Under the pieces are notes generated by a model. The model had not been told where the DNA came from. It saw only the letters and a program-made list of their open reading frames with translations, and searched no databases. The position numbers and the translations under genes are program-made. DNA of 64,000 nucleotides from Shinella lacus (GTDB taxonomy: Bacteria; Pseudomonadota; Alphaproteobacteria; Rhizobiales; Rhizobiaceae): assembly GCF_010994755.1 (NCBI RefSeq), contig NZ_WHSB02000001.1, positions 558,001-622,000 on the forward strand. The letters are read 5' to 3'. Numbering within the stretch: position 1 is the stretch's first letter; each line of letters opens with the position of its first letter. Positions 1 to 64,000 of this stretch are shown here, in pieces.

Positions 1-903
1 CACACCGGACGTGACCAGCCAGGTATCGACCCAGCCGAGCCCGCCTTCCTTCATCTTCAGCGCATGACGGAAGTCGACGGCCGGAGCGCCCTGGCTTTCG
101 GCGGTCAGCAACTGGCGGAAGACCTGCGCGAACTCGGTCGCGGCCACCACGGCGCCGCTTTGCAACAACTGGAAGAGCGTCGGGTTGTCCTGGTAGCGGG
201 TGAGCAGCAAGGCCTTCTGCTGGACGAGCAACTTCTCGATCTCGGTAAGCTCCTCGTCGGTCAGGACGTAGGGATTGAACGGCTTGCCATCCGGCCGGGG
301 CTTGATGCGGCTGCCCAGGCGATCGGTGACCAGGAGTGCGGCGAGCGCGATGTTTTCCTCGAAGCGGGAGCTGGTCGAAAGCATGCCGGAATAATCGGCA
401 TTGAACATGCATTCGAGCGTCTCGGTCTTCTCCGGCGCCACCTTGCCCGCATCGTAGGTGATGCCGTAGGCGCCCCAGCAGAACGGAAAGCCGATCTTGC
501 CGCCCGCTTCCGGCTCGGAGAGCACGTCGAAGGCCGCGGCCTGGAACTCCGGCAGGTAGCCGCCGGCATTCGGCACCTTGGCATAATCGACCGTGCGCAG
601 CAGCTTTTCGCGATAGTAGAGCTGCGGCCAGAAACCGTCGGCCTGGACGAGGTCGAACTCCTTGGAGCCGCCGACGCGCAGCTTGTTATAGGCCTCGGAA
701 TTTCCGTCGAAGAAGGTCGGAACGAACTTGACCTTGTTGGTCTCCTCGAAGGCGGTGATCTGGTCGGGCAGAAGATAGGCCTCCCACATCAGCGCGCGGA
801 CCTGGTCGGGCGCCGCCCAGGAGGGCCGTATGAAAGGCATGGTGAGTGCCGCCGTGGTGCCGGCGGCGAGAATGGATCGGCGTGTGAACTTCTTGTCGAA
901 CAT
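1..903 (-). CDS. ABC transporter substrate-binding protein, polyamine (PotD) type, 3' end cut by window edge
   Basis: The first 301 codons of a periplasmic binding protein are visible, starting at the ATG at 903; the reading frame runs open off the window. The N-terminus is a Tat-like signal (KKFTRRSILAAG, then a hydrophobic run ending near PSWA). The mature part resembles the family-1 extracellular binding proteins of spermidine/putrescine importers (for example VRALMWEAYLLPDQITAFEE and FCWGAYGITYDAG). It lies 130 bases downstream of the aminotransferase on the same strand, with a hairpin between them, so both are probably in one operon whose permease and ATPase genes lie outside the window. 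The substrate is inferred to be a polyamine or similar amine. The family call is firm; the ligand is not. Confidence 0.85.
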   Translation of the reverse strand, partial: MFDKKFTRRSILAAGTTAALTMPFIRPSWAAPDQVRALMWEAYLLPDQITAFEETNKVKFVPTFFDGNSEAYNKLRVGGSKEFDLVQADGFWPQLYYREKLLRTVDYAKVPNAGGYLPEFQAAAFDVLSEPEAGGKIGFPFCWGAYGITYDAGKVAPEKTETLECMFNADYSGMLSTSSRFEENIALAALLVTDRLGSRIKPRPDGKPFNPYVLTDEELTEIEKLLVQQKALLLTRYQDNPTLFQLLQSGAVVAATEFAQVFRQLLTAESQGAPAVDFRHALKMKEGGLGWVDTWLVTSGV

Positions 904-988
904 TGTCGTGATCCCCTTTGTTGGTCTTGCTGAACAGCGTCGCGTGCTTCGGCACGTCTTGTCATTCCCAGTGTTTCTTGCTTTCGGT

Positions 989-1015
989 GCTTCCGGCAGG
1001 CTTACCGCCGGAAGC
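989..1015 (-). other. Intercistronic hairpin between aminotransferase and binding protein
   Basis: Arms GCTTCCGGC (989-997) and GCCGGAAGC (1007-1015) form a perfect 9-bp stem with a 9-nt loop. On the minus strand no T-run follows, so it is more likely an mRNA-processing or stability element between two co-transcribed genes than a terminator. Confidence 0.5.
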
Positions 1016-1032
1016 TTTTGCGGGCTGGACGC

Positions 1033-2364
1033 TCAGGCGATGCCATCCGCTTCGATCGAGCCCAGCACCTCGTCGAGCACGTCGAGCGCGTGGGCCATAT
1101 CCTCCATGGAGCAATCCAGCGGAGGCTTGACCTTGATCAGGTTGCCGAGGCCGGCATAGCGGCTTTCGCCGAACAGCACACCACGATCGACACCGCGACG
1201 GTAGACCTCTGCGGCGGCCGCGCGCGCCGGCTCCTTGCTGTCGCGATCCTTGACCAGCTCGATCGACACGAAGAGGCCCGGCCCCCGGACATCGCCGATC
1301 AGCTTGCGGCGCCCCGCCATCTCATGCAGGCGGCCGGTGGCATATTCGCCGAGCGCATGCGCCTTCTCGCAGAGCCCGTCGCCGATGATCGCATCCACCG
1401 TAGCGACCGCGGCGGCCATCGCCACAGGGAAGGAGCCGAAGGTGAGCGCATCTTCGCCGGAATCGAATTTTTGGAGCTTGTCGCTGGCGAAGATGCCGGC
1501 CAGCGGGAAGCCGCCGCCGATGCCCTTGCCGAAGGTCATGATATCGGGAACGATGCCGTAGAAATCGGCCGCGAACATCTTGCCGGTGCGGCCGAAGCAG
1601 CTCTGAATTTCATCCCAGATCAGCAGGATGCCGCGGCGGTCGCAGATCTCGCGAACGCCCTTCAGGTAGGAATGCGGCAGCACGATATGGCCGCCATTGC
1701 CCATGATCGGCTCCATCATGATCGCCGCGACGCCGCCATCGACGCCCCTGTCGATCGCATCTTCGAGCAGCGACAGGCAGAGCTGGACGTCGGTCTCGGG
1801 ATCGAGGCCGAGGCGCGGGCGATACGGATCGGGATGCGGCACGCGGGTGAAGCGCGGCGAAATCGGCAGGAAAGGATTGTTCGGATGCGGCCAGCTTGCC
1901 GCCATCGTGGTGATCGAGCGGCCGTGATAGGCATCCTGCAGGACGATCAGGTTCTGCGCGCCGGGGCGGTTCTTGAAGGCGAGCTTCATCGCCATTTCGA
2001 CCGCGAGGCTGCCGTGCAGCGCATAGCCGATGCGGTTGAGATCGCCGGGCGAAATCTCGCGCAGCTTTGACGTCAGCGTCAGGAGCGGCCTGGTGTTGAA
2101 GTTCGGCCGCGCATGGGTGATTTCCCTGAGCTGGGCGATCGCCGCTTCGACGACGCGGGGATCGTTGGCGCCGAGATTGTTCGACCAGGCCTGCGAGGTA
2201 CAATCGAGGTAACGATTGCCCTTGTCGTCCCAGACATGGGAGCCGCGTGCCCGAACGAGCATGATCTTGGTGTTGTCCCCTTCGACCGGATCGTGGATCA
2301 GCGAGCGCTTTCCCTCCTCGATCCGATATTCGTCCGATTTTACAGCGGTTTGTGCGACATTCAT
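1033..2364 (-). CDS. Class III (omega) pyridoxal-phosphate aminotransferase
   Basis: A 443-aa fold-type I aminotransferase. The ATG at 2364 (MNVAQTAVKSDEY) is chosen over one 20 codons upstream because GAGAGGAAA sits just before it. Class III signature: WDEIQSCFGRTG, with the Asp (about D251) that holds the pyridine nitrogen, and FGKGIGGG, with the Schiff-base lysine (about K280). The usual SGSEA segment reads HGSLAVE here, a departure from most family members. It likely transfers the amino group of an omega-amine (GABA, polyamine product or similar) to a keto acid. It is co-oriented with a polyamine-type binding protein and divergent from a LysR gene, which suggests import followed by transamination. 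The exact substrate cannot be read from the sequence. Confidence 0.85.
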   Translation of the reverse strand: MNVAQTAVKSDEYRIEEGKRSLIHDPVEGDNTKIMLVRARGSHVWDDKGNRYLDCTSQAWSNNLGANDPRVVEAAIAQLREITHARPNFNTRPLLTLTSKLREISPGDLNRIGYALHGSLAVEMAMKLAFKNRPGAQNLIVLQDAYHGRSITTMAASWPHPNNPFLPISPRFTRVPHPDPYRPRLGLDPETDVQLCLSLLEDAIDRGVDGGVAAIMMEPIMGNGGHIVLPHSYLKGVREICDRRGILLIWDEIQSCFGRTGKMFAADFYGIVPDIMTFGKGIGGGFPLAGIFASDKLQKFDSGEDALTFGSFPVAMAAAVATVDAIIGDGLCEKAHALGEYATGRLHEMAGRRKLIGDVRGPGLFVSIELVKDRDSKEPARAAAAEVYRRGVDRGVLFGESRYAGLGNLIKVKPPLDCSMEDMAHALDVLDEVLGSIEADGIA

Positions 2365-2449
2365 GGGATGTTTCCTCTCACCTTCGATGAGCGCGATTAC
2401 CCCATGAAAGCGCGTTGACAACAAGGACGATTAGCGAAAGGATTAATTC

Positions 2450-3337
2450 ATGGCGCTTATGAATATCCAGCTTCGGCACGTCCGCTGCCTGCTTGCCGTC
2501 GCGGGCGAGAGGAGCTTTGCGCGCGCTGCCGAAAAGCTCGCGGTCTCGCAGCCGGCGCTGTCGCAAACCATCAGCCAGCTGGAGGAGACGCTGGGCTTCG
2601 AAATCTTCCAGCGCACGACGCGCAGCGTCACCCTCACCAAGGACGGTGAGGCGCTCTGCGAATATGCCCAGAAGCTCAACCGGGCGATGGAGAGTTTTTA
2701 CCGGGACGTGAAGTCGCTCCAGCTCTCCGTGCACAATTCCCTGCGCGTCGGCTATCTCATTGGCACGGCTGTGGAATTCATCCCGAAGATCACTCAGGAA
2801 TTCGAGCGCCGTTTTCCCAATGCCACGTTGGAATTCATCGAATACGACTTCAACAATCCGGATGCGGGCCTTGCCACTGGCAGCGTGGATTGCGGCATCT
2901 TCCGCCCGCCCGTCGATACGACCAATATCAACATCGTCGAGATCGCGCGGGAGCGGTGCGTCGCCTGCCTGCCGGATGGCCATCCGCTCAGCCTGCAGGA
3001 GACCGTCGAGGTGGAGCAGCTGCTCGACGAGCCCTTCATCGCGGCTCCAGGCTCAGGCATCTGGCGCGACTACTGGCTGGCCGGCCAGTACCGCAACGGC
3101 CGCGAGGCCCGCGTCGTCTTCGAAGCGGCGACGGTAGATTCCGAGTTGCAGGCGGTCGCCATGCGCAAGGGCATCAGCATCACGGCGGAAAGCACCGCCC
3201 GTTTCTACGCCCGCCCGGGCGTCGCCTTCCGCACCATCACCAACATGGAGGAATGCGTCATCGCCATCGGCTACAAACATCCGGCAAACCCGCTCGTCAG
3301 GGAGCTTATCGACGTCGCGCGGTCCGTCGCCCGCTAA
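2450..3337 (+). CDS. LysR-family transcriptional regulator
   Basis: A 295-aa LysR-type regulator with an N-terminal winged HTH (residues about 5-63: RHVRCLLAVAGERSFARAAE, then SQPALSQTISQLEE) and a periplasmic-binding-like effector domain. The start at 2450 has AAAGGA upstream at good spacing; an in-frame ATG at 2459 is an alternative. It is divergent from the aminotransferase, with 85 bases between starts, the classic arrangement for a LysR activator of the adjacent operon. The inducer is unknown, probably the amine substrate or its product. Confidence 0.88.
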   Translation: MALMNIQLRHVRCLLAVAGERSFARAAEKLAVSQPALSQTISQLEETLGFEIFQRTTRSVTLTKDGEALCEYAQKLNRAMESFYRDVKSLQLSVHNSLRVGYLIGTAVEFIPKITQEFERRFPNATLEFIEYDFNNPDAGLATGSVDCGIFRPPVDTTNINIVEIARERCVACLPDGHPLSLQETVEVEQLLDEPFIAAPGSGIWRDYWLAGQYRNGREARVVFEAATVDSELQAVAMRKGISITAESTARFYARPGVAFRTITNMEECVIAIGYKHPANPLVRELIDVARSVAR

Positions 3338-3343
3338 GCGCTG

Positions 3344-4000
3344 CTATCTCGGCGCGAGGCCATCGAGCAGGAAATCGAGGCCCTTGCGGAAAACGCCGTC
3401 CCAGTCGTCGTCCAACAGCAGGCCGGAGCGCTCGATCGTCGGATAGTGATGCTCAACGCGCTGCTGACCGCTCGCCCTGTCTGCATCCGAGAGGTCGAAG
3501 CTCGACCGGGTGATGGTGGCGCCCATCACATAGTTCCAGAGCGACCATATCGCGACGTTCAAATCCGCGTCGGCGACACCGGCTCCGGAGAGCGTCTTGC
3601 TCAGCAGTTCCAGGCGGGCGAGGATGTTCGGCCCGAGGGCGCGGCGCGGCAAAAGCGACGCCGACCAGGGATGGCGCAACATGCTGGCGCGCCAGTCTTC
3701 GAGCATGTGAAGGACGTCCGCGCGCCAGTCCTGAGACCCGATTGTTCCGCGATATTCGAGCACGGAATCGAGCGCCAGATCGAAGACATCCTCCTTGTTG
3801 TCGACGTGCCAGTAGAGGCTCATCACGCCCGAGCCGAGGCGATCGGCGAGCCGGCGCATCTTCAAGCCATCGAGCCCTTCGGCGTCCAGCAGCTCCACCG
3901 CCGTCGCCACGATCCGGTCCAGGGAGAGCGGCGGTTCTCCGCGTGGTTCGGGCACGGACGCACCCGTCCGTTGAGATCGTTTGCTGGATTTGGCTGCCAT
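3344..4000 (-). CDS. TetR/AcrR-family transcriptional regulator
   Basis: A 218-aa TetR-family repressor. The HTH lies at about residues 26-75 (LDRIVATAVELLDAEG, LKMRRLADRLGSGVMSLYWH), followed by a TetR_C-like ligand domain. The N-terminus is basic and Ser-rich. It ends 7 bases from the convergent LysR gene and is divergent from a RidA-like gene; a perfect double palindrome sits between the two starts and is the obvious operator. It probably represses itself and the RidA-like gene. The ligand cannot be predicted. Confidence 0.88.
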   Translation of the reverse strand: MAAKSSKRSQRTGASVPEPRGEPPLSLDRIVATAVELLDAEGLDGLKMRRLADRLGSGVMSLYWHVDNKEDVFDLALDSVLEYRGTIGSQDWRADVLHMLEDWRASMLRHPWSASLLPRRALGPNILARLELLSKTLSGAGVADADLNVAIWSLWNYVMGATITRSSFDLSDADRASGQQRVEHHYPTIERSGLLLDDDWDGVFRKGLDFLLDGLAPR

Positions 4001-4066
4001 CCGTCTTCCCTGCTGATCAGTGCGGCGACTTAACCCGACGACGTGGAGAATGTCGATCCTGACCGG

Positions 4067-4116
4067 TTGACTCGTACGACGTACGATGCGATGAAGTCGT
4101 ACGTCGTACGAGTCAA
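4067..4116. promoter_or_regulatory. Perfect double-palindrome operator between TetR and RidA-like genes
   Basis: Arm TTGACTCGTACGACGTACGA (4067-4086) and its exact reverse complement (4097-4116) are separated by 10 bases. Each arm also contains a 15-bp odd palindrome, TCGTACG-A-CGTACGA and TCGTACG-T-CGTACGA. This gives two dimer sites inside one dyad, as for cooperative TetR-family binding. TTGACT at each outer end resembles a -35 box pointing inwards, so the site could cover divergent promoters; I did not find convincing -10 boxes. Confidence 0.8.
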
Positions 4117-4238
4117 CATATGAGCGACCCGTCGAAGTTCAACCCTGCGGCCGCGAGGACACGTCGCCTGCCGTCTCGGAGCCGAGAGAAACCATGTCAC
4201 ACGCAATCCAGCACCTGCTTATTGGAGGGCTCATCATC

Positions 4239-4676
4239 ATGACCACGGGAGTTTCCACTGTGACGAAAGCGAACGATCTCAAGATGACCATCGTCAATCC
4301 GAAAAACCTCTACGATCCGACGCCGAACGGCTACAGCACCGCGGTGATCGTGCCGAGCAATGCGCGGGTGGCCTATATTTCCGGACAGGGCGGACAGGAC
4401 GCCACAGGAGGCTTGTCGCCCGACTTCGCCGTCCAGGTGAGGCAGGCCTACGCCAATCTGCGCGCCGCCCTCGATGGTCTCGGCGCCAGGCCGGACCAGG
4501 TCGCCAAGCTCACGATCTTCGTGGTCGACCACGACATGTCCAAGCTTGAGGTGCTGACCCGGAACGTCAAGGAGATGTTCGGTAACACGCTGCCGGCACA
4601 GACGCTCGTTCCCGTTCCCAAACTTGCCATCGACCCCATGCTCTTCGAGGTCGAAGCCATCGTCATGCTGGAATAG
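4239..4676 (+). CDS. RidA/YjgF-like protein lacking the canonical catalytic arginine
   Basis: A Rid-superfamily protein of 145 aa from the ATG at 4239, preceded by GGAGGG at 9-nt spacing. A start at 4194 with GAGAGAAACC is also possible and would add 15 residues. The trimeric Rid fold is recognisable (VAYISGQGGQDATG, VRQAYANLRAALDGLGA, ending VEAIVML). At the position where RidA enamine/imine deaminases carry the substrate-binding Arg (usually PARS), this protein has PAQT, so it probably belongs to a Rid subgroup without that activity. It is controlled by the adjacent TetR through the 4067-4116 operator. The specific function is unknown. Confidence 0.8.
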   Translation: MTTGVSTVTKANDLKMTIVNPKNLYDPTPNGYSTAVIVPSNARVAYISGQGGQDATGGLSPDFAVQVRQAYANLRAALDGLGARPDQVAKLTIFVVDHDMSKLEVLTRNVKEMFGNTLPAQTLVPVPKLAIDPMLFEVEAIVMLE

Positions 4677-4685
4677 CGGTTTTCG

Positions 4686-5978
4686 CTAGAACAACATCTC
4701 GCCGATAGATAGCTTCCTAAGTGCCACGGCGATATTGGCGACCAGCGCTTCCTTTTTCGGACCGTGATCGGGATAGCGGGTCATGTTGTCGCCATTGTGC
4801 ATGAAGACATAGCCGCCCTGGCCCGTAGCCGTCGGATATTGCCAGATCCAGTCCGCCGGCTTCGGGTCGTGCGCGGGGCCGATGTCGGTCAGCCAGATCG
4901 CTCCGGGCGGCGGGTCGGTCCAGCCACGAGCATATTGGCCGAAAACGCCTTGCCACCCGTCGAACCCATCGCCGAGGTCCGAGAAAATGCCGAAGCGATC
5001 GTCGCGCGGGCGCACCTTGATGTTCGTGAAGGGGCGCGGCGGGACGGCATGGAACAGTGCCATGAACGGCAGCCACGGCTGGCACGGCTCCGCGCAGAGG
5101 ATCAGGTTTCCGCCGCGCTCCAGAAATGCCAGCAAGTCTTCGGCCCGGCTCTTCAGGAAGAACTCGTCATGGCTGCTGGGAAGGTAGAGCGTGTCCGTCG
5201 CCCCGAGCAATTCCGGGCCGAGCTGGTAGAGGGGGGTGAACTGGGTCTCGAAACCCGCCTGCCCCAGGCTTTCCTCGATCCATTCGGGATGCCATTCCGA
5301 GGGCACGTGCGAACATTGCAGGTAGGTGAACCGGCTGCGCTGGGGCCGCTCGATGCCGAGCTCGCGGTTCAGCCAGGGATAGAACGACTGCAAGAAACGC
5401 GTCGTGGCCGGCATGAAGCGCTGGCCGTTATGCGAGTGCGGGTCCAGCGTCGTGAGTAGCAGGCGCCCGCCGCCCGGCAGCGATGGAAAGTCGAGAAACA
5501 GGCTGCCGCGTCCATCGTCGATCTCCAGTATCGAGCGTGCGCCCTCCGGAACATTGTAGGAGCCGCCCCAATGCCAGCTCATATGCGAAAGCGGCATGCT
5601 TTCGGTGATGGGGTGGTGCGGCTCGGAGAACTTGACCTCCAGCTTTTCGCCCTTCGTCCACCACAGCCAGTCGCGGCAGTTGCCGGGCGTCCATTCCAGC
5701 CCCGGTATGTCGAGCCAGTCGGCATGGCCCTGAAGACAAACGACAAGAAACCCGCCGCCGTAGAGATAACCGTTCAACTGCTGCGCATGGGGGAGCGCTG
5801 CGGCCGCGTCCATCGCATCCGGCATGACCACCGCCGCATAGGACGACAGGTCGACCTTCGGCAGGTCGTGGATGTAGATGAGATCGTCGATATAATGACG
5901 GAAATCCTGGAAGCTCCTGAGCTGCCAGCTGTTGCCCCAATGGATATAGGCGACACGTTTGCCGGGTGCTTCAGCCAT
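4686..5978 (-). CDS. Uncharacterised protein with two glutamine-amidotransferase-like modules, linked to an ABC importer
   Basis: A 430-aa protein with no signal peptide or membrane segment that I do not recognise as a named family. Two Rossmann-like segments resemble class I glutamine-amidotransferase-like folds: residues about 5-90 (SSYAAVVMPDAMDAA, GYLYGGGFLVVCLQGHADW) and about 220-300 (TDTLYLPSSHDEFF, FLERGGNLILCAEPCQPW). A cysteine follows the core strand in each. It is rich in Trp and His (LWWTKGEK, SHMSWHWGGSYN), which may suit metal or sugar binding. Its start overlaps the upstream ATPase gene by 8 bases, and it is the last gene of the importer operon, so it should act in the cytoplasm on or around the imported substrate. 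The function is not assigned. Confidence 0.75.
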   Translation of the reverse strand: MAEAPGKRVAYIHWGNSWQLRSFQDFRHYIDDLIYIHDLPKVDLSSYAAVVMPDAMDAAAALPHAQQLNGYLYGGGFLVVCLQGHADWLDIPGLEWTPGNCRDWLWWTKGEKLEVKFSEPHHPITESMPLSHMSWHWGGSYNVPEGARSILEIDDGRGSLFLDFPSLPGGGRLLLTTLDPHSHNGQRFMPATTRFLQSFYPWLNRELGIERPQRSRFTYLQCSHVPSEWHPEWIEESLGQAGFETQFTPLYQLGPELLGATDTLYLPSSHDEFFLKSRAEDLLAFLERGGNLILCAEPCQPWLPFMALFHAVPPRPFTNIKVRPRDDRFGIFSDLGDGFDGWQGVFGQYARGWTDPPPGAIWLTDIGPAHDPKPADWIWQYPTATGQGGYVFMHNGDNMTRYPDHGPKKEALVANIAVALRKLSIGEMLF

Positions 5979-6750
5979 CGATCACCACTCCCTCATGGCG
6001 GAACACCGGTGCGTAGGTATGCTTGGCAAGCCCGGAAAAATCCGCGCGCGCGATCGGCAGGTCATAGAGCGCCGTCAGGTTTTCGGCATTGAGCGCATCC
6101 GCCGTCGGCCCGCAGACATATCTGCTGCCGCTGGTCATCAGCAGCACGTCGCTAGCGATCTCCACCGCGTGCTGCGGCATATGGGTGGAAAAGACGATCG
6201 TCATGGCGTGGCTGTCCCGCAGGTGCTCCAGCAGGCTCAAGACCTTGTCCTGGTTCTTGTAGTCGAGCGCGGCACAAGGCTCGTCAAGCACCAGCAATTC
6301 GCATTCCGATGCGAGCGCCTGAGCGATCATCACCAGCTGGCGCTGGCCGCCGCTCAACGAATTGAAGGTCTGCGGCTCGAAATCCTCGATGCCGAGCATG
6401 TGGAAATAATGCCGCACGATCTCGTAATCCCGCTTGCCGGGCGCGCCGAACAGGCCGAGATGGCGCGCTCTTCCCATCAGCGCGATATCGAGGGCGGAAT
6501 AGGAGAACGGCACTTCGAAGAGCTGCGGCACGAAGCCCACCTGCCCGCCGATCGAAAGCCGTCCAGACCGGGGCTTTATCAGGCCGATGAGCGTGTTGAT
6601 GAGCGTGGTCTTGCCGACGCCGTTGGCACCGAGCACGGCCAGGGTCCGGCCGCGTTCCAGGCGGAGGCTGTAGTCCCGAAGGATGATCCTGCCGCCGCGC
6701 TCGACGGTGAGGTCGCTTGCCTCAATCACTGGACCAGCCTCCCTTCGCAT
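5971..6750 (-). CDS. ABC importer ATPase, siderophore/cobalamin (FecE/BtuD) type
   Basis: A 259-aa nucleotide-binding subunit. Walker A GANGVGKTT, signature LSGGQ, Walker B LLVLDEP and the H-loop (STHMPQH) are all present. The start at 6750 (MRREAGPVIEASDL) lies inside the end of the permease gene (28-base overlap), and the 3' end overlaps the downstream hypothetical gene. It powers import of an iron-siderophore, haem, B12-like or other large chelate with its FecCD-type permease. Confidence 0.9.
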   Translation of the reverse strand: MRREAGPVIEASDLTVERGGRIILRDYSLRLERGRTLAVLGANGVGKTTLINTLIGLIKPRSGRLSIGGQVGFVPQLFEVPFSYSALDIALMGRARHLGLFGAPGKRDYEIVRHYFHMLGIEDFEPQTFNSLSGGQRQLVMIAQALASECELLVLDEPCAALDYKNQDKVLSLLEHLRDSHAMTIVFSTHMPQHAVEIASDVLLMTSGSRYVCGPTADALNAENLTALYDLPIARADFSGLAKHTYAPVFRHEGVVIDG

Positions 6751-7804
6751 GCAGGCGGCGCAGGATCACCGCAAACACCGGAACGCCGATCAGCGCAGTG
6801 ATGATGCCGAGCGGGATTTCGGCGGTCGTTACCGTGCGCGCCAGGTTGTCGACCATCAGCAGGTAGATCGCGCCCAGCACGCCGGAGACCGGCAAGAGCC
6901 GCTGGTGATCGGCCCCGACAAGCGCGCGGGCGACATGCGGAATTACGAGGCCGACCCAGCCGATAATGCCCGACGTCGCGACCACGCCGGCCGAGATGAG
7001 CGCGGACGCGACCAGGATGATCCATTGCACCAGCACGACCCTTGTGCCGAGCGCGCGCGCCTTTTCCTCGCCAAGCGACATGATGTTGATCTGGAAGCGC
7101 AGCAGGTAGATCGCGATGGCGGACGGCACCACCGCCGCGGCGACCAGCAGCACGTCCAGATAGTTGCTGGAGGCGATGCTGCCCATCAGCCAGTAGGTGA
7201 TGGCAGGCAATTTCTGGAAGGGATCGGCCAGCAGCTTGGCAATCGAAATCGCCGCCGAAAAGAAGGCCGAGATGACGACGCCCGCGAGAACCAGCGTCAG
7301 CATGCTGGTGCGGCCCCGCACAGTGGATAACAGCTTGACGAGAAAGACGCTGCCGATGCCGAAGAAGAAGGCCATGGCCAGCAGGAGATACCCCTGCCAT
7401 CCGATCAGGATCGCCAGCGTGCCGCCGAAGCCGGCGCCCGAGGTGACGCCGATGATACCGGGATCAACCAGCGGGTTGCGAAACAGCCCCTGGAGCGCAG
7501 CACCCGAAACAGACAGGCCGAAACCGATGATGACGGCCGCCATGATGCGCGGCAGGCGAACCTGCTCGACCACCACCTCATGCACCGGATCCCAGTAGGG
7601 CGCGACCAGCGGATGGACGTTGTCGATGAGGATATAGGTGACGTCGCGCACCGACAGGTCGTAGCGCCCGATCGTCACCGAATAGAGCACGACGGCAACC
7701 AGCAGGGTGATCAGCGCTGGAAGGATCGAAACCGAAGCCAGTTTCCGGCCAAGCCAGCCGGTTCTCACTTTGCCGGCCGGCGCCTCAGCCGAAGAGTTCG
7801 GCAT
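6722..7804 (-). CDS. ABC importer permease, FecCD type
   Basis: A 360-aa inner-membrane protein with roughly nine to ten hydrophobic segments and the FecCD hallmarks: SGAALQGLFRNPLVDPGIIGVTSGAG near the N-terminal third and WVGLVIPHVARALVG near the C-terminus, the latter being the coupling region to the ATPase. The start at 7804 overlaps the end of the binding-protein gene by 20 bases, consistent with translational coupling. It presumably works as a homodimer, since only one permease gene is present. Confidence 0.92.
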   Translation of the reverse strand: MPNSSAEAPAGKVRTGWLGRKLASVSILPALITLLVAVVLYSVTIGRYDLSVRDVTYILIDNVHPLVAPYWDPVHEVVVEQVRLPRIMAAVIIGFGLSVSGAALQGLFRNPLVDPGIIGVTSGAGFGGTLAILIGWQGYLLLAMAFFFGIGSVFLVKLLSTVRGRTSMLTLVLAGVVISAFFSAAISIAKLLADPFQKLPAITYWLMGSIASSNYLDVLLVAAAVVPSAIAIYLLRFQINIMSLGEEKARALGTRVVLVQWIILVASALISAGVVATSGIIGWVGLVIPHVARALVGADHQRLLPVSGVLGAIYLLMVDNLARTVTTAEIPLGIITALIGVPVFAVILRRLHAKGGWSSD

Positions 7805-8852
7805 ATTTGTTCGCCGCGGCGTTGCTGTCGGATTCGAGGATGGCCTTTACCTGGTCGTCCGTCAGCTTGGCGCCATAAAGCAGCTCATAGATGCCGGCGA
7901 TCTGCGCCTTGAAATCCGGTGCGAAGTCGGCGCCATGCGCGATGGCCGCAAGCCATTCCGAGGTCAGGAAGATTTCCGGCGCATCCGGCGTGCGGGCGAA
8001 GACCGGCTGCTTGTAGACCCGCTTCTCCTTGACAGCCTTGAGGCTCGCCAGAACCGGATTGTCGAAGAAATCCTTTGGGTTGAGGTCGTCGGCATAGGCG
8101 GGGATGATGATGATGTCGGGGTTCCAGACGAGCAGCTGCTCGAAATCGATGGTGCGCCACCATTCGCCGGTATTGTCCGCTGCCGGATTGCTCACGCCAC
8201 TCAGCGCAAGGTTCTGCGAACCGTTGGCGATGACCTGGATCTGGTCGGCCACCTTGTCGATATGCAGGACGGTCGGAAGGGCTGCTACATCGAGCTTGGC
8301 GACCTTGCCGTCGAGCGTCTTCAACGTATCGGCCTGCGCCTTCAGGATCGCCTGCGCGCGGTCGTTACGACCGGTCATGTAGCCGGTGAGCGTGAGGTAA
8401 TCGAGGCGGTCCTGCTCCGTGCAGCATTGCCATCCAACCACGGTGAGGCCGACGCGTTCCAGGGGCTCGATGATCTTCTCGTCATGGGTCCACTGGATCA
8501 CCGCATCAGGCTTCTGCGCGAGGATCGCCTCGACATTCGGCACGAAACCATCCTGGGCGGCGCTGGCATTGATCTTGGCCATTTCCGGCAGCATCTCGGC
8601 ATAGATGCCCTTGGTGAAATAGCGTACCAGCGAGTCCTTGTTCATGCCGGCGATATTGTCCGCTTTCGCATCGATCGCGCGGTAGATGATCGGCGCGGAG
8701 CGGACGATCATGACGACCCGTTCCGGCGGCTTTGCAAAGGTGATCGTCTTCCCGCGGTGATCGACGAACGAGCTTTCCGCATGCACGGCCGCCGGCAGGA
8801 AGAGCGCCAGGGACAAGGCCAGTGCGGAAAACGTCTTGGAACTGCGGGACAT
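7785..8852 (-). CDS. ABC importer substrate-binding protein, FecB/BtuF (class III) type
   Basis: A 355-aa periplasmic protein. The signal peptide is clear (MSRSSKTFSALALSLALFLP, cleavage after AVHA). The mature part begins with the typical VDHRGKTITFAKPPERVV segment of siderophore-type binding proteins. A CC pair in VGWQCCTEQDR is uncommon for a periplasmic binding protein and may form a disulfide or touch metal. GGAGGAGTGATCC precedes the ATG at 8852. It is the first gene of the four-gene operon; the promoter region just upstream carries a CATGA dyad. The ligand is not determined. Confidence 0.88.
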   Translation of the reverse strand: MSRSSKTFSALALSLALFLPAAVHAESSFVDHRGKTITFAKPPERVVMIVRSAPIIYRAIDAKADNIAGMNKDSLVRYFTKGIYAEMLPEMAKINASAAQDGFVPNVEAILAQKPDAVIQWTHDEKIIEPLERVGLTVVGWQCCTEQDRLDYLTLTGYMTGRNDRAQAILKAQADTLKTLDGKVAKLDVAALPTVLHIDKVADQIQVIANGSQNLALSGVSNPAADNTGEWWRTIDFEQLLVWNPDIIIIPAYADDLNPKDFFDNPVLASLKAVKEKRVYKQPVFARTPDAPEIFLTSEWLAAIAHGADFAPDFKAQIAGIYELLYGAKLTDDQVKAILESDSNAAANKYAELFG

Positions 8853-8903
8853 GGATCACTCCTCCGATAGGGCGCGCCGGCTCGCTCGCGGCGACGAAAA
8901 TAT

Positions 8904-8939
8904 CATGAGCGTGATAGTCATGTTATTACTGTCTGTCCA
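8904..8939 (-). promoter_or_regulatory. Candidate promoter with overlapping CATGA-N9-TCATG dyad for the importer operon
   Basis: On the minus strand TGGACA (8934-8939) and TATCAC (8911-8916) are spaced by 17 bases and resemble -35 and -10 boxes. The inverted repeat CATGA (8904-8908) / TCATG (8918-8922) covers the -10, so a bound repressor would block transcription. A metal-responsive regulator (Fur/Irr type) is plausible given the operon but not shown. Confidence 0.4.
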
Positions 8940-8962
8940 GCGCGCGGAAGGCCGGCAGCCCG

Positions 8963-9628
8963 CTATTTCGCGCTCTCGGTCGTCCGCCTCGAATTCTCCA
9001 CAGCCAGCGCGCCGGCATCGGTGAGCCTGTAGACGCCCTTGTCGACCTTCTCGAACCAGCCATAGTAGTTTTTGAGCAGGATCTGGCCGGCAGTGGCCAC
9101 GATCAGCCTGAGGTCGCGCGGCCGTTGCGGGCCATCTGCCATGGCGGCGGCGCAGGCGAGCGCCTGCTGGCGGTAAGCCGTCATGATCGGCACCTTCGTC
9201 GAGCCGCCGAGCGCGGGGTCGCCGGCGCGCTTGCGGTGCTCCTTGACCAGCCGGGTGCGGCGCTTCGGGTTGCTGCGGGGCATGGGGGATACCGAGCTCA
9301 CGATGATGCTCACCTCGCCCGCATCCGACACGCCCAGCATGCCAAATCCGAGTCTGCGGCAGAGGTCGCGATACCGCCTGTCGCTCTCCCGCCCCCTGCC
9401 CCTGGCGGAAATGCGGGCCGCAATCCACACCTCGTCGGCCATCGTGGCGCGGTCGATGGCCTGCAGGATCAGTTCGAGATTGAAGACGAGCTTCAGCTCG
9501 CCGATGACCACCACCGTCGGATCGCCCTCGCTCAATCCAACGAGATCACAGCCCCCGATTTCGCCCTTGACCGTATAACCGGCGCTCTCAAGAAAGGTTT
9601 TGATCGGGAGGTAAAGCGAAGTTTCCAT
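8963..9628 (-). CDS. DUF2161-family putative PD-(D/E)XK phosphodiesterase
   Basis: A protein of about 221 aa from the ATG at 9628 (METSLYLPIKTFLESAG); a frame-compatible ATG at 9685 would overlap the regulator's stop. The segment KGEIGGCDLVGL followed by VVVIGELKL matches the Asp ... Glu-x-Lys core of PD-(D/E)XK nuclease-like folds, and the C-terminal half looks like a winged-helix module (ILLKNYYGWFEKVDKGVYRLT). It lies directly downstream of the acyl-CoA regulator on the same strand, possibly co-transcribed, and upstream of the importer operon. The activity is unknown beyond the fold. Confidence 0.72.
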   Translation of the reverse strand: METSLYLPIKTFLESAGYTVKGEIGGCDLVGLSEGDPTVVVIGELKLVFNLELILQAIDRATMADEVWIAARISARGRGRESDRRYRDLCRRLGFGMLGVSDAGEVSIIVSSVSPMPRSNPKRRTRLVKEHRKRAGDPALGGSTKVPIMTAYRQQALACAAAMADGPQRPRDLRLIVATAGQILLKNYYGWFEKVDKGVYRLTDAGALAVENSRRTTESAK

Positions 9629-9668
9629 GTCGGCCTGAAATCCATGTCGGCGATGCCCATTAGCACCG

Positions 9669-11105
9669 TCAGGACTGCGGCGCATCCCCTACCGGACGGA
9701 TCGAATAGGGGATCGTGCGGCGCGTATTATGCTCGATGACCAGGCGGCCCTTGAGGGGCGGCACGGCGCGGCTGGCGCATTGGGTGCGCTCGCAGATGCG
9801 GCAGGAAATCCCGATCGGGTCGTAGGCGCTCGCATTGGTGAGGTCCATGTCGTCGGCATAGACGAAGTTTTCTGCGTAAGAGACCTCGCACCCCAAGGCC
9901 AGAGCATACTGCTGCTGCGGCTGGCGGAATCCGCGCCCGCCGCGCGAGACCTGCATGGACAGACAGAGATAGCGCACGCCGTCCGGCGTTTCGGCGAGCT
10001 GGCGGGTGATGCGGCCGGGGCTTTCGAAGGCCTGGTGCGCGTTCCACAGCGGACAGGCCGCGCCGAAGCGGGCGAATTGCAGGCGGGTCGCGCTGTGGCG
10101 CTTGGTGATGTTGCCGGCCCGGTCGATGCGGGCGAAGAAGATCGGAACGCCTTTCTGGCCGGGCCGCTGAAGCGTCGAGAGGCGGTGACAGACCTGTTCG
10201 AGGCTCGCCCCGAAGCGGGCGGCGAGCAGGTCGAGATCATGCCGCACCTCGCGCGCCGCCGCCATGAACCTGCGATACGGTAGAAGCAATGCACCGGCGA
10301 AATAATTGTGCAGGCCGATGCGACAGATCTCATAGGCTTCCGTCGTGCGGAAGCCGGCGCCGGCCGCGACGCTATCGACGACCGTCTCCGCATGAAGCTG
10401 CGCGATCTGGAGGGCGATCTGGAAATGGCGGGTCGGCGCGGGCAGATAGGGATTGAGCGTCAGCAGGCGCGCCTCGGGATCGTAAGCGCGTACGAGGTCG
10501 TCATTTTGCGTCGCGCGCGCGATCCTCACGCCATAGTGCCGTTCGAGATAGCCGGAGAGCACAGGTCCCGGATCCGTATCGCCGATGCCGATCTCGGCCG
10601 CCAGCGCTTCCGCAAGCAGATCCAGATCGCCGATATAGTTGTCGACGAAGTGGAAGAAGTCGCGCACCTCCTCGTACGGCGTCGCTTCGACGGCAGCGAG
10701 GCTGCGGCCCAGCGTATCATTGATGCTGGCGAGCTGTTCGGAATTGTGGCGGTAGGCCCGGTGTGCGGCGATCAGCGCATGGGCGAATCCCGGTGCATTC
10801 TGCGTGACGAGCTTCAACTCCTGAAGGCTCGGCGTGTAGCCGTCGAAAAGCGTATCCGTCAACGTCTCCGACAGCGCCGAAACCAGCCGGTCGCTCTCTC
10901 CGCCGGAGAGCTCGGCAAGGTCGATGCGGAATTTTTCCGCGAGCGCCACCAGCACGCCGGCCGAAACCGGACGCTGGTTGTTCTCGATCTGGTTGAGATA
11001 GGAGACGGAAATGCCGAGCCGCTCGGCGAATTGCGCCTGGGTCGCGCGATTCGCCTGGCGCAGGTCCCGCACCTTGCGGCCGATATAGAGTTTGTTCGCA
11101 GCCAT
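9669..11105 (-). CDS. Short-chain acyl-CoA regulator, ScfR/PrpR/RamB family (XRE HTH)
   Basis: A 478-aa regulator. Residues about 8-65 are an XRE helix-turn-helix (RKVRDLRQANRATQAQFAER, SVSYLNQIENNQRPVS). The middle is the IrrE/DUF955-like region, and the C-terminus is the short-chain fatty acyl-CoA regulator domain with a Cys-rich motif (CRICERTQC), the type of region reported to hold an Fe-S cluster in mycobacterial PrpR. It is divergent from pccB-pccA-mutase-epimerase. Two ACTTTGCAAA boxes lie 8 bases upstream of its own start, so autoregulation and control of propionyl-CoA metabolism are expected. Domain and context agree well. Confidence 0.88.
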   Translation of the reverse strand: MAANKLYIGRKVRDLRQANRATQAQFAERLGISVSYLNQIENNQRPVSAGVLVALAEKFRIDLAELSGGESDRLVSALSETLTDTLFDGYTPSLQELKLVTQNAPGFAHALIAAHRAYRHNSEQLASINDTLGRSLAAVEATPYEEVRDFFHFVDNYIGDLDLLAEALAAEIGIGDTDPGPVLSGYLERHYGVRIARATQNDDLVRAYDPEARLLTLNPYLPAPTRHFQIALQIAQLHAETVVDSVAAGAGFRTTEAYEICRIGLHNYFAGALLLPYRRFMAAAREVRHDLDLLAARFGASLEQVCHRLSTLQRPGQKGVPIFFARIDRAGNITKRHSATRLQFARFGAACPLWNAHQAFESPGRITRQLAETPDGVRYLCLSMQVSRGGRGFRQPQQQYALALGCEVSYAENFVYADDMDLTNASAYDPIGISCRICERTQCASRAVPPLKGRLVIEHNTRRTIPYSIRPVGDAPQS

Positions 11106-11112
11106 ATTCGCA

Positions 11113-11135
11113 ACTTTGCAAATTTACTTTGCAAA
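11113..11135. promoter_or_regulatory. Two direct ACTTTGCAAA boxes, likely ScfR/RamB-type operator
   Basis: ACTTTGCAAA occurs at 11113-11122 and again at 11126-11135, start-to-start 13 bases. The core TTTGCAAA is the half-site described for RamB and PrpR regulators, the same family as the gene beginning at 11105. They are next to that start codon and 97 bases upstream of pccB, so one site could serve both directions. GTAACGCTTAC, with GTAA/TTAC arms, follows at 11140-11150. Confidence 0.7.
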
Positions 11136-11231
11136 ATGTGTAACGCTTACATGTGCACCCGATCAAGCGTTCATTTCTGCCGGCATCGGCCCTAAGCAGG
11201 ATCGAGTTGACCCTTTCCATGGACGGACCGG

Positions 11232-12764
11232 ATGCACGCAATTCTCGACCAACTCGAAGCCCGCCGGCAGGCGGCGCGGCTTGGCGGCGGCCAACGCCGT
11301 ATCGATGCCCAGCATGCCAAGGGCAAGCTGACAGCGCGCGAACGCCTGGACGTGCTGCTCGATGAGGGTTCTTTCGAGGAATACGACATGTACGTCACCC
11401 ACCGGGCGGTGGAATTCGGCATGGCCGAGCAGAAGGTGGCCGGCGATGGCGTCGTCACCGGCTGGGGCACGATCAACGGCCGGCAGGTCTATGTGTTCAG
11501 CCAGGATTTCACGGTCCTTGGCGGCTCGCTTTCGGAAACCCATGCGCAGAAAATCTGCAAGATCATGGACATGGCGGTGCGCAACGGCGCGCCGGTGATC
11601 GGGCTCAACGATTCGGGCGGCGCGCGCATCCAGGAGGGTGTGGCTTCGCTTGCCGGCTATGCGGATGTCTTCAAGCGCAACGTCGAGGCATCCGGCGTCA
11701 TCCCGCAGATCTCCGTCATCATGGGGCCGTGCGCGGGGGGCGCGGTCTATTCGCCGGCCATGACCGATTTCATCTTCATGGTGCGCGATTCGTCCTACAT
11801 GTTCGTCACTGGCCCGGATGTTGTGAAGACCGTCACGAACGAGATCGTCACCGCCGAGGAACTGGGCGGCGCGCGCACCCACACGCAAAAATCCTCCGTC
11901 GCCGACGGCGCCTATGAAAACGACATCGAGGTGCTGGAGCAGGTCCGCGCGCTCTTCGATTTCCTGCCGCTCAACAACCGCCAGAAGCCGCCGCTGCGTC
12001 CGTTCCACGACGACCCGGCGCGGCTGGAGGCCCGGCTCGACACGCTGGTCCCCGACAGTTCCAACAAGCCCTACGACATGAAGGAACTGATCACGGCGGT
12101 CGCCGACGAGGGCGACTTCTTCGAGATCCAGGAGGCTTTTGCCCGAAACATCATCACCGGCTTCGTGCGCATCGAGGGCGAGACGGTGGGCGTCGTCGCC
12201 AACCAGCCGATGGTGCTGGCCGGCTGCCTCGATATCGATTCCTCGCGCAAGGCCGCCCGTTTCGTGCGCTTCTGCGACGCCTTCAACATCCCGATCCTCA
12301 CGCTGGTCGATGTGCCGGGTTTCCTGCCGGGCACCGCGCAGGAATATGGCGGCGTCATCAAACACGGCGCGAAACTGCTCTTCGCCTATAGCCAGGCGAC
12401 CGTGCCGATGGTGACGCTGATCACGCGAAAAGCCTATGGCGGCGCATATGACGTGATGGCCTCCAAGCATATCGGCGCCGACGTGAACTATGCCTGGCCG
12501 ACCGCCGAGATCGCGGTGATGGGCGCCAAGGGCGCGGCCGAAATCCTCTACCGCTCGGAGCTTTCAGACCCGGAAAAGATCGCCGCGCGCACGAAGGAAT
12601 ATGAGGAACGCTTCGCCAACCCATTCGTCGCCGCCGAGCGCGGTTTCATCGACGAGGTCATCATGCCGCACTCCTCGCGCCGCCGCATCGCCCGCGCCTT
12701 CGCCTCCCTGCGGGGCAAGCAGGTGGAAACGCGCTGGAAGAAGCACGACACGATTCCGCTATAA
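11232..12764 (+). CDS. pccB: Propionyl-CoA carboxylase beta subunit (carboxyltransferase)
   Basis: A 510-aa acyl-CoA carboxyltransferase with the two-crotonase-fold architecture: the N-terminal half includes [14 protein letters not shown] and [13 protein letters not shown] (oxyanion and CoA-binding glycines), the C-terminal half includes [17 protein letters not shown] and [10 protein letters not shown]. Length and motifs match PccB. It carries out carboxyl transfer from carboxybiotin to propionyl-CoA, giving methylmalonyl-CoA. It is the first gene of pccB-pccA-mutase-epimerase and divergent from the acyl-CoA regulator. GGACGG precedes the ATG at 11232. Confidence 0.95.
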
Positions 12765-12772
12765 CCTCCCCT

Positions 12773-12857
12773 CCGTCATGCCCGGGCTTGACCCGGGCAT
12801 CCACATTCTGATGCCCGCGGCCGTGATGGGTCCTCGGGTCAAGCCCGAGGATGACGG
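12773..12857. repeat. Rhizobial-type intergenic palindromic repeat (RIME-like)
   Basis: Between pccB and pccA lie two inverted hairpin modules: ATGCCCGGG-CTTGA-CCCGGGCAT (12778-12800) and TCCTCGGG-TCAAG-CCCGAGGA (12831-12851), bracketed by CCGTCAT (12773-12779) and ATGACGG (12851-12857), so the whole element is a large imperfect dyad. This sequence type is widespread between genes of Rhizobiales. In RNA it would form strong hairpins that could tune pccA relative to pccB. Confidence 0.8.
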
Positions 12858-12877
12858 GCGGATAGGTAAGAGACTGC

Positions 12878-14877
12878 ATGTTCAAGAAAATCCTGATCGC
12901 CAATCGCGGTGAAATCGCCTGCCGGATCATCAAGACTGCGCGAAAACTCGGCATCGCCACTGTCGCCGTCTATTCCGACGTCGACCGGGGTGCACTGCAT
13001 GTCACCATGGCCGACGAGGCGGTGCATATCGGCCCCGCGCCATCGTCCCAGTCCTATATCGTCATCGACAGGATCATCGAGGCCATCCGCAAGACCGGCG
13101 CGGACGCGGTGCATCCGGGCTACGGCTTCCTGTCGGAAAATGCCGCTTTTGCCGACGCGCTGGAAAAAGAAGGCGTCGCCTTCATCGGCCCGCCCGTGGG
13201 CGCGATCCAGGCGATGGGTGACAAGATCACCTCCAAGAAACTCGCCGCTGAAGCGGGCGTTTCCACCGTACCCGGCCATATGGGGCTGATCGAGAATGCC
13301 GACGAGGCAGTAACGATCGCCTCTCGCATCGGCTACCCGGTGATGATCAAGGCGTCTGCCGGTGGTGGCGGCAAGGGCATGCGCATTGCCTGGAACGATG
13401 CCGAGGCGCGCGAAGGTTTCCAGTCTTCCAAAAACGAGGCGAAGAGCGCGTTCGGCGACGACCGCATCTTCATCGAGAAGTTCGTGACACAGCCGCGCCA
13501 TATCGAGATCCAGGTGCTCGGCGACAAACATGGCACCACGCTCTATCTCGGCGAGCGCGAATGCTCCATCCAGCGGCGCAACCAGAAGGTCGTGGAAGAG
13601 GCCCCCTCGCCCTTTCTCGACGCGGCGACGCGCAAGGCCATGGGCGAGCAGGCGGTGGCGCTGGCCAAGGCCGTTGGCTACCATTCCGCCGGCACGGTGG
13701 AATTCATCGTCGACGGCGCGCGGAATTTCTACTTCCTCGAAATGAACACGCGCCTGCAGGTGGAGCATCCGGTAACGGAACTCATCACCGGCATCGACCT
13801 CGTCGAGCAGATGATCCGCGTGGCGGCCGGCGAGAGGCTGGCCTTCGGGCAGGAAGAGGTGCGCCTCAACGGCTGGGCCGTCGAAAGCCGGCTCTATGCC
13901 GAAGACCCCTATCGCAACTTCCTACCGTCCATCGGCCGCCTCACCCGCTACCGCCCCCCGGTGGAAGGCCGGCAGGCAGATGGCACCGTGGTGCGCAACG
14001 ACACCGGCGTCTTCGAGGGCGGCGAGATCTCGATGTATTACGACCCGATGGTTGCAAAACTCTGCACCTGGGCACCGGACCGGCTTTCCGCCATCGATGC
14101 CATGGCGCGCGCGCTCGACGATTTCGAGGTGGAAGGCATCGGCCACAACCTGCCCTTCCTCTCCGCCGTGATGGGCAACGCGCGTTTTCGCGATGGCAGC
14201 CTCACCACCGCGTTCATCGCGGAAGAATTTCCGGATGGTTTCCACGGCGTCGCGCCGGACGCTTCGGCTGCCCGCCAACTTGCCGCCGTAGCCGCCTTCG
14301 TCCAGCAGGCCTTGCAGGAACGTGCCGCGAAGATTTCCGGCACGATCGGCAACCACCGCCGTATCGTCGGGCGCGAATGGGTCGCAAGCCTTGCCCGCGG
14401 CGAGCATGCGCTGACGCTGGAAATCGGCCAGGACGGTCTTGCCGTGCATTTCGACGACGGCGAGACGCTGGGCGTTGCGGGCAACTGGACGCCCGGCCGC
14501 CGCCACGCGGTCTTTACGGTGGCGGGCATGCGCATGGGCGTGAAGGTGGACCTCGTCGGCTCGGCGATCCGCCTGCGCTGGCGCGGTATGGATGTGAAGG
14601 CCCATGTGCGTGAGCCACGCGTGGCCGCACTCGCCCGGCTGATGCCGCAGAAACTGCCGCCCGATACGTCGAAGCTGTTGCTCTGCCCGATGCCCGGCGT
14701 CATAACCATGCTTCTCGTCGCGGAAGGCGAAACAGTCGAGGCCGGACAGACGCTCGCCACCATCGAGGCGATGAAGATGGAAAACGCGATGAAGGCCGAG
14801 CGCCGCGGCACGGTCAGGCGCATCGCCGTCACGATCGGGCAAAGCCTTGCCGTGGACGAAACGATCCTGGAGTTCGA

Positions 14878-14881
<4 letters not shown>
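12878..14881 (+). CDS. pccA: Propionyl-CoA/acyl-CoA carboxylase biotin-carrying alpha subunit
   Basis: A 667-aa biotin carboxylase fused to biotin carrier. The N-terminal ATP-grasp biotin carboxylase is evident ([56 protein letters not shown]); the C-terminus has the biotin motif EAMKMEN with the biotinylated lysine at about K633. It makes carboxybiotin from ATP and bicarbonate for PccB. It begins 113 bases after pccB, past the palindromic repeat, and its stop overlaps the mutase start (ATGA). Confidence 0.94.
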
Positions 14882-17007
<2,126 letters not shown>

Positions 17008-17018
17008 AGGAGACGACC

Positions 17019-17420
17019 ATGCTCGGACCGCTCAACCACGTCGCCATCGCCGTCCCGGACCTTGCGGCCGCCACCGACCGCTACGCCCAGTTGGGCGCAA
17101 AGGTCTCACCGCCGCAGGATCTGCCCGAGCACGGTGTCACCATCGTCTTCGTGGAGCTGCCCAACACCAAGATCGAATTGCTCCATCCGTTGGGCGCGGC
17201 CTCGCCGATCGCCGGCTTCCTGGAGAAGAACCCGGCCGGCGGCATCCATCACCTCTGTTTCGAGGTGGCGGATATCGGCGCCGCAGCCGAGACCGTTCGC
17301 GCCACCGGCGCCCGCATCCTCGGCGACGGAACGCCCAAGATCGGCGCCCATGGCAAGCCCGTGCTCTTCGCCCATCCAAAGGATTTTCACGGCGCGCTCG
17401 TCGAATTCGAAGAAAGCTAG
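17019..17420 (+). CDS. mce: Methylmalonyl-CoA epimerase
   Basis: A 133-aa single vicinal-oxygen-chelate protein. Metal-ligand His and Glu positions are visible (LNHVAIAVPDL; GGIHHLCFEV; HPKDFHGALVEFEE). The ATG at 17019 has AAGGAGACGACC before it and gives the usual family length; a GTG at 17004 would overlap the mutase stop. It interconverts (S)- and (R)-methylmalonyl-CoA between the carboxylase and the mutase, completing propionyl-CoA to succinyl-CoA in one operon. Confidence 0.93.
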   Translation: MLGPLNHVAIAVPDLAAATDRYAQLGAKVSPPQDLPEHGVTIVFVELPNTKIELLHPLGAASPIAGFLEKNPAGGIHHLCFEVADIGAAAETVRATGARILGDGTPKIGAHGKPVLFAHPKDFHGALVEFEES

Positions 17421-17452
17421 GTTCGAGCAGCAAAGGCTCTATCTTTACAATC

Positions 17453-17490
17453 GGCGCTGCAGGCGATTGCCTGCGGGGCTGCGCGCCTTT
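17453..17490 (+). terminator. Possible terminator after the propionyl-CoA operon
   Basis: Outer arms GGCGC (17453-17457) / GCGCC (17483-17487) enclose GCAGGC-GATT-GCCTGC (17459-17474), followed by TTTATC. The T-run is short, so termination may be weak. Confidence 0.35.
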
Positions 17491-17545
17491 ATCGATCTTG
17501 CTTGACGGGCGCTTCGCGTCCGGCTCTCACCTTCGGAGTGTTTCC

Positions 17546-18760
17546 TTGGACCAGCAAGAGATCGGCAACATCGTGGACTGGCTCGTGCAGCAGGGGCTGG
17601 ACGGGACGGACCCGGCGGAGCTGCTCGCGGGCTTCTGCCGCCGGCTTCGCCTGTTGGGCATCGAGCTCGAACAGGCGGTCACCTTTATCGACACGCTCCA
17701 TCCCGTGCTCGAATCCCAGGGTTACTTCTGGGACATCGCGGAAGAGGCCAATGCCGGACGGCGGGACTATCTGCGGCTGGAGGCGACACGCTACGAACAG
17801 CAATGGCTCGACAGCCCCTTCCATCACCTCCTGGAAAACGGGCTCGATGAAGTGCGCGTGCTGCTCTCCAACTACGGGAACTACACATTCCCCGTGCTCG
17901 ACGACATGCGCGAGGCCGGCCACACGGACTATTTCGTCCAGCTCCACCGGCTGGGAAGCACGGCCTCGATCGGCGAGATCGACGGCCTGTTTTCGCGATG
18001 GTCGACGAAACGGCCGGGTGGCTTCAACGAGGAGGATCTCGTCTGCCTGCGGCGCATCGTGCCCGCTTTCGCGCTTGCGGTGAAATCCACGGCGCTGCGC
18101 CAGATCACCGGTTCGCTCGCCGAGGTTTACCTGGGGCGTGATGCGGCGAGGCGCGTGCTCAAGGGACGTATCGAGCGGGGCAAGGTCGACAGCATCCACG
18201 CCGTGCTCTGGTTCTCGGACATGCGGAATTATACGTCGCTGTCGGAAAGCGTGCCCGGCAACGAACTGATCGCCATGCTGGGCGACTATGCCGAGGCGGT
18301 CATCTCCGCCGTGCATGGGGCGGGCGGCGATGTCCTCAAGTTGATCGGCGACGGCACGCTGGCCATCTTCAACCATGCCGATCCGCAGGAAGCCGCCGCG
18401 GCAAGCCTCAAGGCCTGGCACGACCTCGCAGAGCGCATAGACGCGCTCAATGCGACACGACAGGCCGCCGGGCTCGCCACCACGACGGTCCATGTCGGGC
18501 TCCATGTCGGCGAGGTGTTCTACGGCAATATCGGCAGCGACGAGCGGCTGGATTTCACCGTCATTGGGCCGGCGGTCAACGAAGCCTCGCGCATCGTCGC
18601 CGCCACCCGAAAGGTCGATCGCCCCCTGCTGATCTCGGACGACCTGTTTGCCCTGCTGTCCGGGCCGGAGAGCGAGACGTTCGAAGATCTCGGCAAATTC
18701 CGCCTGAAAGGCGTGACGCGCAAGAGGCGGCTGCATGCCCCACGGCGGCCGCAAGCCTGA
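17546..18760 (+). CDS. Class III adenylate cyclase
   Basis: A 404-aa protein starting at TTG 17546, chosen because GGAG sits 8 bases upstream (CGGAGTGTTTCC); no good ATG exists near. The N-terminal about 210 residues have no domain I can name. The C-terminal half is a class III cyclase domain: LWFSDMRNYTSLSE and LKLIGDGTLAIF supply the two metal-binding Asp, and VNEASRI supplies the transition-state Asn and Arg, so it should be active in making cAMP. Rhizobiaceae carry many such cyclases. It stands alone between the propionate operon and a convergent LysR whose stop is adjacent. Confidence 0.85.
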   Translation: MDQQEIGNIVDWLVQQGLDGTDPAELLAGFCRRLRLLGIELEQAVTFIDTLHPVLESQGYFWDIAEEANAGRRDYLRLEATRYEQQWLDSPFHHLLENGLDEVRVLLSNYGNYTFPVLDDMREAGHTDYFVQLHRLGSTASIGEIDGLFSRWSTKRPGGFNEEDLVCLRRIVPAFALAVKSTALRQITGSLAEVYLGRDAARRVLKGRIERGKVDSIHAVLWFSDMRNYTSLSESVPGNELIAMLGDYAEAVISAVHGAGGDVLKLIGDGTLAIFNHADPQEAAAASLKAWHDLAERIDALNATRQAAGLATTTVHVGLHVGEVFYGNIGSDERLDFTVIGPAVNEASRIVAATRKVDRPLLISDDLFALLSGPESETFEDLGKFRLKGVTRKRRLHAPRRPQA

Positions 18761-19684
18761 CTAGTCGGCATTGGCGCCCTGGAATTCCATCAAGCGGCGC
18801 CTCAGCCGCGGCAGGGCGAAATCGAGGAAGCTGCGCATTTTCAGCGGCATCTGGCCGCGCGCCACATGCACGACGTTCACCGGCGCCGGCTCCGGCTCGA
18901 ACGGCTCGAAAACGATCCGCAGGCTGCCGGCCTTGACGGCATCAGCGACCTGATAGTGGAACAGCCGTATGATGCCGACATGGAGGAGCGCTGCGCGAAT
19001 GGCAGCCTCGACGGTCGTGACCGAAAGGCGCGGCGCCATTGCGACCAGCGTGGCTGTCTTGGTCTGCGGATCGGCGAGCCGCCAGTTGGCGGAGGAACCG
19101 GGGCCATCGAGCACGATACAGGGCATCTCCTGCAACGCTGCCACCGTCTGCGGCACGCCGTGGACAGCCAGCAGTTCTGGGCTCGCACAGATAACAGTGC
19201 GCATCGAACCGACCGTCGTCGCGATCATCGCACTGTCGGGAAGCCTGCCGATGCGCACCGCCATGTCGACGTGGTCTTCCACCAGCTGGACGTTTCGATC
19301 GAGCAGTAGCAACCGAATGTTGATGTTGGGAAACAGGTCGAGGAAGTCGGCCACGATCGGCAGGACATGGAGCTGGCCGAACTGCACCGGCGCCGTGATG
19401 ACGAGCTCGCCTTTGGGCGCGGTAAATTCGCCCGAGACCTCGCGCTCCGCCTCATCCACCTGATCGATGATCCGCCGGGCGGCCGCAAGGTAGGTGACAC
19501 CGGCATCGGTCAGGCTCAGCTTGCGCGTGGTGCGGACCAGGAGTTTTGCCCCGAGCGCCCCCTCAAGGTCGGAAATCTTTCTGGCGACGGTCGTCAGCGG
19601 CACGCCCAGCCGTCTTGCGGCCGCCGAAAAGCTGCCGCTGTCGACGACGTCGATCAGCAGGGACATGGCACCGAGACGATCCAT
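18761..19684 (-). CDS. LysR-family transcriptional regulator
   Basis: A 307-aa regulator; the HTH is at about residues 5-62 (MSLLIDVVDSGSFSAAARRL, TTVARKISDLEGALGAKLLV). It belongs to the LysR subgroup with a short DNA-binding N-terminus and an effector domain (TAPVQFGQLHVLPIVADFLD). It is divergent from the FMN-type protein and the hydrolase, and a GGTTATAACC palindrome lies in the 105-base gap. It probably controls those two genes. Confidence 0.87.
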   Translation of the reverse strand: MDRLGAMSLLIDVVDSGSFSAAARRLGVPLTTVARKISDLEGALGAKLLVRTTRKLSLTDAGVTYLAAARRIIDQVDEAEREVSGEFTAPKGELVITAPVQFGQLHVLPIVADFLDLFPNINIRLLLLDRNVQLVEDHVDMAVRIGRLPDSAMIATTVGSMRTVICASPELLAVHGVPQTVAALQEMPCIVLDGPGSSANWRLADPQTKTATLVAMAPRLSVTTVEAAIRAALLHVGIIRLFHYQVADAVKAGSLRIVFEPFEPEPAPVNVVHVARGQMPLKMRSFLDFALPRLRRRLMEFQGANAD

Positions 19685-19706
19685 TCATATTCCCATTTTC
19701 CGGTTA

Positions 19707-19716
19707 GGTTATAACC
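19707..19716. promoter_or_regulatory. GGTTATAACC palindrome, candidate LysR site
   Basis: A perfect 10-bp palindrome 22 bases upstream of the LysR start and in the shared divergent promoter region. The preceding CGGTTA (19701-19706) repeats the GGTTA half-site. Confidence 0.45.
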
Positions 19717-19789
19717 AGAAATAGCCGATTATCCCAAAAACCGAAATGACTAAATTGACGTCGTCGAAGTCAATCCTCGGAGCGGGACC

Positions 19790-20404
19790 ATGGGCTACGG
19801 ATTTATGGACATTGCGGTGACGCCGAGCGTGCGCGCGGTGCAGGCCGAAATGGGAGCCGACGGCATCTGGTCGGACTTCCGGGGGCATCGGGAATTCGAC
19901 CGGTTCGGCGCAAACGAAAAAGCCTTCATCGCCGAGCGCGACAGCGTCTACATCGCCTCCGTGTCGGAAACCGGCTGGCCCTATGTCCAGCACCGCGGCG
20001 GCCCGCGCGGCTTCCTCAAGGTGATCGATGACCGGACCCTGGCCTTCGCGGACTACCGCGGCAACCGGCAGCACATCAGCACCGGGAATTTCGCGGCCAA
20101 CGACCGCGCCTGCCTCTTCCTGATGGATTATCCGAGACGGGCGCGCCTGAAGATCTATGCCCATGTCGAAAGGCTGGAGCTCGACGAGGATCCGGCGTTG
20201 ACCGAACTGGTTACGGATGGCCCGTACCGGGCGAAGCTCGAACGCATCTTCCGGCTCCGGCTCGAAGCCTTCGACTGGAACTGCCCGCAGCACATCGTTC
20301 CGCGGTTTACCGAAGACGAGGTCGCCAAGGCGGTCCAGCCGCTGCGCGATCGTCTCGCGCAACTGGAAGCGGAAAATGCCGAACTGAAAGCCCGGGCCGG
20401 CTGA
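19790..20404 (+). CDS. Pyridoxamine 5'-phosphate oxidase-like flavin-binding protein
   Basis: A 204-aa protein of the split-barrel flavin reductase/PNPOx-like superfamily: FIAERDSVYIASVSETGWPY followed by VQHRGGPRGFLKVIDD and GNRQHISTGNFAANDRACLF is the usual FMN-binding barrel. The C-terminus is a short charged helix (QLEAENAELKA) that may mediate dimer contacts. GGAGCGGGACC precedes the ATG at 19790. It sits 48 bases upstream of an alpha/beta hydrolase, with which it is probably co-transcribed under the divergent LysR. The substrate is unknown. Confidence 0.78.
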   Translation: MGYGFMDIAVTPSVRAVQAEMGADGIWSDFRGHREFDRFGANEKAFIAERDSVYIASVSETGWPYVQHRGGPRGFLKVIDDRTLAFADYRGNRQHISTGNFAANDRACLFLMDYPRRARLKIYAHVERLELDEDPALTELVTDGPYRAKLERIFRLRLEAFDWNCPQHIVPRFTEDEVAKAVQPLRDRLAQLEAENAELKARAG

Positions 20405-20452
20405 ATTGCGCCGGCTTCATCTCCACCGAAATCACCCTACTGGAGCACGACC

Positions 20453-21307
20453 ATGACCCATCCCACCTATCGCAGCGTCGATGTCGACGGCTTCGAGGTT
20501 TTCTATCGCGAGGCCGGCGATCCGGCGAAGCCGTCTCTTCTGTTGCTTCACGGCTTTCCGACATCCGGCCACATGTTCCGCGATCTCATCCCGCTGCTGG
20601 CGAAGGATTTCCATCTCGTGGCGCCGGATCTTCCGGGCTTCGGCCGCTCGGCGCTCCCCTCGCGTGATCAGTTCGCCTATACGTTCGACAACCTCGCCAA
20701 GGTGATCGGCCGCTTCACCGAGGTCGTCGGCCTCGAAAAGTTCGCCGTCTATGTCTTCGACTACGGCGCGCCGACCGGCTTGCGCCTGGCGATGGCCCAT
20801 CCGGAACGGATAACGGCAATCGTTTCCCAGAACGGCAACGCCTACACGGAAGGGCTGAGCGACGGGTGGAACCCGATCGAGCGGTACTGGCGCGAGCCGA
20901 CGGCGGAGAACCGCGAGGCGCTGCGCGGCATGCTCTCCGAGGACGCCATTCGCTGGCAATACGAACATGGCGTGTCCAATCCCGCACAGATTTCACCCGA
21001 CGGCATCGCGCTCGATCTCTTCTACTTGCAGCGTCCAGAGGCCGATGAAATCCAGCTCGACCTGATGCTGGATTATGCGAGCAACGTCGCCCTCTACCCT
21101 GCCTTCCAGGCCTACTTCCGGGAACATCAGCCGAGGCTTCTGGCGATCTGGGGCGACAAGGACCCCTTCTTCCTGCCGCCTGGCGCCGAGGCCTACAAGC
21201 GCGACCTCCCGAACGCCCAGGTCCAGTTCCTCGATACGGGCCACTTCGCGCTTGAAACGCATGCCAACGAGATCGCGGACGAGATCAGGGTCTTTCTCAA
21301 GGCCTGA
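20453..21307 (+). CDS. Alpha/beta hydrolase with an aspartate nucleophile (haloalkane dehalogenase/epoxide hydrolase type)
   Basis: A 284-aa alpha/beta-hydrolase: oxyanion HGFPTSG, DLPGFGRS loop, and the nucleophile elbow VFDYGAPTG, in which Asp (about D103) takes the place of the usual Ser. This is the signature of haloalkane dehalogenases, haloacetate dehalogenases and epoxide hydrolases. The late acid (WGDKDPFF) and His (DTGHFALE) complete the triad. The protein should hydrolyse a halogenated or epoxide substrate through an ester intermediate. It follows the FMN-type protein; a hairpin terminator follows it. Confidence 0.82.
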   Translation: MTHPTYRSVDVDGFEVFYREAGDPAKPSLLLLHGFPTSGHMFRDLIPLLAKDFHLVAPDLPGFGRSALPSRDQFAYTFDNLAKVIGRFTEVVGLEKFAVYVFDYGAPTGLRLAMAHPERITAIVSQNGNAYTEGLSDGWNPIERYWREPTAENREALRGMLSEDAIRWQYEHGVSNPAQISPDGIALDLFYLQRPEADEIQLDLMLDYASNVALYPAFQAYFREHQPRLLAIWGDKDPFFLPPGAEAYKRDLPNAQVQFLDTGHFALETHANEIADEIRVFLKA

Positions 21308-21316
21308 GACAGCGGC

Positions 21317-21349
21317 GAGCGCCGGCCGATCTTTCGTCCGGCGCTCTTT
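21317..21349 (+). terminator. Rho-independent terminator after the hydrolase
   Basis: Stem GAGCGCCGG (21317-21325) / CCGGCGCTC (21338-21346) with a 12-nt loop and a short TTT after it. It lies directly behind the hydrolase stop and before the convergent gamma-glutamyltransferase. Confidence 0.6.
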
Positions 21350-21354
21350 GCCCA

Positions 21355-22947
21355 TCAAAGGCCGAGCGCGATGCCGTCCTTGCGCGATTCGGACCCGCCG
21401 GTCAGCGTGCCGTTCTCCCAATCGATGCGGATCGCCTGCGCGCCGCCGATGGGGTCCTCCGCCGGGACGATCGCGAAGCCGCGCCGGCGGAGTTCGTCGG
21501 CGGCCGCCGCCGGCAGCGTATGTTCGGCTTCGACCTGCGTGCCGTCGGATTTCGGGATCAAGCGCGGCAGGTCGATCGCCTCCTGCAAATCCATGCCGTA
21601 GTCGAACACCTTGGAAATCAGGTGTGCATGGCCCATGGCCTGGTAATAGCCGCCCATCACGCCGAAGGGCATCTCGACCCTGCCGGCGCGCGTCACCATG
21701 CCGGGGATGATCGTGTGCAGCGGCCGCTTCAGCGGCGCCACGACATTCCGATGGCCGGGTTTCAGCGAGAAACTCTGGCCGCGATTGTGCAGGACCACGC
21801 CCGAGCGCGGCGCGACGAGACCCGTGCCGAAACTGTCGAAGACCGAGTTGATGAAGCTGACGGCGTTGCGATCGCGGTCCACCACGGAAATATAGACCGT
21901 GTCGCGATGCAGCGGCATGTCGAAGGGCGGCAGGTCGGTAAGCGCGCGGCGAAGGTCGATCATGCCGGCAAGCCGGTCGGCGAGCGCCTCCGACAGGAAC
22001 TCCTCCACCGGCACGTCCACCTTGTCCGGGTCGGCAAGCCAGACGTCGCGTGCGGCATAGGCGAGCCGTGTCGCCTCGATCTCGATATGCAGCCGGTCGG
22101 GCGATTGCGGATCGCCCTTCGCCTCGAAACGGCTCAGGATGTTGAGGATCAGGAGCGCGACGATGCCCTGGCCATTCGGCGGGCATTCGTGGATCGTGTA
22201 TCCGCGAAAATCGGTGGTGACCGGCGTGACATAGGCCCCACGCGCCGTCGCAAAATCCTCCATCGTATGGAGCCCGCCGTGCGAACGGAGATAGGAGACC
22301 ATGTCTTCCGCGACGGGGCCGGTGTAGAAGCCGTCGCGGCCATCGACCGCGATCCGCTTCAGCGTTTCGGCAAGTTCCGGCTGGCGGTGGACCTCACCGA
22401 TTTTCGGCGCGCGGCCGGCGGGCAGGAAGATGCGCGCGGCGGTCGGATCAGCCGCCAATAGCCCCTCCTCCAGCGACCAATCGCGATGCACCCGCGGCGT
22501 GATCGCATAGCCTTCCGCGGCAAAGCGGATTGCCGGGGCCAGGACATCGGCGAACGGAAGTCGGCCATGGTCGGTGTGAAGTTGCACCCAGGCATCGATG
22601 GCGCCGGGAATGGTCACCGCCGCCGGGGACTGGCGCGGCACCTCGGTGAGGCCCCGCTCGGTAAACCAGTCGAGCGTCAGGGCCGCCGGCGTGCGGCCGG
22701 AGCCGTTATAGGCGACGACCTTGTCGGAGCCCTCCGGCGCGAACAGCACGAAACAGTCCCCGCCGATGCCGGTCGAGCCGGGCTCGACGGCGCATTGCAC
22801 GGCGGACGCGGCAATGGCCGCATCCATGGCATTGCCGCCGGCCTCCATGATCTGCAAGGCCGTCAGCGTCGCGGACGGATGCGATGTCGCCGCCATCGCC
22901 TGGCGGGACACGGCGACGGACCGCGTCGGCTTCTCGAAATTGCGCAT
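21355..22947 (-). CDS. ggt: Gamma-glutamyltransferase family protein
   Basis: A 530-aa Ntn-hydrolase: the N-terminal half has NAMDAAIAASAVQCAVEPGSTGIGGD, and the self-cleavage site is seen at HRDTVYISVVDRDRNAVS, with the nucleophile Thr at about T350 (equivalent to TTH-SVVD in GGT). No signal peptide is evident, so it may be cytoplasmic or exported unconventionally. It would hydrolyse or transfer gamma-glutamyl groups from glutathione or related amides; some family members are acylases. A FadR-type GntR gene lies just upstream on the same strand. Confidence 0.88.
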   Translation of the reverse strand: MRNFEKPTRSVAVSRQAMAATSHPSATLTALQIMEAGGNAMDAAIAASAVQCAVEPGSTGIGGDCFVLFAPEGSDKVVAYNGSGRTPAALTLDWFTERGLTEVPRQSPAAVTIPGAIDAWVQLHTDHGRLPFADVLAPAIRFAAEGYAITPRVHRDWSLEEGLLAADPTAARIFLPAGRAPKIGEVHRQPELAETLKRIAVDGRDGFYTGPVAEDMVSYLRSHGGLHTMEDFATARGAYVTPVTTDFRGYTIHECPPNGQGIVALLILNILSRFEAKGDPQSPDRLHIEIEATRLAYAARDVWLADPDKVDVPVEEFLSEALADRLAGMIDLRRALTDLPPFDMPLHRDTVYISVVDRDRNAVSFINSVFDSFGTGLVAPRSGVVLHNRGQSFSLKPGHRNVVAPLKRPLHTIIPGMVTRAGRVEMPFGVMGGYYQAMGHAHLISKVFDYGMDLQEAIDLPRLIPKSDGTQVEAEHTLPAAAADELRRRGFAIVPAEDPIGGAQAIRIDWENGTLTGGSESRKDGIALGL

Positions 22948-22994
22948 GCTGTTCCTCTTCTTCGTATGACGGTCAGAATCGCCAGCGGCCGGTG

Positions 22995-23669
22995 TCAGCG
23001 CCGGCTCGGGGTCGCGAAGTCGGCGAGCAGGGGTGCCGTGCCGAGAATATGCTCCTGCATCATTTGCTCGGCGTGGCGCGCATCGCCCGACCGCAGTGCC
23101 GCGATCAACGCCGCGTGCTCCTCCCGGGCGGAGAGCGGCTTGTCGACATAGTCGAACCAGATGCGCATGTAGGGCTCGATAACCACATGCAGCGCCGAGA
23201 TCTGGTGGATGAGTTTCGGCCGGGCGCTCAGCGCATAGATCCGGCCGTGAAACTCCTGGTGGCGCACGACCCAGTCGTTGCTGCCGCTCTGGCCGGCGCG
23301 CTCCATGCGCGCGAGCAGCCGCTCAAGCTCATCCAGCACGTCCTCGTCGATGCGGGGAACCGCGAGGCGCACGGCAAGCCCCTCCAGCACGGAGCGCATC
23401 TCGAAGGCTTCGTACAATTCATCGAGCGTGAGGCCCGCGACGATGCAGCCGCGGTTGGGGCGCAGCACCACGAGACCATCCGAGGCAAGCCGCCGAAAGG
23501 CCTCGCGAACCGGCATGCGGCTCATGCGAATCTCGGCGGCGATATCCTCGGGGATCAGCCGTTCGCCCGCCTTGTAGCGGCCGAGACGCAGCGCCTGCTG
23601 GACATGGCGATAGGCCTCTTCCTCCGCGGTCGCGGCGGAATTCGGCTGGCTGGAGAAACCTGCGGACAT
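22995..23669 (-). CDS. GntR-family (FCD) transcriptional regulator
   Basis: A 224-aa FadR-subfamily regulator. The winged HTH is at about residues 15-75 (EAYRHVQQALRLGRYKAGER, SRMPVREAFRRLASDGLVVL); the C-terminal FCD all-helical ligand domain has the His/Asp metal positions typical of the group (HQEFHGRIYALS). It is 47 bases upstream of ggt and probably controls it. Confidence 0.87.
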   Translation of the reverse strand: MSAGFSSQPNSAATAEEEAYRHVQQALRLGRYKAGERLIPEDIAAEIRMSRMPVREAFRRLASDGLVVLRPNRGCIVAGLTLDELYEAFEMRSVLEGLAVRLAVPRIDEDVLDELERLLARMERAGQSGSNDWVVRHQEFHGRIYALSARPKLIHQISALHVVIEPYMRIWFDYVDKPLSAREEHAALIAALRSGDARHAEQMMQEHILGTAPLLADFATPSRR

Positions 23670-23752
23670 GGCATAAGACCGAAAAGTATTTTTGTATCCA
23701 CTTATCCAATCACCGACGGATATGCGCCGTCAAGCCGGATGCGACGAAATCG

Positions 23753-24622
23753 TCAGTCGGGGCTGGACGTCGGGACAAACCCTTTGACGAACCGCTCCCG
23801 CACCCGGTGGGAGAAGGCCGAGACGGTGGCGCGGTCGGCTGAAGCCGCGGTGACGAGCGCGAACTCGACATCCTCCAGAACCGGCAGGTGGGGCGGGACG
23901 ATCTCGCGAAGCCCGGCCGGGGCGAGGCTGCGCGGCTGCACGAGCACGCCCATGCCGGCCCGCGCCGCTGCGGTCAGCCCGCTAAGGCTGTGACACGAGC
24001 AGACGATGCGCCACGGCGTGCCGCTGCGCTCCAGCGCTTCCATCAGCAGGATCCGGGTGAGGCTTGGCGGCGGGAAGACGATTAGCGGGAGGACGGGTTT
24101 CGCAAGCACGGCCTCGGGATCGCTCGCCAGCCAGACGAGCGGCTCGCGCAGCACCCCGTCGCCCCGCCTGTCGCCGATCCTGCGCTTGGCCATGACGAGA
24201 TCGAGCTCGCCGCGGTCCTGCATTTCGGCGAGCGACTTCGACAGCGCAACCGAAAGCTGGAGATCGACCGAGGGATAATCGGCGATGAAGTCCTCCAGCA
24301 ATCCCGGTAGCTGCCCGCTCACCAGGTCCTCCGAAACGCCGAGCCGGAAGACACCGCGCGGCGTATCGGCCTCGAACTGGGCAACGGCCTGGCGCTCCAG
24401 CGCCAGAAGCTGCCGGGCGTGCGGCAGCAGGGCCTCTCCATCGGGGGTGAGCCGAACCGTATGCGTGTCGCGATGGACGAGCCGCCGGCGCAGGCTGCGC
24501 TCCAGCCGTTGCAGATGCTGGCTGACGGTCGACTGGCCGAGGTCCAGCCGCTCGGCGGCGAGCGTGAAGCTCTTGAGCTGGGCCACCGTCACGAAGCTGC
24601 GCAACTGCACCATATCAAGCAT
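23753..24622 (-). CDS. LysR-family transcriptional regulator
   Basis: A 289-aa regulator from the ATG at 24622 (MLDMVQLRSFVTVAQLKSFT), preferred over an ATG 11 codons earlier because GAGG precedes it and it fits the family's usual N-terminus. The HTH covers about residues 4-62. It is divergent from the SBF-type transporter, with 93 bases between starts, and probably regulates it. Confidence 0.86.
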   Translation of the reverse strand: MLDMVQLRSFVTVAQLKSFTLAAERLDLGQSTVSQHLQRLERSLRRRLVHRDTHTVRLTPDGEALLPHARQLLALERQAVAQFEADTPRGVFRLGVSEDLVSGQLPGLLEDFIADYPSVDLQLSVALSKSLAEMQDRGELDLVMAKRRIGDRRGDGVLREPLVWLASDPEAVLAKPVLPLIVFPPPSLTRILLMEALERSGTPWRIVCSCHSLSGLTAAARAGMGVLVQPRSLAPAGLREIVPPHLPVLEDVEFALVTAASADRATVSAFSHRVRERFVKGFVPTSSPD

Positions 24623-24715
24623 ATCGCGATCCTCGATAACTGTTATTCCTTGCATTGTGAATCAGGATATCAAAGATCGGCAGCCTGTCGAGACTGATGG
24701 ATCCGGACCGCCCCC

Positions 24716-25690
24716 ATGAAAAGCCTGCTCCCCGATACCTTCACCCTGCTTCTCATCGCCGCCGTGGGCCTCGCGTCCCTCCTGCCGATTTCCGGAGAGC
24801 CGGCGGCATGGTTCGGCATTGCCACCAATATCGCGATCGCCGGCCTTTTCTTCCTGCACGGCGCGCGCCTTTCCACCGACGTGGTGATTGCCGGCTTCCT
24901 GCACTGGCGGTTGCAAATCTTCATTCTGGCGACCACCTTCGTGGTGTTCCCGCTGCTCGGCCTCGGCCTCGGCGTCCTGTCGCCCTGGCTGATCCCGCAA
25001 CCGCTCTATCTCGGCCTGCTTTTCCTGTGTGTGCTGCCGTCGACGGTACAGTCGTCGATCGCCTTCACGTCCATTGCCGGCGGCAACGTGCCGGCGGCGA
25101 TCTGCGCCGCCTCGACCTCCAACATCCTCGGCATCTTCCTGACGCCGGCCCTCGTCGCCATGCTGTTTTCCGCCGGTGGCCATGTCGGCGTGTCGTTCGA
25201 CATGGTCTGGAAGATCATGCTCCAGCTCTTCCTGCCCTTCGTGGCCGGCCAGCTCTTGCAACCCTTCATCGGCAAATGGGTGCGCGCGCGCAAATCATTG
25301 CTCACGCCCTTCGACCGTGGCTCCATTTTGATGGTCGTCTATCTCGCCTTCTCGGATGCGGTGACGGAGGGCGTGTGGCACCAGCTGGAGGCACAGGACC
25401 TGGCCATGCTCGTCGCGCTGGACGCCCTGCTGCTCGTGGTCGTGCTCCTCATCACCAGCCTTGGCGCAAAACTCTTCGGCTTCAACCGCGAGGACCGCAT
25501 CACCGCCGTCTTCTGCGGCTCGAAGAAAAGCCTGGCGAGCGGCGTGCCGATGGCAGGCGTCATCTTCGCTGGCCAGCCGATCGGTGCGATCGTCCTGCCG
25601 CTGATGCTGTTTCACCAGATCCAGCTGATGGTCTGCGCGTGGCTCGCCCGAATCTATGCCGAGCGCAAGGCCGCTGCGATCGCCGCCTAG
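24716..25690 (+). CDS. SBF-like (bile acid:sodium symporter fold) transporter
   Basis: A 324-aa integral membrane protein with about ten hydrophobic helices, of the SBF-like/PF13593 type (ALYFFLHGARLS-like first half; LCVLPSTVQSSIAFTSIAGGN; FCGSKKSLASGVPMAGVIF with the conserved crossover region). These proteins move organic anions or metabolites, often with sodium. It is regulated in all likelihood by the divergent LysR. The stop overlaps the convergent kinase gene by 4 bases. The substrate is not predicted. Confidence 0.85.
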   Translation: MKSLLPDTFTLLLIAAVGLASLLPISGEPAAWFGIATNIAIAGLFFLHGARLSTDVVIAGFLHWRLQIFILATTFVVFPLLGLGLGVLSPWLIPQPLYLGLLFLCVLPSTVQSSIAFTSIAGGNVPAAICAASTSNILGIFLTPALVAMLFSAGGHVGVSFDMVWKIMLQLFLPFVAGQLLQPFIGKWVRARKSLLTPFDRGSILMVVYLAFSDAVTEGVWHQLEAQDLAMLVALDALLLVVVLLITSLGAKLFGFNREDRITAVFCGSKKSLASGVPMAGVIFAGQPIGAIVLPLMLFHQIQLMVCAWLARIYAERKAAAIAA

Positions 25691-27318
25691 CGGATTTCGC
25701 GGCTCAACGCCTGAAGCCGGGTGAAGGCATCGTATCGCTTGACGTGACGGGCGGCTGTTTCGCCGTCCGCCGGGTGATAGGTCCGATCGGTCTTTGAAAG
25801 TTCAGCCATCGCCGCACCGACATCCGGGAAGGCGCCACCCGCGACGCTGCCGAGAATGGCGGCGCCGAGCAGGACGGGTTCTTCGGCGCGGGTTGCCAGC
25901 AGCGGTTTTCCGGTGGCGTCAGCGAGGAGCTGGCGCACGAGATCGAGCTGGCCGGCACCGCCGCTGATGACGATCTTGTCGACCGGTGCGCCGGCCGCCG
26001 TCTGCGTTTCGATGATCTGGCGCAGGCCGTAGCCGATGCCGCAGAGGCCGGCGATGTAGAGCGAGACGAGGTTGTCGAGGTCACGCTCCATGCCGAGGCC
26101 GACGATCGCCGCACGGGCATGCGGATCGGCGAAGGGCGCACGGTTGCCGAGGAATTCCGGCACGACATGCACGCCGTCAGCCAGTTCCACCACGGCGGAG
26201 AGCGTTTTTGCCTTTTCAGCCGCAAGTTCAGCCAGCAGAACAGGCAGCGATAGGCTGCGTGTCTTTGCCAGTGCGGCCGCTTCACCAGCCGCCGGATGGA
26301 AGGAGAGAAGCTGCTCGATGGCGGCACCGGCCGCCGACTGTCCCCCCTCGTTCAGCCACATGCCGGGCACCATGGCGGAGAAATAAGGCCCCCAGACGCC
26401 CGGCACGAAGACCGGCTCATGGGTCGAGGTCATGGTGCAGGAGGACGTGCCGAAGACATAGCCGAGATTGTTTTCCGGCGGGCCATCGACGCCCACCGTA
26501 CCGATCCCGCCCGCATGGGCGTCGATCATGCCGGCGCCGACCGGCGTACCGGCGGCAAGGCCGAGCTCTTCCGCCGCGCGGGCGGTGAGGCCGTTGCCGA
26601 GCGGCGTGCCGGGTTCGACGACGCGCTGGCCGATGCGGGCAAAATCCTCGTCTGCCAGAATGCCGAGGCCGATTTCGCGGAAATAGCTCGGGTCCCAACG
26701 CTTCTCATGCGCCAGATAGGTCCACTTGCAGGTGACCGTGCAAGTGGACCGGGCGAGATCGCCCGTCGCGCGCCAGGTGAGGAAGTCCGCCAGGTCGAAG
26801 AACTGCCAGGCGGCGTCGAAAACCTGCGGACGGTTTTCCTTGAGCCAGAGCAGTTTCGGCGTTTCCATCTCCGGCGAGATACGGCCGCCGACATAGCGCA
26901 GGACCTCGTGGCCCAGCGCGTTGATGCGCTCGACCTGATCGACGGCCCGGTGGTCCATCCAGACGATGATGTCGCGCTCGGGATTTTCCGATGGCCCGAC
27001 GGGCAACGGCGCACCATCCTCGCCGAGCACGACCAGCGAGCAGGTCGCATCGAAGCCGACGCCGGCGATCTGTTCCGGCGCCACACCGGCCTTGGCGACC
27101 GCCTCGCGCACCGACGCGCAGACCGCCGCCCAGATTTCCGTGCTCGACTGCTCGACCACCGCGCCCGCCTCGCGAAACAGCGAGATGTCGCGCTTGCCGG
27201 AGGCCAGCATGCGGCCGGTCAGATCGAAGAGGCCGGCTCTGGCGCTTCCCGTGCCGACATCGACGCCGATCAGGTAGCGTTCGCCGCCCGCGGGGCGTGC
27301 GGAGGAAGGGGTGCTCAT
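25687..27318 (-). CDS. FGGY-family carbohydrate kinase, probable D-ribulokinase
   Basis: A 543-aa FGGY kinase: N-terminal ATP/phosphate loop LIGVDVGTGSARAGLFD, sugar-binding region WMDHRAVDQ, C-terminal adenosine motif ISGGAGQLDLVRQLLADATG. It is the last gene of an operon with ribitol dehydrogenase, whose product D-ribulose would be its substrate (D-ribulose to D-ribulose 5-phosphate). The assignment to D-ribulose comes mostly from that neighbour; the family also includes kinases for other pentuloses. The start at 27318 fits the family length. Confidence 0.82.
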   Translation of the reverse strand: MSTPSSARPAGGERYLIGVDVGTGSARAGLFDLTGRMLASGKRDISLFREAGAVVEQSSTEIWAAVCASVREAVAKAGVAPEQIAGVGFDATCSLVVLGEDGAPLPVGPSENPERDIIVWMDHRAVDQVERINALGHEVLRYVGGRISPEMETPKLLWLKENRPQVFDAAWQFFDLADFLTWRATGDLARSTCTVTCKWTYLAHEKRWDPSYFREIGLGILADEDFARIGQRVVEPGTPLGNGLTARAAEELGLAAGTPVGAGMIDAHAGGIGTVGVDGPPENNLGYVFGTSSCTMTSTHEPVFVPGVWGPYFSAMVPGMWLNEGGQSAAGAAIEQLLSFHPAAGEAAALAKTRSLSLPVLLAELAAEKAKTLSAVVELADGVHVVPEFLGNRAPFADPHARAAIVGLGMERDLDNLVSLYIAGLCGIGYGLRQIIETQTAAGAPVDKIVISGGAGQLDLVRQLLADATGKPLLATRAEEPVLLGAAILGSVAGGAFPDVGAAMAELSKTDRTYHPADGETAARHVKRYDAFTRLQALSREIR

Positions 27319-27350
27319 GGGGTCTACCGCCTGAAATCGGGAACTTTCTT

Positions 27351-27375
27351 GGCGGGCGGCCTCATGCCGCCCGCC
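27351..27375 (-). other. Intercistronic hairpin between ribitol dehydrogenase and kinase
   Basis: GGCGGGCGGC (27351-27360) / GCCGCCCGCC (27366-27375), a perfect 10-bp stem with 5-nt loop, 6 bases beyond the dehydrogenase stop. No T-run follows on the minus strand, so it is likely a stability or attenuation element rather than a full terminator. Confidence 0.5.
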
Positions 27376-27381
27376 GCTCGC

Positions 27382-28110
27382 TTAGAGATCGACGCTGTTG
27401 GGCAGGATGACCAGATCGCGGATCGTGACATTGCGCGGCCGGGTCAGCATGAAGAGCACGGCATCGGCCACTTCCTTCGGCTGCATCAGGCTGCCATTGG
27501 CCAGCGCCTCGTCCATCTTCTCCTTCGGCCAGTCGTCGAGCAGCGCCGTCACCACCGGCCCCGGCAGGACTGCGCCGACGCGCACGCCATGCTGCGAAAC
27601 CTGGCGGCGGGTCGAGTGCACGAAGGCCTGCACGGCGAACTTGGAGGCCGTGTAGATCGGCTCCCAGATGACGGGCACGACACCGGCGATCGAGCTGGTG
27701 AACAGGATGTCGCCCGTCTTCTGCTCGATCATATAGGGCAGCACCGCATGGACGGAGCGGAAAGCGGCATTGATGTTGAGGTTCAGCATGCGGTCCCAGG
27801 CGTCCGGATCGCCCTCCGCCACCGGGCCGCCGATATAGGCACCGGCATTGGCGTGGAAGACGTCGAGCCCGCCGGCAATCTCCAGGATACGCGGCAGCAT
27901 GCCGGACACCTCGGCCGGCTTCAGCAGGTCCACGACGAGCGGCAGGGCATTGGGACCCAGCTCCTTGCAGAGCTGTTCCAGCTTGTCCTGCGCCCGATCG
28001 ACGAGCACCACCTTCGCGCCTTCGGCAAGCAAGGTCCTGGCGCATTCGAGGCCGATGCCGGATGCGGCACCCGTGATGGCGGCAATCTTGCCCTTCATGA
28101 GGTCAGCCAT
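27382..28110 (-). CDS. rbtD: Ribitol 2-dehydrogenase (SDR family)
   Basis: A 242-aa classical short-chain dehydrogenase: [14 protein letters not shown] cofactor motif, NAG, catalytic Ser and YTASK. Long stretches such as [19 protein letters not shown] and [20 protein letters not shown] agree closely, from memory, with Klebsiella ribitol dehydrogenase, which makes the substrate call unusually strong for an SDR. It oxidises ribitol to D-ribulose with NAD. It sits between the ABC permease and the kinase in a single operon. Confidence 0.9.
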
Positions 28111-28135
28111 GGTCTATAACTCCATTCAATATGCG

Positions 28136-29389
28136 TTAGGCGCGACCGTGGCTGACACGGGAGCGACGGGCAAGCGAATCGACGATAACCGCAATGGCGA
28201 GAACGCCGCCGGTGATCATATAGCGCAGAGAGGACGAGAGGTTGAGCAGCGTCAGCCCGTTCGAGATCGCCTGGATGACGATGATGCCGAGGAGCGCCGA
28301 ATAGGCGCTGCCGCGACCGCCGAACAGGCTGGTGCCACCGATGACCGCCGCGGCGATCGCGTTGAGGTTGACGTCGCCCGTGCCGGCCTGCTGGCTGGAC
28401 GAGGCAAGCCGCGAGGCCGAGAGGATGCCGCCGAGCGCCGCGAGCGTCGAGCAGAGCATGAAGGCGCTCATATAGATGCGGCGGACGTTGATGCCGGAGC
28501 GGCGCGCCGCCTCCTTGTTGCCGCCGACGGCGAACATCGAGCGGCCCCATTTGGTGCGCGTCAGCGCATAGTTGAGGATTACGGCAAGCGCGATGAACAG
28601 CGCGAACATCCACGGAATGCCGCGGCCGAGATTGAGGTAGAAGACGGCAGCTTCCAGCACCACCGTCAGCACGACGGCCTTCAGGATCAGCGCCCGCATC
28701 GGCTGGGCGGAAAGGTTCGCGGCAAGACGCTGGGTGCGCGTGCGCAGTCCCCGGCCGATCATGACGAGGCCCGGCACGAGCGCCAGCGTATAGGAAAGCC
28801 AGTCCGGCATGATCAGGATCTGGCCAAAGCGCACGAGCGGCGAGGCATAGGGCAGGTTGATCGAGCCGGTCGGGCCGAGGAGGTAGAGCTGCAGCCCGAG
28901 AAGTGCCAGCAGGCCGGCAAGCGTCGCGACGAAGCTCGGCATGCCGAGGCGGTTATAGAGCATGGCGTAAAGCATGCCGACGCCAGCACCAACCACAAGC
29001 GCGACGATGATCGCGCCCGCGACCGGCCAGCCCATATTGACCCAGATGACGCCGACCAGGGCCGAGGCGAGCCCGCTCATGGAGCCGACGGAGAGGTCGA
29101 TTTCGCCGAGCACCAGCACGCAGACGATGCCGAGCGAGATGACGCCGACCGTGGCGCAGTCGAACAGCAGGTTCACCAGGTTGTTCGGCGCCAGGAAGAT
29201 CGGGTTCAGCGCCGAAAAGACGATGGAGATGACGACGAGGCCGACGGCGACCGGCAGCATGCCGAGGTCGCCGGAGCGCACGCGGTCGATGAAACCTTTT
29301 GCCATGGCGGATAGGCTGTCGTCGTGGCGCACGCGCTCGTCGCTGCGGTCGAGTGTCGGCATGGATTTGTTGGAAGGGTTCTGGCTCAT
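28136..29389 (-). CDS. Sugar/polyol ABC importer permease (RbsC/CUT2 type)
   Basis: A 417-aa inner-membrane protein with about ten hydrophobic segments and a hydrophilic N-terminal extension of about 40 residues. CUT2 features: VLGEIDLSVGSMSGLASALVG after the middle, and GINVRRIYMSAFMLCSTLAAL with AAAVIGGTSLFGGRGSAYSA near the C-terminus. The start overlaps the ATPase stop by 4 bases (ATGA). It is probably the ribitol permease. Confidence 0.9.
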   Translation of the reverse strand: MSQNPSNKSMPTLDRSDERVRHDDSLSAMAKGFIDRVRSGDLGMLPVAVGLVVISIVFSALNPIFLAPNNLVNLLFDCATVGVISLGIVCVLVLGEIDLSVGSMSGLASALVGVIWVNMGWPVAGAIIVALVVGAGVGMLYAMLYNRLGMPSFVATLAGLLALLGLQLYLLGPTGSINLPYASPLVRFGQILIMPDWLSYTLALVPGLVMIGRGLRTRTQRLAANLSAQPMRALILKAVVLTVVLEAAVFYLNLGRGIPWMFALFIALAVILNYALTRTKWGRSMFAVGGNKEAARRSGINVRRIYMSAFMLCSTLAALGGILSASRLASSSQQAGTGDVNLNAIAAAVIGGTSLFGGRGSAYSALLGIIVIQAISNGLTLLNLSSSLRYMITGGVLAIAVIVDSLARRSRVSHGRA

Positions 29390-30207
29390 GCGGTTCCCCC
29401 GGTGCTTTCCTGGACGTGACCGGACTTGCGGTCGGCGCGGCGCGAGACGGAATTGTCCGTGGCGCCCGTGATGGCGGAGACGAGCTCCTGGCTCGATGAA
29501 TCCGGCGTGAAGATGCCGTTGTTGCGCCCCAGCCGGAGCACGACGATGCGGTCGGCGACGGCGCGCACGTCTTCCATGTTGTGGCTGATGATGATGACGC
29601 CGAGGCCGCGGTCGCGCACCCGCTCGATGAGGTTCAGCACCTCCGCCGTCTGCGCAACGCCGAGCGCTGCCGTCGGTTCGTCCAGCATGATGAGCCGCGG
29701 ATTGAGCAGCAGCGAGCGCGCGATGGCGACCGTCTGCCGCTGGCCGCCGGAGAGCGAGGCGATCGGCTCGCGAACAGAGGGAATGCGCGCGGCAAGCTCG
29801 CGCAGCAGCGTCCAGGCCCGAACTTCCATGGCGACTTCGTCGAGCGCCCAGGGCGACATTTCGTGGCCGAGAAACAGGTTCGCCACGACGTCGAGGTTTT
29901 CGCAGAGTGCCAGGTCCTGGAACACCGTGGCGATGCCGAGGTCCAGCGCCTTGGCGGGGCTGTCGAGCGTCACCTGCTCGCCGCAGAACTCGATCGTGCC
30001 GGAGGATGCCTGGTGCACGCCGGCGAGCACCTTGACCAGCGTCGACTTGCCGGCACCGTTGTCGCCGACGAGGGCGACGACTTCGCCGGCCTTCACGTCG
30101 AGATCGATATCCGTCAAGGCGGATACGGCGCCGAAATTCTTGGATATGCCGCTAAGGCGCAGCACGGATTCTCCCTTGGCGGGAATGTTTTGAAGCGTGG
30201 CTGTCAT
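29386..30207 (-). CDS. Sugar/polyol ABC importer ATPase, single-domain
   Basis: A 273-aa ATPase: Walker A GDNGAGKST, signature LSGGQRQ, Walker B LIMLDEP. Most CUT2 ATPases (RbsA) are about 500 aa with two ABC cassettes; this is a single-cassette FrcA-like form, so it likely acts as a homodimer. The C-terminal tail (RRADRKSGHVQESTGG) is extra. It lies between the binding protein and the permease. Confidence 0.9.
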   Translation of the reverse strand: MTATLQNIPAKGESVLRLSGISKNFGAVSALTDIDLDVKAGEVVALVGDNGAGKSTLVKVLAGVHQASSGTIEFCGEQVTLDSPAKALDLGIATVFQDLALCENLDVVANLFLGHEMSPWALDEVAMEVRAWTLLRELAARIPSVREPIASLSGGQRQTVAIARSLLLNPRLIMLDEPTAALGVAQTAEVLNLIERVRDRGLGVIIISHNMEDVRAVADRIVVLRLGRNNGIFTPDSSSQELVSAITGATDNSVSRRADRKSGHVQESTGGTA

Positions 30208-30242
30208 GGCCTCTGGAACCTCTAGGGCTGACCTCGACTGAT

Positions 30243-30277
30243 CCCGTGTCCGGCCGAGTCAAGCGGCCGGACACGGG
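30243..30277 (-). other. Strong intercistronic hairpin downstream of the ribitol binding-protein gene
   Basis: CCCGTGTCCGGCCG (30243-30256) and its perfect complement (30264-30277) form a 14-bp stem with a 7-nt loop, 10 bases past the binding-protein stop and before the ATPase gene. No T-run follows on the minus strand. Such hairpins protect the upstream mRNA so that binding protein is made in excess over ATPase and permease. Confidence 0.65.
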
Positions 30278-30287
30278 AATGGGCAGG

Positions 30288-31334
30288 TTAGTTGATGATG
30301 CCGAGTTTGCGGCAACCTTCAACATATTCGCCGGTGCAGACTTCTTCCGGCTTGTTGATGCCCTTGTCGAAGATTTCGGCCTTGATATTCTCCGCCGTCA
30401 CGACCGCCGGCACGAAAAGCTGCGAGGGCGTTTCGTAGAGCTTGTGGGTCGCTTCCGGGGTTTCGCCCTTGAGCAGCTTCACCGCAACGCCAGCCGCAGC
30501 CGCCGCGACGATTTCGGAGGGCTTGGAGATCGTGTTGTACTGGTCGCCCGAGATGATGAGCTGGAGTGCTGCGATCGTCGCGTCATTGCCGGTGACCGGC
30601 GGCATTTCCTTGACGCCGGCCGCCTTCAGCGCCGCGATCGCGCCGCCGCCCGTGCCGTCGTTCGCCGCGACGATGCCGACGATCTGGTCGCCGAAGCGGG
30701 TGATCTGGCCGGCCGCCCATTCCTGTGCCTTCGGCGGCGCCCAGTCCGGCGTGTCGAATTCGGCGAGCGTCTTGTAGGGCGAGGCGTCGAGCGCGGAGTC
30801 GATACCGTCTCGGATGAGGCCGGCGGCCGCATCGGTCGGCGAGCCGTTGATCTGGAGCACGCCGGCGCCGTCCGCAACGCCCTTGGCCTTCAGGTGGTCG
30901 ACCAGCGACTGCGCGATGGCCTTGCCGATGCCCTGGTTGTCGAAGGAGACGTAGTAGTCGGCCGGCTTGTCGGGGATCGGGCGGTCATAGGCGATGACCT
31001 TGACGTCCTGCGACTGGGCGATCTCGACGAGCGCTGCGGCAGCGGCGGAATCGACCGGGTCGAGCACGACGACCTTGGCGCCCTGTGCGATCACCGAGTT
31101 GAACTGCTGCTGCTGGAGTGCGACGTCGGCATTGGCATTCTGGTAGATCACGGTGCAGCTCGGGCACAGCTTTTCCATCTCGGCCTTGAAGCCGGGATAG
31201 TCGTGCTGCTCGTAGCGGGTCGAGGCCTGGTCGGGCATCAGGAAGGCGACGGTCGCGCCTTCCTGGGCAAGGGCGGCGCTGCCGAGCGACAGGACGAGAC
31301 CGGTCGATGCGAGCAAATAGGTAAGCGTCTTCAT
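30288..31334 (-). CDS. Sugar/polyol ABC importer substrate-binding protein (probable ribitol)
   Basis: A 348-aa periplasmic type I binding protein from the ATG at 31334, chosen because GGAGGAACCCA precedes it and a signal peptide begins there (MKTLTYLLASTGLVLSLGSA, cleavage after ALA). The mature part is a xylose/ribose-type fold (VAFLMPDQASTRYEQHDYPG; VIAYDRPIPDKPADYYVSFD). It is the first gene of binding protein-ATPase-permease-rbtD-kinase; ribitol as ligand is inferred from the operon. Confidence 0.87.
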   Translation of the reverse strand: MKTLTYLLASTGLVLSLGSAALAQEGATVAFLMPDQASTRYEQHDYPGFKAEMEKLCPSCTVIYQNANADVALQQQQFNSVIAQGAKVVVLDPVDSAAAAALVEIAQSQDVKVIAYDRPIPDKPADYYVSFDNQGIGKAIAQSLVDHLKAKGVADGAGVLQINGSPTDAAAGLIRDGIDSALDASPYKTLAEFDTPDWAPPKAQEWAAGQITRFGDQIVGIVAANDGTGGGAIAALKAAGVKEMPPVTGNDATIAALQLIISGDQYNTISKPSEIVAAAAAGVAVKLLKGETPEATHKLYETPSQLFVPAVVTAENIKAEIFDKGINKPEEVCTGEYVEGCRKLGIIN

Positions 31335-31523
31335 TGGGTTCCTCCACGGTTGATTTTTCAAGTTCACGTTCGCCGGCGTCCTCAAGCCGACAAGGGCGAC
31401 AGGACCGACGCTTTCCGCGCACCAAAGCGCGCAGATCATCGTTCGCTGCGGGGATTCCGCAACGTCCGGTTCGTCGATGCTCCGTCTGACTCCTCCCTTG
31501 GGTCAGCCTTGCTGTTCAGGCAA

Positions 31524-31559
31524 CTTCATCGATGGAGCATGCTTGCTCAATCGATGAAG
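31524..31559. promoter_or_regulatory. Two LacI-type operators in tandem, forming a long inverted repeat
   Basis: CTTCATCGATGGAG (31524-31537) and CTCAATCGATGAAG (31546-31559) are each near-palindromes centred on ATC|GAT, as LacI-family sites are. Their centres are 22 bases apart, two helical turns. Together they make a 16-bp inverted repeat with one mismatch and a 4-base spacer. They lie in the divergent region between the ribitol operon and the LacI gene. Confidence 0.65.
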
Positions 31560-31569
31560 CAAGAATTGC

Positions 31570-31587
31570 CACCAATCGCCATTGGTG
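31570..31587. promoter_or_regulatory. CACCAAT-N4-ATTGGTG inverted repeat
   Basis: A perfect 7-bp inverted repeat with a 4-base spacer, 30 bases upstream of the LacI start. It differs from the ATCGAT sites, so it may belong to a second regulator or be an autoregulatory site. Confidence 0.45.
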
Positions 31588-31617
31588 TCAAGGTGGCTCT
31601 CGAAACGGAGATGAAAT

Positions 31618-32637
31618 GTGAACCGAACAACGCAGACGAAAAGGACGACCATCTATGATCTGGCGGAGCTGGCGGGCACCTCGGCCAGCGCCGTGAGCGC
31701 CGTTCTGAACGGCAACTGGAAGAAGCGTCGCATCAGCGCGAAGCTCGCCGAAAAGATCACCAAGCTCGCCGAGGAGCAGGGCTACGCACTCAACATGCAG
31801 GCGAGCGTGCTGCGCCGGGACCGGTCGAAAATCATCGGCATGATCGTGCCCAAATACGACAACCGCTATTTCGGCTCGATCGTCGAACAGTTCGAGGCGC
31901 TGGCGCGCGAACGCGGCCTGTTTCCGATCATCACCTGCACGATGCGCGACCCGGCGCTGGAGCTGGAGGCCGCGCGCGCCATGCTGTCCTATCAGGTCGA
32001 TTGCCTGATCGCGACCGGCGCCACCGACCCGGACCGCGTCATGGAACTGTGCGCTGCCGCCGGCGTGCGCACCATCAACCTCGACCTTCCCGGCGCCCGC
32101 GCGCCCTCCGTCATCTCCGACAATTACGGCGGCGCGCTGGAGCTGACGCGCAGGGTGCTTGCCAATTGCGAGAAGGAATATGGCGAGAAGACCCCTCTCC
32201 TCTTCGTCGGCGGTCGCGGCACGGACCACAACACGATGGAGCGCGTGCGCGGTTTTCGCGACGCCCATGCGGAGGCCGGCGTCGCCGTCGACGACACGCT
32301 CGTGCAAACCGTCGGCTACGCGCCAGAAAAGGCGGAAAGCGCCATGCGGCAGCTTGCCGAACGCATGAGCCCGCTGCCGCGCGGCATGTTCGTCAACTCT
32401 ACCATTTCGCTGGAAGGCGTGATGCGCTGGATCCGCCGCTCCGGCCACTATGCCGACCGCGTGCCGCAACTCGGCTGCTTCGACTGGGACCCCTTCGTCG
32501 CCATGCTCGGCGACCACATCGAGATGGTGCGCCAGGACGTGCCGAAAATGCTGGAAGCCGTCTTCGGCATCATCGATTCCGGTGACACGGAACTCACCGT
32601 GGTGCAGATCCCGCCGATTGTCGAGAAGATGGGCTGA
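31618..32637 (+). CDS. LacI-family transcriptional regulator of the ribitol operon
   Basis: A 339-aa LacI repressor starting at GTG 31618, with GGAG 8 bases upstream. The HTH is N-terminal (TTIYDLAELAGTSASAVSAV, then LAEKITKLAEEQGY), followed by a type I periplasmic-binding-like effector domain (DRSKIIGMIVPKYDNRYFGS). It is divergent from the ABC/ribitol genes and very likely represses them through the tandem operators, with ribitol or D-ribulose as inducer. Confidence 0.87.
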   Translation: MNRTTQTKRTTIYDLAELAGTSASAVSAVLNGNWKKRRISAKLAEKITKLAEEQGYALNMQASVLRRDRSKIIGMIVPKYDNRYFGSIVEQFEALARERGLFPIITCTMRDPALELEAARAMLSYQVDCLIATGATDPDRVMELCAAAGVRTINLDLPGARAPSVISDNYGGALELTRRVLANCEKEYGEKTPLLFVGGRGTDHNTMERVRGFRDAHAEAGVAVDDTLVQTVGYAPEKAESAMRQLAERMSPLPRGMFVNSTISLEGVMRWIRRSGHYADRVPQLGCFDWDPFVAMLGDHIEMVRQDVPKMLEAVFGIIDSGDTELTVVQIPPIVEKMG

Positions 32638-32739
32638 TCCGGCGGCTGGCCTCGCGCGCGCATCGCGACAGGTCGATATCGAGGCAAAACAGCGCTCGCA
32701 AGAGATGCAATCAGCCTTTTATTTATGCAAAGAAAACAA

Positions 32740-32768
32740 TTGACTACAAAGCAGCCGTATTCTAGCTT
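32740..32768 (+). promoter_or_regulatory. Candidate promoter for the amiC-amiR operon
   Basis: TTGACT (32740-32745) lies 17 bases before TAGCTT (32763-32768). The -35 is good and the -10 is weak, as for a regulated promoter. It is placed upstream of the leader hairpins and terminator at 32782-32843. The rest of the gap after the LacI stop (32638-32739) is AT-richer and shows no gene. Confidence 0.4.
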
Positions 32769-32781
32769 TTTCTTCGAAAAC

Positions 32782-32843
32782 GGCAGACGCTGCCACGGCA
32801 AATGAGCCCCGATACCGCATGACCTGCGGTGCGGGGTTTTTTT
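32782..32843 (+). terminator. Leader with small hairpin and strong terminator upstream of amiC (likely antitermination site)
   Basis: Hairpin GGCAG-ACG-CTGCC (32782-32794) is followed by a terminator: CCCCG (32807-32811) pairs with CGGGG (32832-32836), inner ACCGCA (32814-32819) with TGCGGT (32825-32830), then seven T. It lies more than 120 bases before the start of amiC and does not end the LacI gene closely (170 bases away). With an ANTAR regulator encoded just downstream, this reads as a transcription-attenuation leader. The two loops are not the canonical ANTAR hexaloops. The remaining 32844-32969 holds no clear element. Confidence 0.7.
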
Positions 32844-32969
32844 GTTTCGGCACTCGGCCGACCTCATGGATCGAGGTTGAAGCGTGGACGGGAACCGGGC
32901 GATGCAGCCATGGGAAATGCCGATGAACGCGAAGCGGTGCGGGCAGCCAGTGTCGCGGGGGCAGTCGCG

Positions 32970-34130
32970 ATGAAGCGCGAGACGGTGCCGGTTTCCATCC
33001 TCTATTCGACGACCGGGGCCTATGCGGACGTCGGCCGGCAAGCCGTCGCCGGCGCGTTTGCGGCGATATCCGAGATCAATGCGGATGCCGGCTTCTCCTT
33101 CCGCATCGAGCCGAAGATCGACGACCCTGCCGGACGGGCGGAACGCTACGCACTCCTGTCCGAGGCGGCGATCCGCCAGCACGGCTGTCGCCATGTCATC
33201 GGCACGATTACCTCATGGAGTCGCAAGGACGTGCTGCCGGCGATCGAGCGTCATGGCGCGCTTCTCTGGTATGCTTTTCCCTATGAAGGCTACGAGGCGA
33301 GTGACAGCGCCATCTATCTCGGCGCCTGTCCCAACCAGCACCTGCTGCCGCTGTTCGACCACGTTCTTCCGCGTTATGGGCGCCGCCCCTTCATTGTCGG
33401 CTCGAACTACATCTGGGGCTGGGAAATCAGCCGCATTGCGCGCGAGATGACCGAGGCGGTCGGTGGGCAGGTGGTGTCGGAGCGCTTCGTCCCGCTCGGC
33501 TCCGTCGAGGTCGATCACCTGATTGCGGAAATCGCGCAGAAAAAGCCCGACTTCATCCTGAGCAACCTCGTCGGGGAATCGGCCACAGCCTTCCTGGCCG
33601 CCTATGACGTGCTGCGCGGCGGAGATCCCTCCGCCCCGCCGATCGTCGCCTGCAACCTTTGTGAGATCGAGCTCGGCGGCCTCACACCTTCGGCCTCTGC
33701 CGGGCACATTTCCGCTTCACCCTATTTCAACCGGCTGGATACCGCCGAAAATCGCGATTTCAAAGCGCGCATGGCACTTCGCCACGGCAGCGACCACCGG
33801 CTGACGACGCCTTTCGTGGCCGCCTATATGAGCGTGTCGATCCTCGCCCAGGCCATGCAGGATGCGGCGACCGATGCGCCGGACGCGATCCGCCGCGTCG
33901 TCACCTCCCGGCTCTTCGATACGCCGCTCGGCCCCATCGCCATCAATCCGCGCACCCACCATGCGGCACTGCGCCCGCACCTGGCGATCTCGAATGCGGA
34001 TGGCGAATTCGAGATCTTCCACAGCGCTGCAAGCCCGGTCGAGGCCGATCCCTATCTGGTGCATTCGCTTGGCCAGCCGCTCGCCGCCGACGGACCTGCG
34101 ACCGACACCATGCTGAAGGTGATCAAATGA
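32970..34130 (+). CDS. amiC: AmiC-like amide sensor (periplasmic-binding fold, cytoplasmic)
   Basis: A 386-aa type I periplasmic-binding-fold protein without a signal peptide, starting at ATG 32970 (MKRETVPVSILYSTTGAYAD), which aligns with the start of Pseudomonas AmiC; an ATG at 32910 would add 20 residues. Matching blocks include AERYALLSEAAIRQHGCRHV, LLWYAFPYEGYEASDSAIYL, CPNQHLLPLFDHV and FIVGSNYIWGWE. In Pseudomonas AmiC holds AmiR inactive until an amide binds. Here amiR follows with an ATGA overlap, so the same sensor-antiterminator pair is expected. Confidence 0.87.
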   Translation: MKRETVPVSILYSTTGAYADVGRQAVAGAFAAISEINADAGFSFRIEPKIDDPAGRAERYALLSEAAIRQHGCRHVIGTITSWSRKDVLPAIERHGALLWYAFPYEGYEASDSAIYLGACPNQHLLPLFDHVLPRYGRRPFIVGSNYIWGWEISRIAREMTEAVGGQVVSERFVPLGSVEVDHLIAEIAQKKPDFILSNLVGESATAFLAAYDVLRGGDPSAPPIVACNLCEIELGGLTPSASAGHISASPYFNRLDTAENRDFKARMALRHGSDHRLTTPFVAAYMSVSILAQAMQDAATDAPDAIRRVVTSRLFDTPLGPIAINPRTHHAALRPHLAISNADGEFEIFHSAASPVEADPYLVHSLGQPLAADGPATDTMLKVIK

Positions 34131-34717
34131 GCCGCGCCGACCGCCCTTCCCTGGCGACCTGGCGCGCCGTCATCCTGCACCGGGAGCACCCTTCCGTGGA
34201 TGCCCTGAAGCGGCAGCTCGAAATGCTGCATATCCGGGTCACCGTCGTCTGGCCGCAGATCGACGAGGCGGATGTGGCAAGCGATATCGTCTTCTTCGAT
34301 GCGGATATGGGCCATGACGGCCAGTTTCCCTGGCCACCCGGATTTGCGCCCATGCCGATGATCGCGCTCATCGGCTCCGAGGCGCCCGGCCGCATCGAAT
34401 GGGCTCTGGCGCAGGGCTCCAACGCGCATCTGCTCAAGCCGATCGGCTCCACCGGCGCCTATAGCGCGCTGCTGATCGCCACGCACGCCTATCAGGTCGC
34501 GCGCAGCCAGGCGGAGGATATACGTGCGCTCGAAGACAGGCTGCGCCAGCGGCCCATCGTCGTACGGGCGATCCTGCGGCTCATCCAGCAGGAGCGGCTC
34601 GACGAGGCCGGCGCGTGGAAGCGCCTGCGCAAGATCGCCATGGACTGGGGCATGACCATCGAGGAGACGGCGGACGCCATCTGCCGCGACGACCGGCGCA
34701 CGAAAAGCGGCGCCTGA
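34127..34717 (+). CDS. amiR: AmiR-like ANTAR-domain antiterminator
   Basis: A 196-aa protein: pseudo-receiver domain at about residues 12-125 (WRAVILHREHPSVDALKRQL; DIVFFDAD), a coiled linker, then an ANTAR RNA-binding domain at about 135-190 (LRQRPIVVRAILRLIQQERL, AWKRLRKIAMDWGMTIEETA). The receiver lacks the full phospho-acceptor pattern, as in AmiR, which is controlled by AmiC binding rather than phosphorylation. The likely RNA target is the terminator leader at 32782-32843. Confidence 0.88.
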   Translation: MSRADRPSLATWRAVILHREHPSVDALKRQLEMLHIRVTVVWPQIDEADVASDIVFFDADMGHDGQFPWPPGFAPMPMIALIGSEAPGRIEWALAQGSNAHLLKPIGSTGAYSALLIATHAYQVARSQAEDIRALEDRLRQRPIVVRAILRLIQQERLDEAGAWKRLRKIAMDWGMTIEETADAICRDDRRTKSGA

Positions 34718-34743
34718 AGGACAATGGAGAAGGAGCATGACGC

Positions 34744-35637
34744 GTGTCGATCACTGAAGGCTATGCCCCCTACGGGGACTACAAAACCTGGTACCGCATC
34801 ACGGGGGATCTCGCCTCCGGCAAGCCGCCGCTCATCGTCGCCCATGGCGGACCGGGCTGCACGCATGACTATGTCGACAGTTTCAAGGACATAGCCGCGA
34901 CCGGCCGCGCCGTCATCCACTACGACCAGGTGGGCAACGGCAAGTCGACCCACCTGCCGGAAAAGGGCGGGGACTTCTGGACAGTCGATTTCTTCCGGAC
35001 CGAACTGCACAACCTGATCGACCATCTCGGCATCCGCGACGCCTATTGCCTGCTCGGCCAGTCCTGGGGCGGCATGCTTGGGGCGGAGTTCGCCCAGGAG
35101 CGCCCCGCGGGCCTGAAGGCGCTGGTCATCGCCAATTCGCCGGCTGCCATGTCCACCTGGGTATCGGAAGCCAACCGCCTGCGCGAGGCTTTGCCGCCGG
35201 AGGTTCAAGCGACGCTGCTGCGCCACGAACAGGCCGAAACCACCGACAGCGCGGAATATATGGAGGCGACGGAGGTCTTCAACCAGCGCCATGTCTGCCG
35301 CGTCGTGCCCATGCCGCCGGAGGTCAAGCGCACCTTCGATGCCATTGCCGACGACCCGACCGTCTACCACACGATGAACGGCCCGAACGAGTTCCACGTC
35401 ATCGGCACGATGAAGGATTGGTCGATCGTCGGCCGGCTTTCGACCATCGAAGCCCCGACTCTGCTGATCTCCGGCCATTTCGACGAGGCGACGAAAGCCT
35501 GCGTGCAGCCCTATGCGGACGAGATTCCGGACGTGCGCTGGCGCATCTTCGAACAGTCGAGCCACATGCCGCATGTCGAGGAGCGCGAGGCCTGCATGGC
35601 CGAAGTCGCCGGCTTCCTCGACGAAAAGGCACCCTGA
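34744..35637 (+). CDS. Prolyl iminopeptidase / L-amino acid amidase-type alpha/beta hydrolase
   Basis: A 297-aa hydrolase from GTG 34744, with AAGGAG 8 bases upstream. HGGPGC oxyanion loop and nucleophile elbow GQSWGGMLG (Ser) are those of the S33 prolyl-iminopeptidase family; the late His is in [12 protein letters not shown]. The family includes aminopeptidases for N-terminal Pro and amino-acid amidases. In an operon with an amide sensor, a peptide importer and an acetamidase, either activity fits: cleavage of imported dipeptides or amino-acid amides in the cytoplasm. Confidence 0.83.
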
Positions 35638-35712
35638 CCATTCCAGAAGAAGAAACCGCGCGCCCCAAGGGCGCGATCACCGACCACCAGAAAACCAGAG
35701 GGAAACCGTATC

Positions 35713-37410
35713 ATGACGATATATCTGAAACCTTCCATCCGCCGCGCCGGTCTTCTCGCCGCCGGCATCCTGCTTGCGCAGACCGCGCTCTCCAGCACCG
35801 CTCTCGCCGATGAGCGCGCCGACCTGATGGCCAAGCACCGCGGCGGCACGATGACGCTCGCGGCCGTCTCGGCCGCCGGCACGATCGATCCGATGATCAA
35901 CTACACCGCCCAGTTTTGGCAGATCTACCAGATGACCTATGACGGCCTCGTCAAGTTCAAGCAGGCCGGTGGCACCGATGGCTTCGAGATCGTGCCTGCG
36001 ATCGCCGAGGAAATCCCCCAGCCGACCAATGACGGCAAGACCTATGTCTTCAAGATCCGCAAGGGCATCAAGTTTTCGAACGGCAAGGACGTGACGCCGT
36101 CCGACGTCGTCGCCTCGTTCCAGCGCATCTTCAAGGTCAAGGGCCCGACCACCGGCAGCTTCTACAACGGCATCGTCGGCTCCGACAAATGCATCGCGGA
36201 TGCCGCGACCTGCACGCTCGAAGGCGGGGTCGTGGGCGACGATGCCGCCGGCACGGTGACGATCAACCTCACGGCGCCGGATTCGGAAATCTTCTCCAAG
36301 CTTGCCGTTCCACACGCCTCCATCCTGCCGGCCGATGCGCCGCTGGCCGACGCCGGCACCACGCCGATCGCCGGCACGGGCGCCTATTATTTCGAGAGCT
36401 ACAATCCCACCGAACAGCTCGTCATGAAGCGCAATCCGCACTTCAAGGAATGGAGCGCGGATGCCCAGCCGGACGGTTATGCCGACGAGATCATCTACAA
36501 GTTCGGCCTGACCGAAGAGGCGATGATCAACGCGATCATCAACGGCCAGATCGACTGGATGTACGACACGCCGCCCTCCGACCGCCTGCCGGAAATCGGC
36601 GCGAAATATGCAAGCCAGATCCATATCGACCCGCTGGCCGCCTTCTGGTACGCGCCGATGAACACCAACCTCGCGCCCTTCGACAACATCAAGGTGCGCC
36701 AGGCGGTGAACTACGCGCTCGACCGCGACGCGCTCGTCGGCCTGTTCGGCGGCGAGGTTCTTGCGCAACCGACCTGCCAGATCCTGCCGCCGGACTTCCC
36801 CGGCCATGTGGATGATTGCCTCTACACCACGGAGGCGAGCCCGGAATGGATCGGCGCCGACATGGAGAAGGCCAAGCAGCTCGTCGAGGAATCCGGCACG
36901 AAGGGCCAGAAGGTCACGGTGATCGCCGAGGACAACGCCACCTCGCGCGGCGTCGGCACCTATATCCAGAGCGTGCTGTCGGAGCTCGGCTATGACGCCT
37001 CGATGAAGGCCGTCTCGCCGAACATCCAGTTCACCTATATCCAGAACACCAGCAACAACGTCCAGATCAGCATCTCGCAATGGTACATGGACTATCCGGC
37101 AGCATCGAACTTCCTCAACGTGCTGCTCTCCTGCGCATCGTTTACGCCGGGCAGCGACGCCTCGATCAACATTTCGGGCTATTGCAACAAGGATCTCGAT
37201 GCCAAGATGAAGGAAGCGATGACCCTCGCTCTGACGGATGCCGATGCGGCGAATGCCAAATGGGCGGAAGTCGATAAGGGCTTCATGGAACAGTCGCCGA
37301 TCGCACCGCTCTTCACGCCGAAAAGCGTGAACTTCACCTCGGCACGGCTCGGCAACTATCTGTTCAACAAGCAGAACCGCTGGATCACCTCGCAGTCCTG
37401 GGTGAAGTGA
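35713..37410 (+). CDS. ABC importer substrate-binding protein, dipeptide/oligopeptide (DppA, family 5) type
   Basis: A 565-aa periplasmic binding protein; signal peptide MTIYLKPSIRRAGLLAAGIL with cleavage after ALA. SBP_bac_5 features: GTIDPMINYTAQFWQIYQMT, PAIAEEIPQPTNDGKTYVFK, IRKGIKFSNGKDVTPSDVVA. GAGGGAAACC precedes the ATG. It is followed by a strong hairpin, then permeases and two ATPases. It binds a peptide or amide-bearing solute; the exact ligand is unknown. Confidence 0.9.
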   Translation: MTIYLKPSIRRAGLLAAGILLAQTALSSTALADERADLMAKHRGGTMTLAAVSAAGTIDPMINYTAQFWQIYQMTYDGLVKFKQAGGTDGFEIVPAIAEEIPQPTNDGKTYVFKIRKGIKFSNGKDVTPSDVVASFQRIFKVKGPTTGSFYNGIVGSDKCIADAATCTLEGGVVGDDAAGTVTINLTAPDSEIFSKLAVPHASILPADAPLADAGTTPIAGTGAYYFESYNPTEQLVMKRNPHFKEWSADAQPDGYADEIIYKFGLTEEAMINAIINGQIDWMYDTPPSDRLPEIGAKYASQIHIDPLAAFWYAPMNTNLAPFDNIKVRQAVNYALDRDALVGLFGGEVLAQPTCQILPPDFPGHVDDCLYTTEASPEWIGADMEKAKQLVEESGTKGQKVTVIAEDNATSRGVGTYIQSVLSELGYDASMKAVSPNIQFTYIQNTSNNVQISISQWYMDYPAASNFLNVLLSCASFTPGSDASINISGYCNKDLDAKMKEAMTLALTDADAANAKWAEVDKGFMEQSPIAPLFTPKSVNFTSARLGNYLFNKQNRWITSQSWVK

Positions 37411-37431
37411 GGCTCACCTGAAAATGCCTCA

Positions 37432-37459
37432 GCGGGCGGCAAGGCCCTTTGCCGCCCGC
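37432..37459 (+). other. Intercistronic hairpin downstream of the peptide binding-protein gene
   Basis: GCGGGCGGCAA (37432-37442) / TTGCCGCCCGC (37449-37459), a perfect 11-bp stem with a 6-nt loop and no T-run after it. It is placed as in the ribitol and polyamine operons, between binding protein and the next transporter gene. Confidence 0.6.
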
Positions 37460-37487
37460 ACGCCGCATTCAGCCGATCAGGAAACAG

Positions 37488-38516
37488 ATGACCGATATCA
37501 CAGAGGCCATACGCGTCCATGCGCCAGCCGTCTCCTCCCGCCCATCGTCGGGTCCATGGCGACGCGCCTGGCATATCCTGAAGCGCGACCGCGCGACGCT
37601 GCTCGCAGCCGCGGTCTTCGTGCTGATCATCCTGTCGACGTTGGCGGCACCGCTCTATGCCCGCTACGTCTCCGGTACCGATCCGTTCCGCTCCAATCTC
37701 AGCGCGCGCATCATGGTCGACGGCAAGCGCGTGAAGGTGATGCAGGCCTCGACCGAGGGGCTTGGTCTCGGCGTCACGCCGATCGGGCCGACCTGGGGGC
37801 CGCAATATCTGCTGGGCGCCGACACGCAGGGCCGCGATGTCGCCGCCCGCCTGCTCTATGGCGGGCGCAACTCGCTGCTGATCGCCGCCTCCGCCACCGT
37901 CATCTGTCTCTGTCTTGCCGCCTTGGTCGGCATTTCCGCCGGCTTCTTCGGCGGCTGGGTGGACAAGATCCTGTCGCGCATCCTCGATATTCTCTGGGCG
38001 TTTCCGGTCTACCTGCTGGCGATCTCGCTCTCCATCGTGCTCATTTCGCAGGGTATCGTCATCGGGCCGATAGAGATCGGCTCGGATAGCCTGCTGCTGC
38101 CGATCTTCATCATCGGCATCATCTACGTGCCCTATGTCGCGCGCCCTTTGCGCGGGCGCGTGCTGTCGTTGAAACAGAGCGAATTCGTGCTGGCGGCGCG
38201 CGGGCTCGGCATTCCGGCCTGGCGCATCCTGCTGCACGATATCCTGCCCAATGTCTCGACCATGCTCATCGTCTTCGTGCCGCTGATGATGGGTCTCAAC
38301 ATCATCACGGAATCCTCGCTCTCCTTCCTGTCGATCGGCGTGCAGGCACCGGATGCGAGCTGGGGCACCATCATCCAGGACGGCCAGACGCTCCTCTACA
38401 CGCGGCCCGTCGTGGCGCTGGCGCCCGGCATCGCCATCGTCCTGACGGTGCTGTCTCTCAACGTCTTGGGCGACAGCCTGCGTGACGCGCTCGATCCGCG
38501 CACGAAACTGGTCTGA
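37488..38516 (+). CDS. Peptide ABC importer permease, DppC type
   Basis: A 342-aa membrane protein from the ATG at 37488 (CAGGAAACAG just before). It has an N-terminal DppC-type leader (WHILKRDRATLLAAAVFVLI), a large periplasmic loop, and the coupling EAA-like segment (FVLAARGLGIPAWRILLHDI). An insert of about 50 residues after the first helix (SNLSARIMVDGKRVKVMQAS) is longer than in typical DppC. It comes before the DppB-type gene, the reverse of the common order. Confidence 0.88.
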   Translation: MTDITEAIRVHAPAVSSRPSSGPWRRAWHILKRDRATLLAAAVFVLIILSTLAAPLYARYVSGTDPFRSNLSARIMVDGKRVKVMQASTEGLGLGVTPIGPTWGPQYLLGADTQGRDVAARLLYGGRNSLLIAASATVICLCLAALVGISAGFFGGWVDKILSRILDILWAFPVYLLAISLSIVLISQGIVIGPIEIGSDSLLLPIFIIGIIYVPYVARPLRGRVLSLKQSEFVLAARGLGIPAWRILLHDILPNVSTMLIVFVPLMMGLNIITESSLSFLSIGVQAPDASWGTIIQDGQTLLYTRPVVALAPGIAIVLTVLSLNVLGDSLRDALDPRTKLV

Positions 38517-38527
38517 GGAGGCTTTTC

Positions 38528-39499
38528 ATGTTTTTCGCCATCCTGCAGCGCCTTGGCCAGATGCTCTTCGTGATGTTCGGCATCTCGGCGCTCGTCTTCC
38601 TCATCTTCTTCGCCACCCCCGGCTCCGACCCCGCCGCCCGCCTTGCCGGCCGCAATGCCTCGCAGGAGACCGTCGAGGCCATCCGCAAGGAATTCGGCTT
38701 CGACCGGCCGCTGCCCGTTCAATACGTCGTCATGATGAAGCGGCTCTTCGTGACGCAGGACCTCACCTCCTTCGTCAACCGCGGCTATCGCATCGTGCCG
38801 GCGGTCGTCGCCGCCGCGCCCGTCACGATCTCGCTGGTTGCGGGGGCCGCCATTCTCTGGATCGTCGGCGGCATCTTCGTCGGCGTGATCGCGGCGCTGA
38901 CGCGCGACACATTGATTGATCGCGGCCTGATGGCACTCGCGCTGATCGGCGTGTCCATGCCGGTCTACTGGCTCGGCGAGGTGATGAACCTGATCAGCCA
39001 GAGCCGGTTCCACGACACCTGGATGTTCTCCTGGGTGCCGGCGCTCGGCTACAAGCCGCTGATGGAAGACCCTGTCGGCTGGTTCAAGACGCTGGTCATC
39101 CCATGGTTCACGCTGGCGGCCCTCTATATCGGCATTTACGGGCGCGTGCTCCGCGCCAACCTCGTCGAGGCCTATCAGGAAGACTTCATCCGCACCGCCC
39201 GCGCCAAGGGCCTGTCCCCGGCGCGCGTCATGGTGCGCCACGCGCTGCGCACTTCGCTCATTCCCTTCGTCACCATGTTCGGGTTGGATTTCGGCGTGCT
39301 GGTCGGCGGCGCGGCCTTACTGACGGAGGTCGTCTTCGGCCTCAACGGCGTCGGCCGCCTCACCTACCAGGCGCTGCTCAATCTCGACCTGCCGATGATC
39401 CTCGGCACCGTGATGTACGCCTCCTTCTTCGTCGTCGTCGCCAATGCGCTAGTCGACGTGGTCTATGTGCTGATCGACCCGCGGGTCAGGGGAAACTGA
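38528..39499 (+). CDS. Peptide ABC importer permease, DppB type
   Basis: A 323-aa membrane protein with the DppB N-terminus (LQRLGQMLFVMFGISALVFL, FFATPGSDPA) and coupling motif (FIRTARAKGLSPARVMVRHA). GGAGG precedes the ATG. It pairs with the DppC-type permease to form the channel. Confidence 0.9.
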   Translation: MFFAILQRLGQMLFVMFGISALVFLIFFATPGSDPAARLAGRNASQETVEAIRKEFGFDRPLPVQYVVMMKRLFVTQDLTSFVNRGYRIVPAVVAAAPVTISLVAGAAILWIVGGIFVGVIAALTRDTLIDRGLMALALIGVSMPVYWLGEVMNLISQSRFHDTWMFSWVPALGYKPLMEDPVGWFKTLVIPWFTLAALYIGIYGRVLRANLVEAYQEDFIRTARAKGLSPARVMVRHALRTSLIPFVTMFGLDFGVLVGGAALLTEVVFGLNGVGRLTYQALLNLDLPMILGTVMYASFFVVVANALVDVVYVLIDPRVRGN

Positions 39500-39502
39500 C
39501 GC

Positions 39503-40528
39503 ATGGTGCAGCAGGACAAACCAATTCTTCTAGACGTCGCCGGGCTGTCGGTCTCCTTTGCCAGCGATCGCGGCCTGGTGCAGGCCGTGCGCGACGTGTC
39601 GTTCCGTGTCCACGAGGGCGAGATCCTCTCCATCGTCGGTGAATCCGGCTCCGGCAAGTCGGTGACGCTGCTGTCTCTTCTCGGCCTGCACGACCGGAAG
39701 GCCACCCGCGTGGAAGGCTCCGTCTCCTTCCGTGGCAAGCCGATCCTCGACCTGCCGGCGAGCCAGATGCGGGCGATCCGCGGCAGGGAAATCGGCCTGA
39801 TCTCGCAGGATCCGATGACGGCGCTGACGCCGGTCTATACGATCGGCTGGCAGATCGCCGAGCAGATCCGTGCCCACGAAAACATATCGGCCCGCGCCGC
39901 CCACCGCCGCGCCATCGAACTGCTCGGCGAGGTCGGCCTGTCCAATCCCGGCGAAGCGGTCGACCGCTATCCGCATCAATTGTCCGGTGGTATGCGCCAG
40001 CGCGCCGTCATCGCCATGGCGCTCTCCTGCAATCCCGTCCTCCTCGTCGCCGACGAGCCGACCACGGCGCTGGACGTAACCGTCCAGGCTCAGGTGATCG
40101 ACCTGCTTCTGCGCCTGCGCAAGGATTTCGGTTCCGCCATCATCCTCATCACTCACGACATGGGCGTCGTGGCCGAAGTCGCCGAACAGGTGGCGGTGAT
40201 GTATGCCGGGCGCATCGTAGAGCGCGGGCGCACCGAAGAAATCTTCTCGGCGCCGCTCCACCCCTATACCTGGGGCCTCATGGCCTCCATTCCGCCGCTC
40301 ACCGGGCCGCGGCTCACCAAGCTGCGCTCGATCCCCGGCATGCCGCCGACGCCGGAAACCGTTCCGGACGGCTGCGGCTTTGCACCGCGCTGCGCCTTCG
40401 CCCGACCCATCTGCGCCGAGCGACCGCCATTGCAGAAGGTGGGCGGACAGGCAGCGCTCTGCGTCATCGACGACGCCGAACGGCCTGCGCTCCGGCGCGC
40501 CGCCCTTCCGCAGGAGGAACTCGCATGA
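39503..40528 (+). CDS. Peptide ABC importer ATPase, DppD type
   Basis: A 341-aa ATPase: Walker A GESGSGKS, signature LSGGMRQR, Walker [13 protein letters not shown], and the C-terminal Cys-containing oligopeptide-transporter extension ([20 protein letters not shown]), which in this family binds an Fe-S cluster. It overlaps the next ATPase gene by 4 bases. Confidence 0.92.
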
Positions 40529-41514
40529 ACGCCGAAATGCCGGTCCCAAAGCCGCTGCTCACGGCGCGCAATCTCACCAAGAACTTCGTCGTCGGCAAGA
40601 CCATCCGTCCCGGCTCGGGCCGCGTGCTGCATGCGGTCGATGCCATCGATCTCGACGTCTATCCGACCGAGACACTCGGCCTCGTCGGCGAATCCGGCAG
40701 CGGCAAGTCCACGCTCGGCCGCTGCCTCACCCGGCTCTACGACATCACGGCCGGCGACCTCACCTTCGACGGACAGGACATCGCCAAGGCAGACGCGGCC
40801 GCCCTGAAGCCGGTGCGGCGCAAGATGCAGATGATCTTCCAGGACCCATCGGCCTCGCTCAATCCGCGCCGGCGCATCCGTGACATGCTCTCCGAGGTGC
40901 TGCACGTCCATCGCATCCGCGAAGGCGCCGCGGTCGAGGAGCGATTGCAGGAACTCATGGAACTCGTCGGCCTGCGCCGGGAATATCTCGACCGCTATCC
41001 GCACGAATTCTCCGGCGGCCAGCGCCAGCGCATCGGCATTGCGCGCGCACTCGCCGTGGAGCCGAAGCTGATCGTCGCCGACGAACCGGTCTCTGCCCTT
41101 GACGTTTCGGTGCAGGCGCAGGTGGTGAACCTCTTCGACGAGCTGCGCGAACGGCTGAACCTCACCTATGTCTTCATCGCCCACGACCTCGCCGTCGTGC
41201 GCCATGTCTCGACGCGGGTGGCGGTGATGTATCTCGGCTCGATTGCCGAAACGGGCGAGACGGACGCGCTCTACGCAAAGCCGCACCACCCCTATACGCG
41301 CGCCCTGCTGTCAGCCATTCCGCAGCCTCACAACCGGGGAAAACGCGAGCGAATCCTGCTCGCCGGCGAAATTCCAAGTCCGCTCTCGCCGCCGCCCGGC
41401 TGCAAGTTCTCCACCCGCTGTCCCTATGCCAAGGACATCTGCCGCGAGCAGCGGCCGCAACTCGCCGCCATTGAGACGGGCCGCAAGGTCGCCTGCCATT
41501 TTCCGCTGGACTGA
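40525..41514 (+). CDS. Peptide ABC importer ATPase, DppF type
   Basis: A 329-aa ATPase: Walker [11 protein letters not shown]-loop region MQMIFQDPSASLNPRRRI, signature FSGGQRQR, Walker B LIVADEPVSALD, and the C-terminal Cys extension (GCKFSTRCPYAKDICREQRP). The start overlaps the previous stop (ATGA). It acts as a heterodimer with the DppD-type ATPase. Confidence 0.92.
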   Translation: MNAEMPVPKPLLTARNLTKNFVVGKTIRPGSGRVLHAVDAIDLDVYPTETLGLVGESGSGKSTLGRCLTRLYDITAGDLTFDGQDIAKADAAALKPVRRKMQMIFQDPSASLNPRRRIRDMLSEVLHVHRIREGAAVEERLQELMELVGLRREYLDRYPHEFSGGQRQRIGIARALAVEPKLIVADEPVSALDVSVQAQVVNLFDELRERLNLTYVFIAHDLAVVRHVSTRVAVMYLGSIAETGETDALYAKPHHPYTRALLSAIPQPHNRGKRERILLAGEIPSPLSPPPGCKFSTRCPYAKDICREQRPQLAAIETGRKVACHFPLD

Positions 41515-41548
41515 CCCTCAGCATCCGGAAAGCCAGAAAGGAAATCCG

Positions 41549-42493
41549 ATGTGCGTCACCTGCACCCACACCATCCACCGCGCCCGGCATCATTTCGGCT
41601 GGAACCGGGATTTTGAGCCGGCAATCGTGGCGAAATCCGGCGAAACGATCCTGTTCGAATGCCTCGATTCCTCCGGCGGCCAGATCGGCAACGATGCGAC
41701 GCTCGAAACCCTGACGGCGCTCGATTTCGCCCGCATCAACCCGGTCACCGGCCCGGTCTACGTGGAAGGGGCTGCACCGGGGGACGCCCTGAAGATCACG
41801 CTGCGCGCCTTCCATCCCTCGGGCGCGGGCTGGACTGCCATCATCCCCGGTTTCGGCCTGCTCGCCGACCAGTTCAAGGACCCCGCACTCCACGTCTGGT
41901 CCTACGATTCCGGCACGCTGGCGCCTGCCGCTTTCGGGCCGAAAGGGCGCGTGCCGCTGAAACCCTTCGCCGGCACCATCGGCGTTGCTCTTGCCGAACC
42001 GGGCCTGCACTCCGTGGTGCCGCCGCGCCGGGTGGGCGGCAACCTGGATATCCGCGACCTCTCCGCCGGCGTGACGCTCTACCTGCCGGTCGAGGTGGAG
42101 GGTGCGCTGCTTTCCATCGGCGACACCCATGCCGCGCAGGGCGACGGCGAAGTCTGCGGCACGGCGATCGAAAGCCGCATGGATGTCGAGGCGACGATCG
42201 AGCTCGTCAAGGATGCCCGCCTGCCCGCGCCGCGCTTCACCACGCCCGGCCCGGTCACCCGCCATCTCGACGGCGCCGGCTATGAAGTGACCACCGGCAT
42301 CGGCCCCGACCTGATGACGGCCGCGCGCGAGGCCGTCATGCGCATGGTCGATCTCCTCTCCGCTGAACACGGCCTCGATCCCAACGACGCCTACATGCTT
42401 TGCTCGGTCTGCGCCGATCTCAGGATCAGCGAGATCGTCGACCTGCCCAACTGGGTGGTGAGCTTCTATTTCCCACGCATCGTCTTCGACTAG
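41549..42493 (+). CDS. Acetamidase/formamidase family protein
   Basis: A 314-aa FmdA/AmdA-family hydrolase from the ATG at 41549, with AAAGGAAATCC upstream. Features: [38 protein letters not shown], and [15 protein letters not shown], as in formamidases. It hydrolyses formamide, acetamide or a related short amide to ammonia and acid. It is the last gene of the amiC-amiR operon, so an amide is both the sensed signal and the substrate. The stop overlaps the convergent TetR gene by 4 bases. Confidence 0.9.
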
Positions 42494-43152
42494 AAAGAAG
42501 CAGCTGCCACCCTGGCGTCGAAACCCGTTATTGCCACATGCGCAACCGCTTCCAGCTCCGCGCGCCCAGCCCCGTCGCGTGCCAGAATGGACATGCCGAA
42601 CTGGACGGTCTGGATGAAGCGCGCCAGTGCCGGAATGTTGGCGGTGATGGGAACTTCACCGTCCGCCACGGCTTGTTCCAACCGCGCCTCGATACGCTCG
42701 AAGGTGACGGCACGGGCGGCGCGGACGAGTTCCCCAAGTTCCAGATGGCCCTGGCTGCCGACGGACGACAAGGCCACCATGCAGCCGGTGGGAATGTCTT
42801 CGACACAGCCGGTCAAGACCGCGGCCGAATCCAGCAGGAACGCCGAGATCGCTTCGCGCGCCGTTTCCGCGCGCTGGAATTTGCCCCAGACGTAAGCCTC
42901 GTAACTCTCACGATAAAACCCCACCGCTTCTACATAGAGCGCTTCCTTTGAACCGAAGGCGGCATAGAGGCTGGGTGAGCCGATCCCCATCGCCTCGGTC
43001 AGGTCCGTCATCGACGTGGCCTCGAAGCCCTTGAGCCAGAAGAGCCGGGTCGCCTGCGCCAACGCGGCCTTGCGATCGAAGGCGCGTGGGCGCCCCCGCC
43101 CGCGGGACGGCGAGGGTCCAATGACTTCAGGGGCTTGGTCCGATTTCTGCAT
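42490..43152 (-). CDS. TetR/AcrR-family transcriptional regulator
   Basis: A 220-aa repressor of the TetR subgroup with a basic Arg/Pro-rich N-terminus ([19 protein letters not shown]) and HTH at about residues 27-75 ([20 protein letters not shown]). The C-terminal domain has two Cys ([14 protein letters not shown]). It is divergent from an SDR gene; repeated TGATCGA motifs lie between them. It likely represses the SDR. Confidence 0.86.
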
Positions 43153-43270
43153 CGATCATTATATAAACCTCCCCAGCCGTTTCGACAACTCTCCGCATTT
43201 ATTGTGCTGATCGATACATAAATACCTTGACGCGCTGCGCCCGCATCCCTAGCTAATTCTATGTCGATCA
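43152..43270. promoter_or_regulatory. Three TGATCGA motifs in the TetR/SDR intergenic region
   Basis: ATCGATCATTA (43151-43161; reads TAATGATCGAT on the other strand), TGATCGAT (43208-43215) and TCGATCA (43264-43270; TGATCGA on the minus strand) recur at the two start-proximal edges and in the middle. TTGACG (43227-43232) is a possible -35 for the SDR. The motifs are candidate half-sites for the neighbouring TetR protein. Confidence 0.4.
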
Positions 43271-43289
43271 CTACAGAAAGGTTTGATCC

Positions 43290-44030
43290 ATGAGTGAATT
43301 GTCTGGAAAGCGCGCGCTCGTCACGGGCGGATCGCGTGGCATCGGTGCCGCGATCGCATTGGCGCTGGCTGAAAAAGGGGCGGATGTAGCGATCACCTAT
43401 GAACGCGCCGCCGATCGCGCCGCGGAGGTCGTGCGCGAAATCGAGGAGAAGGGCCGCAAAGGGCGGGCCATACAGGCGGACAGTGCCGATCCCGCCGCGG
43501 TAAAGCGTTCCGTACAGGAGGCGGCCGAAGCGCTGGGTGGTCTCGACATCCTCGTCAACAATGCTGCCATCGCGCTCTACGATACGATCGCCAATATCAG
43601 CGCTGAGCAAATCGATGCGCTGCTGGGCGTCAATGTGCGTTCGCCCATCCTCGCCTCGCAGGCCGCCATTCCCTATCTTCAAGCGGGCGGTCGTATCGTC
43701 ACGATCGGTTCGGCCGGTGCGGAACGCATCGTCGGCGATACCGGCACCGTGTATTTTATGACGAAATCCGCGCTCCACTCGTTCAACCGGGGCCTTGCGC
43801 GCGAACTCGGCCCGCGGGATATCACCGTCAACCTGGTGCAGCCGGGCTCGACGAACACGGACATGAACCCCTCCAACGGCGAATTTGCCGACTTTCAACG
43901 TGCCCTGATCCCGCTTGGCCGGTATGGCGCGCCGGAAGACGTGGCCGCCGCCGTCGCCTTCCTTGCAAGCCCTGCCGCCCGCCACATCACCGGAACGATC
44001 CTCACGGTGGATGGCGGCATGACCACCTGA
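43290..44030 (+). CDS. SDR-family oxidoreductase (FabG-like)
   Basis: A 246-aa classical SDR: TGGSRGIGAAIALALAEKGA cofactor motif, NNAAI in place of the usual NNAG, catalytic YFMTK with the upstream Ser (IGSAGAER). It ends in the typical LTVDGGMTT. It is divergent from the TetR gene. The specific ketone or aldehyde substrate is unknown. Confidence 0.85.
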   Translation: MSELSGKRALVTGGSRGIGAAIALALAEKGADVAITYERAADRAAEVVREIEEKGRKGRAIQADSADPAAVKRSVQEAAEALGGLDILVNNAAIALYDTIANISAEQIDALLGVNVRSPILASQAAIPYLQAGGRIVTIGSAGAERIVGDTGTVYFMTKSALHSFNRGLARELGPRDITVNLVQPGSTNTDMNPSNGEFADFQRALIPLGRYGAPEDVAAAVAFLASPAARHITGTILTVDGGMTT

Positions 44031-44033
44031 TTG

Positions 44034-44061
44034 AAAAAATCCCCCCGTCAAAAACGGGGGG
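44034..44061 (-). terminator. Bidirectional rho-independent terminator (SDR / gtr cassette)
   Basis: CCCCCCGT (44041-44048) / ACGGGGGG (44054-44061), a perfect 8-bp stem with loop CAAAA. On the minus strand it is followed by ATTTTTT (44034-44040), so it terminates the gtr-like genes well; it also sits 10 bases past the SDR stop and may serve that gene, though the plus side has no clean T-run. Confidence 0.85.
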
Positions 44062-44093
44062 AATATCTTGGGAGACGGCGGCGCGTCATCAAG

Positions 44094-45548
44094 CTACTCG
44101 CCTACAACCTTGACCGACTTAACCCCGTAGTACTTGGCGTAGCATTTGTTTTCCCAATAGTCCGGGTCGCCCGTAAGCTCCGGCTTGAAGAACAGGCGCG
44201 GGGGACGGGACAGCCTCCTGAAGGTGAGATCCGCGTCATCGGGCGCATTTCTCACCTCCGCTTTGCGGGCCTCGATGACCGGGCGGTATTCGGCAAAGTT
44301 GAACCGAAGATCGTTGATTGCGGCCGATGTATTCGGTGCCGCAATCAGGCTCATCGACAACAGGAGCAACGCGATTGCGGACGTCTGTTTGGGCCAGTTG
44401 ACGGGGCCTGCCGATCTCCCGCTCAGCCATCTGAGCGCGGAGGGGAGCAGAAGCAAAACAGAGGCGATGAACACAGCAAAGAGCACGTTGGACACGCGGC
44501 CCGGCAGGATCGTGCCCTGCGCGAAGGACACGACAAACCTTCCGCAGAACCACGCTAGCAACGCAATGCAAAGAAAAATGGGAAGATGCAGTATCCTGTG
44601 TTGCGGGTTTGCCCCTTCCGGCGCCGAGCTTACCTGACTGCCTTCTCTCCCCATATGCGCCAGCAGCGCGATCGTCAGGAAAATCAGCGCCGGATTTATG
44701 ATCCAGGCGATGAACGAGTGCTCCGGATCATAGAGAAATGCCAGAATTGCCGGCACCAGACGCATGGAATTTGGAAACTCGCCCGCCGAGCGCACGGCGT
44801 TTCCCGGCGCGGACACGGAAATATACCAGGCGACGACTGCCGCTAAAAACACGATAGCGAATAGAACCGTGGTACGCCTGTCGCTCCGGAGGATCGCCAG
44901 GATCAATTGCAAAGCGCAGAAGGCAACGAAGTAAAGCCCAAGAAGCTCGTTCAAGCCACTCAATGCGACCGCGCTCACCATCGCGACGCCGGTGAGAAGC
45001 AGGTCCATGTTTTTCGAATAAAGGCCTCTCGTCACCGCGAGAAGCGAAGCCGACGCGATTACCAGGAGAAAAAACGGGAGCTGGTATTCGACGATGCCCG
45101 TCGCCCAATACCATAGTTCGCCGATGGACGGCATATAGGCCCAGAATATCGCCGTGATCGCGAGCGAGATGAAAACGGACGTGGTTCTATTGATGAGCGG
45201 CGACAGGATAACGCGCGCCATGATGTAAAATGAAGCAAGGGACATCAGAGGCGCGAGCAGCAAAAACACGCTGTAGTTTATCGTATCGATCCCGAGGCGT
45301 GGAAATACGTAAGGATAGATCGACATTGCGAGCCAGCGGCCCGTCCACTGGGAATATTGCAGCGTCGCATAGGAATACCAAAAGCCTGCCGTTTGCGGCA
45401 AACCCGCGCTGCAATAGTCATCCGCGGCGGCCTCTGCCAGAAAAGTATAGGTGAGCGAAAGTATCATCACCAGAATGCAGGAACCGACGATTGCCACCAA
45501 CGAAAACAGGTAAAAAAAATCCGCTTTCTTCGTTGAAAAATCACGCAT
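44094..45548 (-). CDS. GT-C/DUF6056-like integral membrane glycosyltransferase, Gtr-specific type
   Basis: A 484-aa protein with about ten to twelve hydrophobic segments and a periplasmic loop after the first helix that carries an acidic pair (AADDYCSAG), as in polyprenol-sugar-dependent GT-C enzymes. The tail (EYRPVIEARKAEVRN, PRLFFKPELTGDPDYWENKC) is hydrophilic. It follows gtrB and gtrA on the same strand. In serotype-conversion cassettes the third gene is the variable transferase that puts the sugar on lipopolysaccharide, and this protein has the right place and topology. The acceptor is unknown. Confidence 0.7.
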   Translation of the reverse strand: MRDFSTKKADFFYLFSLVAIVGSCILVMILSLTYTFLAEAAADDYCSAGLPQTAGFWYSYATLQYSQWTGRWLAMSIYPYVFPRLGIDTINYSVFLLLAPLMSLASFYIMARVILSPLINRTTSVFISLAITAIFWAYMPSIGELWYWATGIVEYQLPFFLLVIASASLLAVTRGLYSKNMDLLLTGVAMVSAVALSGLNELLGLYFVAFCALQLILAILRSDRRTTVLFAIVFLAAVVAWYISVSAPGNAVRSAGEFPNSMRLVPAILAFLYDPEHSFIAWIINPALIFLTIALLAHMGREGSQVSSAPEGANPQHRILHLPIFLCIALLAWFCGRFVVSFAQGTILPGRVSNVLFAVFIASVLLLLPSALRWLSGRSAGPVNWPKQTSAIALLLLSMSLIAAPNTSAAINDLRFNFAEYRPVIEARKAEVRNAPDDADLTFRRLSRPPRLFFKPELTGDPDYWENKCYAKYYGVKSVKVVGE

Positions 45549-45579
45549 TTTACGCCCCTTGTCACAGCCGGCTCACCGG

Positions 45580-46545
45580 TCAGACTTTTTGACGAAATCC
45601 TCCGGGAAACACTGGTCCGCTTTGATTGGTGGCCGACTTCCGCACGATGTACCGAGGCCGCATTTTCGTTTCCCGGTATATTCTGCCGATATACTCGCCG
45701 ATAATGCCGATGCCGAGGATCTGGACACCGCCAAAAAACATGATCGCGGCAAAAATCGAGGGATAGCCCGGCACGCTATTGCCGAAGAGGAGCTTGTCCA
45801 GAACGATCCATGTGCCGTAGATGAAGGCGAGCGTTGAGATGAACAGGCCGATATAAGTCCATATTCTCAAGGGCATGGTCGAAAAACTTGTAATGCCTTC
45901 GAGCGCCAGGTTCCACAGCTTCCAGCCATTGAACTTCGTCGTTCCGGCAACGCGCCGGGCTCGTCTATATTCAACGACTTCGGTACGCCCGCCGACCCAG
46001 GAGAGAAGGCCCTTCATAAAGAGGTTTCGCTCCGGCAGGAGCAAGATTTCATCGACGATCGGACGGGATATCAGCCGGAAGTCACCGACATTCTCTTCGA
46101 TCCTGGTGTCGCTGATGAGGTTGTGAATAGCGTAGAATGCCTGCGCCGTTCTTCGTTTTACAAAATTGTCGCTGGACCTGTCCTGGCGCTTGGCAAGCAC
46201 GACTTCCGCACCGTGCCTCCATTTTTCCAGCATTTTCGGGATGAGCTCGATAGGATCCTGCAGATCCACATCGATGGGGATGACCGCATCGCCTTTTGCG
46301 TAGGCCAGGCCCGCAAAGAGCGCCGGCTCCTTTCCAAAATTGCGCGTGAAGTCGACGAGCTGGACCAGCGGGTCGGTGCTCATGATCTGCTGGACGATTT
46401 CCGCAGAATGATCCCAACTGCCGTCATTGACGAAAACGATCTCGATCGACTCGTTCTTCAACGCATCCTGCGACCTGACGGCCGCGTAGAAGATCGGGAT
46501 CGTCGCCTCTTCATTGTAGATCGGCACAATCAGGGAAATAGACAC
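45580..46545 (-). CDS. gtrB: GtrB-like bactoprenol glucosyltransferase (GT2)
   Basis: A 321-aa GT2 with an N-terminal cytoplasmic transferase domain ([44 protein letters not shown] with the DxD) and two C-terminal membrane helices. Segments such as [29 protein letters not shown] and [20 protein letters not shown] agree closely, from memory, with enterobacterial GtrB/YfdH. It transfers glucose from UDP-glucose to undecaprenyl phosphate on the inner face of the membrane. Confidence 0.9.
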
Positions 46546-46553
46546 GCGTCACC

Positions 46554-46907
46554 TCATCTAAACACGAGAAAACGAGAACAGGCATAACCTGTGATCAGGC
46601 TTATTGCGGAGAACATCACCAGGGCTACAATGGCCGGCAGTGCCAGGTAGTCGGCAAGGCCACCCACCGAATAGGCAATCAGACCGAGGGAACCGAAGTA
46701 CAAAACAAACCTTGCGGGCGAAGATTCAGCGTGGAACGTCCACCGGGCATTCGCGAAGAAGCTGAAGGTGACTGCGATGGCGAATGCCGAGACATTCGAC
46801 CAGCTCTGCGGCATTCCAACGCCTGCATGCAAGATAAAGAAAGCGGTCCAGTGAATGGCCGTGTTCAGCACACCAACGGATGCGTATTTCAGAAACGACG
46901 TCAGCAT
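46554..46907 (-). CDS. gtrA: GtrA-like flippase
   Basis: A 117-aa protein with four hydrophobic helices, the GtrA fold, which moves undecaprenyl-phosphate-glucose across the inner membrane. The ATG at 46907 (MLTSFLKYASVGVLNTAIHW) is preferred because it matches the start of enterobacterial GtrA; a GTG at 46934 overlapping the upstream stop by 4 bases is the alternative and could reflect coupling. FSFFANARWTFHAE and TGYACSRFLVFR are characteristic. Confidence 0.87.
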   Translation of the reverse strand: MLTSFLKYASVGVLNTAIHWTAFFILHAGVGMPQSWSNVSAFAIAVTFSFFANARWTFHAESSPARFVLYFGSLGLIAYSVGGLADYLALPAIVALVMFSAISLITGYACSRFLVFR

Positions 46908-46930
46908 TTGCAACCAGCCTTTGTCATCCC

Positions 46931-48226
46931 TCACACCACACTACGCGCGGTTCCGCGCCCCAAGCCGTAGTCGTTTGGGTTTTCCGGGCGCCCGTGCGCA
47001 GGTCGCATGCCGGCGTAGAGGAGGCCGGGCATGAGGAACACCGCCATGTGCACCCAGGCAATGACGATCTCGTTTGTAAAATGCGTAATGACGAGCATCG
47101 CCGGCATGGCGGAGAGCATGTAGAGGATCTGCATGGAGGTGTTGCCCTGCATGGCGCAGGAATAAATCCAGCTCAGAACCCCCGCCAACAGAGCAAATTT
47201 CAAACAGCCGAAATAGGAGAACGAGGCGAAGGAATCCATCATTCCAGTCGGCGTCGTGCCCGGCGCGGGATCGTAATCCTTTGAGTAGACCGCGGGCGTA
47301 TCGACGTAGAGGCTTTCTTTGACCTTCGTTCCGACGAGTTGCGCGGGGACGTACACAAACACAAGCGAGTTCCAGTGCGATACGCCAAAATCATACGCCT
47401 GGTTTTCGGAGATGGACGATATGGAGAACACCAGGTTTCGAAACTCCGGACCGCCCTGCTTCAGGAGTTTTCGCCAATTCTCGACGGGATTGATCTCCAG
47501 AACCGCGCGCCAATCGGGCGCGCCGTTGTAATAGGTCGCGGCTCGATACTCCCCCGCACTGACCAGGCCGGCCATGGCGAAAACCAGACTTAAGGACACG
47601 AGAAACCGCGGCACCGCCCATCCCCGGTGAAACCAGATGGCAAGGGCAATCATCAGCGCCAGTTCGGCGGCCTCCGAGCGGCGACCCGCGATTACGATGC
47701 GATCGAAGTAAAATGCGAGACCGAAAAGGATGATGCAGAGCGCGAGGGAGGAGCGGCGGTGGGCGTAACACAGTAACGCAATCGCAAGGCCGTAGGTCAG
47801 CATCTTGGCGAAGAACAGATAGGCCACCGCCGTGCCGGTCAGAAAGCCGCGAAGGCGCTCCTCGTCGGCAAGCTGGCCGAACCGGTAGAAGAAGTAGGCG
47901 CCCACCAGGGACAGACCGGCCGCATAATAAAGCAGGCGCTTTTCACTGAAGACCAGATCCGGCCCGAGCTTGGCATGTTTGCCAAGCTGCCACCCGACAG
48001 AGCACATGACGAGGCAAAGCCAGGAGAAAAAGATGGCGCCAGACAACGCTGAATTCTGCGGCATGAAGCGGTCGTCGATCAGGCCCGGGATCTGCGGCAG
48101 GACGAATGTCAGGAACATTGCCGCGGCGAGAAAAGGGAAATCGAAGAAGCCGCCGCGTCTCCACAGACCCGAGACGAGCATGGCGATGGACGTGAAGAGC
48201 AACAGAACGACGCCAAGCCATGCCAT
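46931..48226 (-). CDS. O-antigen/exopolysaccharide polymerase-like membrane protein (Wzy type)
   Basis: A 431-aa protein with about ten to twelve hydrophobic segments and one large periplasmic loop (roughly residues 225-320: SAGEYRAATYYNGAPDWRAV, SSISENQAYDFGVSHW, DYDPAPGTTPTGMMDSFASF). This topology and the loop near the C-terminal third fit Wzy-like oligosaccharide polymerases, whose sequences are poorly conserved. It is upstream of gtrA on the same strand. Confidence 0.65.
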   Translation of the reverse strand: MAWLGVVLLLFTSIAMLVSGLWRRGGFFDFPFLAAAMFLTFVLPQIPGLIDDRFMPQNSALSGAIFFSWLCLVMCSVGWQLGKHAKLGPDLVFSEKRLLYYAAGLSLVGAYFFYRFGQLADEERLRGFLTGTAVAYLFFAKMLTYGLAIALLCYAHRRSSLALCIILFGLAFYFDRIVIAGRRSEAAELALMIALAIWFHRGWAVPRFLVSLSLVFAMAGLVSAGEYRAATYYNGAPDWRAVLEINPVENWRKLLKQGGPEFRNLVFSISSISENQAYDFGVSHWNSLVFVYVPAQLVGTKVKESLYVDTPAVYSKDYDPAPGTTPTGMMDSFASFSYFGCLKFALLAGVLSWIYSCAMQGNTSMQILYMLSAMPAMLVITHFTNEIVIAWVHMAVFLMPGLLYAGMRPAHGRPENPNDYGLGRGTARSVV

Positions 48227-48416
48227 GTCAGCCCCTCGACCCCTGATGCCTCCATGCTGGCAATGACCACCGAGTTAAGCAACTTACTCATCAGGCGTAG
48301 GGATTTGCCTCAGACAAAACCCCAGGTACGGTCTCGGCGAATGACGGAGATGGAATCCACCTTTGAGGGAACCCATCTACCGCTTTTGGATGAAGAAGCG
48401 GCCGCGACGATGGCTG

Positions 48417-49649
48417 TCAACCAACCGTCGCGTGGGAAATGTAAACGGGCTTGAGCCCGCCAAGGCGATCAGCGAGGATATTCTCCTGCGCCGTCAATCG
48501 CTGGCGGAAGTCGGCGTTTGCGCCGAGTATCTGGCTGCGAATGGCCACTCGATCGTCGAACATCCGCTGGAACTGCCGCTTCAAGAGTTCGAGGTCGAGA
48601 TCCTCGATATGCTGGCAAAAATCCCCCAGGCCCATTTCATCCATCAGGGCCTGGTTCTTTTGTGAATATTCGATCGAAATCGCGGGACGACCGAGCTTCA
48701 GAGCACTGACCAGATTGTGATAGCGCGTCACGACGACGGCGCTGGTCTGGTTGATCTCGTCCATCAGGCCACGCAGATCAATGGTTCGCACCGCCTTGAC
48801 GCGTTCCTGCCCGGAATGGGTTATTGCGTCGGACGACGCTATGCGTTTGCGCAGGTCCTCCACGGCCGGCCAATCCCCGACATCCCCCGTCAGAAGCCGG
48901 ATATCGTAGCCCTGGTCGAGCAGCCAGGCGATGAATGCCTCGAGTTTTTGCAGGTATGTCTGGTAGATGGCCGCGCCGTTCACATTTGCCTTGAGCCAAC
49001 CGAAATAGGACATGACGCCCACGCCGACGACACGAAGGTCGTTGGCAGGATAACGCTCCGAGCCGGCTGGCAGGCTGAAGACGATGTCCGGATATACACG
49101 GTCGTCGCTGACATCCAGGCCGAGACTTTGCATGAATTGTCGCGAATTCTTGTCGCGATAGGACCGGTAGCTCGCCATGCGCGCCACGCTGACCAGAAAG
49201 AACCGGCTGAGCGGATGCCGGATAGGCCCCGCCCCGATGCTGACCAGGAAAATCTTCCGGCGCCAGATCCAGGCGGCCAGGCACCATTTGAAGGCCATGA
49301 ACGGCCAGCCGAAAGGGTTGTCCTGAAAGTCGTCCAGAAAGCCCGTTCCCGGCACGACCAGGATATCCACGGTGCGGGCGGATCGAAACGCGTACCACAT
49401 GCCCATGATCCGGCGCGGAAGATGCCAAAGGAGGGCGTCCATCCAGCGGGATATCGACGTCGCAAAACCGGCGGGGCTGCTTTCAATGGAGGAAACGCCG
49501 TGATCCCGCGCCACGGCTTCGGGATTTGGGCAAATGCAGGTTATGGAATCGTCGGGGCGAAAACGGCGCAGGAAAATCAGCATCGAATCCAGGGATGCAT
49601 CGTTACCGCTGTTGCCGCATCCAAAGAGCCCGAAAAGCCCGATTTTCAT
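48417..49649 (-). CDS. Polysaccharide pyruvyl transferase family protein
   Basis: A 410-aa soluble protein starting at ATG 49649 (GGAGGTCGGC upstream). It opens MKIGLFGLFGCGNSGNDASL, the N-terminus of the CsaB/WcaK-type pyruvyltransferase family, and contains VVTRYHNLVSALKLGRPAIS with the conserved His. It adds a pyruvate ketal to a glycan from phosphoenolpyruvate, giving it a negative charge. The genes on both sides are glycan genes, so surface polysaccharide is the likely target. The 190 bases between it and the polymerase gene show nothing clear. Confidence 0.85.
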   Translation of the reverse strand: MKIGLFGLFGCGNSGNDASLDSMLIFLRRFRPDDSITCICPNPEAVARDHGVSSIESSPAGFATSISRWMDALLWHLPRRIMGMWYAFRSARTVDILVVPGTGFLDDFQDNPFGWPFMAFKWCLAAWIWRRKIFLVSIGAGPIRHPLSRFFLVSVARMASYRSYRDKNSRQFMQSLGLDVSDDRVYPDIVFSLPAGSERYPANDLRVVGVGVMSYFGWLKANVNGAAIYQTYLQKLEAFIAWLLDQGYDIRLLTGDVGDWPAVEDLRKRIASSDAITHSGQERVKAVRTIDLRGLMDEINQTSAVVVTRYHNLVSALKLGRPAISIEYSQKNQALMDEMGLGDFCQHIEDLDLELLKRQFQRMFDDRVAIRSQILGANADFRQRLTAQENILADRLGGLKPVYISHATVG

Positions 49650-49962
49650 GCCGACCTCCAAGCGGAACGACAAACTCGCCATTGCGGTCGGCAAGCCCGT
49701 TCGTGGCGCGCAACACCTCGTATAATGAGGCTTTGCTGAAATGACTACCTGTCCTTTCGGCGCATGGCCGGGCGCCTAGGATGGTATCGGGAGAGTTGGC
49801 GTCCAATGCGCCATAACCCGTTGATTCTGTGTCCCTACAGGCGACGATTTCGTACGAGGCGGCTGACCGGACGACTATTACCCCTACTCCCTATGGCCGC
49901 GTTCCCGTTATGACCAGTTCATATACTCTGGCACGCTCGCAGCCATTGAGGGCCTTGCAAGA
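49650..49962. other. Divergent 313-base intergenic region between pyruvyltransferase and flippase
   Basis: No gene is evident. TATAAT occurs at 49721-49726 without a good -35, and TATACT at 49922-49927 without a clear -35. It should contain promoters for both divergent polysaccharide operons. I see no repeat or hairpin of note. Confidence 0.4.
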
Positions 49963-51474
49963 ATGATACGTGTTCGCAGCGCATTTCTGATGGCGACGCT
50001 TGGGCAGTATCTCGCGCTGGTGGTCAGCTTTGTCACCATAGCCGTCGTGTCCCACCTGATGACGCCGGCCGAGATCGGTCTTTCGGTCATCGGCGCCAGT
50101 GCCATAACGATGATCTTCTCGCTCCGCGAATTCGCCACGTCCGACTTCCTGATTCAGCTCGATACCGTCGAAAACAATGACGTTCGGACCGCCATGACCG
50201 TGATGGTCATCCTGACTGTCTTTCTGTCCCTCGCCTTGCTCACGGCCCTTCCCGCACTTGTCAGTTTCTACAAGAGCGACGTGCTGAAGCCGTTCTTTCT
50301 GTTGATGATTCTGGCGGTGGCCATCGAAGGCCTCTCCTTTCCGGGGATGGCGCTTTTGCGGCGGGACATGCTGTTTGGCAAGGTCACGGTCATCAAGACC
50401 ATCGCTGCAGTGGTCAATGCCGGGGTGACAATCCTGTTTGCCGTGCTCGACTGGAGCGTCGTCAGTTTCGCGCTGGGTGCGATCGCCGGTAGCGTCACGA
50501 CGACAGGGCTGACACTGCTCACCCGAAAGGACTGGTGGAGTTTCAAGCCGTCGCTGAAGTCGCTTGCCGCCGTGAGCGAATTCGGGCGCTACAAAGGCGC
50601 CACGAACGTCGTCGACCGCTTCTATGATGCCCTTCCGCAAATCCTTCTCGGCAGCATCATGCCTTCGGCCGCTGTCGGCAAATACAGCCGGGCGGTCACC
50701 ATTTCAGGCCTGGCGGATCGCCTGGTCCTGTCGGCGGTCTTCACGGTGGCTTTTCCGGCGCTGGCAGCCGCGGTACGAGAGAAGGTCGACATTCGACAGT
50801 CGTATTTGCGCGCTATCAGCTTCATTACCGTCGTCTACTGGCCGGCACTGCTCATGCTGGTCCTCCTGATCACACCCATCTCCGAGGTTCTCCTTGGTGC
50901 TGGCTGGGACGAGGTTATCCCGGTCGCCCGTCTTTTGGCCCTGTCGGCCGTCTTCTGGTTTCCCGTTGTGCTGACCTATCCGGTGCTGATCGGGCTCGGC
51001 GCCAACCGTTCGGCCTTCACCTTCAACATCGTGTCGCGCTCCCTGTCTGCGATCATCATCTGCGGTGCCGGTTTCTTCGGCCTTATGGCGATCGCCTACA
51101 GCCAGTTCATCGCCCTGCCCATGCAGATGCTGCTCGCGCTGATCTATGTGCGCCGTCACGCCTACTTCGCCTGGTCGGAATTGTTCGCGGTCCTGTGGCC
51201 GAGTTTCGTGGTTTCGCTCGCGACCATATCCGGCCCCGTCATCCTCATCGCCTGTCTTGGGTTCCGGCTGAGTTTTTCAGGCGCGGAGGCGATCTACATC
51301 AGTTTTCTGGGCGCCGTCGGCTGGTTTGCAGGCATCCTGCTGACGGCCCATCCCTTCCGCGACGAGATCCTGGCGGCGATGGGAGATGGCAGTCGATGGC
51401 TGCGCGCATGGTCGCCGTCGTCTTTGCGAAGTGCGCCTTCGGAGGTTGGCGAGCGCACCAGCATAGGAGGGTAG
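49963..51474 (+). CDS. Oligosaccharide flippase (Wzx-like, MATE/MOP superfamily)
   Basis: A 503-aa protein with about twelve to fourteen hydrophobic helices, of the polysaccharide-biosynthesis flippase type (GQYLALVVSFVTIAVVSHLM, TPAEIGLSVIGASAITMIFS; FGRYKGATNVVDRFYDALPQ). The start at 49963 has no strong ribosome-binding site; ATG 49990 is an alternative. It moves lipid-linked oligosaccharide across the inner membrane. The GT2 gene follows 4 bases later. Confidence 0.83.
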   Translation: MIRVRSAFLMATLGQYLALVVSFVTIAVVSHLMTPAEIGLSVIGASAITMIFSLREFATSDFLIQLDTVENNDVRTAMTVMVILTVFLSLALLTALPALVSFYKSDVLKPFFLLMILAVAIEGLSFPGMALLRRDMLFGKVTVIKTIAAVVNAGVTILFAVLDWSVVSFALGAIAGSVTTTGLTLLTRKDWWSFKPSLKSLAAVSEFGRYKGATNVVDRFYDALPQILLGSIMPSAAVGKYSRAVTISGLADRLVLSAVFTVAFPALAAAVREKVDIRQSYLRAISFITVVYWPALLMLVLLITPISEVLLGAGWDEVIPVARLLALSAVFWFPVVLTYPVLIGLGANRSAFTFNIVSRSLSAIIICGAGFFGLMAIAYSQFIALPMQMLLALIYVRRHAYFAWSELFAVLWPSFVVSLATISGPVILIACLGFRLSFSGAEAIYISFLGAVGWFAGILLTAHPFRDEILAAMGDGSRWLRAWSPSSLRSAPSEVGERTSIGG

Positions 51475-51478
51475 AGCC

Positions 51479-52471
51479 GTGGCACGCATGGACATAGCGA
51501 TACCGAACTATAACTACGGCCGTTTCCTGCACGATTGCATCGCAAGCGTCTACCGGCAGGACATCGAAGAGATTCGCATCCTCATCATCGACAATGCCTC
51601 CACGGATGACAGTGTCGCAATAGCGCGCGACCTGGCGGCCAAAGATCCAAGGATCGAATTGTGCCTGCGTCCGGAAAACCTCGGCCAGCACGCTTCCTTC
51701 AACACCGCCGTCGATTGGGCACAGTCGGACTATTTCGTCATCCTCTGCTCCGACGACTACCTGCCGGACGGCGCGCTGGGCCGGGCGGTCGCGGCACTGG
51801 ATCGACATCCCGAGGCCCATCTGGCGTTTGGCGACACGCTTTTCCTTGAAGATGGCGCAACGCCCCCGCCCGGTGACAGGGGAACGCTGCAGGCGGACGA
51901 GCGCGTGTGGAGTGGCGAGAACTTTCTTCGAGCCTCGTGCGAGAGAGGACGCAATCTCATCGGCGGCCCGATGGCGGTGGTGCGGACAAGCGTCCAGAAG
52001 CGGGCGGGGCATTTTCGACGGGACCTGCCGCACACGGACGACATGGAAATGTGGCTGCGCTTCGCGGCCATGGGCCCCGTCGTCGAGATCAACCATGTGC
52101 AAAGCATCGTGCGCATCCACGGCTCGAACCAGTCTGCCGTCGTATCGAACGTGCATCATTGGAACGTCGCGTCGGAGGCGGCGTTCGAGGCCTTCTTCTC
52201 GGGTTTCGGTCGCAGCCTGCCGCAAGCGCGAGACCTTCTCGCGCTTGCCCGGCGAAGCCTCAGCGACCGGGCTTACTGGTGCGCCGTCTCGCATGTCCTG
52301 CGTGGAGAACCAGGCGTATGGGATCTCGCCAGATATGCTGTGAAGCTTCGACCGACGAGCGCCGTCTTTCCGCCTCTCGGTTACGCCTGGCGCAAGGCGG
52401 ACCTATGGCAGCGGATGGCGGCCATGCTGCCCGGCAAATCACGCTTTCATGCTCAACAAACCGAGCCTTGA
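51479..52471 (+). CDS. Family 2 glycosyltransferase
   Basis: A 330-aa GT-A fold enzyme: MDIAIPNYNYGRFLHDCIAS, IDNASTDDS, and the metal-binding CSDDYLPDG. GTG 51479 is used because GGAGG is 8 bases before it; ATG 51488 is possible. It is cytoplasmic and adds a sugar to the lipid-linked glycan. It is co-transcribed with the flippase. Confidence 0.87.
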   Translation: MARMDIAIPNYNYGRFLHDCIASVYRQDIEEIRILIIDNASTDDSVAIARDLAAKDPRIELCLRPENLGQHASFNTAVDWAQSDYFVILCSDDYLPDGALGRAVAALDRHPEAHLAFGDTLFLEDGATPPPGDRGTLQADERVWSGENFLRASCERGRNLIGGPMAVVRTSVQKRAGHFRRDLPHTDDMEMWLRFAAMGPVVEINHVQSIVRIHGSNQSAVVSNVHHWNVASEAAFEAFFSGFGRSLPQARDLLALARRSLSDRAYWCAVSHVLRGEPGVWDLARYAVKLRPTSAVFPPLGYAWRKADLWQRMAAMLPGKSRFHAQQTEP

Positions 52472-52494
52472 TCGATCCACTTCAAACTTGGGCG

Positions 52495-53358
52495 CTATGC
52501 ATAACGGCGCCACGCGCTGCCGCTCGCGTCCGCCTCCATTTGACCGGCCTCTGCCGTCTCGCTGGCAGCCGGCCCGGTCTTCTCAAGGATAAAGTAGGCA
52601 TAACGTTCGTCGTCAATAAGATCGTCCTTGGGCCGAAGGGAAACGTATCTCGGCGTAAATGCGGCCGTTTCCGCTCGGCGCCAAAAATCATCGATCGGAT
52701 AGGTCGTCATGTTCGCCAGGTTTCTGCGATATCCCCACTTGCGCGATTGTGTACGGCGTTCATGGGTTTGATATTTTATCTGGATGATCGCAAACCCGCC
52801 TGGCCGCAAAAGCTTGTGCGCCAGATGCAGGATACGCTGGCCGTATTCCTGGGACGGAAGCAGTTCGAAAACATAGGTGCAGAGAAAGACGTCAGCCGTT
52901 GCGATGAGATGTTCGGCTGATTTTTCCGGCTCTGAGACATCGACCAGCAGCCGCGAAAAATTGTCCTGCCCGACGCTTCGCAACACGTTTTCGCACTCAT
53001 CGAGAGACGCGCTCGACACATCGACGCCAACGAATGACTTGGCAAGCGGCGCGAAATGCACCGCGTTCGCGCCGCCCCCGCATCCCCATTCGATGATCCG
53101 CTCCAAGGGAGCCGACTGGCCGCGAATTTTCATGTGTTCCCGGAGAAGCTGAACATGGGGCCTCCCAAGCTCCGACCAGACTTCTTCGCGAATCCCGCCC
53201 TCACCCTTCCAGTGCGAATTCGAGTGAAACGCCGTTTGAGCCGGGTCCTCCCAGTATTTTTGCGCTTCGTTGGCGAGGCTGAGGTCTGACGGCGACCTGG
53301 GGAGGCGCTCAAGCAGCTGATAACCCGCACGTCGAAGCGCTCGAAATATCTGTCTCAT
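52495..53358 (-). CDS. Class I SAM-dependent methyltransferase
   Basis: A 287-aa methyltransferase from ATG 53358, with AAAGGATGCCAG upstream. Motif I is IIEWGCGGGANAVHF, followed by VGVDVSSASLDECE, acidic motif VFLCTYVFELLP and IIQIKYQTHERR. It is convergent with the GT2 and closes the polysaccharide region; methylation of a glycan is a reasonable guess. The 270 bases downstream of its start (53359-53628) contain no gene I can support. Confidence 0.82.
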   Translation of the reverse strand: MRQIFRALRRAGYQLLERLPRSPSDLSLANEAQKYWEDPAQTAFHSNSHWKGEGGIREEVWSELGRPHVQLLREHMKIRGQSAPLERIIEWGCGGGANAVHFAPLAKSFVGVDVSSASLDECENVLRSVGQDNFSRLLVDVSEPEKSAEHLIATADVFLCTYVFELLPSQEYGQRILHLAHKLLRPGGFAIIQIKYQTHERRTQSRKWGYRRNLANMTTYPIDDFWRRAETAAFTPRYVSLRPKDDLIDDERYAYFILEKTGPAASETAEAGQMEADASGSAWRRYA

Positions 53359-53628
53359 CTGGCATCCTTTCTGCAACGAAACCGCGGCGCCCATTGATGG
53401 GCATCCGGTCGCCTCCCTTCAGGCAGAGGACCAGCCTAATCCCCTGCAAATGCCGGTAAAGATGGACAAAATAGAAAGCCACCGGGGTCTCTAAGCCAAA
53501 AGGTGGTGCCGTAATAGGGAAACGCACGCCTCGGCACAGCGTTCGGGCATGGCACAACGCATTCACGGCGCAAACGCGCCGTGAACGAGAGTGAGGATGT
53601 AGGTTGATCGCGGATTAGACGCTTCGCC

Positions 53629-54690
53629 TCAGGCGTCCTTCAGATAGGGGCCGATGAGAGCGAGATCGGCATCGCTCAGGCGATCGTTTGCCGTATTCCT
53701 CTGGTGCCAGTAGGGATACTGAAGCCAGGGCTGGCTGATCTTGTCGAGCTTCGTGCGCTCTTCATCCGTCAGCTTCAGCTCGGCGGACGCAAGGTTGTCC
53801 TTGAACTGCGCTTCCGTGCGGCCGCCGATAATGACCGAGGTCACGCCCTTGCTGCCGATCAGCCAGGCGAGTGCCACCTGCGCCGCGGAGACCCCGCGAC
53901 CGTCGGCAATCTCCACCAGCGTCTCGACGATATCCCAGAGCCGGTTTTCGTCGCGGATCGGCGGTTCGGTCCAGCCGGCGAACTGGCGCGTGCCTTCGGG
54001 CGCCGCCTGATCGCGGCGATGTTTACCGGACAGGAGGCCGCCGGCGATCGGGCTCCAGACGAGGATGCCCAAGCCCTGGTCGATGCTGATCGGAACGAGC
54101 TCGTTCTCGGCATCGCGGGTTTCCAGCGTGTAGTGGATCTGCTGGCTGACGAAGCGCTGGTAGCGTTCGCGCTCAGAAACACCCAGCGCCTTCATGATGT
54201 GCCAGCCCGAGAAATTCGAGCAGCCGATATAGCGCACCTTGCCCTGGCGCACGAGCGTATCGAGCGCCTCCATGGTCTCTTCGAGCGGTGTCTGACCGTC
54301 CCATTCATGCACCTGGTAGAGGTCGATCACGTCCGTCTTCATGCGCTTCAGGCTGGCCTCGCAGGCGGCGATCAGATGCTGGCGCGACAGGCCACTCTGG
54401 TTCGGCCCGTCGCCCATCGGAAAGCGGGCCTTGGTGGCGATCAACACGCCGTTCTTGCGCGGGCCGCCGATGATCTCGCCGAGGATTTCCTCGCAGACGC
54501 CCTGGGAATAGGCATCCGCTGTGTCGATCAGGTTGACCCCGGCATCGAGGCATATATCGACGAGACGGCGGGCGTCATTGACGCCCAGATCCCCCACGGT
54601 CTTCGCCCAGCCGACGCCGCCGAAGGTCATCGTGCCCATGGTGATCGTCGAAACCTTGAGGCCAGAGCGGCCCAGCAAACGGTATTCCAT
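53629..54690 (-). CDS. Aldo/keto reductase
   Basis: A 353-aa AKR with the TIM-barrel pattern: GRSGLKVSTITMGTMTFGGV, LIDTADAYSQG (Asp, Tyr), ATKARF (Lys), LYQVHEWDG (His), plus the NADPH-binding C-terminus (VTSVIIGGRTEAQF). AAGGAGCGCAACG precedes the ATG. It follows another AKR and a LysR gene on the same strand. The substrate is unknown. Confidence 0.88.
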   Translation of the reverse strand: MEYRLLGRSGLKVSTITMGTMTFGGVGWAKTVGDLGVNDARRLVDICLDAGVNLIDTADAYSQGVCEEILGEIIGGPRKNGVLIATKARFPMGDGPNQSGLSRQHLIAACEASLKRMKTDVIDLYQVHEWDGQTPLEETMEALDTLVRQGKVRYIGCSNFSGWHIMKALGVSERERYQRFVSQQIHYTLETRDAENELVPISIDQGLGILVWSPIAGGLLSGKHRRDQAAPEGTRQFAGWTEPPIRDENRLWDIVETLVEIADGRGVSAAQVALAWLIGSKGVTSVIIGGRTEAQFKDNLASAELKLTDEERTKLDKISQPWLQYPYWHQRNTANDRLSDADLALIGPYLKDA

Positions 54691-54812
54691 CGTTGCGCTC
54701 CTTGAGTGAGTCGGGCTGCGCTTGCGAAAGGTTCGGCAAAACGCAGCGTCTTGGGGTTGTCAGAGCAGTCCATTCGCAAATGTATCGGTGAAGCCCGGCG
54801 AAGAAAACCGGA

Positions 54813-55838
54813 TCAGACCTCGCCTGCGACACCGCGCCAGAGATCAATGCCGCCTTCGGTGGCGTGGGTGTCGATCTCCTTCAATTCCTCGTCGGAGAAG
54901 GCCAAGTTGTCGAGCGCATCGAGCGAATCGTCAAGCTGCGCGACGTTGCGCGCGCCGATCAAGGCGGACGTCACGCGCGCATCGCGCAGGACCCAGGCGA
55001 TCGCCATCTGCGCCAACGACTGGCCGCGCCGCTTGGCGATCTCGTTGAGCGCACGCACGCGGGAAAGATTGTCGTCGCTGAGCAGTTTTTCGTTGAACGA
55101 CCCGCCCCGCGCCGCCCGGGCATCCTGCGGAACGCCGCCGAGATATTTGGAGGTCAGCAGGCCCTGCGCCAGCGGCGAAAAGGCGATGCAGCCGACACCG
55201 AGCTCGCCGAGCGTATCGAGAAGCCCCTCCTCGATCCAGCGATTGAGCATGGAATAGGACGGCTGGTGGATGAGAAGCGGCACGCCTTCGGCGCGAAGAA
55301 TGCGTGCGGCTTCACGCGTGCGCTCCGGGCCGTAGGAAGACAGGCCGACATAGAGCGCCTTGCCCTGGCGCACCATCTGCACGAGCGCGGCCATGGTTTC
55401 CTCCAGCGGCACGTCCAGCGTGGGGCGGTGGGAGTAGAAGATATCGACATAGTCGAGCCCCATCCGCTGAAGGCTCTGGTCGAGCGATGCCAGGAGATGC
55501 TTGCGCGAACCGCCACGGCCATAGGGACCGTCCCACATGTCCCAACCGGCCTTGGACGAGATGACGAGCTCGTCGCGATGGTGCTGGAAATCCTTGTTCA
55601 GGATGAGGCCGAAATTCTCCTCTGCCGAGCCATAGGGCGGGCCGTAATTGTTGGCGAGGTCGAAATGCGTGACGCCACGGTCGAAGGCCCGGCGGATGAC
55701 GCTGCGGCCCGTCTCGAAGACATCGGCGCCACCGAAATTCTGCCAGAGACCAAGCGAGATCGGCGGAAGCTTGAGACCGGAACGACCGGTGCGGCGATAG
55801 TCGATGCCGTCATAGCGGCCCGGATTGGCGAGATACAT
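54813..55838 (-). CDS. mgrA: Aldo/keto reductase, L-glyceraldehyde 3-phosphate reductase type (YghZ/MgrA)
   Basis: A 341-aa AKR. ATG 55838 (MYLANPGRYDGIDYRRTGRS) matches the start of E. coli YghZ and has GGAG just upstream; a further ATG at 55850 lies 4 codons before. Active-site residues are in HFDLANNYGPPYG, SSKAGWD and YSHRPT. The YghZ type reduces L-glyceraldehyde 3-phosphate and detoxifies small carbonyls. It precedes the second AKR by 122 bases. Confidence 0.87.
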   Translation of the reverse strand: MYLANPGRYDGIDYRRTGRSGLKLPPISLGLWQNFGGADVFETGRSVIRRAFDRGVTHFDLANNYGPPYGSAEENFGLILNKDFQHHRDELVISSKAGWDMWDGPYGRGGSRKHLLASLDQSLQRMGLDYVDIFYSHRPTLDVPLEETMAALVQMVRQGKALYVGLSSYGPERTREAARILRAEGVPLLIHQPSYSMLNRWIEEGLLDTLGELGVGCIAFSPLAQGLLTSKYLGGVPQDARAARGGSFNEKLLSDDNLSRVRALNEIAKRRGQSLAQMAIAWVLRDARVTSALIGARNVAQLDDSLDALDNLAFSDEELKEIDTHATEGGIDLWRGVAGEV

Positions 55839-55908
55839 GGTCGTCTCCATTGCAGTACGGCCGGTGTGAAAAGCTTCCGGCTGCTCGACGGCATGGATAC
55901 GCGCCAGC

Positions 55909-55964
55909 GATCATTGAATCAATCACCGTCAATTCAACGGATCATTGATCTCAACTCAATGATC
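55909..55964. promoter_or_regulatory. Cluster of three GATCATTGA motifs upstream of the AKR genes
   Basis: GATCATTGA occurs at 55909-55917 and 55940-55948 (31 bases apart), and its reverse complement TCAATGATC at 55956-55964. The last two form a 9-bp inverted repeat with a 7-base spacer. The cluster lies between the LysR stop and the first AKR start, where the neighbouring LysR protein could activate the AKR operon. Confidence 0.6.
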
Positions 55965-56864
55965 GCGCCGCTGCGCTTCCCGAATGCAGTGGATCAGCAT
56001 CTGCAGGCCATAGGGTAGCTGCCGACGGCTCGAATAGTAGAAGGCCAGCGGCGGACCGACAGACGACCATTCCGGCAGCACGAGTTCCAGGCGACCGGCA
56101 TGCAGATGCCGCTGGACCAGCCTCTCCAGGCAATAGGCGATGCCCACCCCCGAAAGTGCGGCCGAGATAGAAATGTCGGTGGAACCGGAAATGAGGGAGC
56201 CCGGCACATCGATCTGGCGCCGCTCGTCACCCCGGTCGAACTCCCAATGATAGATCTGCCCTCGCCCCGTTCGAATGCGCACACAGTTGTGAGACAGGAG
56301 ATCGTCGGGATTCAAGGGCCGTCCACAGCGGTCCAGATAGGCGGGCGAGGCGACGGCGACCCAGCTCAGCGGCTCCGTCACCGAAACGGCGATCATGTCT
56401 TCCGGAATGGTCCCGGCATATCGGAGGCCGGCGTCAAAACCTTCCGCTGTGACATCGACGAAATAGTCGTCGGAGGCGACTTCCAGCTCGATGTTCGGAA
56501 ACCGTTCGCGAAACAGCGGCAGGACGGGCGAGAGCAGCAGATCGACGGCATCGCGCAGCACATTGATGCGAACGCTGCCAGAGATGCCGCGAAACTGTCC
56601 CTGAAGCTCTTCGAGACCCGTATGGATGAGATCGAGGCCGGCCGCGACCTTCTCGGCCAGCGCAGACCCGGCGGCCGTCGGCGAAACGCTCCTGCTCGTG
56701 CGATTGAGGAGTCGGACACCAAGGCGCGCCTCAAGTGCCTTCATGCGGTGGCTCAGGGCCGAAACCGAGATTTCGAGCTGATCAGCCGCCTTGCGGAAGC
56801 TTCTGTGCCGGACGATCTGGAGGAAGACAGCCAGATCGGAAAGCTCATTTCGGTTGGAGACCAT
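55956..56864 (-). CDS. LysR-family transcriptional regulator
   Basis: A 302-aa regulator from ATG 56864 (MVSNRNELSDLAVFLQIVRH); ATGs at 56894 and 56918 would add a short N-terminal tail. HTH at about residues 8-65 (FRKAADQLEISVSALSHRMK); effector domain follows. It lies 64 bases after the polyamine-type permease on the same strand and before two AKRs, so it may control the AKRs through the GATCATTGA cluster, which overlaps its own 3' end. Confidence 0.85.
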   Translation of the reverse strand: MVSNRNELSDLAVFLQIVRHRSFRKAADQLEISVSALSHRMKALEARLGVRLLNRTSRSVSPTAAGSALAEKVAAGLDLIHTGLEELQGQFRGISGSVRINVLRDAVDLLLSPVLPLFRERFPNIELEVASDDYFVDVTAEGFDAGLRYAGTIPEDMIAVSVTEPLSWVAVASPAYLDRCGRPLNPDDLLSHNCVRIRTGRGQIYHWEFDRGDERRQIDVPGSLISGSTDISISAALSGVGIAYCLERLVQRHLHAGRLELVLPEWSSVGPPLAFYYSSRRQLPYGLQMLIHCIREAQRRDH

Positions 56865-56928
56865 GTTCACCGCCACCCCATCGCTCCCCGTCATAGGGGG
56901 AGCGCCGTAGCACGTCAAACAGGGCTCG

Positions 56929-57786
56929 TTAGGGCTTGGCAGTTCGTTGAGACGACCTGCGGCTGAGCTCGAAGGCGACGGCCGCGATGACCGTCAGCGC
57001 GATCAGGACTAGCCCGAGGGCGTTGACGGCCGGGGTCAGGCCGGTACGGACCTTCGTCGCGATATAGACCGTCAAGGGTGTCTCCGTGCCACGCACGAAC
57101 AGCGTGGTGTTGTAGTTCTCGAAGGATTGCAGGAAGGCGATGAAGGTGGCCGCCAGAAGCGACGGCTTGAGATAGGGCAGCAGGATTCGGCGAAACACCA
57201 TGAGCCGCGAGGCGCCGAGGCCGATGGCGGCGTCCTCCAGCGTCCGGTCGAACCTTTGCAGCCGGGCCGCCACCATCAGCATGACATAGGCGGTGATGAA
57301 GCTCGCCTGCGCCAGCACAATCAACAGCGTACCGCCGCCGACGCCCGCCTGCCGCCAGAGAACGAGCGTGGCGATGCCGATGGCGACGCCGGGCGTGAGG
57401 AGCGGCGAGACCATCAGTGCATAGAAGAAGCTGCGGGAACGATCCTGGAGGCTGTTGAGGAACAGCGCCGCCGCCGTGCCGATCGGCAGCGATATGGCGA
57501 TGACGCCGAGGCCGATGAAGATCGACAGGCGAAGGGCCTTCCACATCGCCTGGTCGGCCCACAATGCGGCGAACCAGTCGAGCGTGGTGCCGAGCCAGGG
57601 CGTGACCGTGGGGAATTTGCTCGCATTGAAGGTAGCCAGGCCCATGACCACCAGAGGCAGGAACAGGTAGAGGAAGAACAGCGCCATGTAGACGGCGAAA
57701 ATGATGCGCGGCAGGGCGGCCAGGATGCTGGCAAACGCCGTGTTGCTTCGCGGTGGCTTTGCCGCGCCTTCGAGGGTCATGGTCAT
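56929..57786 (-). CDS. Polyamine-type ABC importer permease (PotC type)
   Basis: A 285-aa membrane protein with six hydrophobic segments and the coupling motif (LEDAAIGLGASRLMVFRRIL). ATG 57786 overlaps the stop of the preceding permease gene and has GGATG near. It pairs with the PotB-type permease. Confidence 0.88.
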   Translation of the reverse strand: MTMTLEGAAKPPRSNTAFASILAALPRIIFAVYMALFFLYLFLPLVVMGLATFNASKFPTVTPWLGTTLDWFAALWADQAMWKALRLSIFIGLGVIAISLPIGTAAALFLNSLQDRSRSFFYALMVSPLLTPGVAIGIATLVLWRQAGVGGGTLLIVLAQASFITAYVMLMVAARLQRFDRTLEDAAIGLGASRLMVFRRILLPYLKPSLLAATFIAFLQSFENYNTTLFVRGTETPLTVYIATKVRTGLTPAVNALGLVLIALTVIAAVAFELSRRSSQRTAKP

Positions 57787-58664
57787 TTCGCTACATCCGC
57801 AAGGTTTACCTTGAAAATCCGCAGGGTCGCCATCACCACCACCATGCAGAGCGTCAGCAGCACCAGCGCATAGGCCGCACCCCGGTTCCAGTTGCCGCCC
57901 TCGAAGAACCAGTTGTAGATGACCTCGGTGAACCAGCGGCTGCCGGGAGCGCCAAGCAGCGCCGGCGCGACATAGCTGCCGGCCGCCAGCATGAAGGTGA
58001 ACACGCAACCGGTCGCAATGCCGGCCTTCGCATGGGGAATGACGATCCGGCGATGGATCTGGATCGTCGAGGCGCCAAGGTTGCGCGCCGCTTCGATCTG
58101 CGCGGAATCCAGCGTGGAAATCGAGTTATACACCGGAAACAGCATGAACAGGATGTAGGCATAGACCATGCCCGCCAGCACGCCGGCATCGCCGAACCAG
58201 CGCATCGGCGTATCGAGAATGCCGAGCCCGACAAGGACGACGTTGAGCGGCCCGTTGAAGGCAAGGAGGATATACCAGGCGAGCGTGCGCAGCACCTCGT
58301 TGATCCAGAACGGGATGATCAGCGCTACCGTTACCCAGGCAACCGCGCGGTGCGTCGCCACCTTGGCGAGCCAGAACGCCATCGGATAGGTGACGACAAG
58401 CGTCGTCAGCATGACGAGCGCGCTCGCCCAGATCGTCTTGAAGAAGATGGCGCGGTGCACCGGATCGGCAAACAGCGCGCTGAAATTCACCAGCGTATAG
58501 TGATCATCCGGGCCACCGATCTGCGCGGGCGTCAGGTTCGGGCGCAGCGAAAAGTCGAGCATCATCAGGTTGGGCGCGAGCACCATGCCCACGAGCCAGA
58601 CGGCAACGCCGAGGAGGATGAGGCTGCCGAGGCCGGGGCCGAAGCGCTTGACAAGACTATGCAT
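57783..58664 (-). CDS. Polyamine-type ABC importer permease (PotB type)
   Basis: A 293-aa membrane protein with six hydrophobic segments and the coupling motif (QIEAARNLGASTIQIHRRIV). ATG 58664 (MHSLVKRFGPGLGSLILLGV) overlaps the ATPase stop by 8 bases. It is followed at once by the PotC-type gene. Confidence 0.88.
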   Translation of the reverse strand: MHSLVKRFGPGLGSLILLGVAVWLVGMVLAPNLMMLDFSLRPNLTPAQIGGPDDHYTLVNFSALFADPVHRAIFFKTIWASALVMLTTLVVTYPMAFWLAKVATHRAVAWVTVALIIPFWINEVLRTLAWYILLAFNGPLNVVLVGLGILDTPMRWFGDAGVLAGMVYAYILFMLFPVYNSISTLDSAQIEAARNLGASTIQIHRRIVIPHAKAGIATGCVFTFMLAAGSYVAPALLGAPGSRWFTEVIYNWFFEGGNWNRGAAYALVLLTLCMVVVMATLRIFKVNLADVAK

Positions 58665-59727
58665 GGGCGAGGACCAGCGCCTGCGCGGGCTCGAAGGATA
58701 GCCGCACGCGCGCGCCAGCCGGCGGCGCATCGGTGAGGCGGTGGTGCGGCAGCGCCGCCATCACAGGCTGGCCGCCCTCTGTGCGGGCATGCAGCATCGC
58801 CGTCGCGCCTTCGAATTCGAGCTGTTCGGCAAGTGCGTCGAGGCCGTTGCCGCCCGCCCCGGTGCCAAGCGATATCGCCTCGGGACGAACATAGACCGTA
58901 GCGGCATCCCCCGCCTTCAGGCCCGCAGCACCGCGGCCGAGGAAAGTGCCGTGCTCCGTCTCGACGACCGCCAGTCCATCGGCGATCCGCTCGACCTTGC
59001 CGGAAAACGCATTCGTCTCCCCGACGAACCTGGCGACGAAGGCGGTGCGTGGGTTGGCGTAGAGCTCGCGCGGCGTTGCCACCTGCTGCAGGATGCCGGC
59101 GCTCATGACGGCGACGCGATCGGACATGGCAAGAGCCTCCGACTGGTCATGCGTGATGTAGATGAAGGTGACGCCGGTGCGTTTTTGCAGCGACCGAAGC
59201 TCCGAACGCATATGCTGGCGCAGTTTCAGGTCGAGGGCCGAAAGCGGCTCGTCGAGCAGCAGGACCTGCGGCTCCACGGCAAGCGCCCGCGCGATAGCGA
59301 CGCGCTGCTTCTGCCCGCCGGAGAGTTCGTGCACCATGCGGTCGGCGTAGCCTGGAAGCGCGATCAGGTCGAGCAGCTCCTCGGCGCGCCGGCGCCGCGC
59401 CGCCTTTGGCACGCCCCGCACCTCCAGCCCGAAGGCGATATTTTCCCAGACCGGCATCAGCGGAAACAGCGCCAGCGACTGGAAGATCATCGAGGTCGGC
59501 CGCTGGTTGGCGCCAATGCCGACCATGTCGCGCCCGCCGATCAGGATGCGCCCCGCCGTCGGCTGCATGAAGCCCGCGATCAGCCGCAGGATCGTCGTCT
59601 TGCCGCAGCCCGAGGGGCCGAGAATGGAGAAGAACTCACCGCTCTCGACGGTGACGGAGAGCTTTTCGACCGCCCGGGTGATGCCGAAGGTCATTTCTAT
59701 GTCGATCAGTTCGACGGAGCGGGTCAT
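58657..59727 (-). CDS. Polyamine-type ABC importer ATPase (PotA type)
   Basis: A 356-aa ATPase: Walker A GPSGCGKTT, signature LSGGQKQR, Walker B LLLDEPLSALD, then a C-terminal TOBE domain (DAATVYVRPEAISLG). Order binding protein-ATPase-permease-permease is typical. A hairpin lies between the binding protein and this gene. Confidence 0.92.
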   Translation of the reverse strand: MTRSVELIDIEMTFGITRAVEKLSVTVESGEFFSILGPSGCGKTTILRLIAGFMQPTAGRILIGGRDMVGIGANQRPTSMIFQSLALFPLMPVWENIAFGLEVRGVPKAARRRRAEELLDLIALPGYADRMVHELSGGQKQRVAIARALAVEPQVLLLDEPLSALDLKLRQHMRSELRSLQKRTGVTFIYITHDQSEALAMSDRVAVMSAGILQQVATPRELYANPRTAFVARFVGETNAFSGKVERIADGLAVVETEHGTFLGRGAAGLKAGDAATVYVRPEAISLGTGAGGNGLDALAEQLEFEGATAMLHARTEGGQPVMAALPHHRLTDAPPAGARVRLSFEPAQALVLAHA

Positions 59728-59752
59728 TGACGGCGTGATCCTTGAAACGCAA

Positions 59753-59774
59753 CGGCGGGGTCATCGCCCCGCCG
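59753..59774 (-). other. Intercistronic hairpin downstream of the polyamine binding-protein gene
   Basis: CGGCGGGG (59753-59760) / CCCCGCCG (59767-59774), an 8-bp stem with a 6-nt loop between binding protein and ATPase. No T-run follows on the minus strand. It parallels the hairpins in the ribitol and peptide operons. Confidence 0.5.
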
Positions 59775-59796
59775 CTTTTATTGAGGTGAAAGCCGA

Positions 59797-60924
59797 TCAG
59801 GCCGACAGGAACTTGTCCTGGTATTCGTTGCGCAGCGCGACGAACCAGTTGTCCTGCACCGGCCACCACCAGAGCTTTTCGAGGGCATCACCCGGATAGG
59901 CGGCCTTGAAGAAGGCCAGCGAGGCTTCCGACAGGAACTTTTCCGCGCCGACGGCCGTCGTGTTGATCGACGTGTGGTTGGCGTAGAGGGCGCCGGCTTC
60001 CGGGGTCAGCACCCAGTTCAGGAAGGCATAGGCCTGTTCGACATTGGCAGCGCCGACCGGGATCGAAACCCCTTCCATCCAGGTGAGTGCGCCTTCCTTC
60101 GGCGCGACGAAACCGATCGGCAGACCTTCCTTGGCGAGGCCGGCAGCGGACGAATCCCAGGTCTGGCCGATCGTCACGCCGTTGGCACGGAAGGCGCCCT
60201 GGGCTTCGTTCTCGTTCGACCAGAACTGGGCAATGTTGCCCTTGCGGGCGATGGCTTCGACCATGATGGCATCGTAGTTGGCGCGCATCGTGGCTTCGTC
60301 CTTGAAGCTGTCACGCATCGGCTTCGGCAGCTTGCCCTGCGCTTCCATCCAGAGGCCGAGGCCGACGAGGCCGGAATGGCCGCGAACGGTGGCCTTGCCG
60401 GCCATTTCCGGCTTCCAGATATCGCCGTAGGAGGCGGTGCCGTATTCGAGCGGCGATGTGTTCTTGTCGAAAGAGATCGCTTCCGTGCCCCAGTCGGTCG
60501 GCACCTGGTAGCGCTTGCCGCCGACAACGGCGCCAAGGGTTTCCGAGCCCTTCACGGCGCTCGTCAGGGCGCGGTCCCAGAGAACCTTGCTTTCGTCGAT
60601 CGGCTGCACGAGGCCGAATTCGACATAGTTTGGAACGCGGTCGACGGCCGGCCAGATCACATCATAGCCGGTGCCGTTGCTGGCGCGCATCTGGTTGAGC
60701 AACTCGTCGTTCGTGCCGTAGGGCGTATAGACCGGCTTGATGCCCGTGTCCTTTTCGAAGGCGGCGAGCATGTCGTCGGAAATGTAGCCGGCCCAGGCGA
60801 AGATGTTGACGCTGCCCGAGGTGCCGGCGGCAAAACCGGTGCGCGAGACGAACGGCGCAGCAAGCGCAAAGCCCGCGGTCGCGGCGGCACCCTTCAGCAA
60901 GATACGGCGGCTAACATGTGTCAT
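59797..60924 (-). CDS. ABC importer substrate-binding protein, spermidine/putrescine (PotD) type
   Basis: A 375-aa binding protein from ATG 60924, preceded by AAGGAGTTTTCG. A Tat signal (SRRILLKGAAATAGF) ends near GFAA. SBP family-1 features: SVNIFAWAGYISDDMLAAFE, YDVIWPAVDRVPNYVEF. Tat export suggests folding in the cytoplasm. Substrate probably a polyamine or related amine. Confidence 0.9.
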   Translation of the reverse strand: MTHVSRRILLKGAAATAGFALAAPFVSRTGFAAGTSGSVNIFAWAGYISDDMLAAFEKDTGIKPVYTPYGTNDELLNQMRASNGTGYDVIWPAVDRVPNYVEFGLVQPIDESKVLWDRALTSAVKGSETLGAVVGGKRYQVPTDWGTEAISFDKNTSPLEYGTASYGDIWKPEMAGKATVRGHSGLVGLGLWMEAQGKLPKPMRDSFKDEATMRANYDAIMVEAIARKGNIAQFWSNENEAQGAFRANGVTIGQTWDSSAAGLAKEGLPIGFVAPKEGALTWMEGVSIPVGAANVEQAYAFLNWVLTPEAGALYANHTSINTTAVGAEKFLSEASLAFFKAAYPGDALEKLWWWPVQDNWFVALRNEYQDKFLSA

Positions 60925-61166
60925 CGAAAACTCCTTGTGGCGACCACCATCGGCCCCTTGATGACCTCGCTCATAGGCGTGGCATATGACAGCCATGCGA
61001 CCACTTCCGGCCGCGGCCACAAGAATGAAAGAGAAAAATGGAAAGCGGAAATTTCATAGAAATGTCATGCACTTGTCGGCCATCTGACATGGAGCCCCGC
61101 TAACGCAAGCCTTTCCGTCCGGCCACTCAGCCGGCGATTGTTTCCGGATGAAAAAGGTCTGCAAAA

Positions 61167-62096
61167 ATGGTTTCCAGCGGCATCAAGCGCATCGGCATTT
61201 CCGCCCACAAAAGGGCTCACGATCTTTCGGATTTTGGCGCCGAACTGGACATGATCGAGGCGCTCGGCGTGGACTCCATCGAGATACCGACCTTCGATCT
61301 CGATCTGGTCGTCGGCGGAAAGGTCCGCAGGCCGCAGCTCGATGTCCTGCTGCGCGCCACCCGCGGCCGCAGCGTCGGCTATTCCGTTCACGGCCCGCTC
61401 GCGATCAATTTCATGGACGATGCCTGGCGGCTGCCGCGCCATTTCGACGTGCTGAAAGCCTCGCTGGACGTGGCCGCCGAAATCGGCGCCGAACATTACG
61501 TCATGCATTCCGGCCTGATGCCGCGCCAGCAGGCCACGGGAACCGAGGCCGCCTACGAGCGGCAGCGCGAGGCCCTGTCAAAGGCCGGCGACCTCGCCCG
61601 CCAGCACGGCCTTGTCGTCTGCGTCGAGACGCTGTTTGCCGACTTCAAGGGCGACGGCTACGCCTCCTCCCCCATGCGTCTCGCAAGGGAACTCGCCACC
61701 ATCGCGCACGACCATGTCATGGCGACCATCGATTTCAGCCACTCCTACCTTAAGATGGATTTCGACGGAGACCGCGCGTCCTTCGTCGCCGAGATCGCCG
61801 CCCTGGCGCCCTACGCAAAACATCTCCACATCCACGACAGCTTCGGCCGGCAGGACGATATCTGGATGTACACGGAAGGCGAACGCCTCGCCTATGGCCA
61901 CGGCGACCTGCATCTGCCGGTCGGCTGGGGCGACATTCCCTGGCAGGCCCTCATGGAGCAATGCGTCTTCCCCGAAGGCGTCGTCTTCAACATCGAGCTG
62001 AACCAGCGCTACTGGTACGCCGCCGCCGAATGTATCGAGGCGACGAGAGCGCTGGCGGCGATCGCGCAAACCGACCGGCGCGCCGCTGCGGCATAA
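61167..62096 (+). CDS. TIM-barrel protein, sugar-phosphate isomerase/epimerase (AP-endonuclease 2) family
   Basis: A 309-aa xylose-isomerase-like TIM barrel: RIGISAHKRAHDLSDFGAEL, IEIPTFDLDL, VCVETLFADFKGDG (metal Glu), IDFSHSYLKMDFDG (Asp and His), HLHIHDSFGRQDD. Metal ligands look complete. It stands alone, divergent from the polyamine operon. The reaction could be sugar isomerisation or epimerisation; no specific substrate is evident. Confidence 0.82.
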   Translation: MVSSGIKRIGISAHKRAHDLSDFGAELDMIEALGVDSIEIPTFDLDLVVGGKVRRPQLDVLLRATRGRSVGYSVHGPLAINFMDDAWRLPRHFDVLKASLDVAAEIGAEHYVMHSGLMPRQQATGTEAAYERQREALSKAGDLARQHGLVVCVETLFADFKGDGYASSPMRLARELATIAHDHVMATIDFSHSYLKMDFDGDRASFVAEIAALAPYAKHLHIHDSFGRQDDIWMYTEGERLAYGHGDLHLPVGWGDIPWQALMEQCVFPEGVVFNIELNQRYWYAAAECIEATRALAAIAQTDRRAAAA

Positions 62097-62099
62097 TTT

Positions 62100-62125
62100 C
62101 GGTTCGCCGGAACCGTTCTTATTTT
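62100..62125 (+). terminator. Rho-independent terminator after the TIM-barrel gene
   Basis: CGGTTC (62100-62105) / GAACCG (62110-62115) with a 4-nt loop, followed by TTCTTATTTT. It overlaps the 3' end of the convergent GlxA-type gene. Confidence 0.6.
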
Positions 62126-63117
62126 CGACGAACGTCCGGCAATCCAGCAAGACCGGCGAAGCGCTTGCGATACTCCGCGGGCGTGACACCGACATGCCGC
62201 GCAAAGGCGCGGCGCAACGTATCGGCATCGGCAAAGCCGCAATGCACCGCGACCTGCTTCGGCGCCTCATGGCCCTGTTCCAGGAGGCGCCGCGCCGCAT
62301 CGACGCGCGCTTCCTCCACCCAGACCGCCGGCGTGACGCCGACCTCGCGCCGGAAGAGGCGCGCAAAATGGCGCGGGCTGAGGCCCAAGCGCGTGCCGAG
62401 GCTCGCCACGCTGTGATCGAGCGCCGGATTGGCGGCAACCCAGCGCTGGAGTTCCTGAAGGGCCGCGCGGCCGGCCGGCGCGGCCGCGCCCTTGCGGCTG
62501 AACTGCATCTGCCCACCGGGCCGCTTGAAGAACATCACCAGCTGGCTCGCGACCCGCAAGGCGATCTCGCGGCCGAGATCCTCCTCGACCAAGGCCAGCG
62601 CCAGGTCGAGCCCGGCAGTGACGCCTGCGGCCGTGCGCACCGGCCCGTCGCTGATGTGGATCGCATCCTCCTCCACGGTGACGGCCGGGAATCGTGCGGC
62701 GAGTTGCTCGGCCACGGCCCAATGGGTGGTGACGCGCCGGCCATCGAGCAGGCCCGCCGCCGCGAGGAAGAAGGCGCCGCTGCACACGGAGCCGTAGCGC
62801 CGCACCGCGCCTGCGCGCTGGCGTAGCCAATCGAGGACGAGGCCATCCACCGGCATCTCCGCCATGTTCGGGCAACCGGCGACGAGAAGCGTATCGATCG
62901 GTTCGGCAAGGCCGCTGCCGATCACGCAATCCGGCAGCAATCGCACGCCGGAAGAGCTGCGCAGCGGCCCAGGCTCGCGCGCGGCAACGAGCAGCCGATA
63001 GGCTTCGTACCCCGCCTGGCTATTGGCCTCGGCAAAAACGTCCAGCGGGCCGGAGACGTCGAGAAGCTGCACGCCGGGCAGCGCCACCATCACGATCATT
63101 CTTGTCCTGTCTTTCAT
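62119..63117 (-). CDS. GlxA-type transcriptional regulator (DJ-1/PfpI domain plus AraC HTH)
   Basis: A 332-aa protein from ATG 63117 (MKDRTRMIVMVALPGVQLLD). The N-terminal 185 residues are a DJ-1/PfpI domain with an elbow Cys (YGSVCSGAFFLAAAG); the C-terminal 110 residues are an AraC-type double HTH (LGTRLGLSPRHFARLFRREV; PKQVAVHCGFADADTLRRAF). Such GlxA-family proteins sense small metabolites. It is divergent from the HD-domain gene, with a nested dyad between them. Confidence 0.88.
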   Translation of the reverse strand: MKDRTRMIVMVALPGVQLLDVSGPLDVFAEANSQAGYEAYRLLVAAREPGPLRSSSGVRLLPDCVIGSGLAEPIDTLLVAGCPNMAEMPVDGLVLDWLRQRAGAVRRYGSVCSGAFFLAAAGLLDGRRVTTHWAVAEQLAARFPAVTVEEDAIHISDGPVRTAAGVTAGLDLALALVEEDLGREIALRVASQLVMFFKRPGGQMQFSRKGAAAPAGRAALQELQRWVAANPALDHSVASLGTRLGLSPRHFARLFRREVGVTPAVWVEEARVDAARRLLEQGHEAPKQVAVHCGFADADTLRRAFARHVGVTPAEYRKRFAGLAGLPDVRRK

Positions 63118-63136
63118 GCGTCCGTCTCGGCCGGGA

Positions 63137-63175
63137 TTTGTCTCTTTTAGACGTACTACGTCAATTGCAGACAAA
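63137..63175. promoter_or_regulatory. Nested dyad operator between GlxA-type regulator and HD protein
   Basis: TTTGTCT (63137-63143) and AGACAAA (63169-63175) bracket GACGTA-C-TACGTC (63150-63162). Both inverted repeats share exactly the same centre, base 63156, giving a 39-bp symmetrical site. It is in the 106-base gap between two divergent starts, so it probably binds the GlxA-type regulator or another dimeric protein. Confidence 0.7.
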
Positions 63176-63223
63176 CTAGCGCACTCCTATTCTCCGGGCG
63201 AGTTAAAAAAGCAGGAGAACATC

Positions 63224-63865
63224 ATGCCCCATATCCCTGAAGCCGCTGCCATTCCCGACACGAAGCTGGCCAAGGCCATCACGGAATTCATCCGTGACAC
63301 CGAGACGGACCTCCTCTTCAACCATTCCAGCCGCGTCTATCATTTCGGCGCGCTTGCCGGCGTCCACGGCAACCTGAAATTCGATCGCGAGCTGCTCTAT
63401 GCCGGCGCGATGTTCCACGATATCGGCCTCATGCCGAGCCACAGCAGCAAGCACGAGCGCTTCGAGGTCGACGGCGCGCATGCCGCCCGCGATTTCCTGC
63501 GCAGCCACGGCATCCCGGAAGCGGACGCCTATACGGTCTGGACCGCCATCGCGCTGCACACCACGCCGGGCGTGCCGCACCACATGCATCCCGTCGTCGC
63601 GCTGGTGACGGCAGGGGTGGAGATGGATGTGCTCGGGCTCACCTACGATCAATATTCCGAAGCCGAGCGCACGGCCGTCGTCGGCGCTTTTCCGCGCACG
63701 CCAAAATTCAAGGAGGACATCATCCAGGCCTTCTACGACGGCATCAGGCACAAGCCCGAAACCACCTTCGGAAACGTCAAGGCCGACGTCATCGCCGACA
63801 AGGAACCGCATTTCCATCGCGGCAATTTCTGCAGCGTCATCCGCTGCTCGCATTGGCACGGTTGA
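63224..63865 (+). CDS. HD-domain metal hydrolase, cyanamide hydratase-like
   Basis: A 213-aa HD protein from ATG 63224, preceded by AGGAGAACATC. Metal ligands: FNHSSRVYHFG (His), AGAMFHDIGLM (His-Asp), WTAIALHTT (His), TAGVEMDVLG (Asp). The NHSxRVY motif is that of fungal cyanamide hydratase (cyanamide to urea) and related HD enzymes; the true substrate is open. The C-terminus is Cys/His-rich (GNFCSVIRCSHWHG). It is controlled presumably by the divergent GlxA-type regulator through the nested dyad. Confidence 0.82.
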   Translation: MPHIPEAAAIPDTKLAKAITEFIRDTETDLLFNHSSRVYHFGALAGVHGNLKFDRELLYAGAMFHDIGLMPSHSSKHERFEVDGAHAARDFLRSHGIPEADAYTVWTAIALHTTPGVPHHMHPVVALVTAGVEMDVLGLTYDQYSEAERTAVVGAFPRTPKFKEDIIQAFYDGIRHKPETTFGNVKADVIADKEPHFHRGNFCSVIRCSHWHG

Positions 63866-63931
63866 GGCGACGACTCGATCCGATCAAGCGAAGTTGAACA
63901 GCCGTTTGCGGAAAGACGGGCCGACGCACCG

Positions 63932-64000
63932 TATAGTCTGCGCAAACCATGACCGCCGCGGAGATCACGCGCGGCGGCAAAAGGGAGAAAGCGTTTGTCC
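63932..64000 (+). other. Possible promoter and 5' leader of a gene starting at the window edge
   Basis: TATAGT (63932-63937) is a -10-like box, hairpin CCGCCGCG (63953-63960) / CGCGGCGG (63970-63977) follows, then GGGAG (63983-63987) 7 bases before TTG 63995. A gene may start there, but only six bases are visible, so no product can be named. Confidence 0.3.

Follow-up and report, generated by a model that had tools for sequence, protein, structure and literature searches.

The locus raises the question of what an AmiC-AmiR pair controls when it stands, behind a leader terminator, at the head of a large transport operon, and which compounds such an operon serves. In the stretch of Shinella lacus DNA analysed here (64,000 nucleotides; the window), a single-strand operon at 32740-42493 comprises a promoter, a leader terminator, amiC-amiR, a gene for an S33 hydrolase, a SBP5-type ABC importer and an FmdA-type amidase gene (Table 1). 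The original prediction, made from the letters alone, had placed a promoter-like TTGACT and a seven-T terminator before amiC; both are present (32740-32768 and 32806-32843). Its one-strand gene set of overlapping amiC and amiR, hydrolase, importer and amidase was upheld by domain searches and by the 4 nt (34127-34130) that the amiC and amiR reading frames share. AmiR consists of an AmiR_N pseudo-receiver and an ANTAR domain, both above their cut-offs. Upstream, a LacI-type gene on the same strand ends at 32637. Judging from sequence comparison, we consider the locus to be probably (roughly 60%) an AmiC-AmiR antitermination operon for the uptake and hydrolysis of amino-acid amides, perhaps also of simple amides, as a nitrogen source.

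Table 1. Features of the operon, with coordinates in the window and the evidence for each
Feature	Position	Strand	Evidence
Promoter TTGACT, 17 nt, TAGCTT	32740-32745 / 32763-32768 (32740..32768)	+	pattern in 39/40 leaders
Leader hairpin P1, GGCAG-ACG-CTGCC	32782..32794	+	hairpin at equivalent place in 40/40 leaders
Leader hairpin P2, GGC-AAATGA-GCC, antiterminator candidate	32797..32808	+	120/120 cells paired
Intrinsic terminator: stem 32806-32837, seven T 32837-32843	32806..32843	+	folding, scan, covariation
amiC-type sensor, Peripla_BP_5 (375 bits)	32967..34130	+	domain search
amiR-type antiterminator, AmiR_N and ANTAR	34127..34717	+	36.0 and 45.1 bits, cut-offs 27 and 27.3
S33 alpha/beta hydrolase of the proline iminopeptidase family, putatively acting on amino-acid amides	34744..35637	+	TIGR01250; 7a6g
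SBP_bac_5 solute-binding protein	35713..37410	+	domain search; best solved relative 8upi, 198 bits
OppC/DppC-type permease (BPD_transp_1)	37488..38516	+	domain search
OppB/DppB-type permease (BPD_transp_1)	38528..39499	+	domain search
OppD/DppD-type ATPase (ABC_tran with oligo_HPY)	39503..40528	+	domain search
OppF/DppF-type ATPase (ABC_tran with oligo_HPY)	40525..41514	+	domain search
FmdA_AmdA-family amidase (197 bits), accessory	41549..42493	+	domain search; same subfamily as type B operons

The core of this operon, which we call type A, recurs at 39 of the 67 named loci examined. A widespread sister layout, type B, has the order amiC-amiR-permeases-SBP-FmdA-ATPases.

On their own, the promoter and leader of the window have modest statistics, as fold z-scores and generic-scan counts indicate. 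Positions 32770-32850 folded alone give z = -4.76, and none of 200 shuffles is equally stable, while the longer stretch 32770-32970 is unremarkable (z = -1.26, 20 shuffles equally stable). The generic scan gives no excess of promoter-like sites (2, with 2.0 expected by chance), and the promoter at 32740-32768 is missing from its list; terminator-like sites number 13 against 7.9 expected (sd 3.5). Comparison across loci gives the promoter stronger support. The pattern TTGAC-N16-19-TA is found in 39 of 40 orthologous leaders of 360 nt each (shuffled mean 1.6, maximum 6 of 40), and no second promoter of this pattern occurs in the 127 intra-operon gaps (0/39, 0/39, 0/40 and 0/9), which are shorter than the leaders. 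Among the 37 leaders in which the spacing between the -35 element and P1 is measurable, 33 have 40-43 nt. The promoter is off its usual place in leaders L068, L069, L071 and L117, and L089 is the leader in which the search of all 40 did not find the pattern.

The 40 type A leaders, from the 39 loci and the window, were aligned with none left out. In every one, two hairpins precede the terminator and the second is mutually exclusive with it, the 3' arm of P2 being the start of the terminator's 5' arm. For the terminator, 96.1% of cells are paired, changes on both sides occur in 7 of 11 pairs, and compensated cells number 38, where shuffling gives 11.2 on average and never reaches 38 in 500 rounds. 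P2 is nearly invariant: all 120 cells are paired, and one pair is G-C in 38 leaders and A-U in two, L087 and L089; their hosts are related, and the change may reflect one event. In L089 the terminator 3' arm is also altered, matching the A-U change. P1 is found in 40/40 type A leaders (shuffled mean 2.7, maximum 8), and among those of type B its rule is passed by only 14 of 35 (shuffled mean 2.2, maximum 7); its loop is 6 or 7 nt, and it is partly misaligned, with 75.8% paired. Taken jointly, the pairing statistics of P1 and P2 are scarcely above those of shuffles, with 87.9% of cells paired versus 87.2% (50/500 as high), no excess of pair types (500/500) and a covariation score of 0.038 versus 0.024 (9/500).

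The dual-hairpin rule for ANTAR targets, as worded in the available portion of PMC3369931, describes two stem-loops of at least three pairs, the second overlapping the terminator, with hexanucleotide loops carrying A at position 1 and G at position 4. The type A leaders resemble the RNA of EutV and NasR in that account by having two small stem-loops, of which the second reaches into the 5' arm of the terminator that follows (40/40 leaders follow the stem-loop part of the rule), and by the C-G closing pair of P2 and the A at loop position 1. They differ from it in that position 5 of the P2 loop is G or A and position 4 is never G, the P1 loop is not strictly six, and the linker is 2-4 nt as opposed to 5-12 nt in E. 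faecalis. The A1/G4 hexaloop is lacking: in type A P2 loops, A1 occurs in 39/40, G4 in 0/40 and G5 in 28/40, and G4 is found in 0/35 type B leaders. Inspection by eye likewise gave no A1/G4 reading of the leader. A search of the window at Rfam gathering scores returned 0 matches.

How closely is this leader tied to amiC-amiR? A covariance model (R1) trained on the 40 type A leaders has one match in its own genome at 6e-13; the next, at 0.155, is without AmiC beside it. That scan scored 150 of 8345 first-look candidates, and nine further matches (E 0.155 to 8.6) were rejected as second targets, the neighbouring stretches examined holding no AmiC. Across 151 genomes of the family, R1 gave 20 matches at E <= 1e-3, of which 19 lie immediately 5' of amiC-amiR. 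Seven of these are training leaders, the window included; the other 12 comprise two leaders of type A and ten of type B, and each of these ten precedes an operon in full type B order. The remaining match, L147, lacks a neighbouring AmiC and lies behind a frame judged by eye to encode a membrane transporter; it is a false positive. At 43 non-A loci with amiC-amiR, R1 matched 22 at E <= 0.01 and 13 more weakly (up to 5), leaving 8 with no match.

The leader terminator might alternatively be the mere 3' end of the LacI gene, or a constitutive attenuator independent of AmiR. The gene's end at 32637 on the same strand would agree with this, as would the scan, in whose list no further + strand terminator separates the gene from the leader. 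However, the recurring promoter pattern intervenes, the leader is kept in relatives, none of which has a co-oriented LacI gene upstream, and the genome-wide matches precede amiC-amiR in 19 of 20 cases, making this explanation highly improbable.

Given the leader's conservation, covariation and genome-wide specificity, an AmiC-AmiR antitermination switch ahead of a large importer/hydrolase operon is a well-supported reading. The same grounds favour the original prediction that the known switch governs a larger unit, although the amidase included in that unit is accessory. Transcription would start just 5' of the leader. Without inducer, AmiR would be held by AmiC, the leader would fold as the terminator and RNA polymerase would halt before amiC. 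An amide on AmiC would free AmiR to bind the two leader hairpins, stabilising P2 (GGC-N6-GCC). With the start of the terminator's 5' arm then taken up by P2, the entire operon, including amiC-amiR, would be read through. The importer would take up the amide, and the S33 hydrolase, in the window also the FmdA amidase, would free ammonia.

Gene content bears on which amides these may be. The S33 hydrolase is encoded in 40/40 type A operons, whereas the FmdA-type amidase occurs in 10 of the 39 assessable ones and is missing from the other 29; among the matches listed, no substitute gene in these 29 recurs beyond near relatives. The window's FmdA falls among the type B amidases in a tree (62-83% identity), and scores above the cut-off of Pfam FmdA_AmdA and below that of the FmdA formamidase model NF045496 (122.8 of 500). 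The acetamidase/formamidase-type gene originally noted is present in the window, yet not the operon's heart. The best PDB-sequence match of AmiC is 1pea, P. aeruginosa AmiC (196 bits), and its nearest solved kin are that amide sensor and urea-binding proteins. At the P. aeruginosa Thr106 position, Phe occurs in 40/40 type A proteins; the residue is L, V, A, C, T or R in the 28 other AmiC proteins compared. Both this Phe and the frequent lack of FmdA beside a constant S33 gene render quite unlikely a classical operon for short aliphatic amides, in which acetamide, formamide or propionamide would be both inducer and substrate and the S33 hydrolase would play an incidental part, even though AmiC-AmiR, the FmdA_AmdA kinship and a comparable Klebsiella operon, with acetamidase activity in lysates of the strain (accessible part of PMC13209695), speak for it.

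The S33 hydrolase scores 257.7 bits against TIGR01250 (cut-off 167.65) and falls below the cut-offs of equivalogs NF045945 and NF045948. Its best solved relative is 7a6g (477 bits), which we take to be an L-proline amide hydrolase; the depositors of 7a6g, 3wmr, 3nwo and 1mt3 named them proline iminopeptidase. The structure 8upi, presumably of an L-amino-acid-amide binder (MeAmi_SBP, from an amidase-associated ABC system), matches the window's own solute-binding protein at only 198 bits, as against 931 and 845 bits for two from type B operons. Amino-acid amides seem the likeliest substrates. The same switch could instead serve di- or oligopeptides, with the S33 enzyme a true prolyl iminopeptidase and AmiC sensing a peptide breakdown product, as the SBP_bac_5/Opp-type importer and the iminopeptidase name of TIGR01250 and of the solved relatives would suggest. 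This seems unlikely, since the solute-binding protein approaches none of the NCBIfam peptide-binding equivalogs (DppA 77 of 1005, OppA 103 of 947 bits), AmiC's closest solved kin point to amides or urea, and the accessory gene encodes an amidase.

An amino-acid-amide operon of this kind looks like a variant of a known switch rather than a new kind of system. It shares AmiC/AmiR homologues, a leader terminator and antitermination logic with the P. aeruginosa amidase (amiE) operon, as described in the available portion of PMC3369931, and differs in having its leader before amiC itself, the importer and S33 hydrolase downstream, no nitrilase-type AmiE, and Phe at AmiC position 106. Type B operons, found on Klebsiella and Enterobacter plasmids and in Rhodobacterales and Rhizobiales, likewise have AmiC, AmiR, a related leader, a peptide-type ABC importer and an FmdA-type amidase, but they lack the S33 hydrolase, have another gene order with FmdA central, and carry a different solute-binding protein (28% identity between the window's and one of type B). 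The accessible part of PMC13209695 reports a Klebsiella plasmid with amiC-amiR, a cluster-5 ABC transporter and an acetamidase, and an annotated Enterobacter plasmid has a comparable gene set. The suggestion that joining an amide sensor to a peptide ABC system was undescribed therefore fails for the general combination. Literature searches, with subscription journals mostly outside their coverage, returned no account of an S33 hydrolase gene within an AmiC-AmiR operon.

Tentatively, AmiC-AmiR and leader may form a separate module with its own RNA code (P2 A1...G5, not A1...G4), set before varied amide importers and hydrolases in alphaproteobacteria, with type A a dedicated nitrogen pathway for prolinamide-like amino-acid amides. 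If so, the 40 type A and 35 type B leaders would offer naturally varied material for testing how ANTAR proteins read RNA, with the specific prediction of G5, not G4, and many rhizobia associated with plants and soil would be expected to draw nitrogen from amino-acid amides. Across 20 other Shinella genomes, AmiR identity is never above 48%; the 13 congener loci examined, with the weakly matching G017-G019 left out, comprise 12 of type B, none of type A and one of another kind (G009). The S. lacus genome also encodes a second ANTAR protein (C24, 78 bits).

Antitermination by AmiC-AmiR is a textbook mechanism. In the window, which comes from a 7.04-Mb genome, the layout foreseen by the original prediction was borne out: promoter, seven-T terminator, overlapping amiC and amiR, hydrolase, importer and amidase all lie on one strand.

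Features of the operon and its surroundings (window positions)
Feature	Position	Strand	Remark
Operon	32740-42493	+	promoter to amidase
Promoter	from 32740	+	TTGACT-17-TAGCTT; start of operon
Leader		+	terminator, then seven T
Hairpin P1	32782-32794	+	before terminator
Hairpin P2	32797-32808	+	antiterminator candidate
amiC, amiR		+	mutual overlap 4 nt
Hydrolase		+	S33/proline-iminopeptidase family
ABC importer		+	five genes, SBP_bac_5-type
Amidase	to 42493	+	FmdA_AmdA family; operon end
LacI-type gene			upstream of operon
TetR gene			downstream of operon, convergent
Cyclase-domain protein	16913-18760		adenylate/guanylate cyclase catalytic domain
Sugar-type ABC importer, FGGY kinase	25687-32637	-	divergent LacI-type regulator; ordinary
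TetR gene, short-chain dehydrogenase gene	42490-44030		divergent
Terminator-like site	44062-44040	-	strong; within 44040-46545, after DUF6056 protein and glycosyltransferase 2 genes

A single scan of named genomes with AmiC yielded 67 loci, whose gene content was assigned by tblastn with the window's genes. The window's order, amiC-amiR-hydrolase-SBP-C-B-D-F (solute-binding protein, two permeases, two ATPases; type A), occurs in 39 of them, or 40 counting the window, one locus (L053) ending before the last ATPase. A sister layout lacking the hydrolase, amiC-amiR-C-B-SBP-FmdA-D-F (type B), accounts for 24 of the remaining 28; the other four are one rearranged locus (L099) and three incomplete ones (L100, L113, L115). 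In type A, FmdA is present in 10 of the 39 operons assessable (L053 excluded), nine with FmdA terminal and one (L087) with it between amiR and hydrolase. When 54 FmdA proteins are placed in a tree, type A members fall among those of type B, the A/B label requiring 3 changes with the mislabelled L062 counted in; this position agrees with, without proving, recruitment of type A FmdA from type B. In Rhizobium sp. PP-CC-3A-592 (L062:1513-18638) operons of both types adjoin in opposite directions, and in Rhizobium leguminosarum Ta9k (L120:13433-14653) a type B operon carries an annotated IS256 transposase where the SBP gene is expected.

All 40 type A leaders were aligned; the promoter pattern is present in 39 (shuffled mean 1.6) and P1 in 40 (shuffled mean 2.7); P1 arms belonged to the pattern that cut the leader segments, and this P1 count was made separately without requiring P1. 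The -35 element lies 40-43 nt from P1 in 33 of the 37 leaders measurable (L082, L086 and L089 were not) and 113-120 nt in L068, L069, L071 and L117, where the promoter match is away from its usual place. P2, located by a pattern search that no leader failed, reads GGC-N6-GCC (AGC-N6-GCT in two). As the terminator 5' arm opens with the GCC of P2, the two structures are mutually exclusive. Covariation is strong in the terminator, with 7 of 11 pairs covarying, 38 compensated cells and a score of 0.290 (0.137 shuffled, 0/500 shuffles). It is weak for P1 and P2 together: P2 is nearly invariant (one pair varies, in 2 cells), a loop of either 6 or 7 nt throws part of P1 out of alignment, and percent paired and pair types are no better than in shuffles.

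The covariance model trained on type A leaders, R1, matched the window leader at 6e-13 in its own genome, where the next-best match scored 0.155. Among 151 genomes of the family, 19 of 20 matches at E <= 1e-3 directly precede an amiC-amiR pair, and one is a false positive. Training leaders, the window's among them, make up seven of these 19, and the remaining 12 (two type A, ten type B operons) mean that 12 of 13 matches outside the training set lie where the hypothesis predicts. Sensitivity is lower than specificity: two genomes (G022, G036) carry type B yet went unmatched under the strict filters of that search. R1 was also run on 43 amiC-amiR loci that are not type A, of which 28 are named and 15 come from relatives; the stretch before amiC was matched in 22 at E <= 0.01, in 13 more at E <= 5 and in eight not at all. 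A weak match on Agrobacterium fabrum C58 pAt (L121:9849-9910, 18.9 bits, E 0.088), flanked by an ANTAR gene on one side and a cluster of urt-like transporter and nitrilase genes on the other, is possibly a further target type. A very weak one on Pantoea plasmid pSOD02 (L118:4617-4673, 15.1 bits, E 0.94) directly precedes a cytosine permease-nitrilase-amiC-amiR row.

PMC3369931 reports that in EutV, NasR and AmiR targets the two hairpins each have a hexanucleotide loop carrying A1 and G4. The P2 loop shares A1 (39/40 type A leaders; 35/35 type B) but never has G4 (0/40; 0/35) and mostly has G5 (28/40; 22/35); the type B pattern itself asked for a purine at A1, and for L084 the P1 loop was taken. 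Either the A1/G5 loop is a variant code or P2 is drawn one register off; the C-G closing pair favours the register as drawn.

Clues to the substrate come from three proteins. The nearest solved structure to the window AmiC is P. aeruginosa AmiC, whose Thr106, we assume, lines the pocket; this position, changed in PDB entry 1qnl, is Phe in all 40 type A AmiC proteins and L, V, A, C, T or R in 28 others. The S33 hydrolase is nearest to 7a6g (477 bits), which we take to be an L-proline amide hydrolase, then to 3wmr (386 bits). Against 8upi, presumably the L-amino-acid-amide binding protein MeAmi_SBP, the two type B SBPs tested scored 931 (L091) and 845 bits (L119), and the window SBP 198 bits. 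Taken together, these relationships make amino-acid amides the likeliest substrate class. The type A importer is most likely a separate one, with a specificity related to that of type B.

The view that an amide sensor joined to a peptide ABC system was undescribed must be withdrawn, as PMC13209695 already reports amiC-amiR together with acetamidase and an ABC transporter of cluster 5. Our search of the open-access literature found no description of the type A operon containing an S33 hydrolase, the leader family common to both types or the A1/G5 loop, which, as far as that literature tells, are new. Plasmid records that encode AmiC- or UrtA-like proteins number 1370, of which 843 are from Klebsiella.
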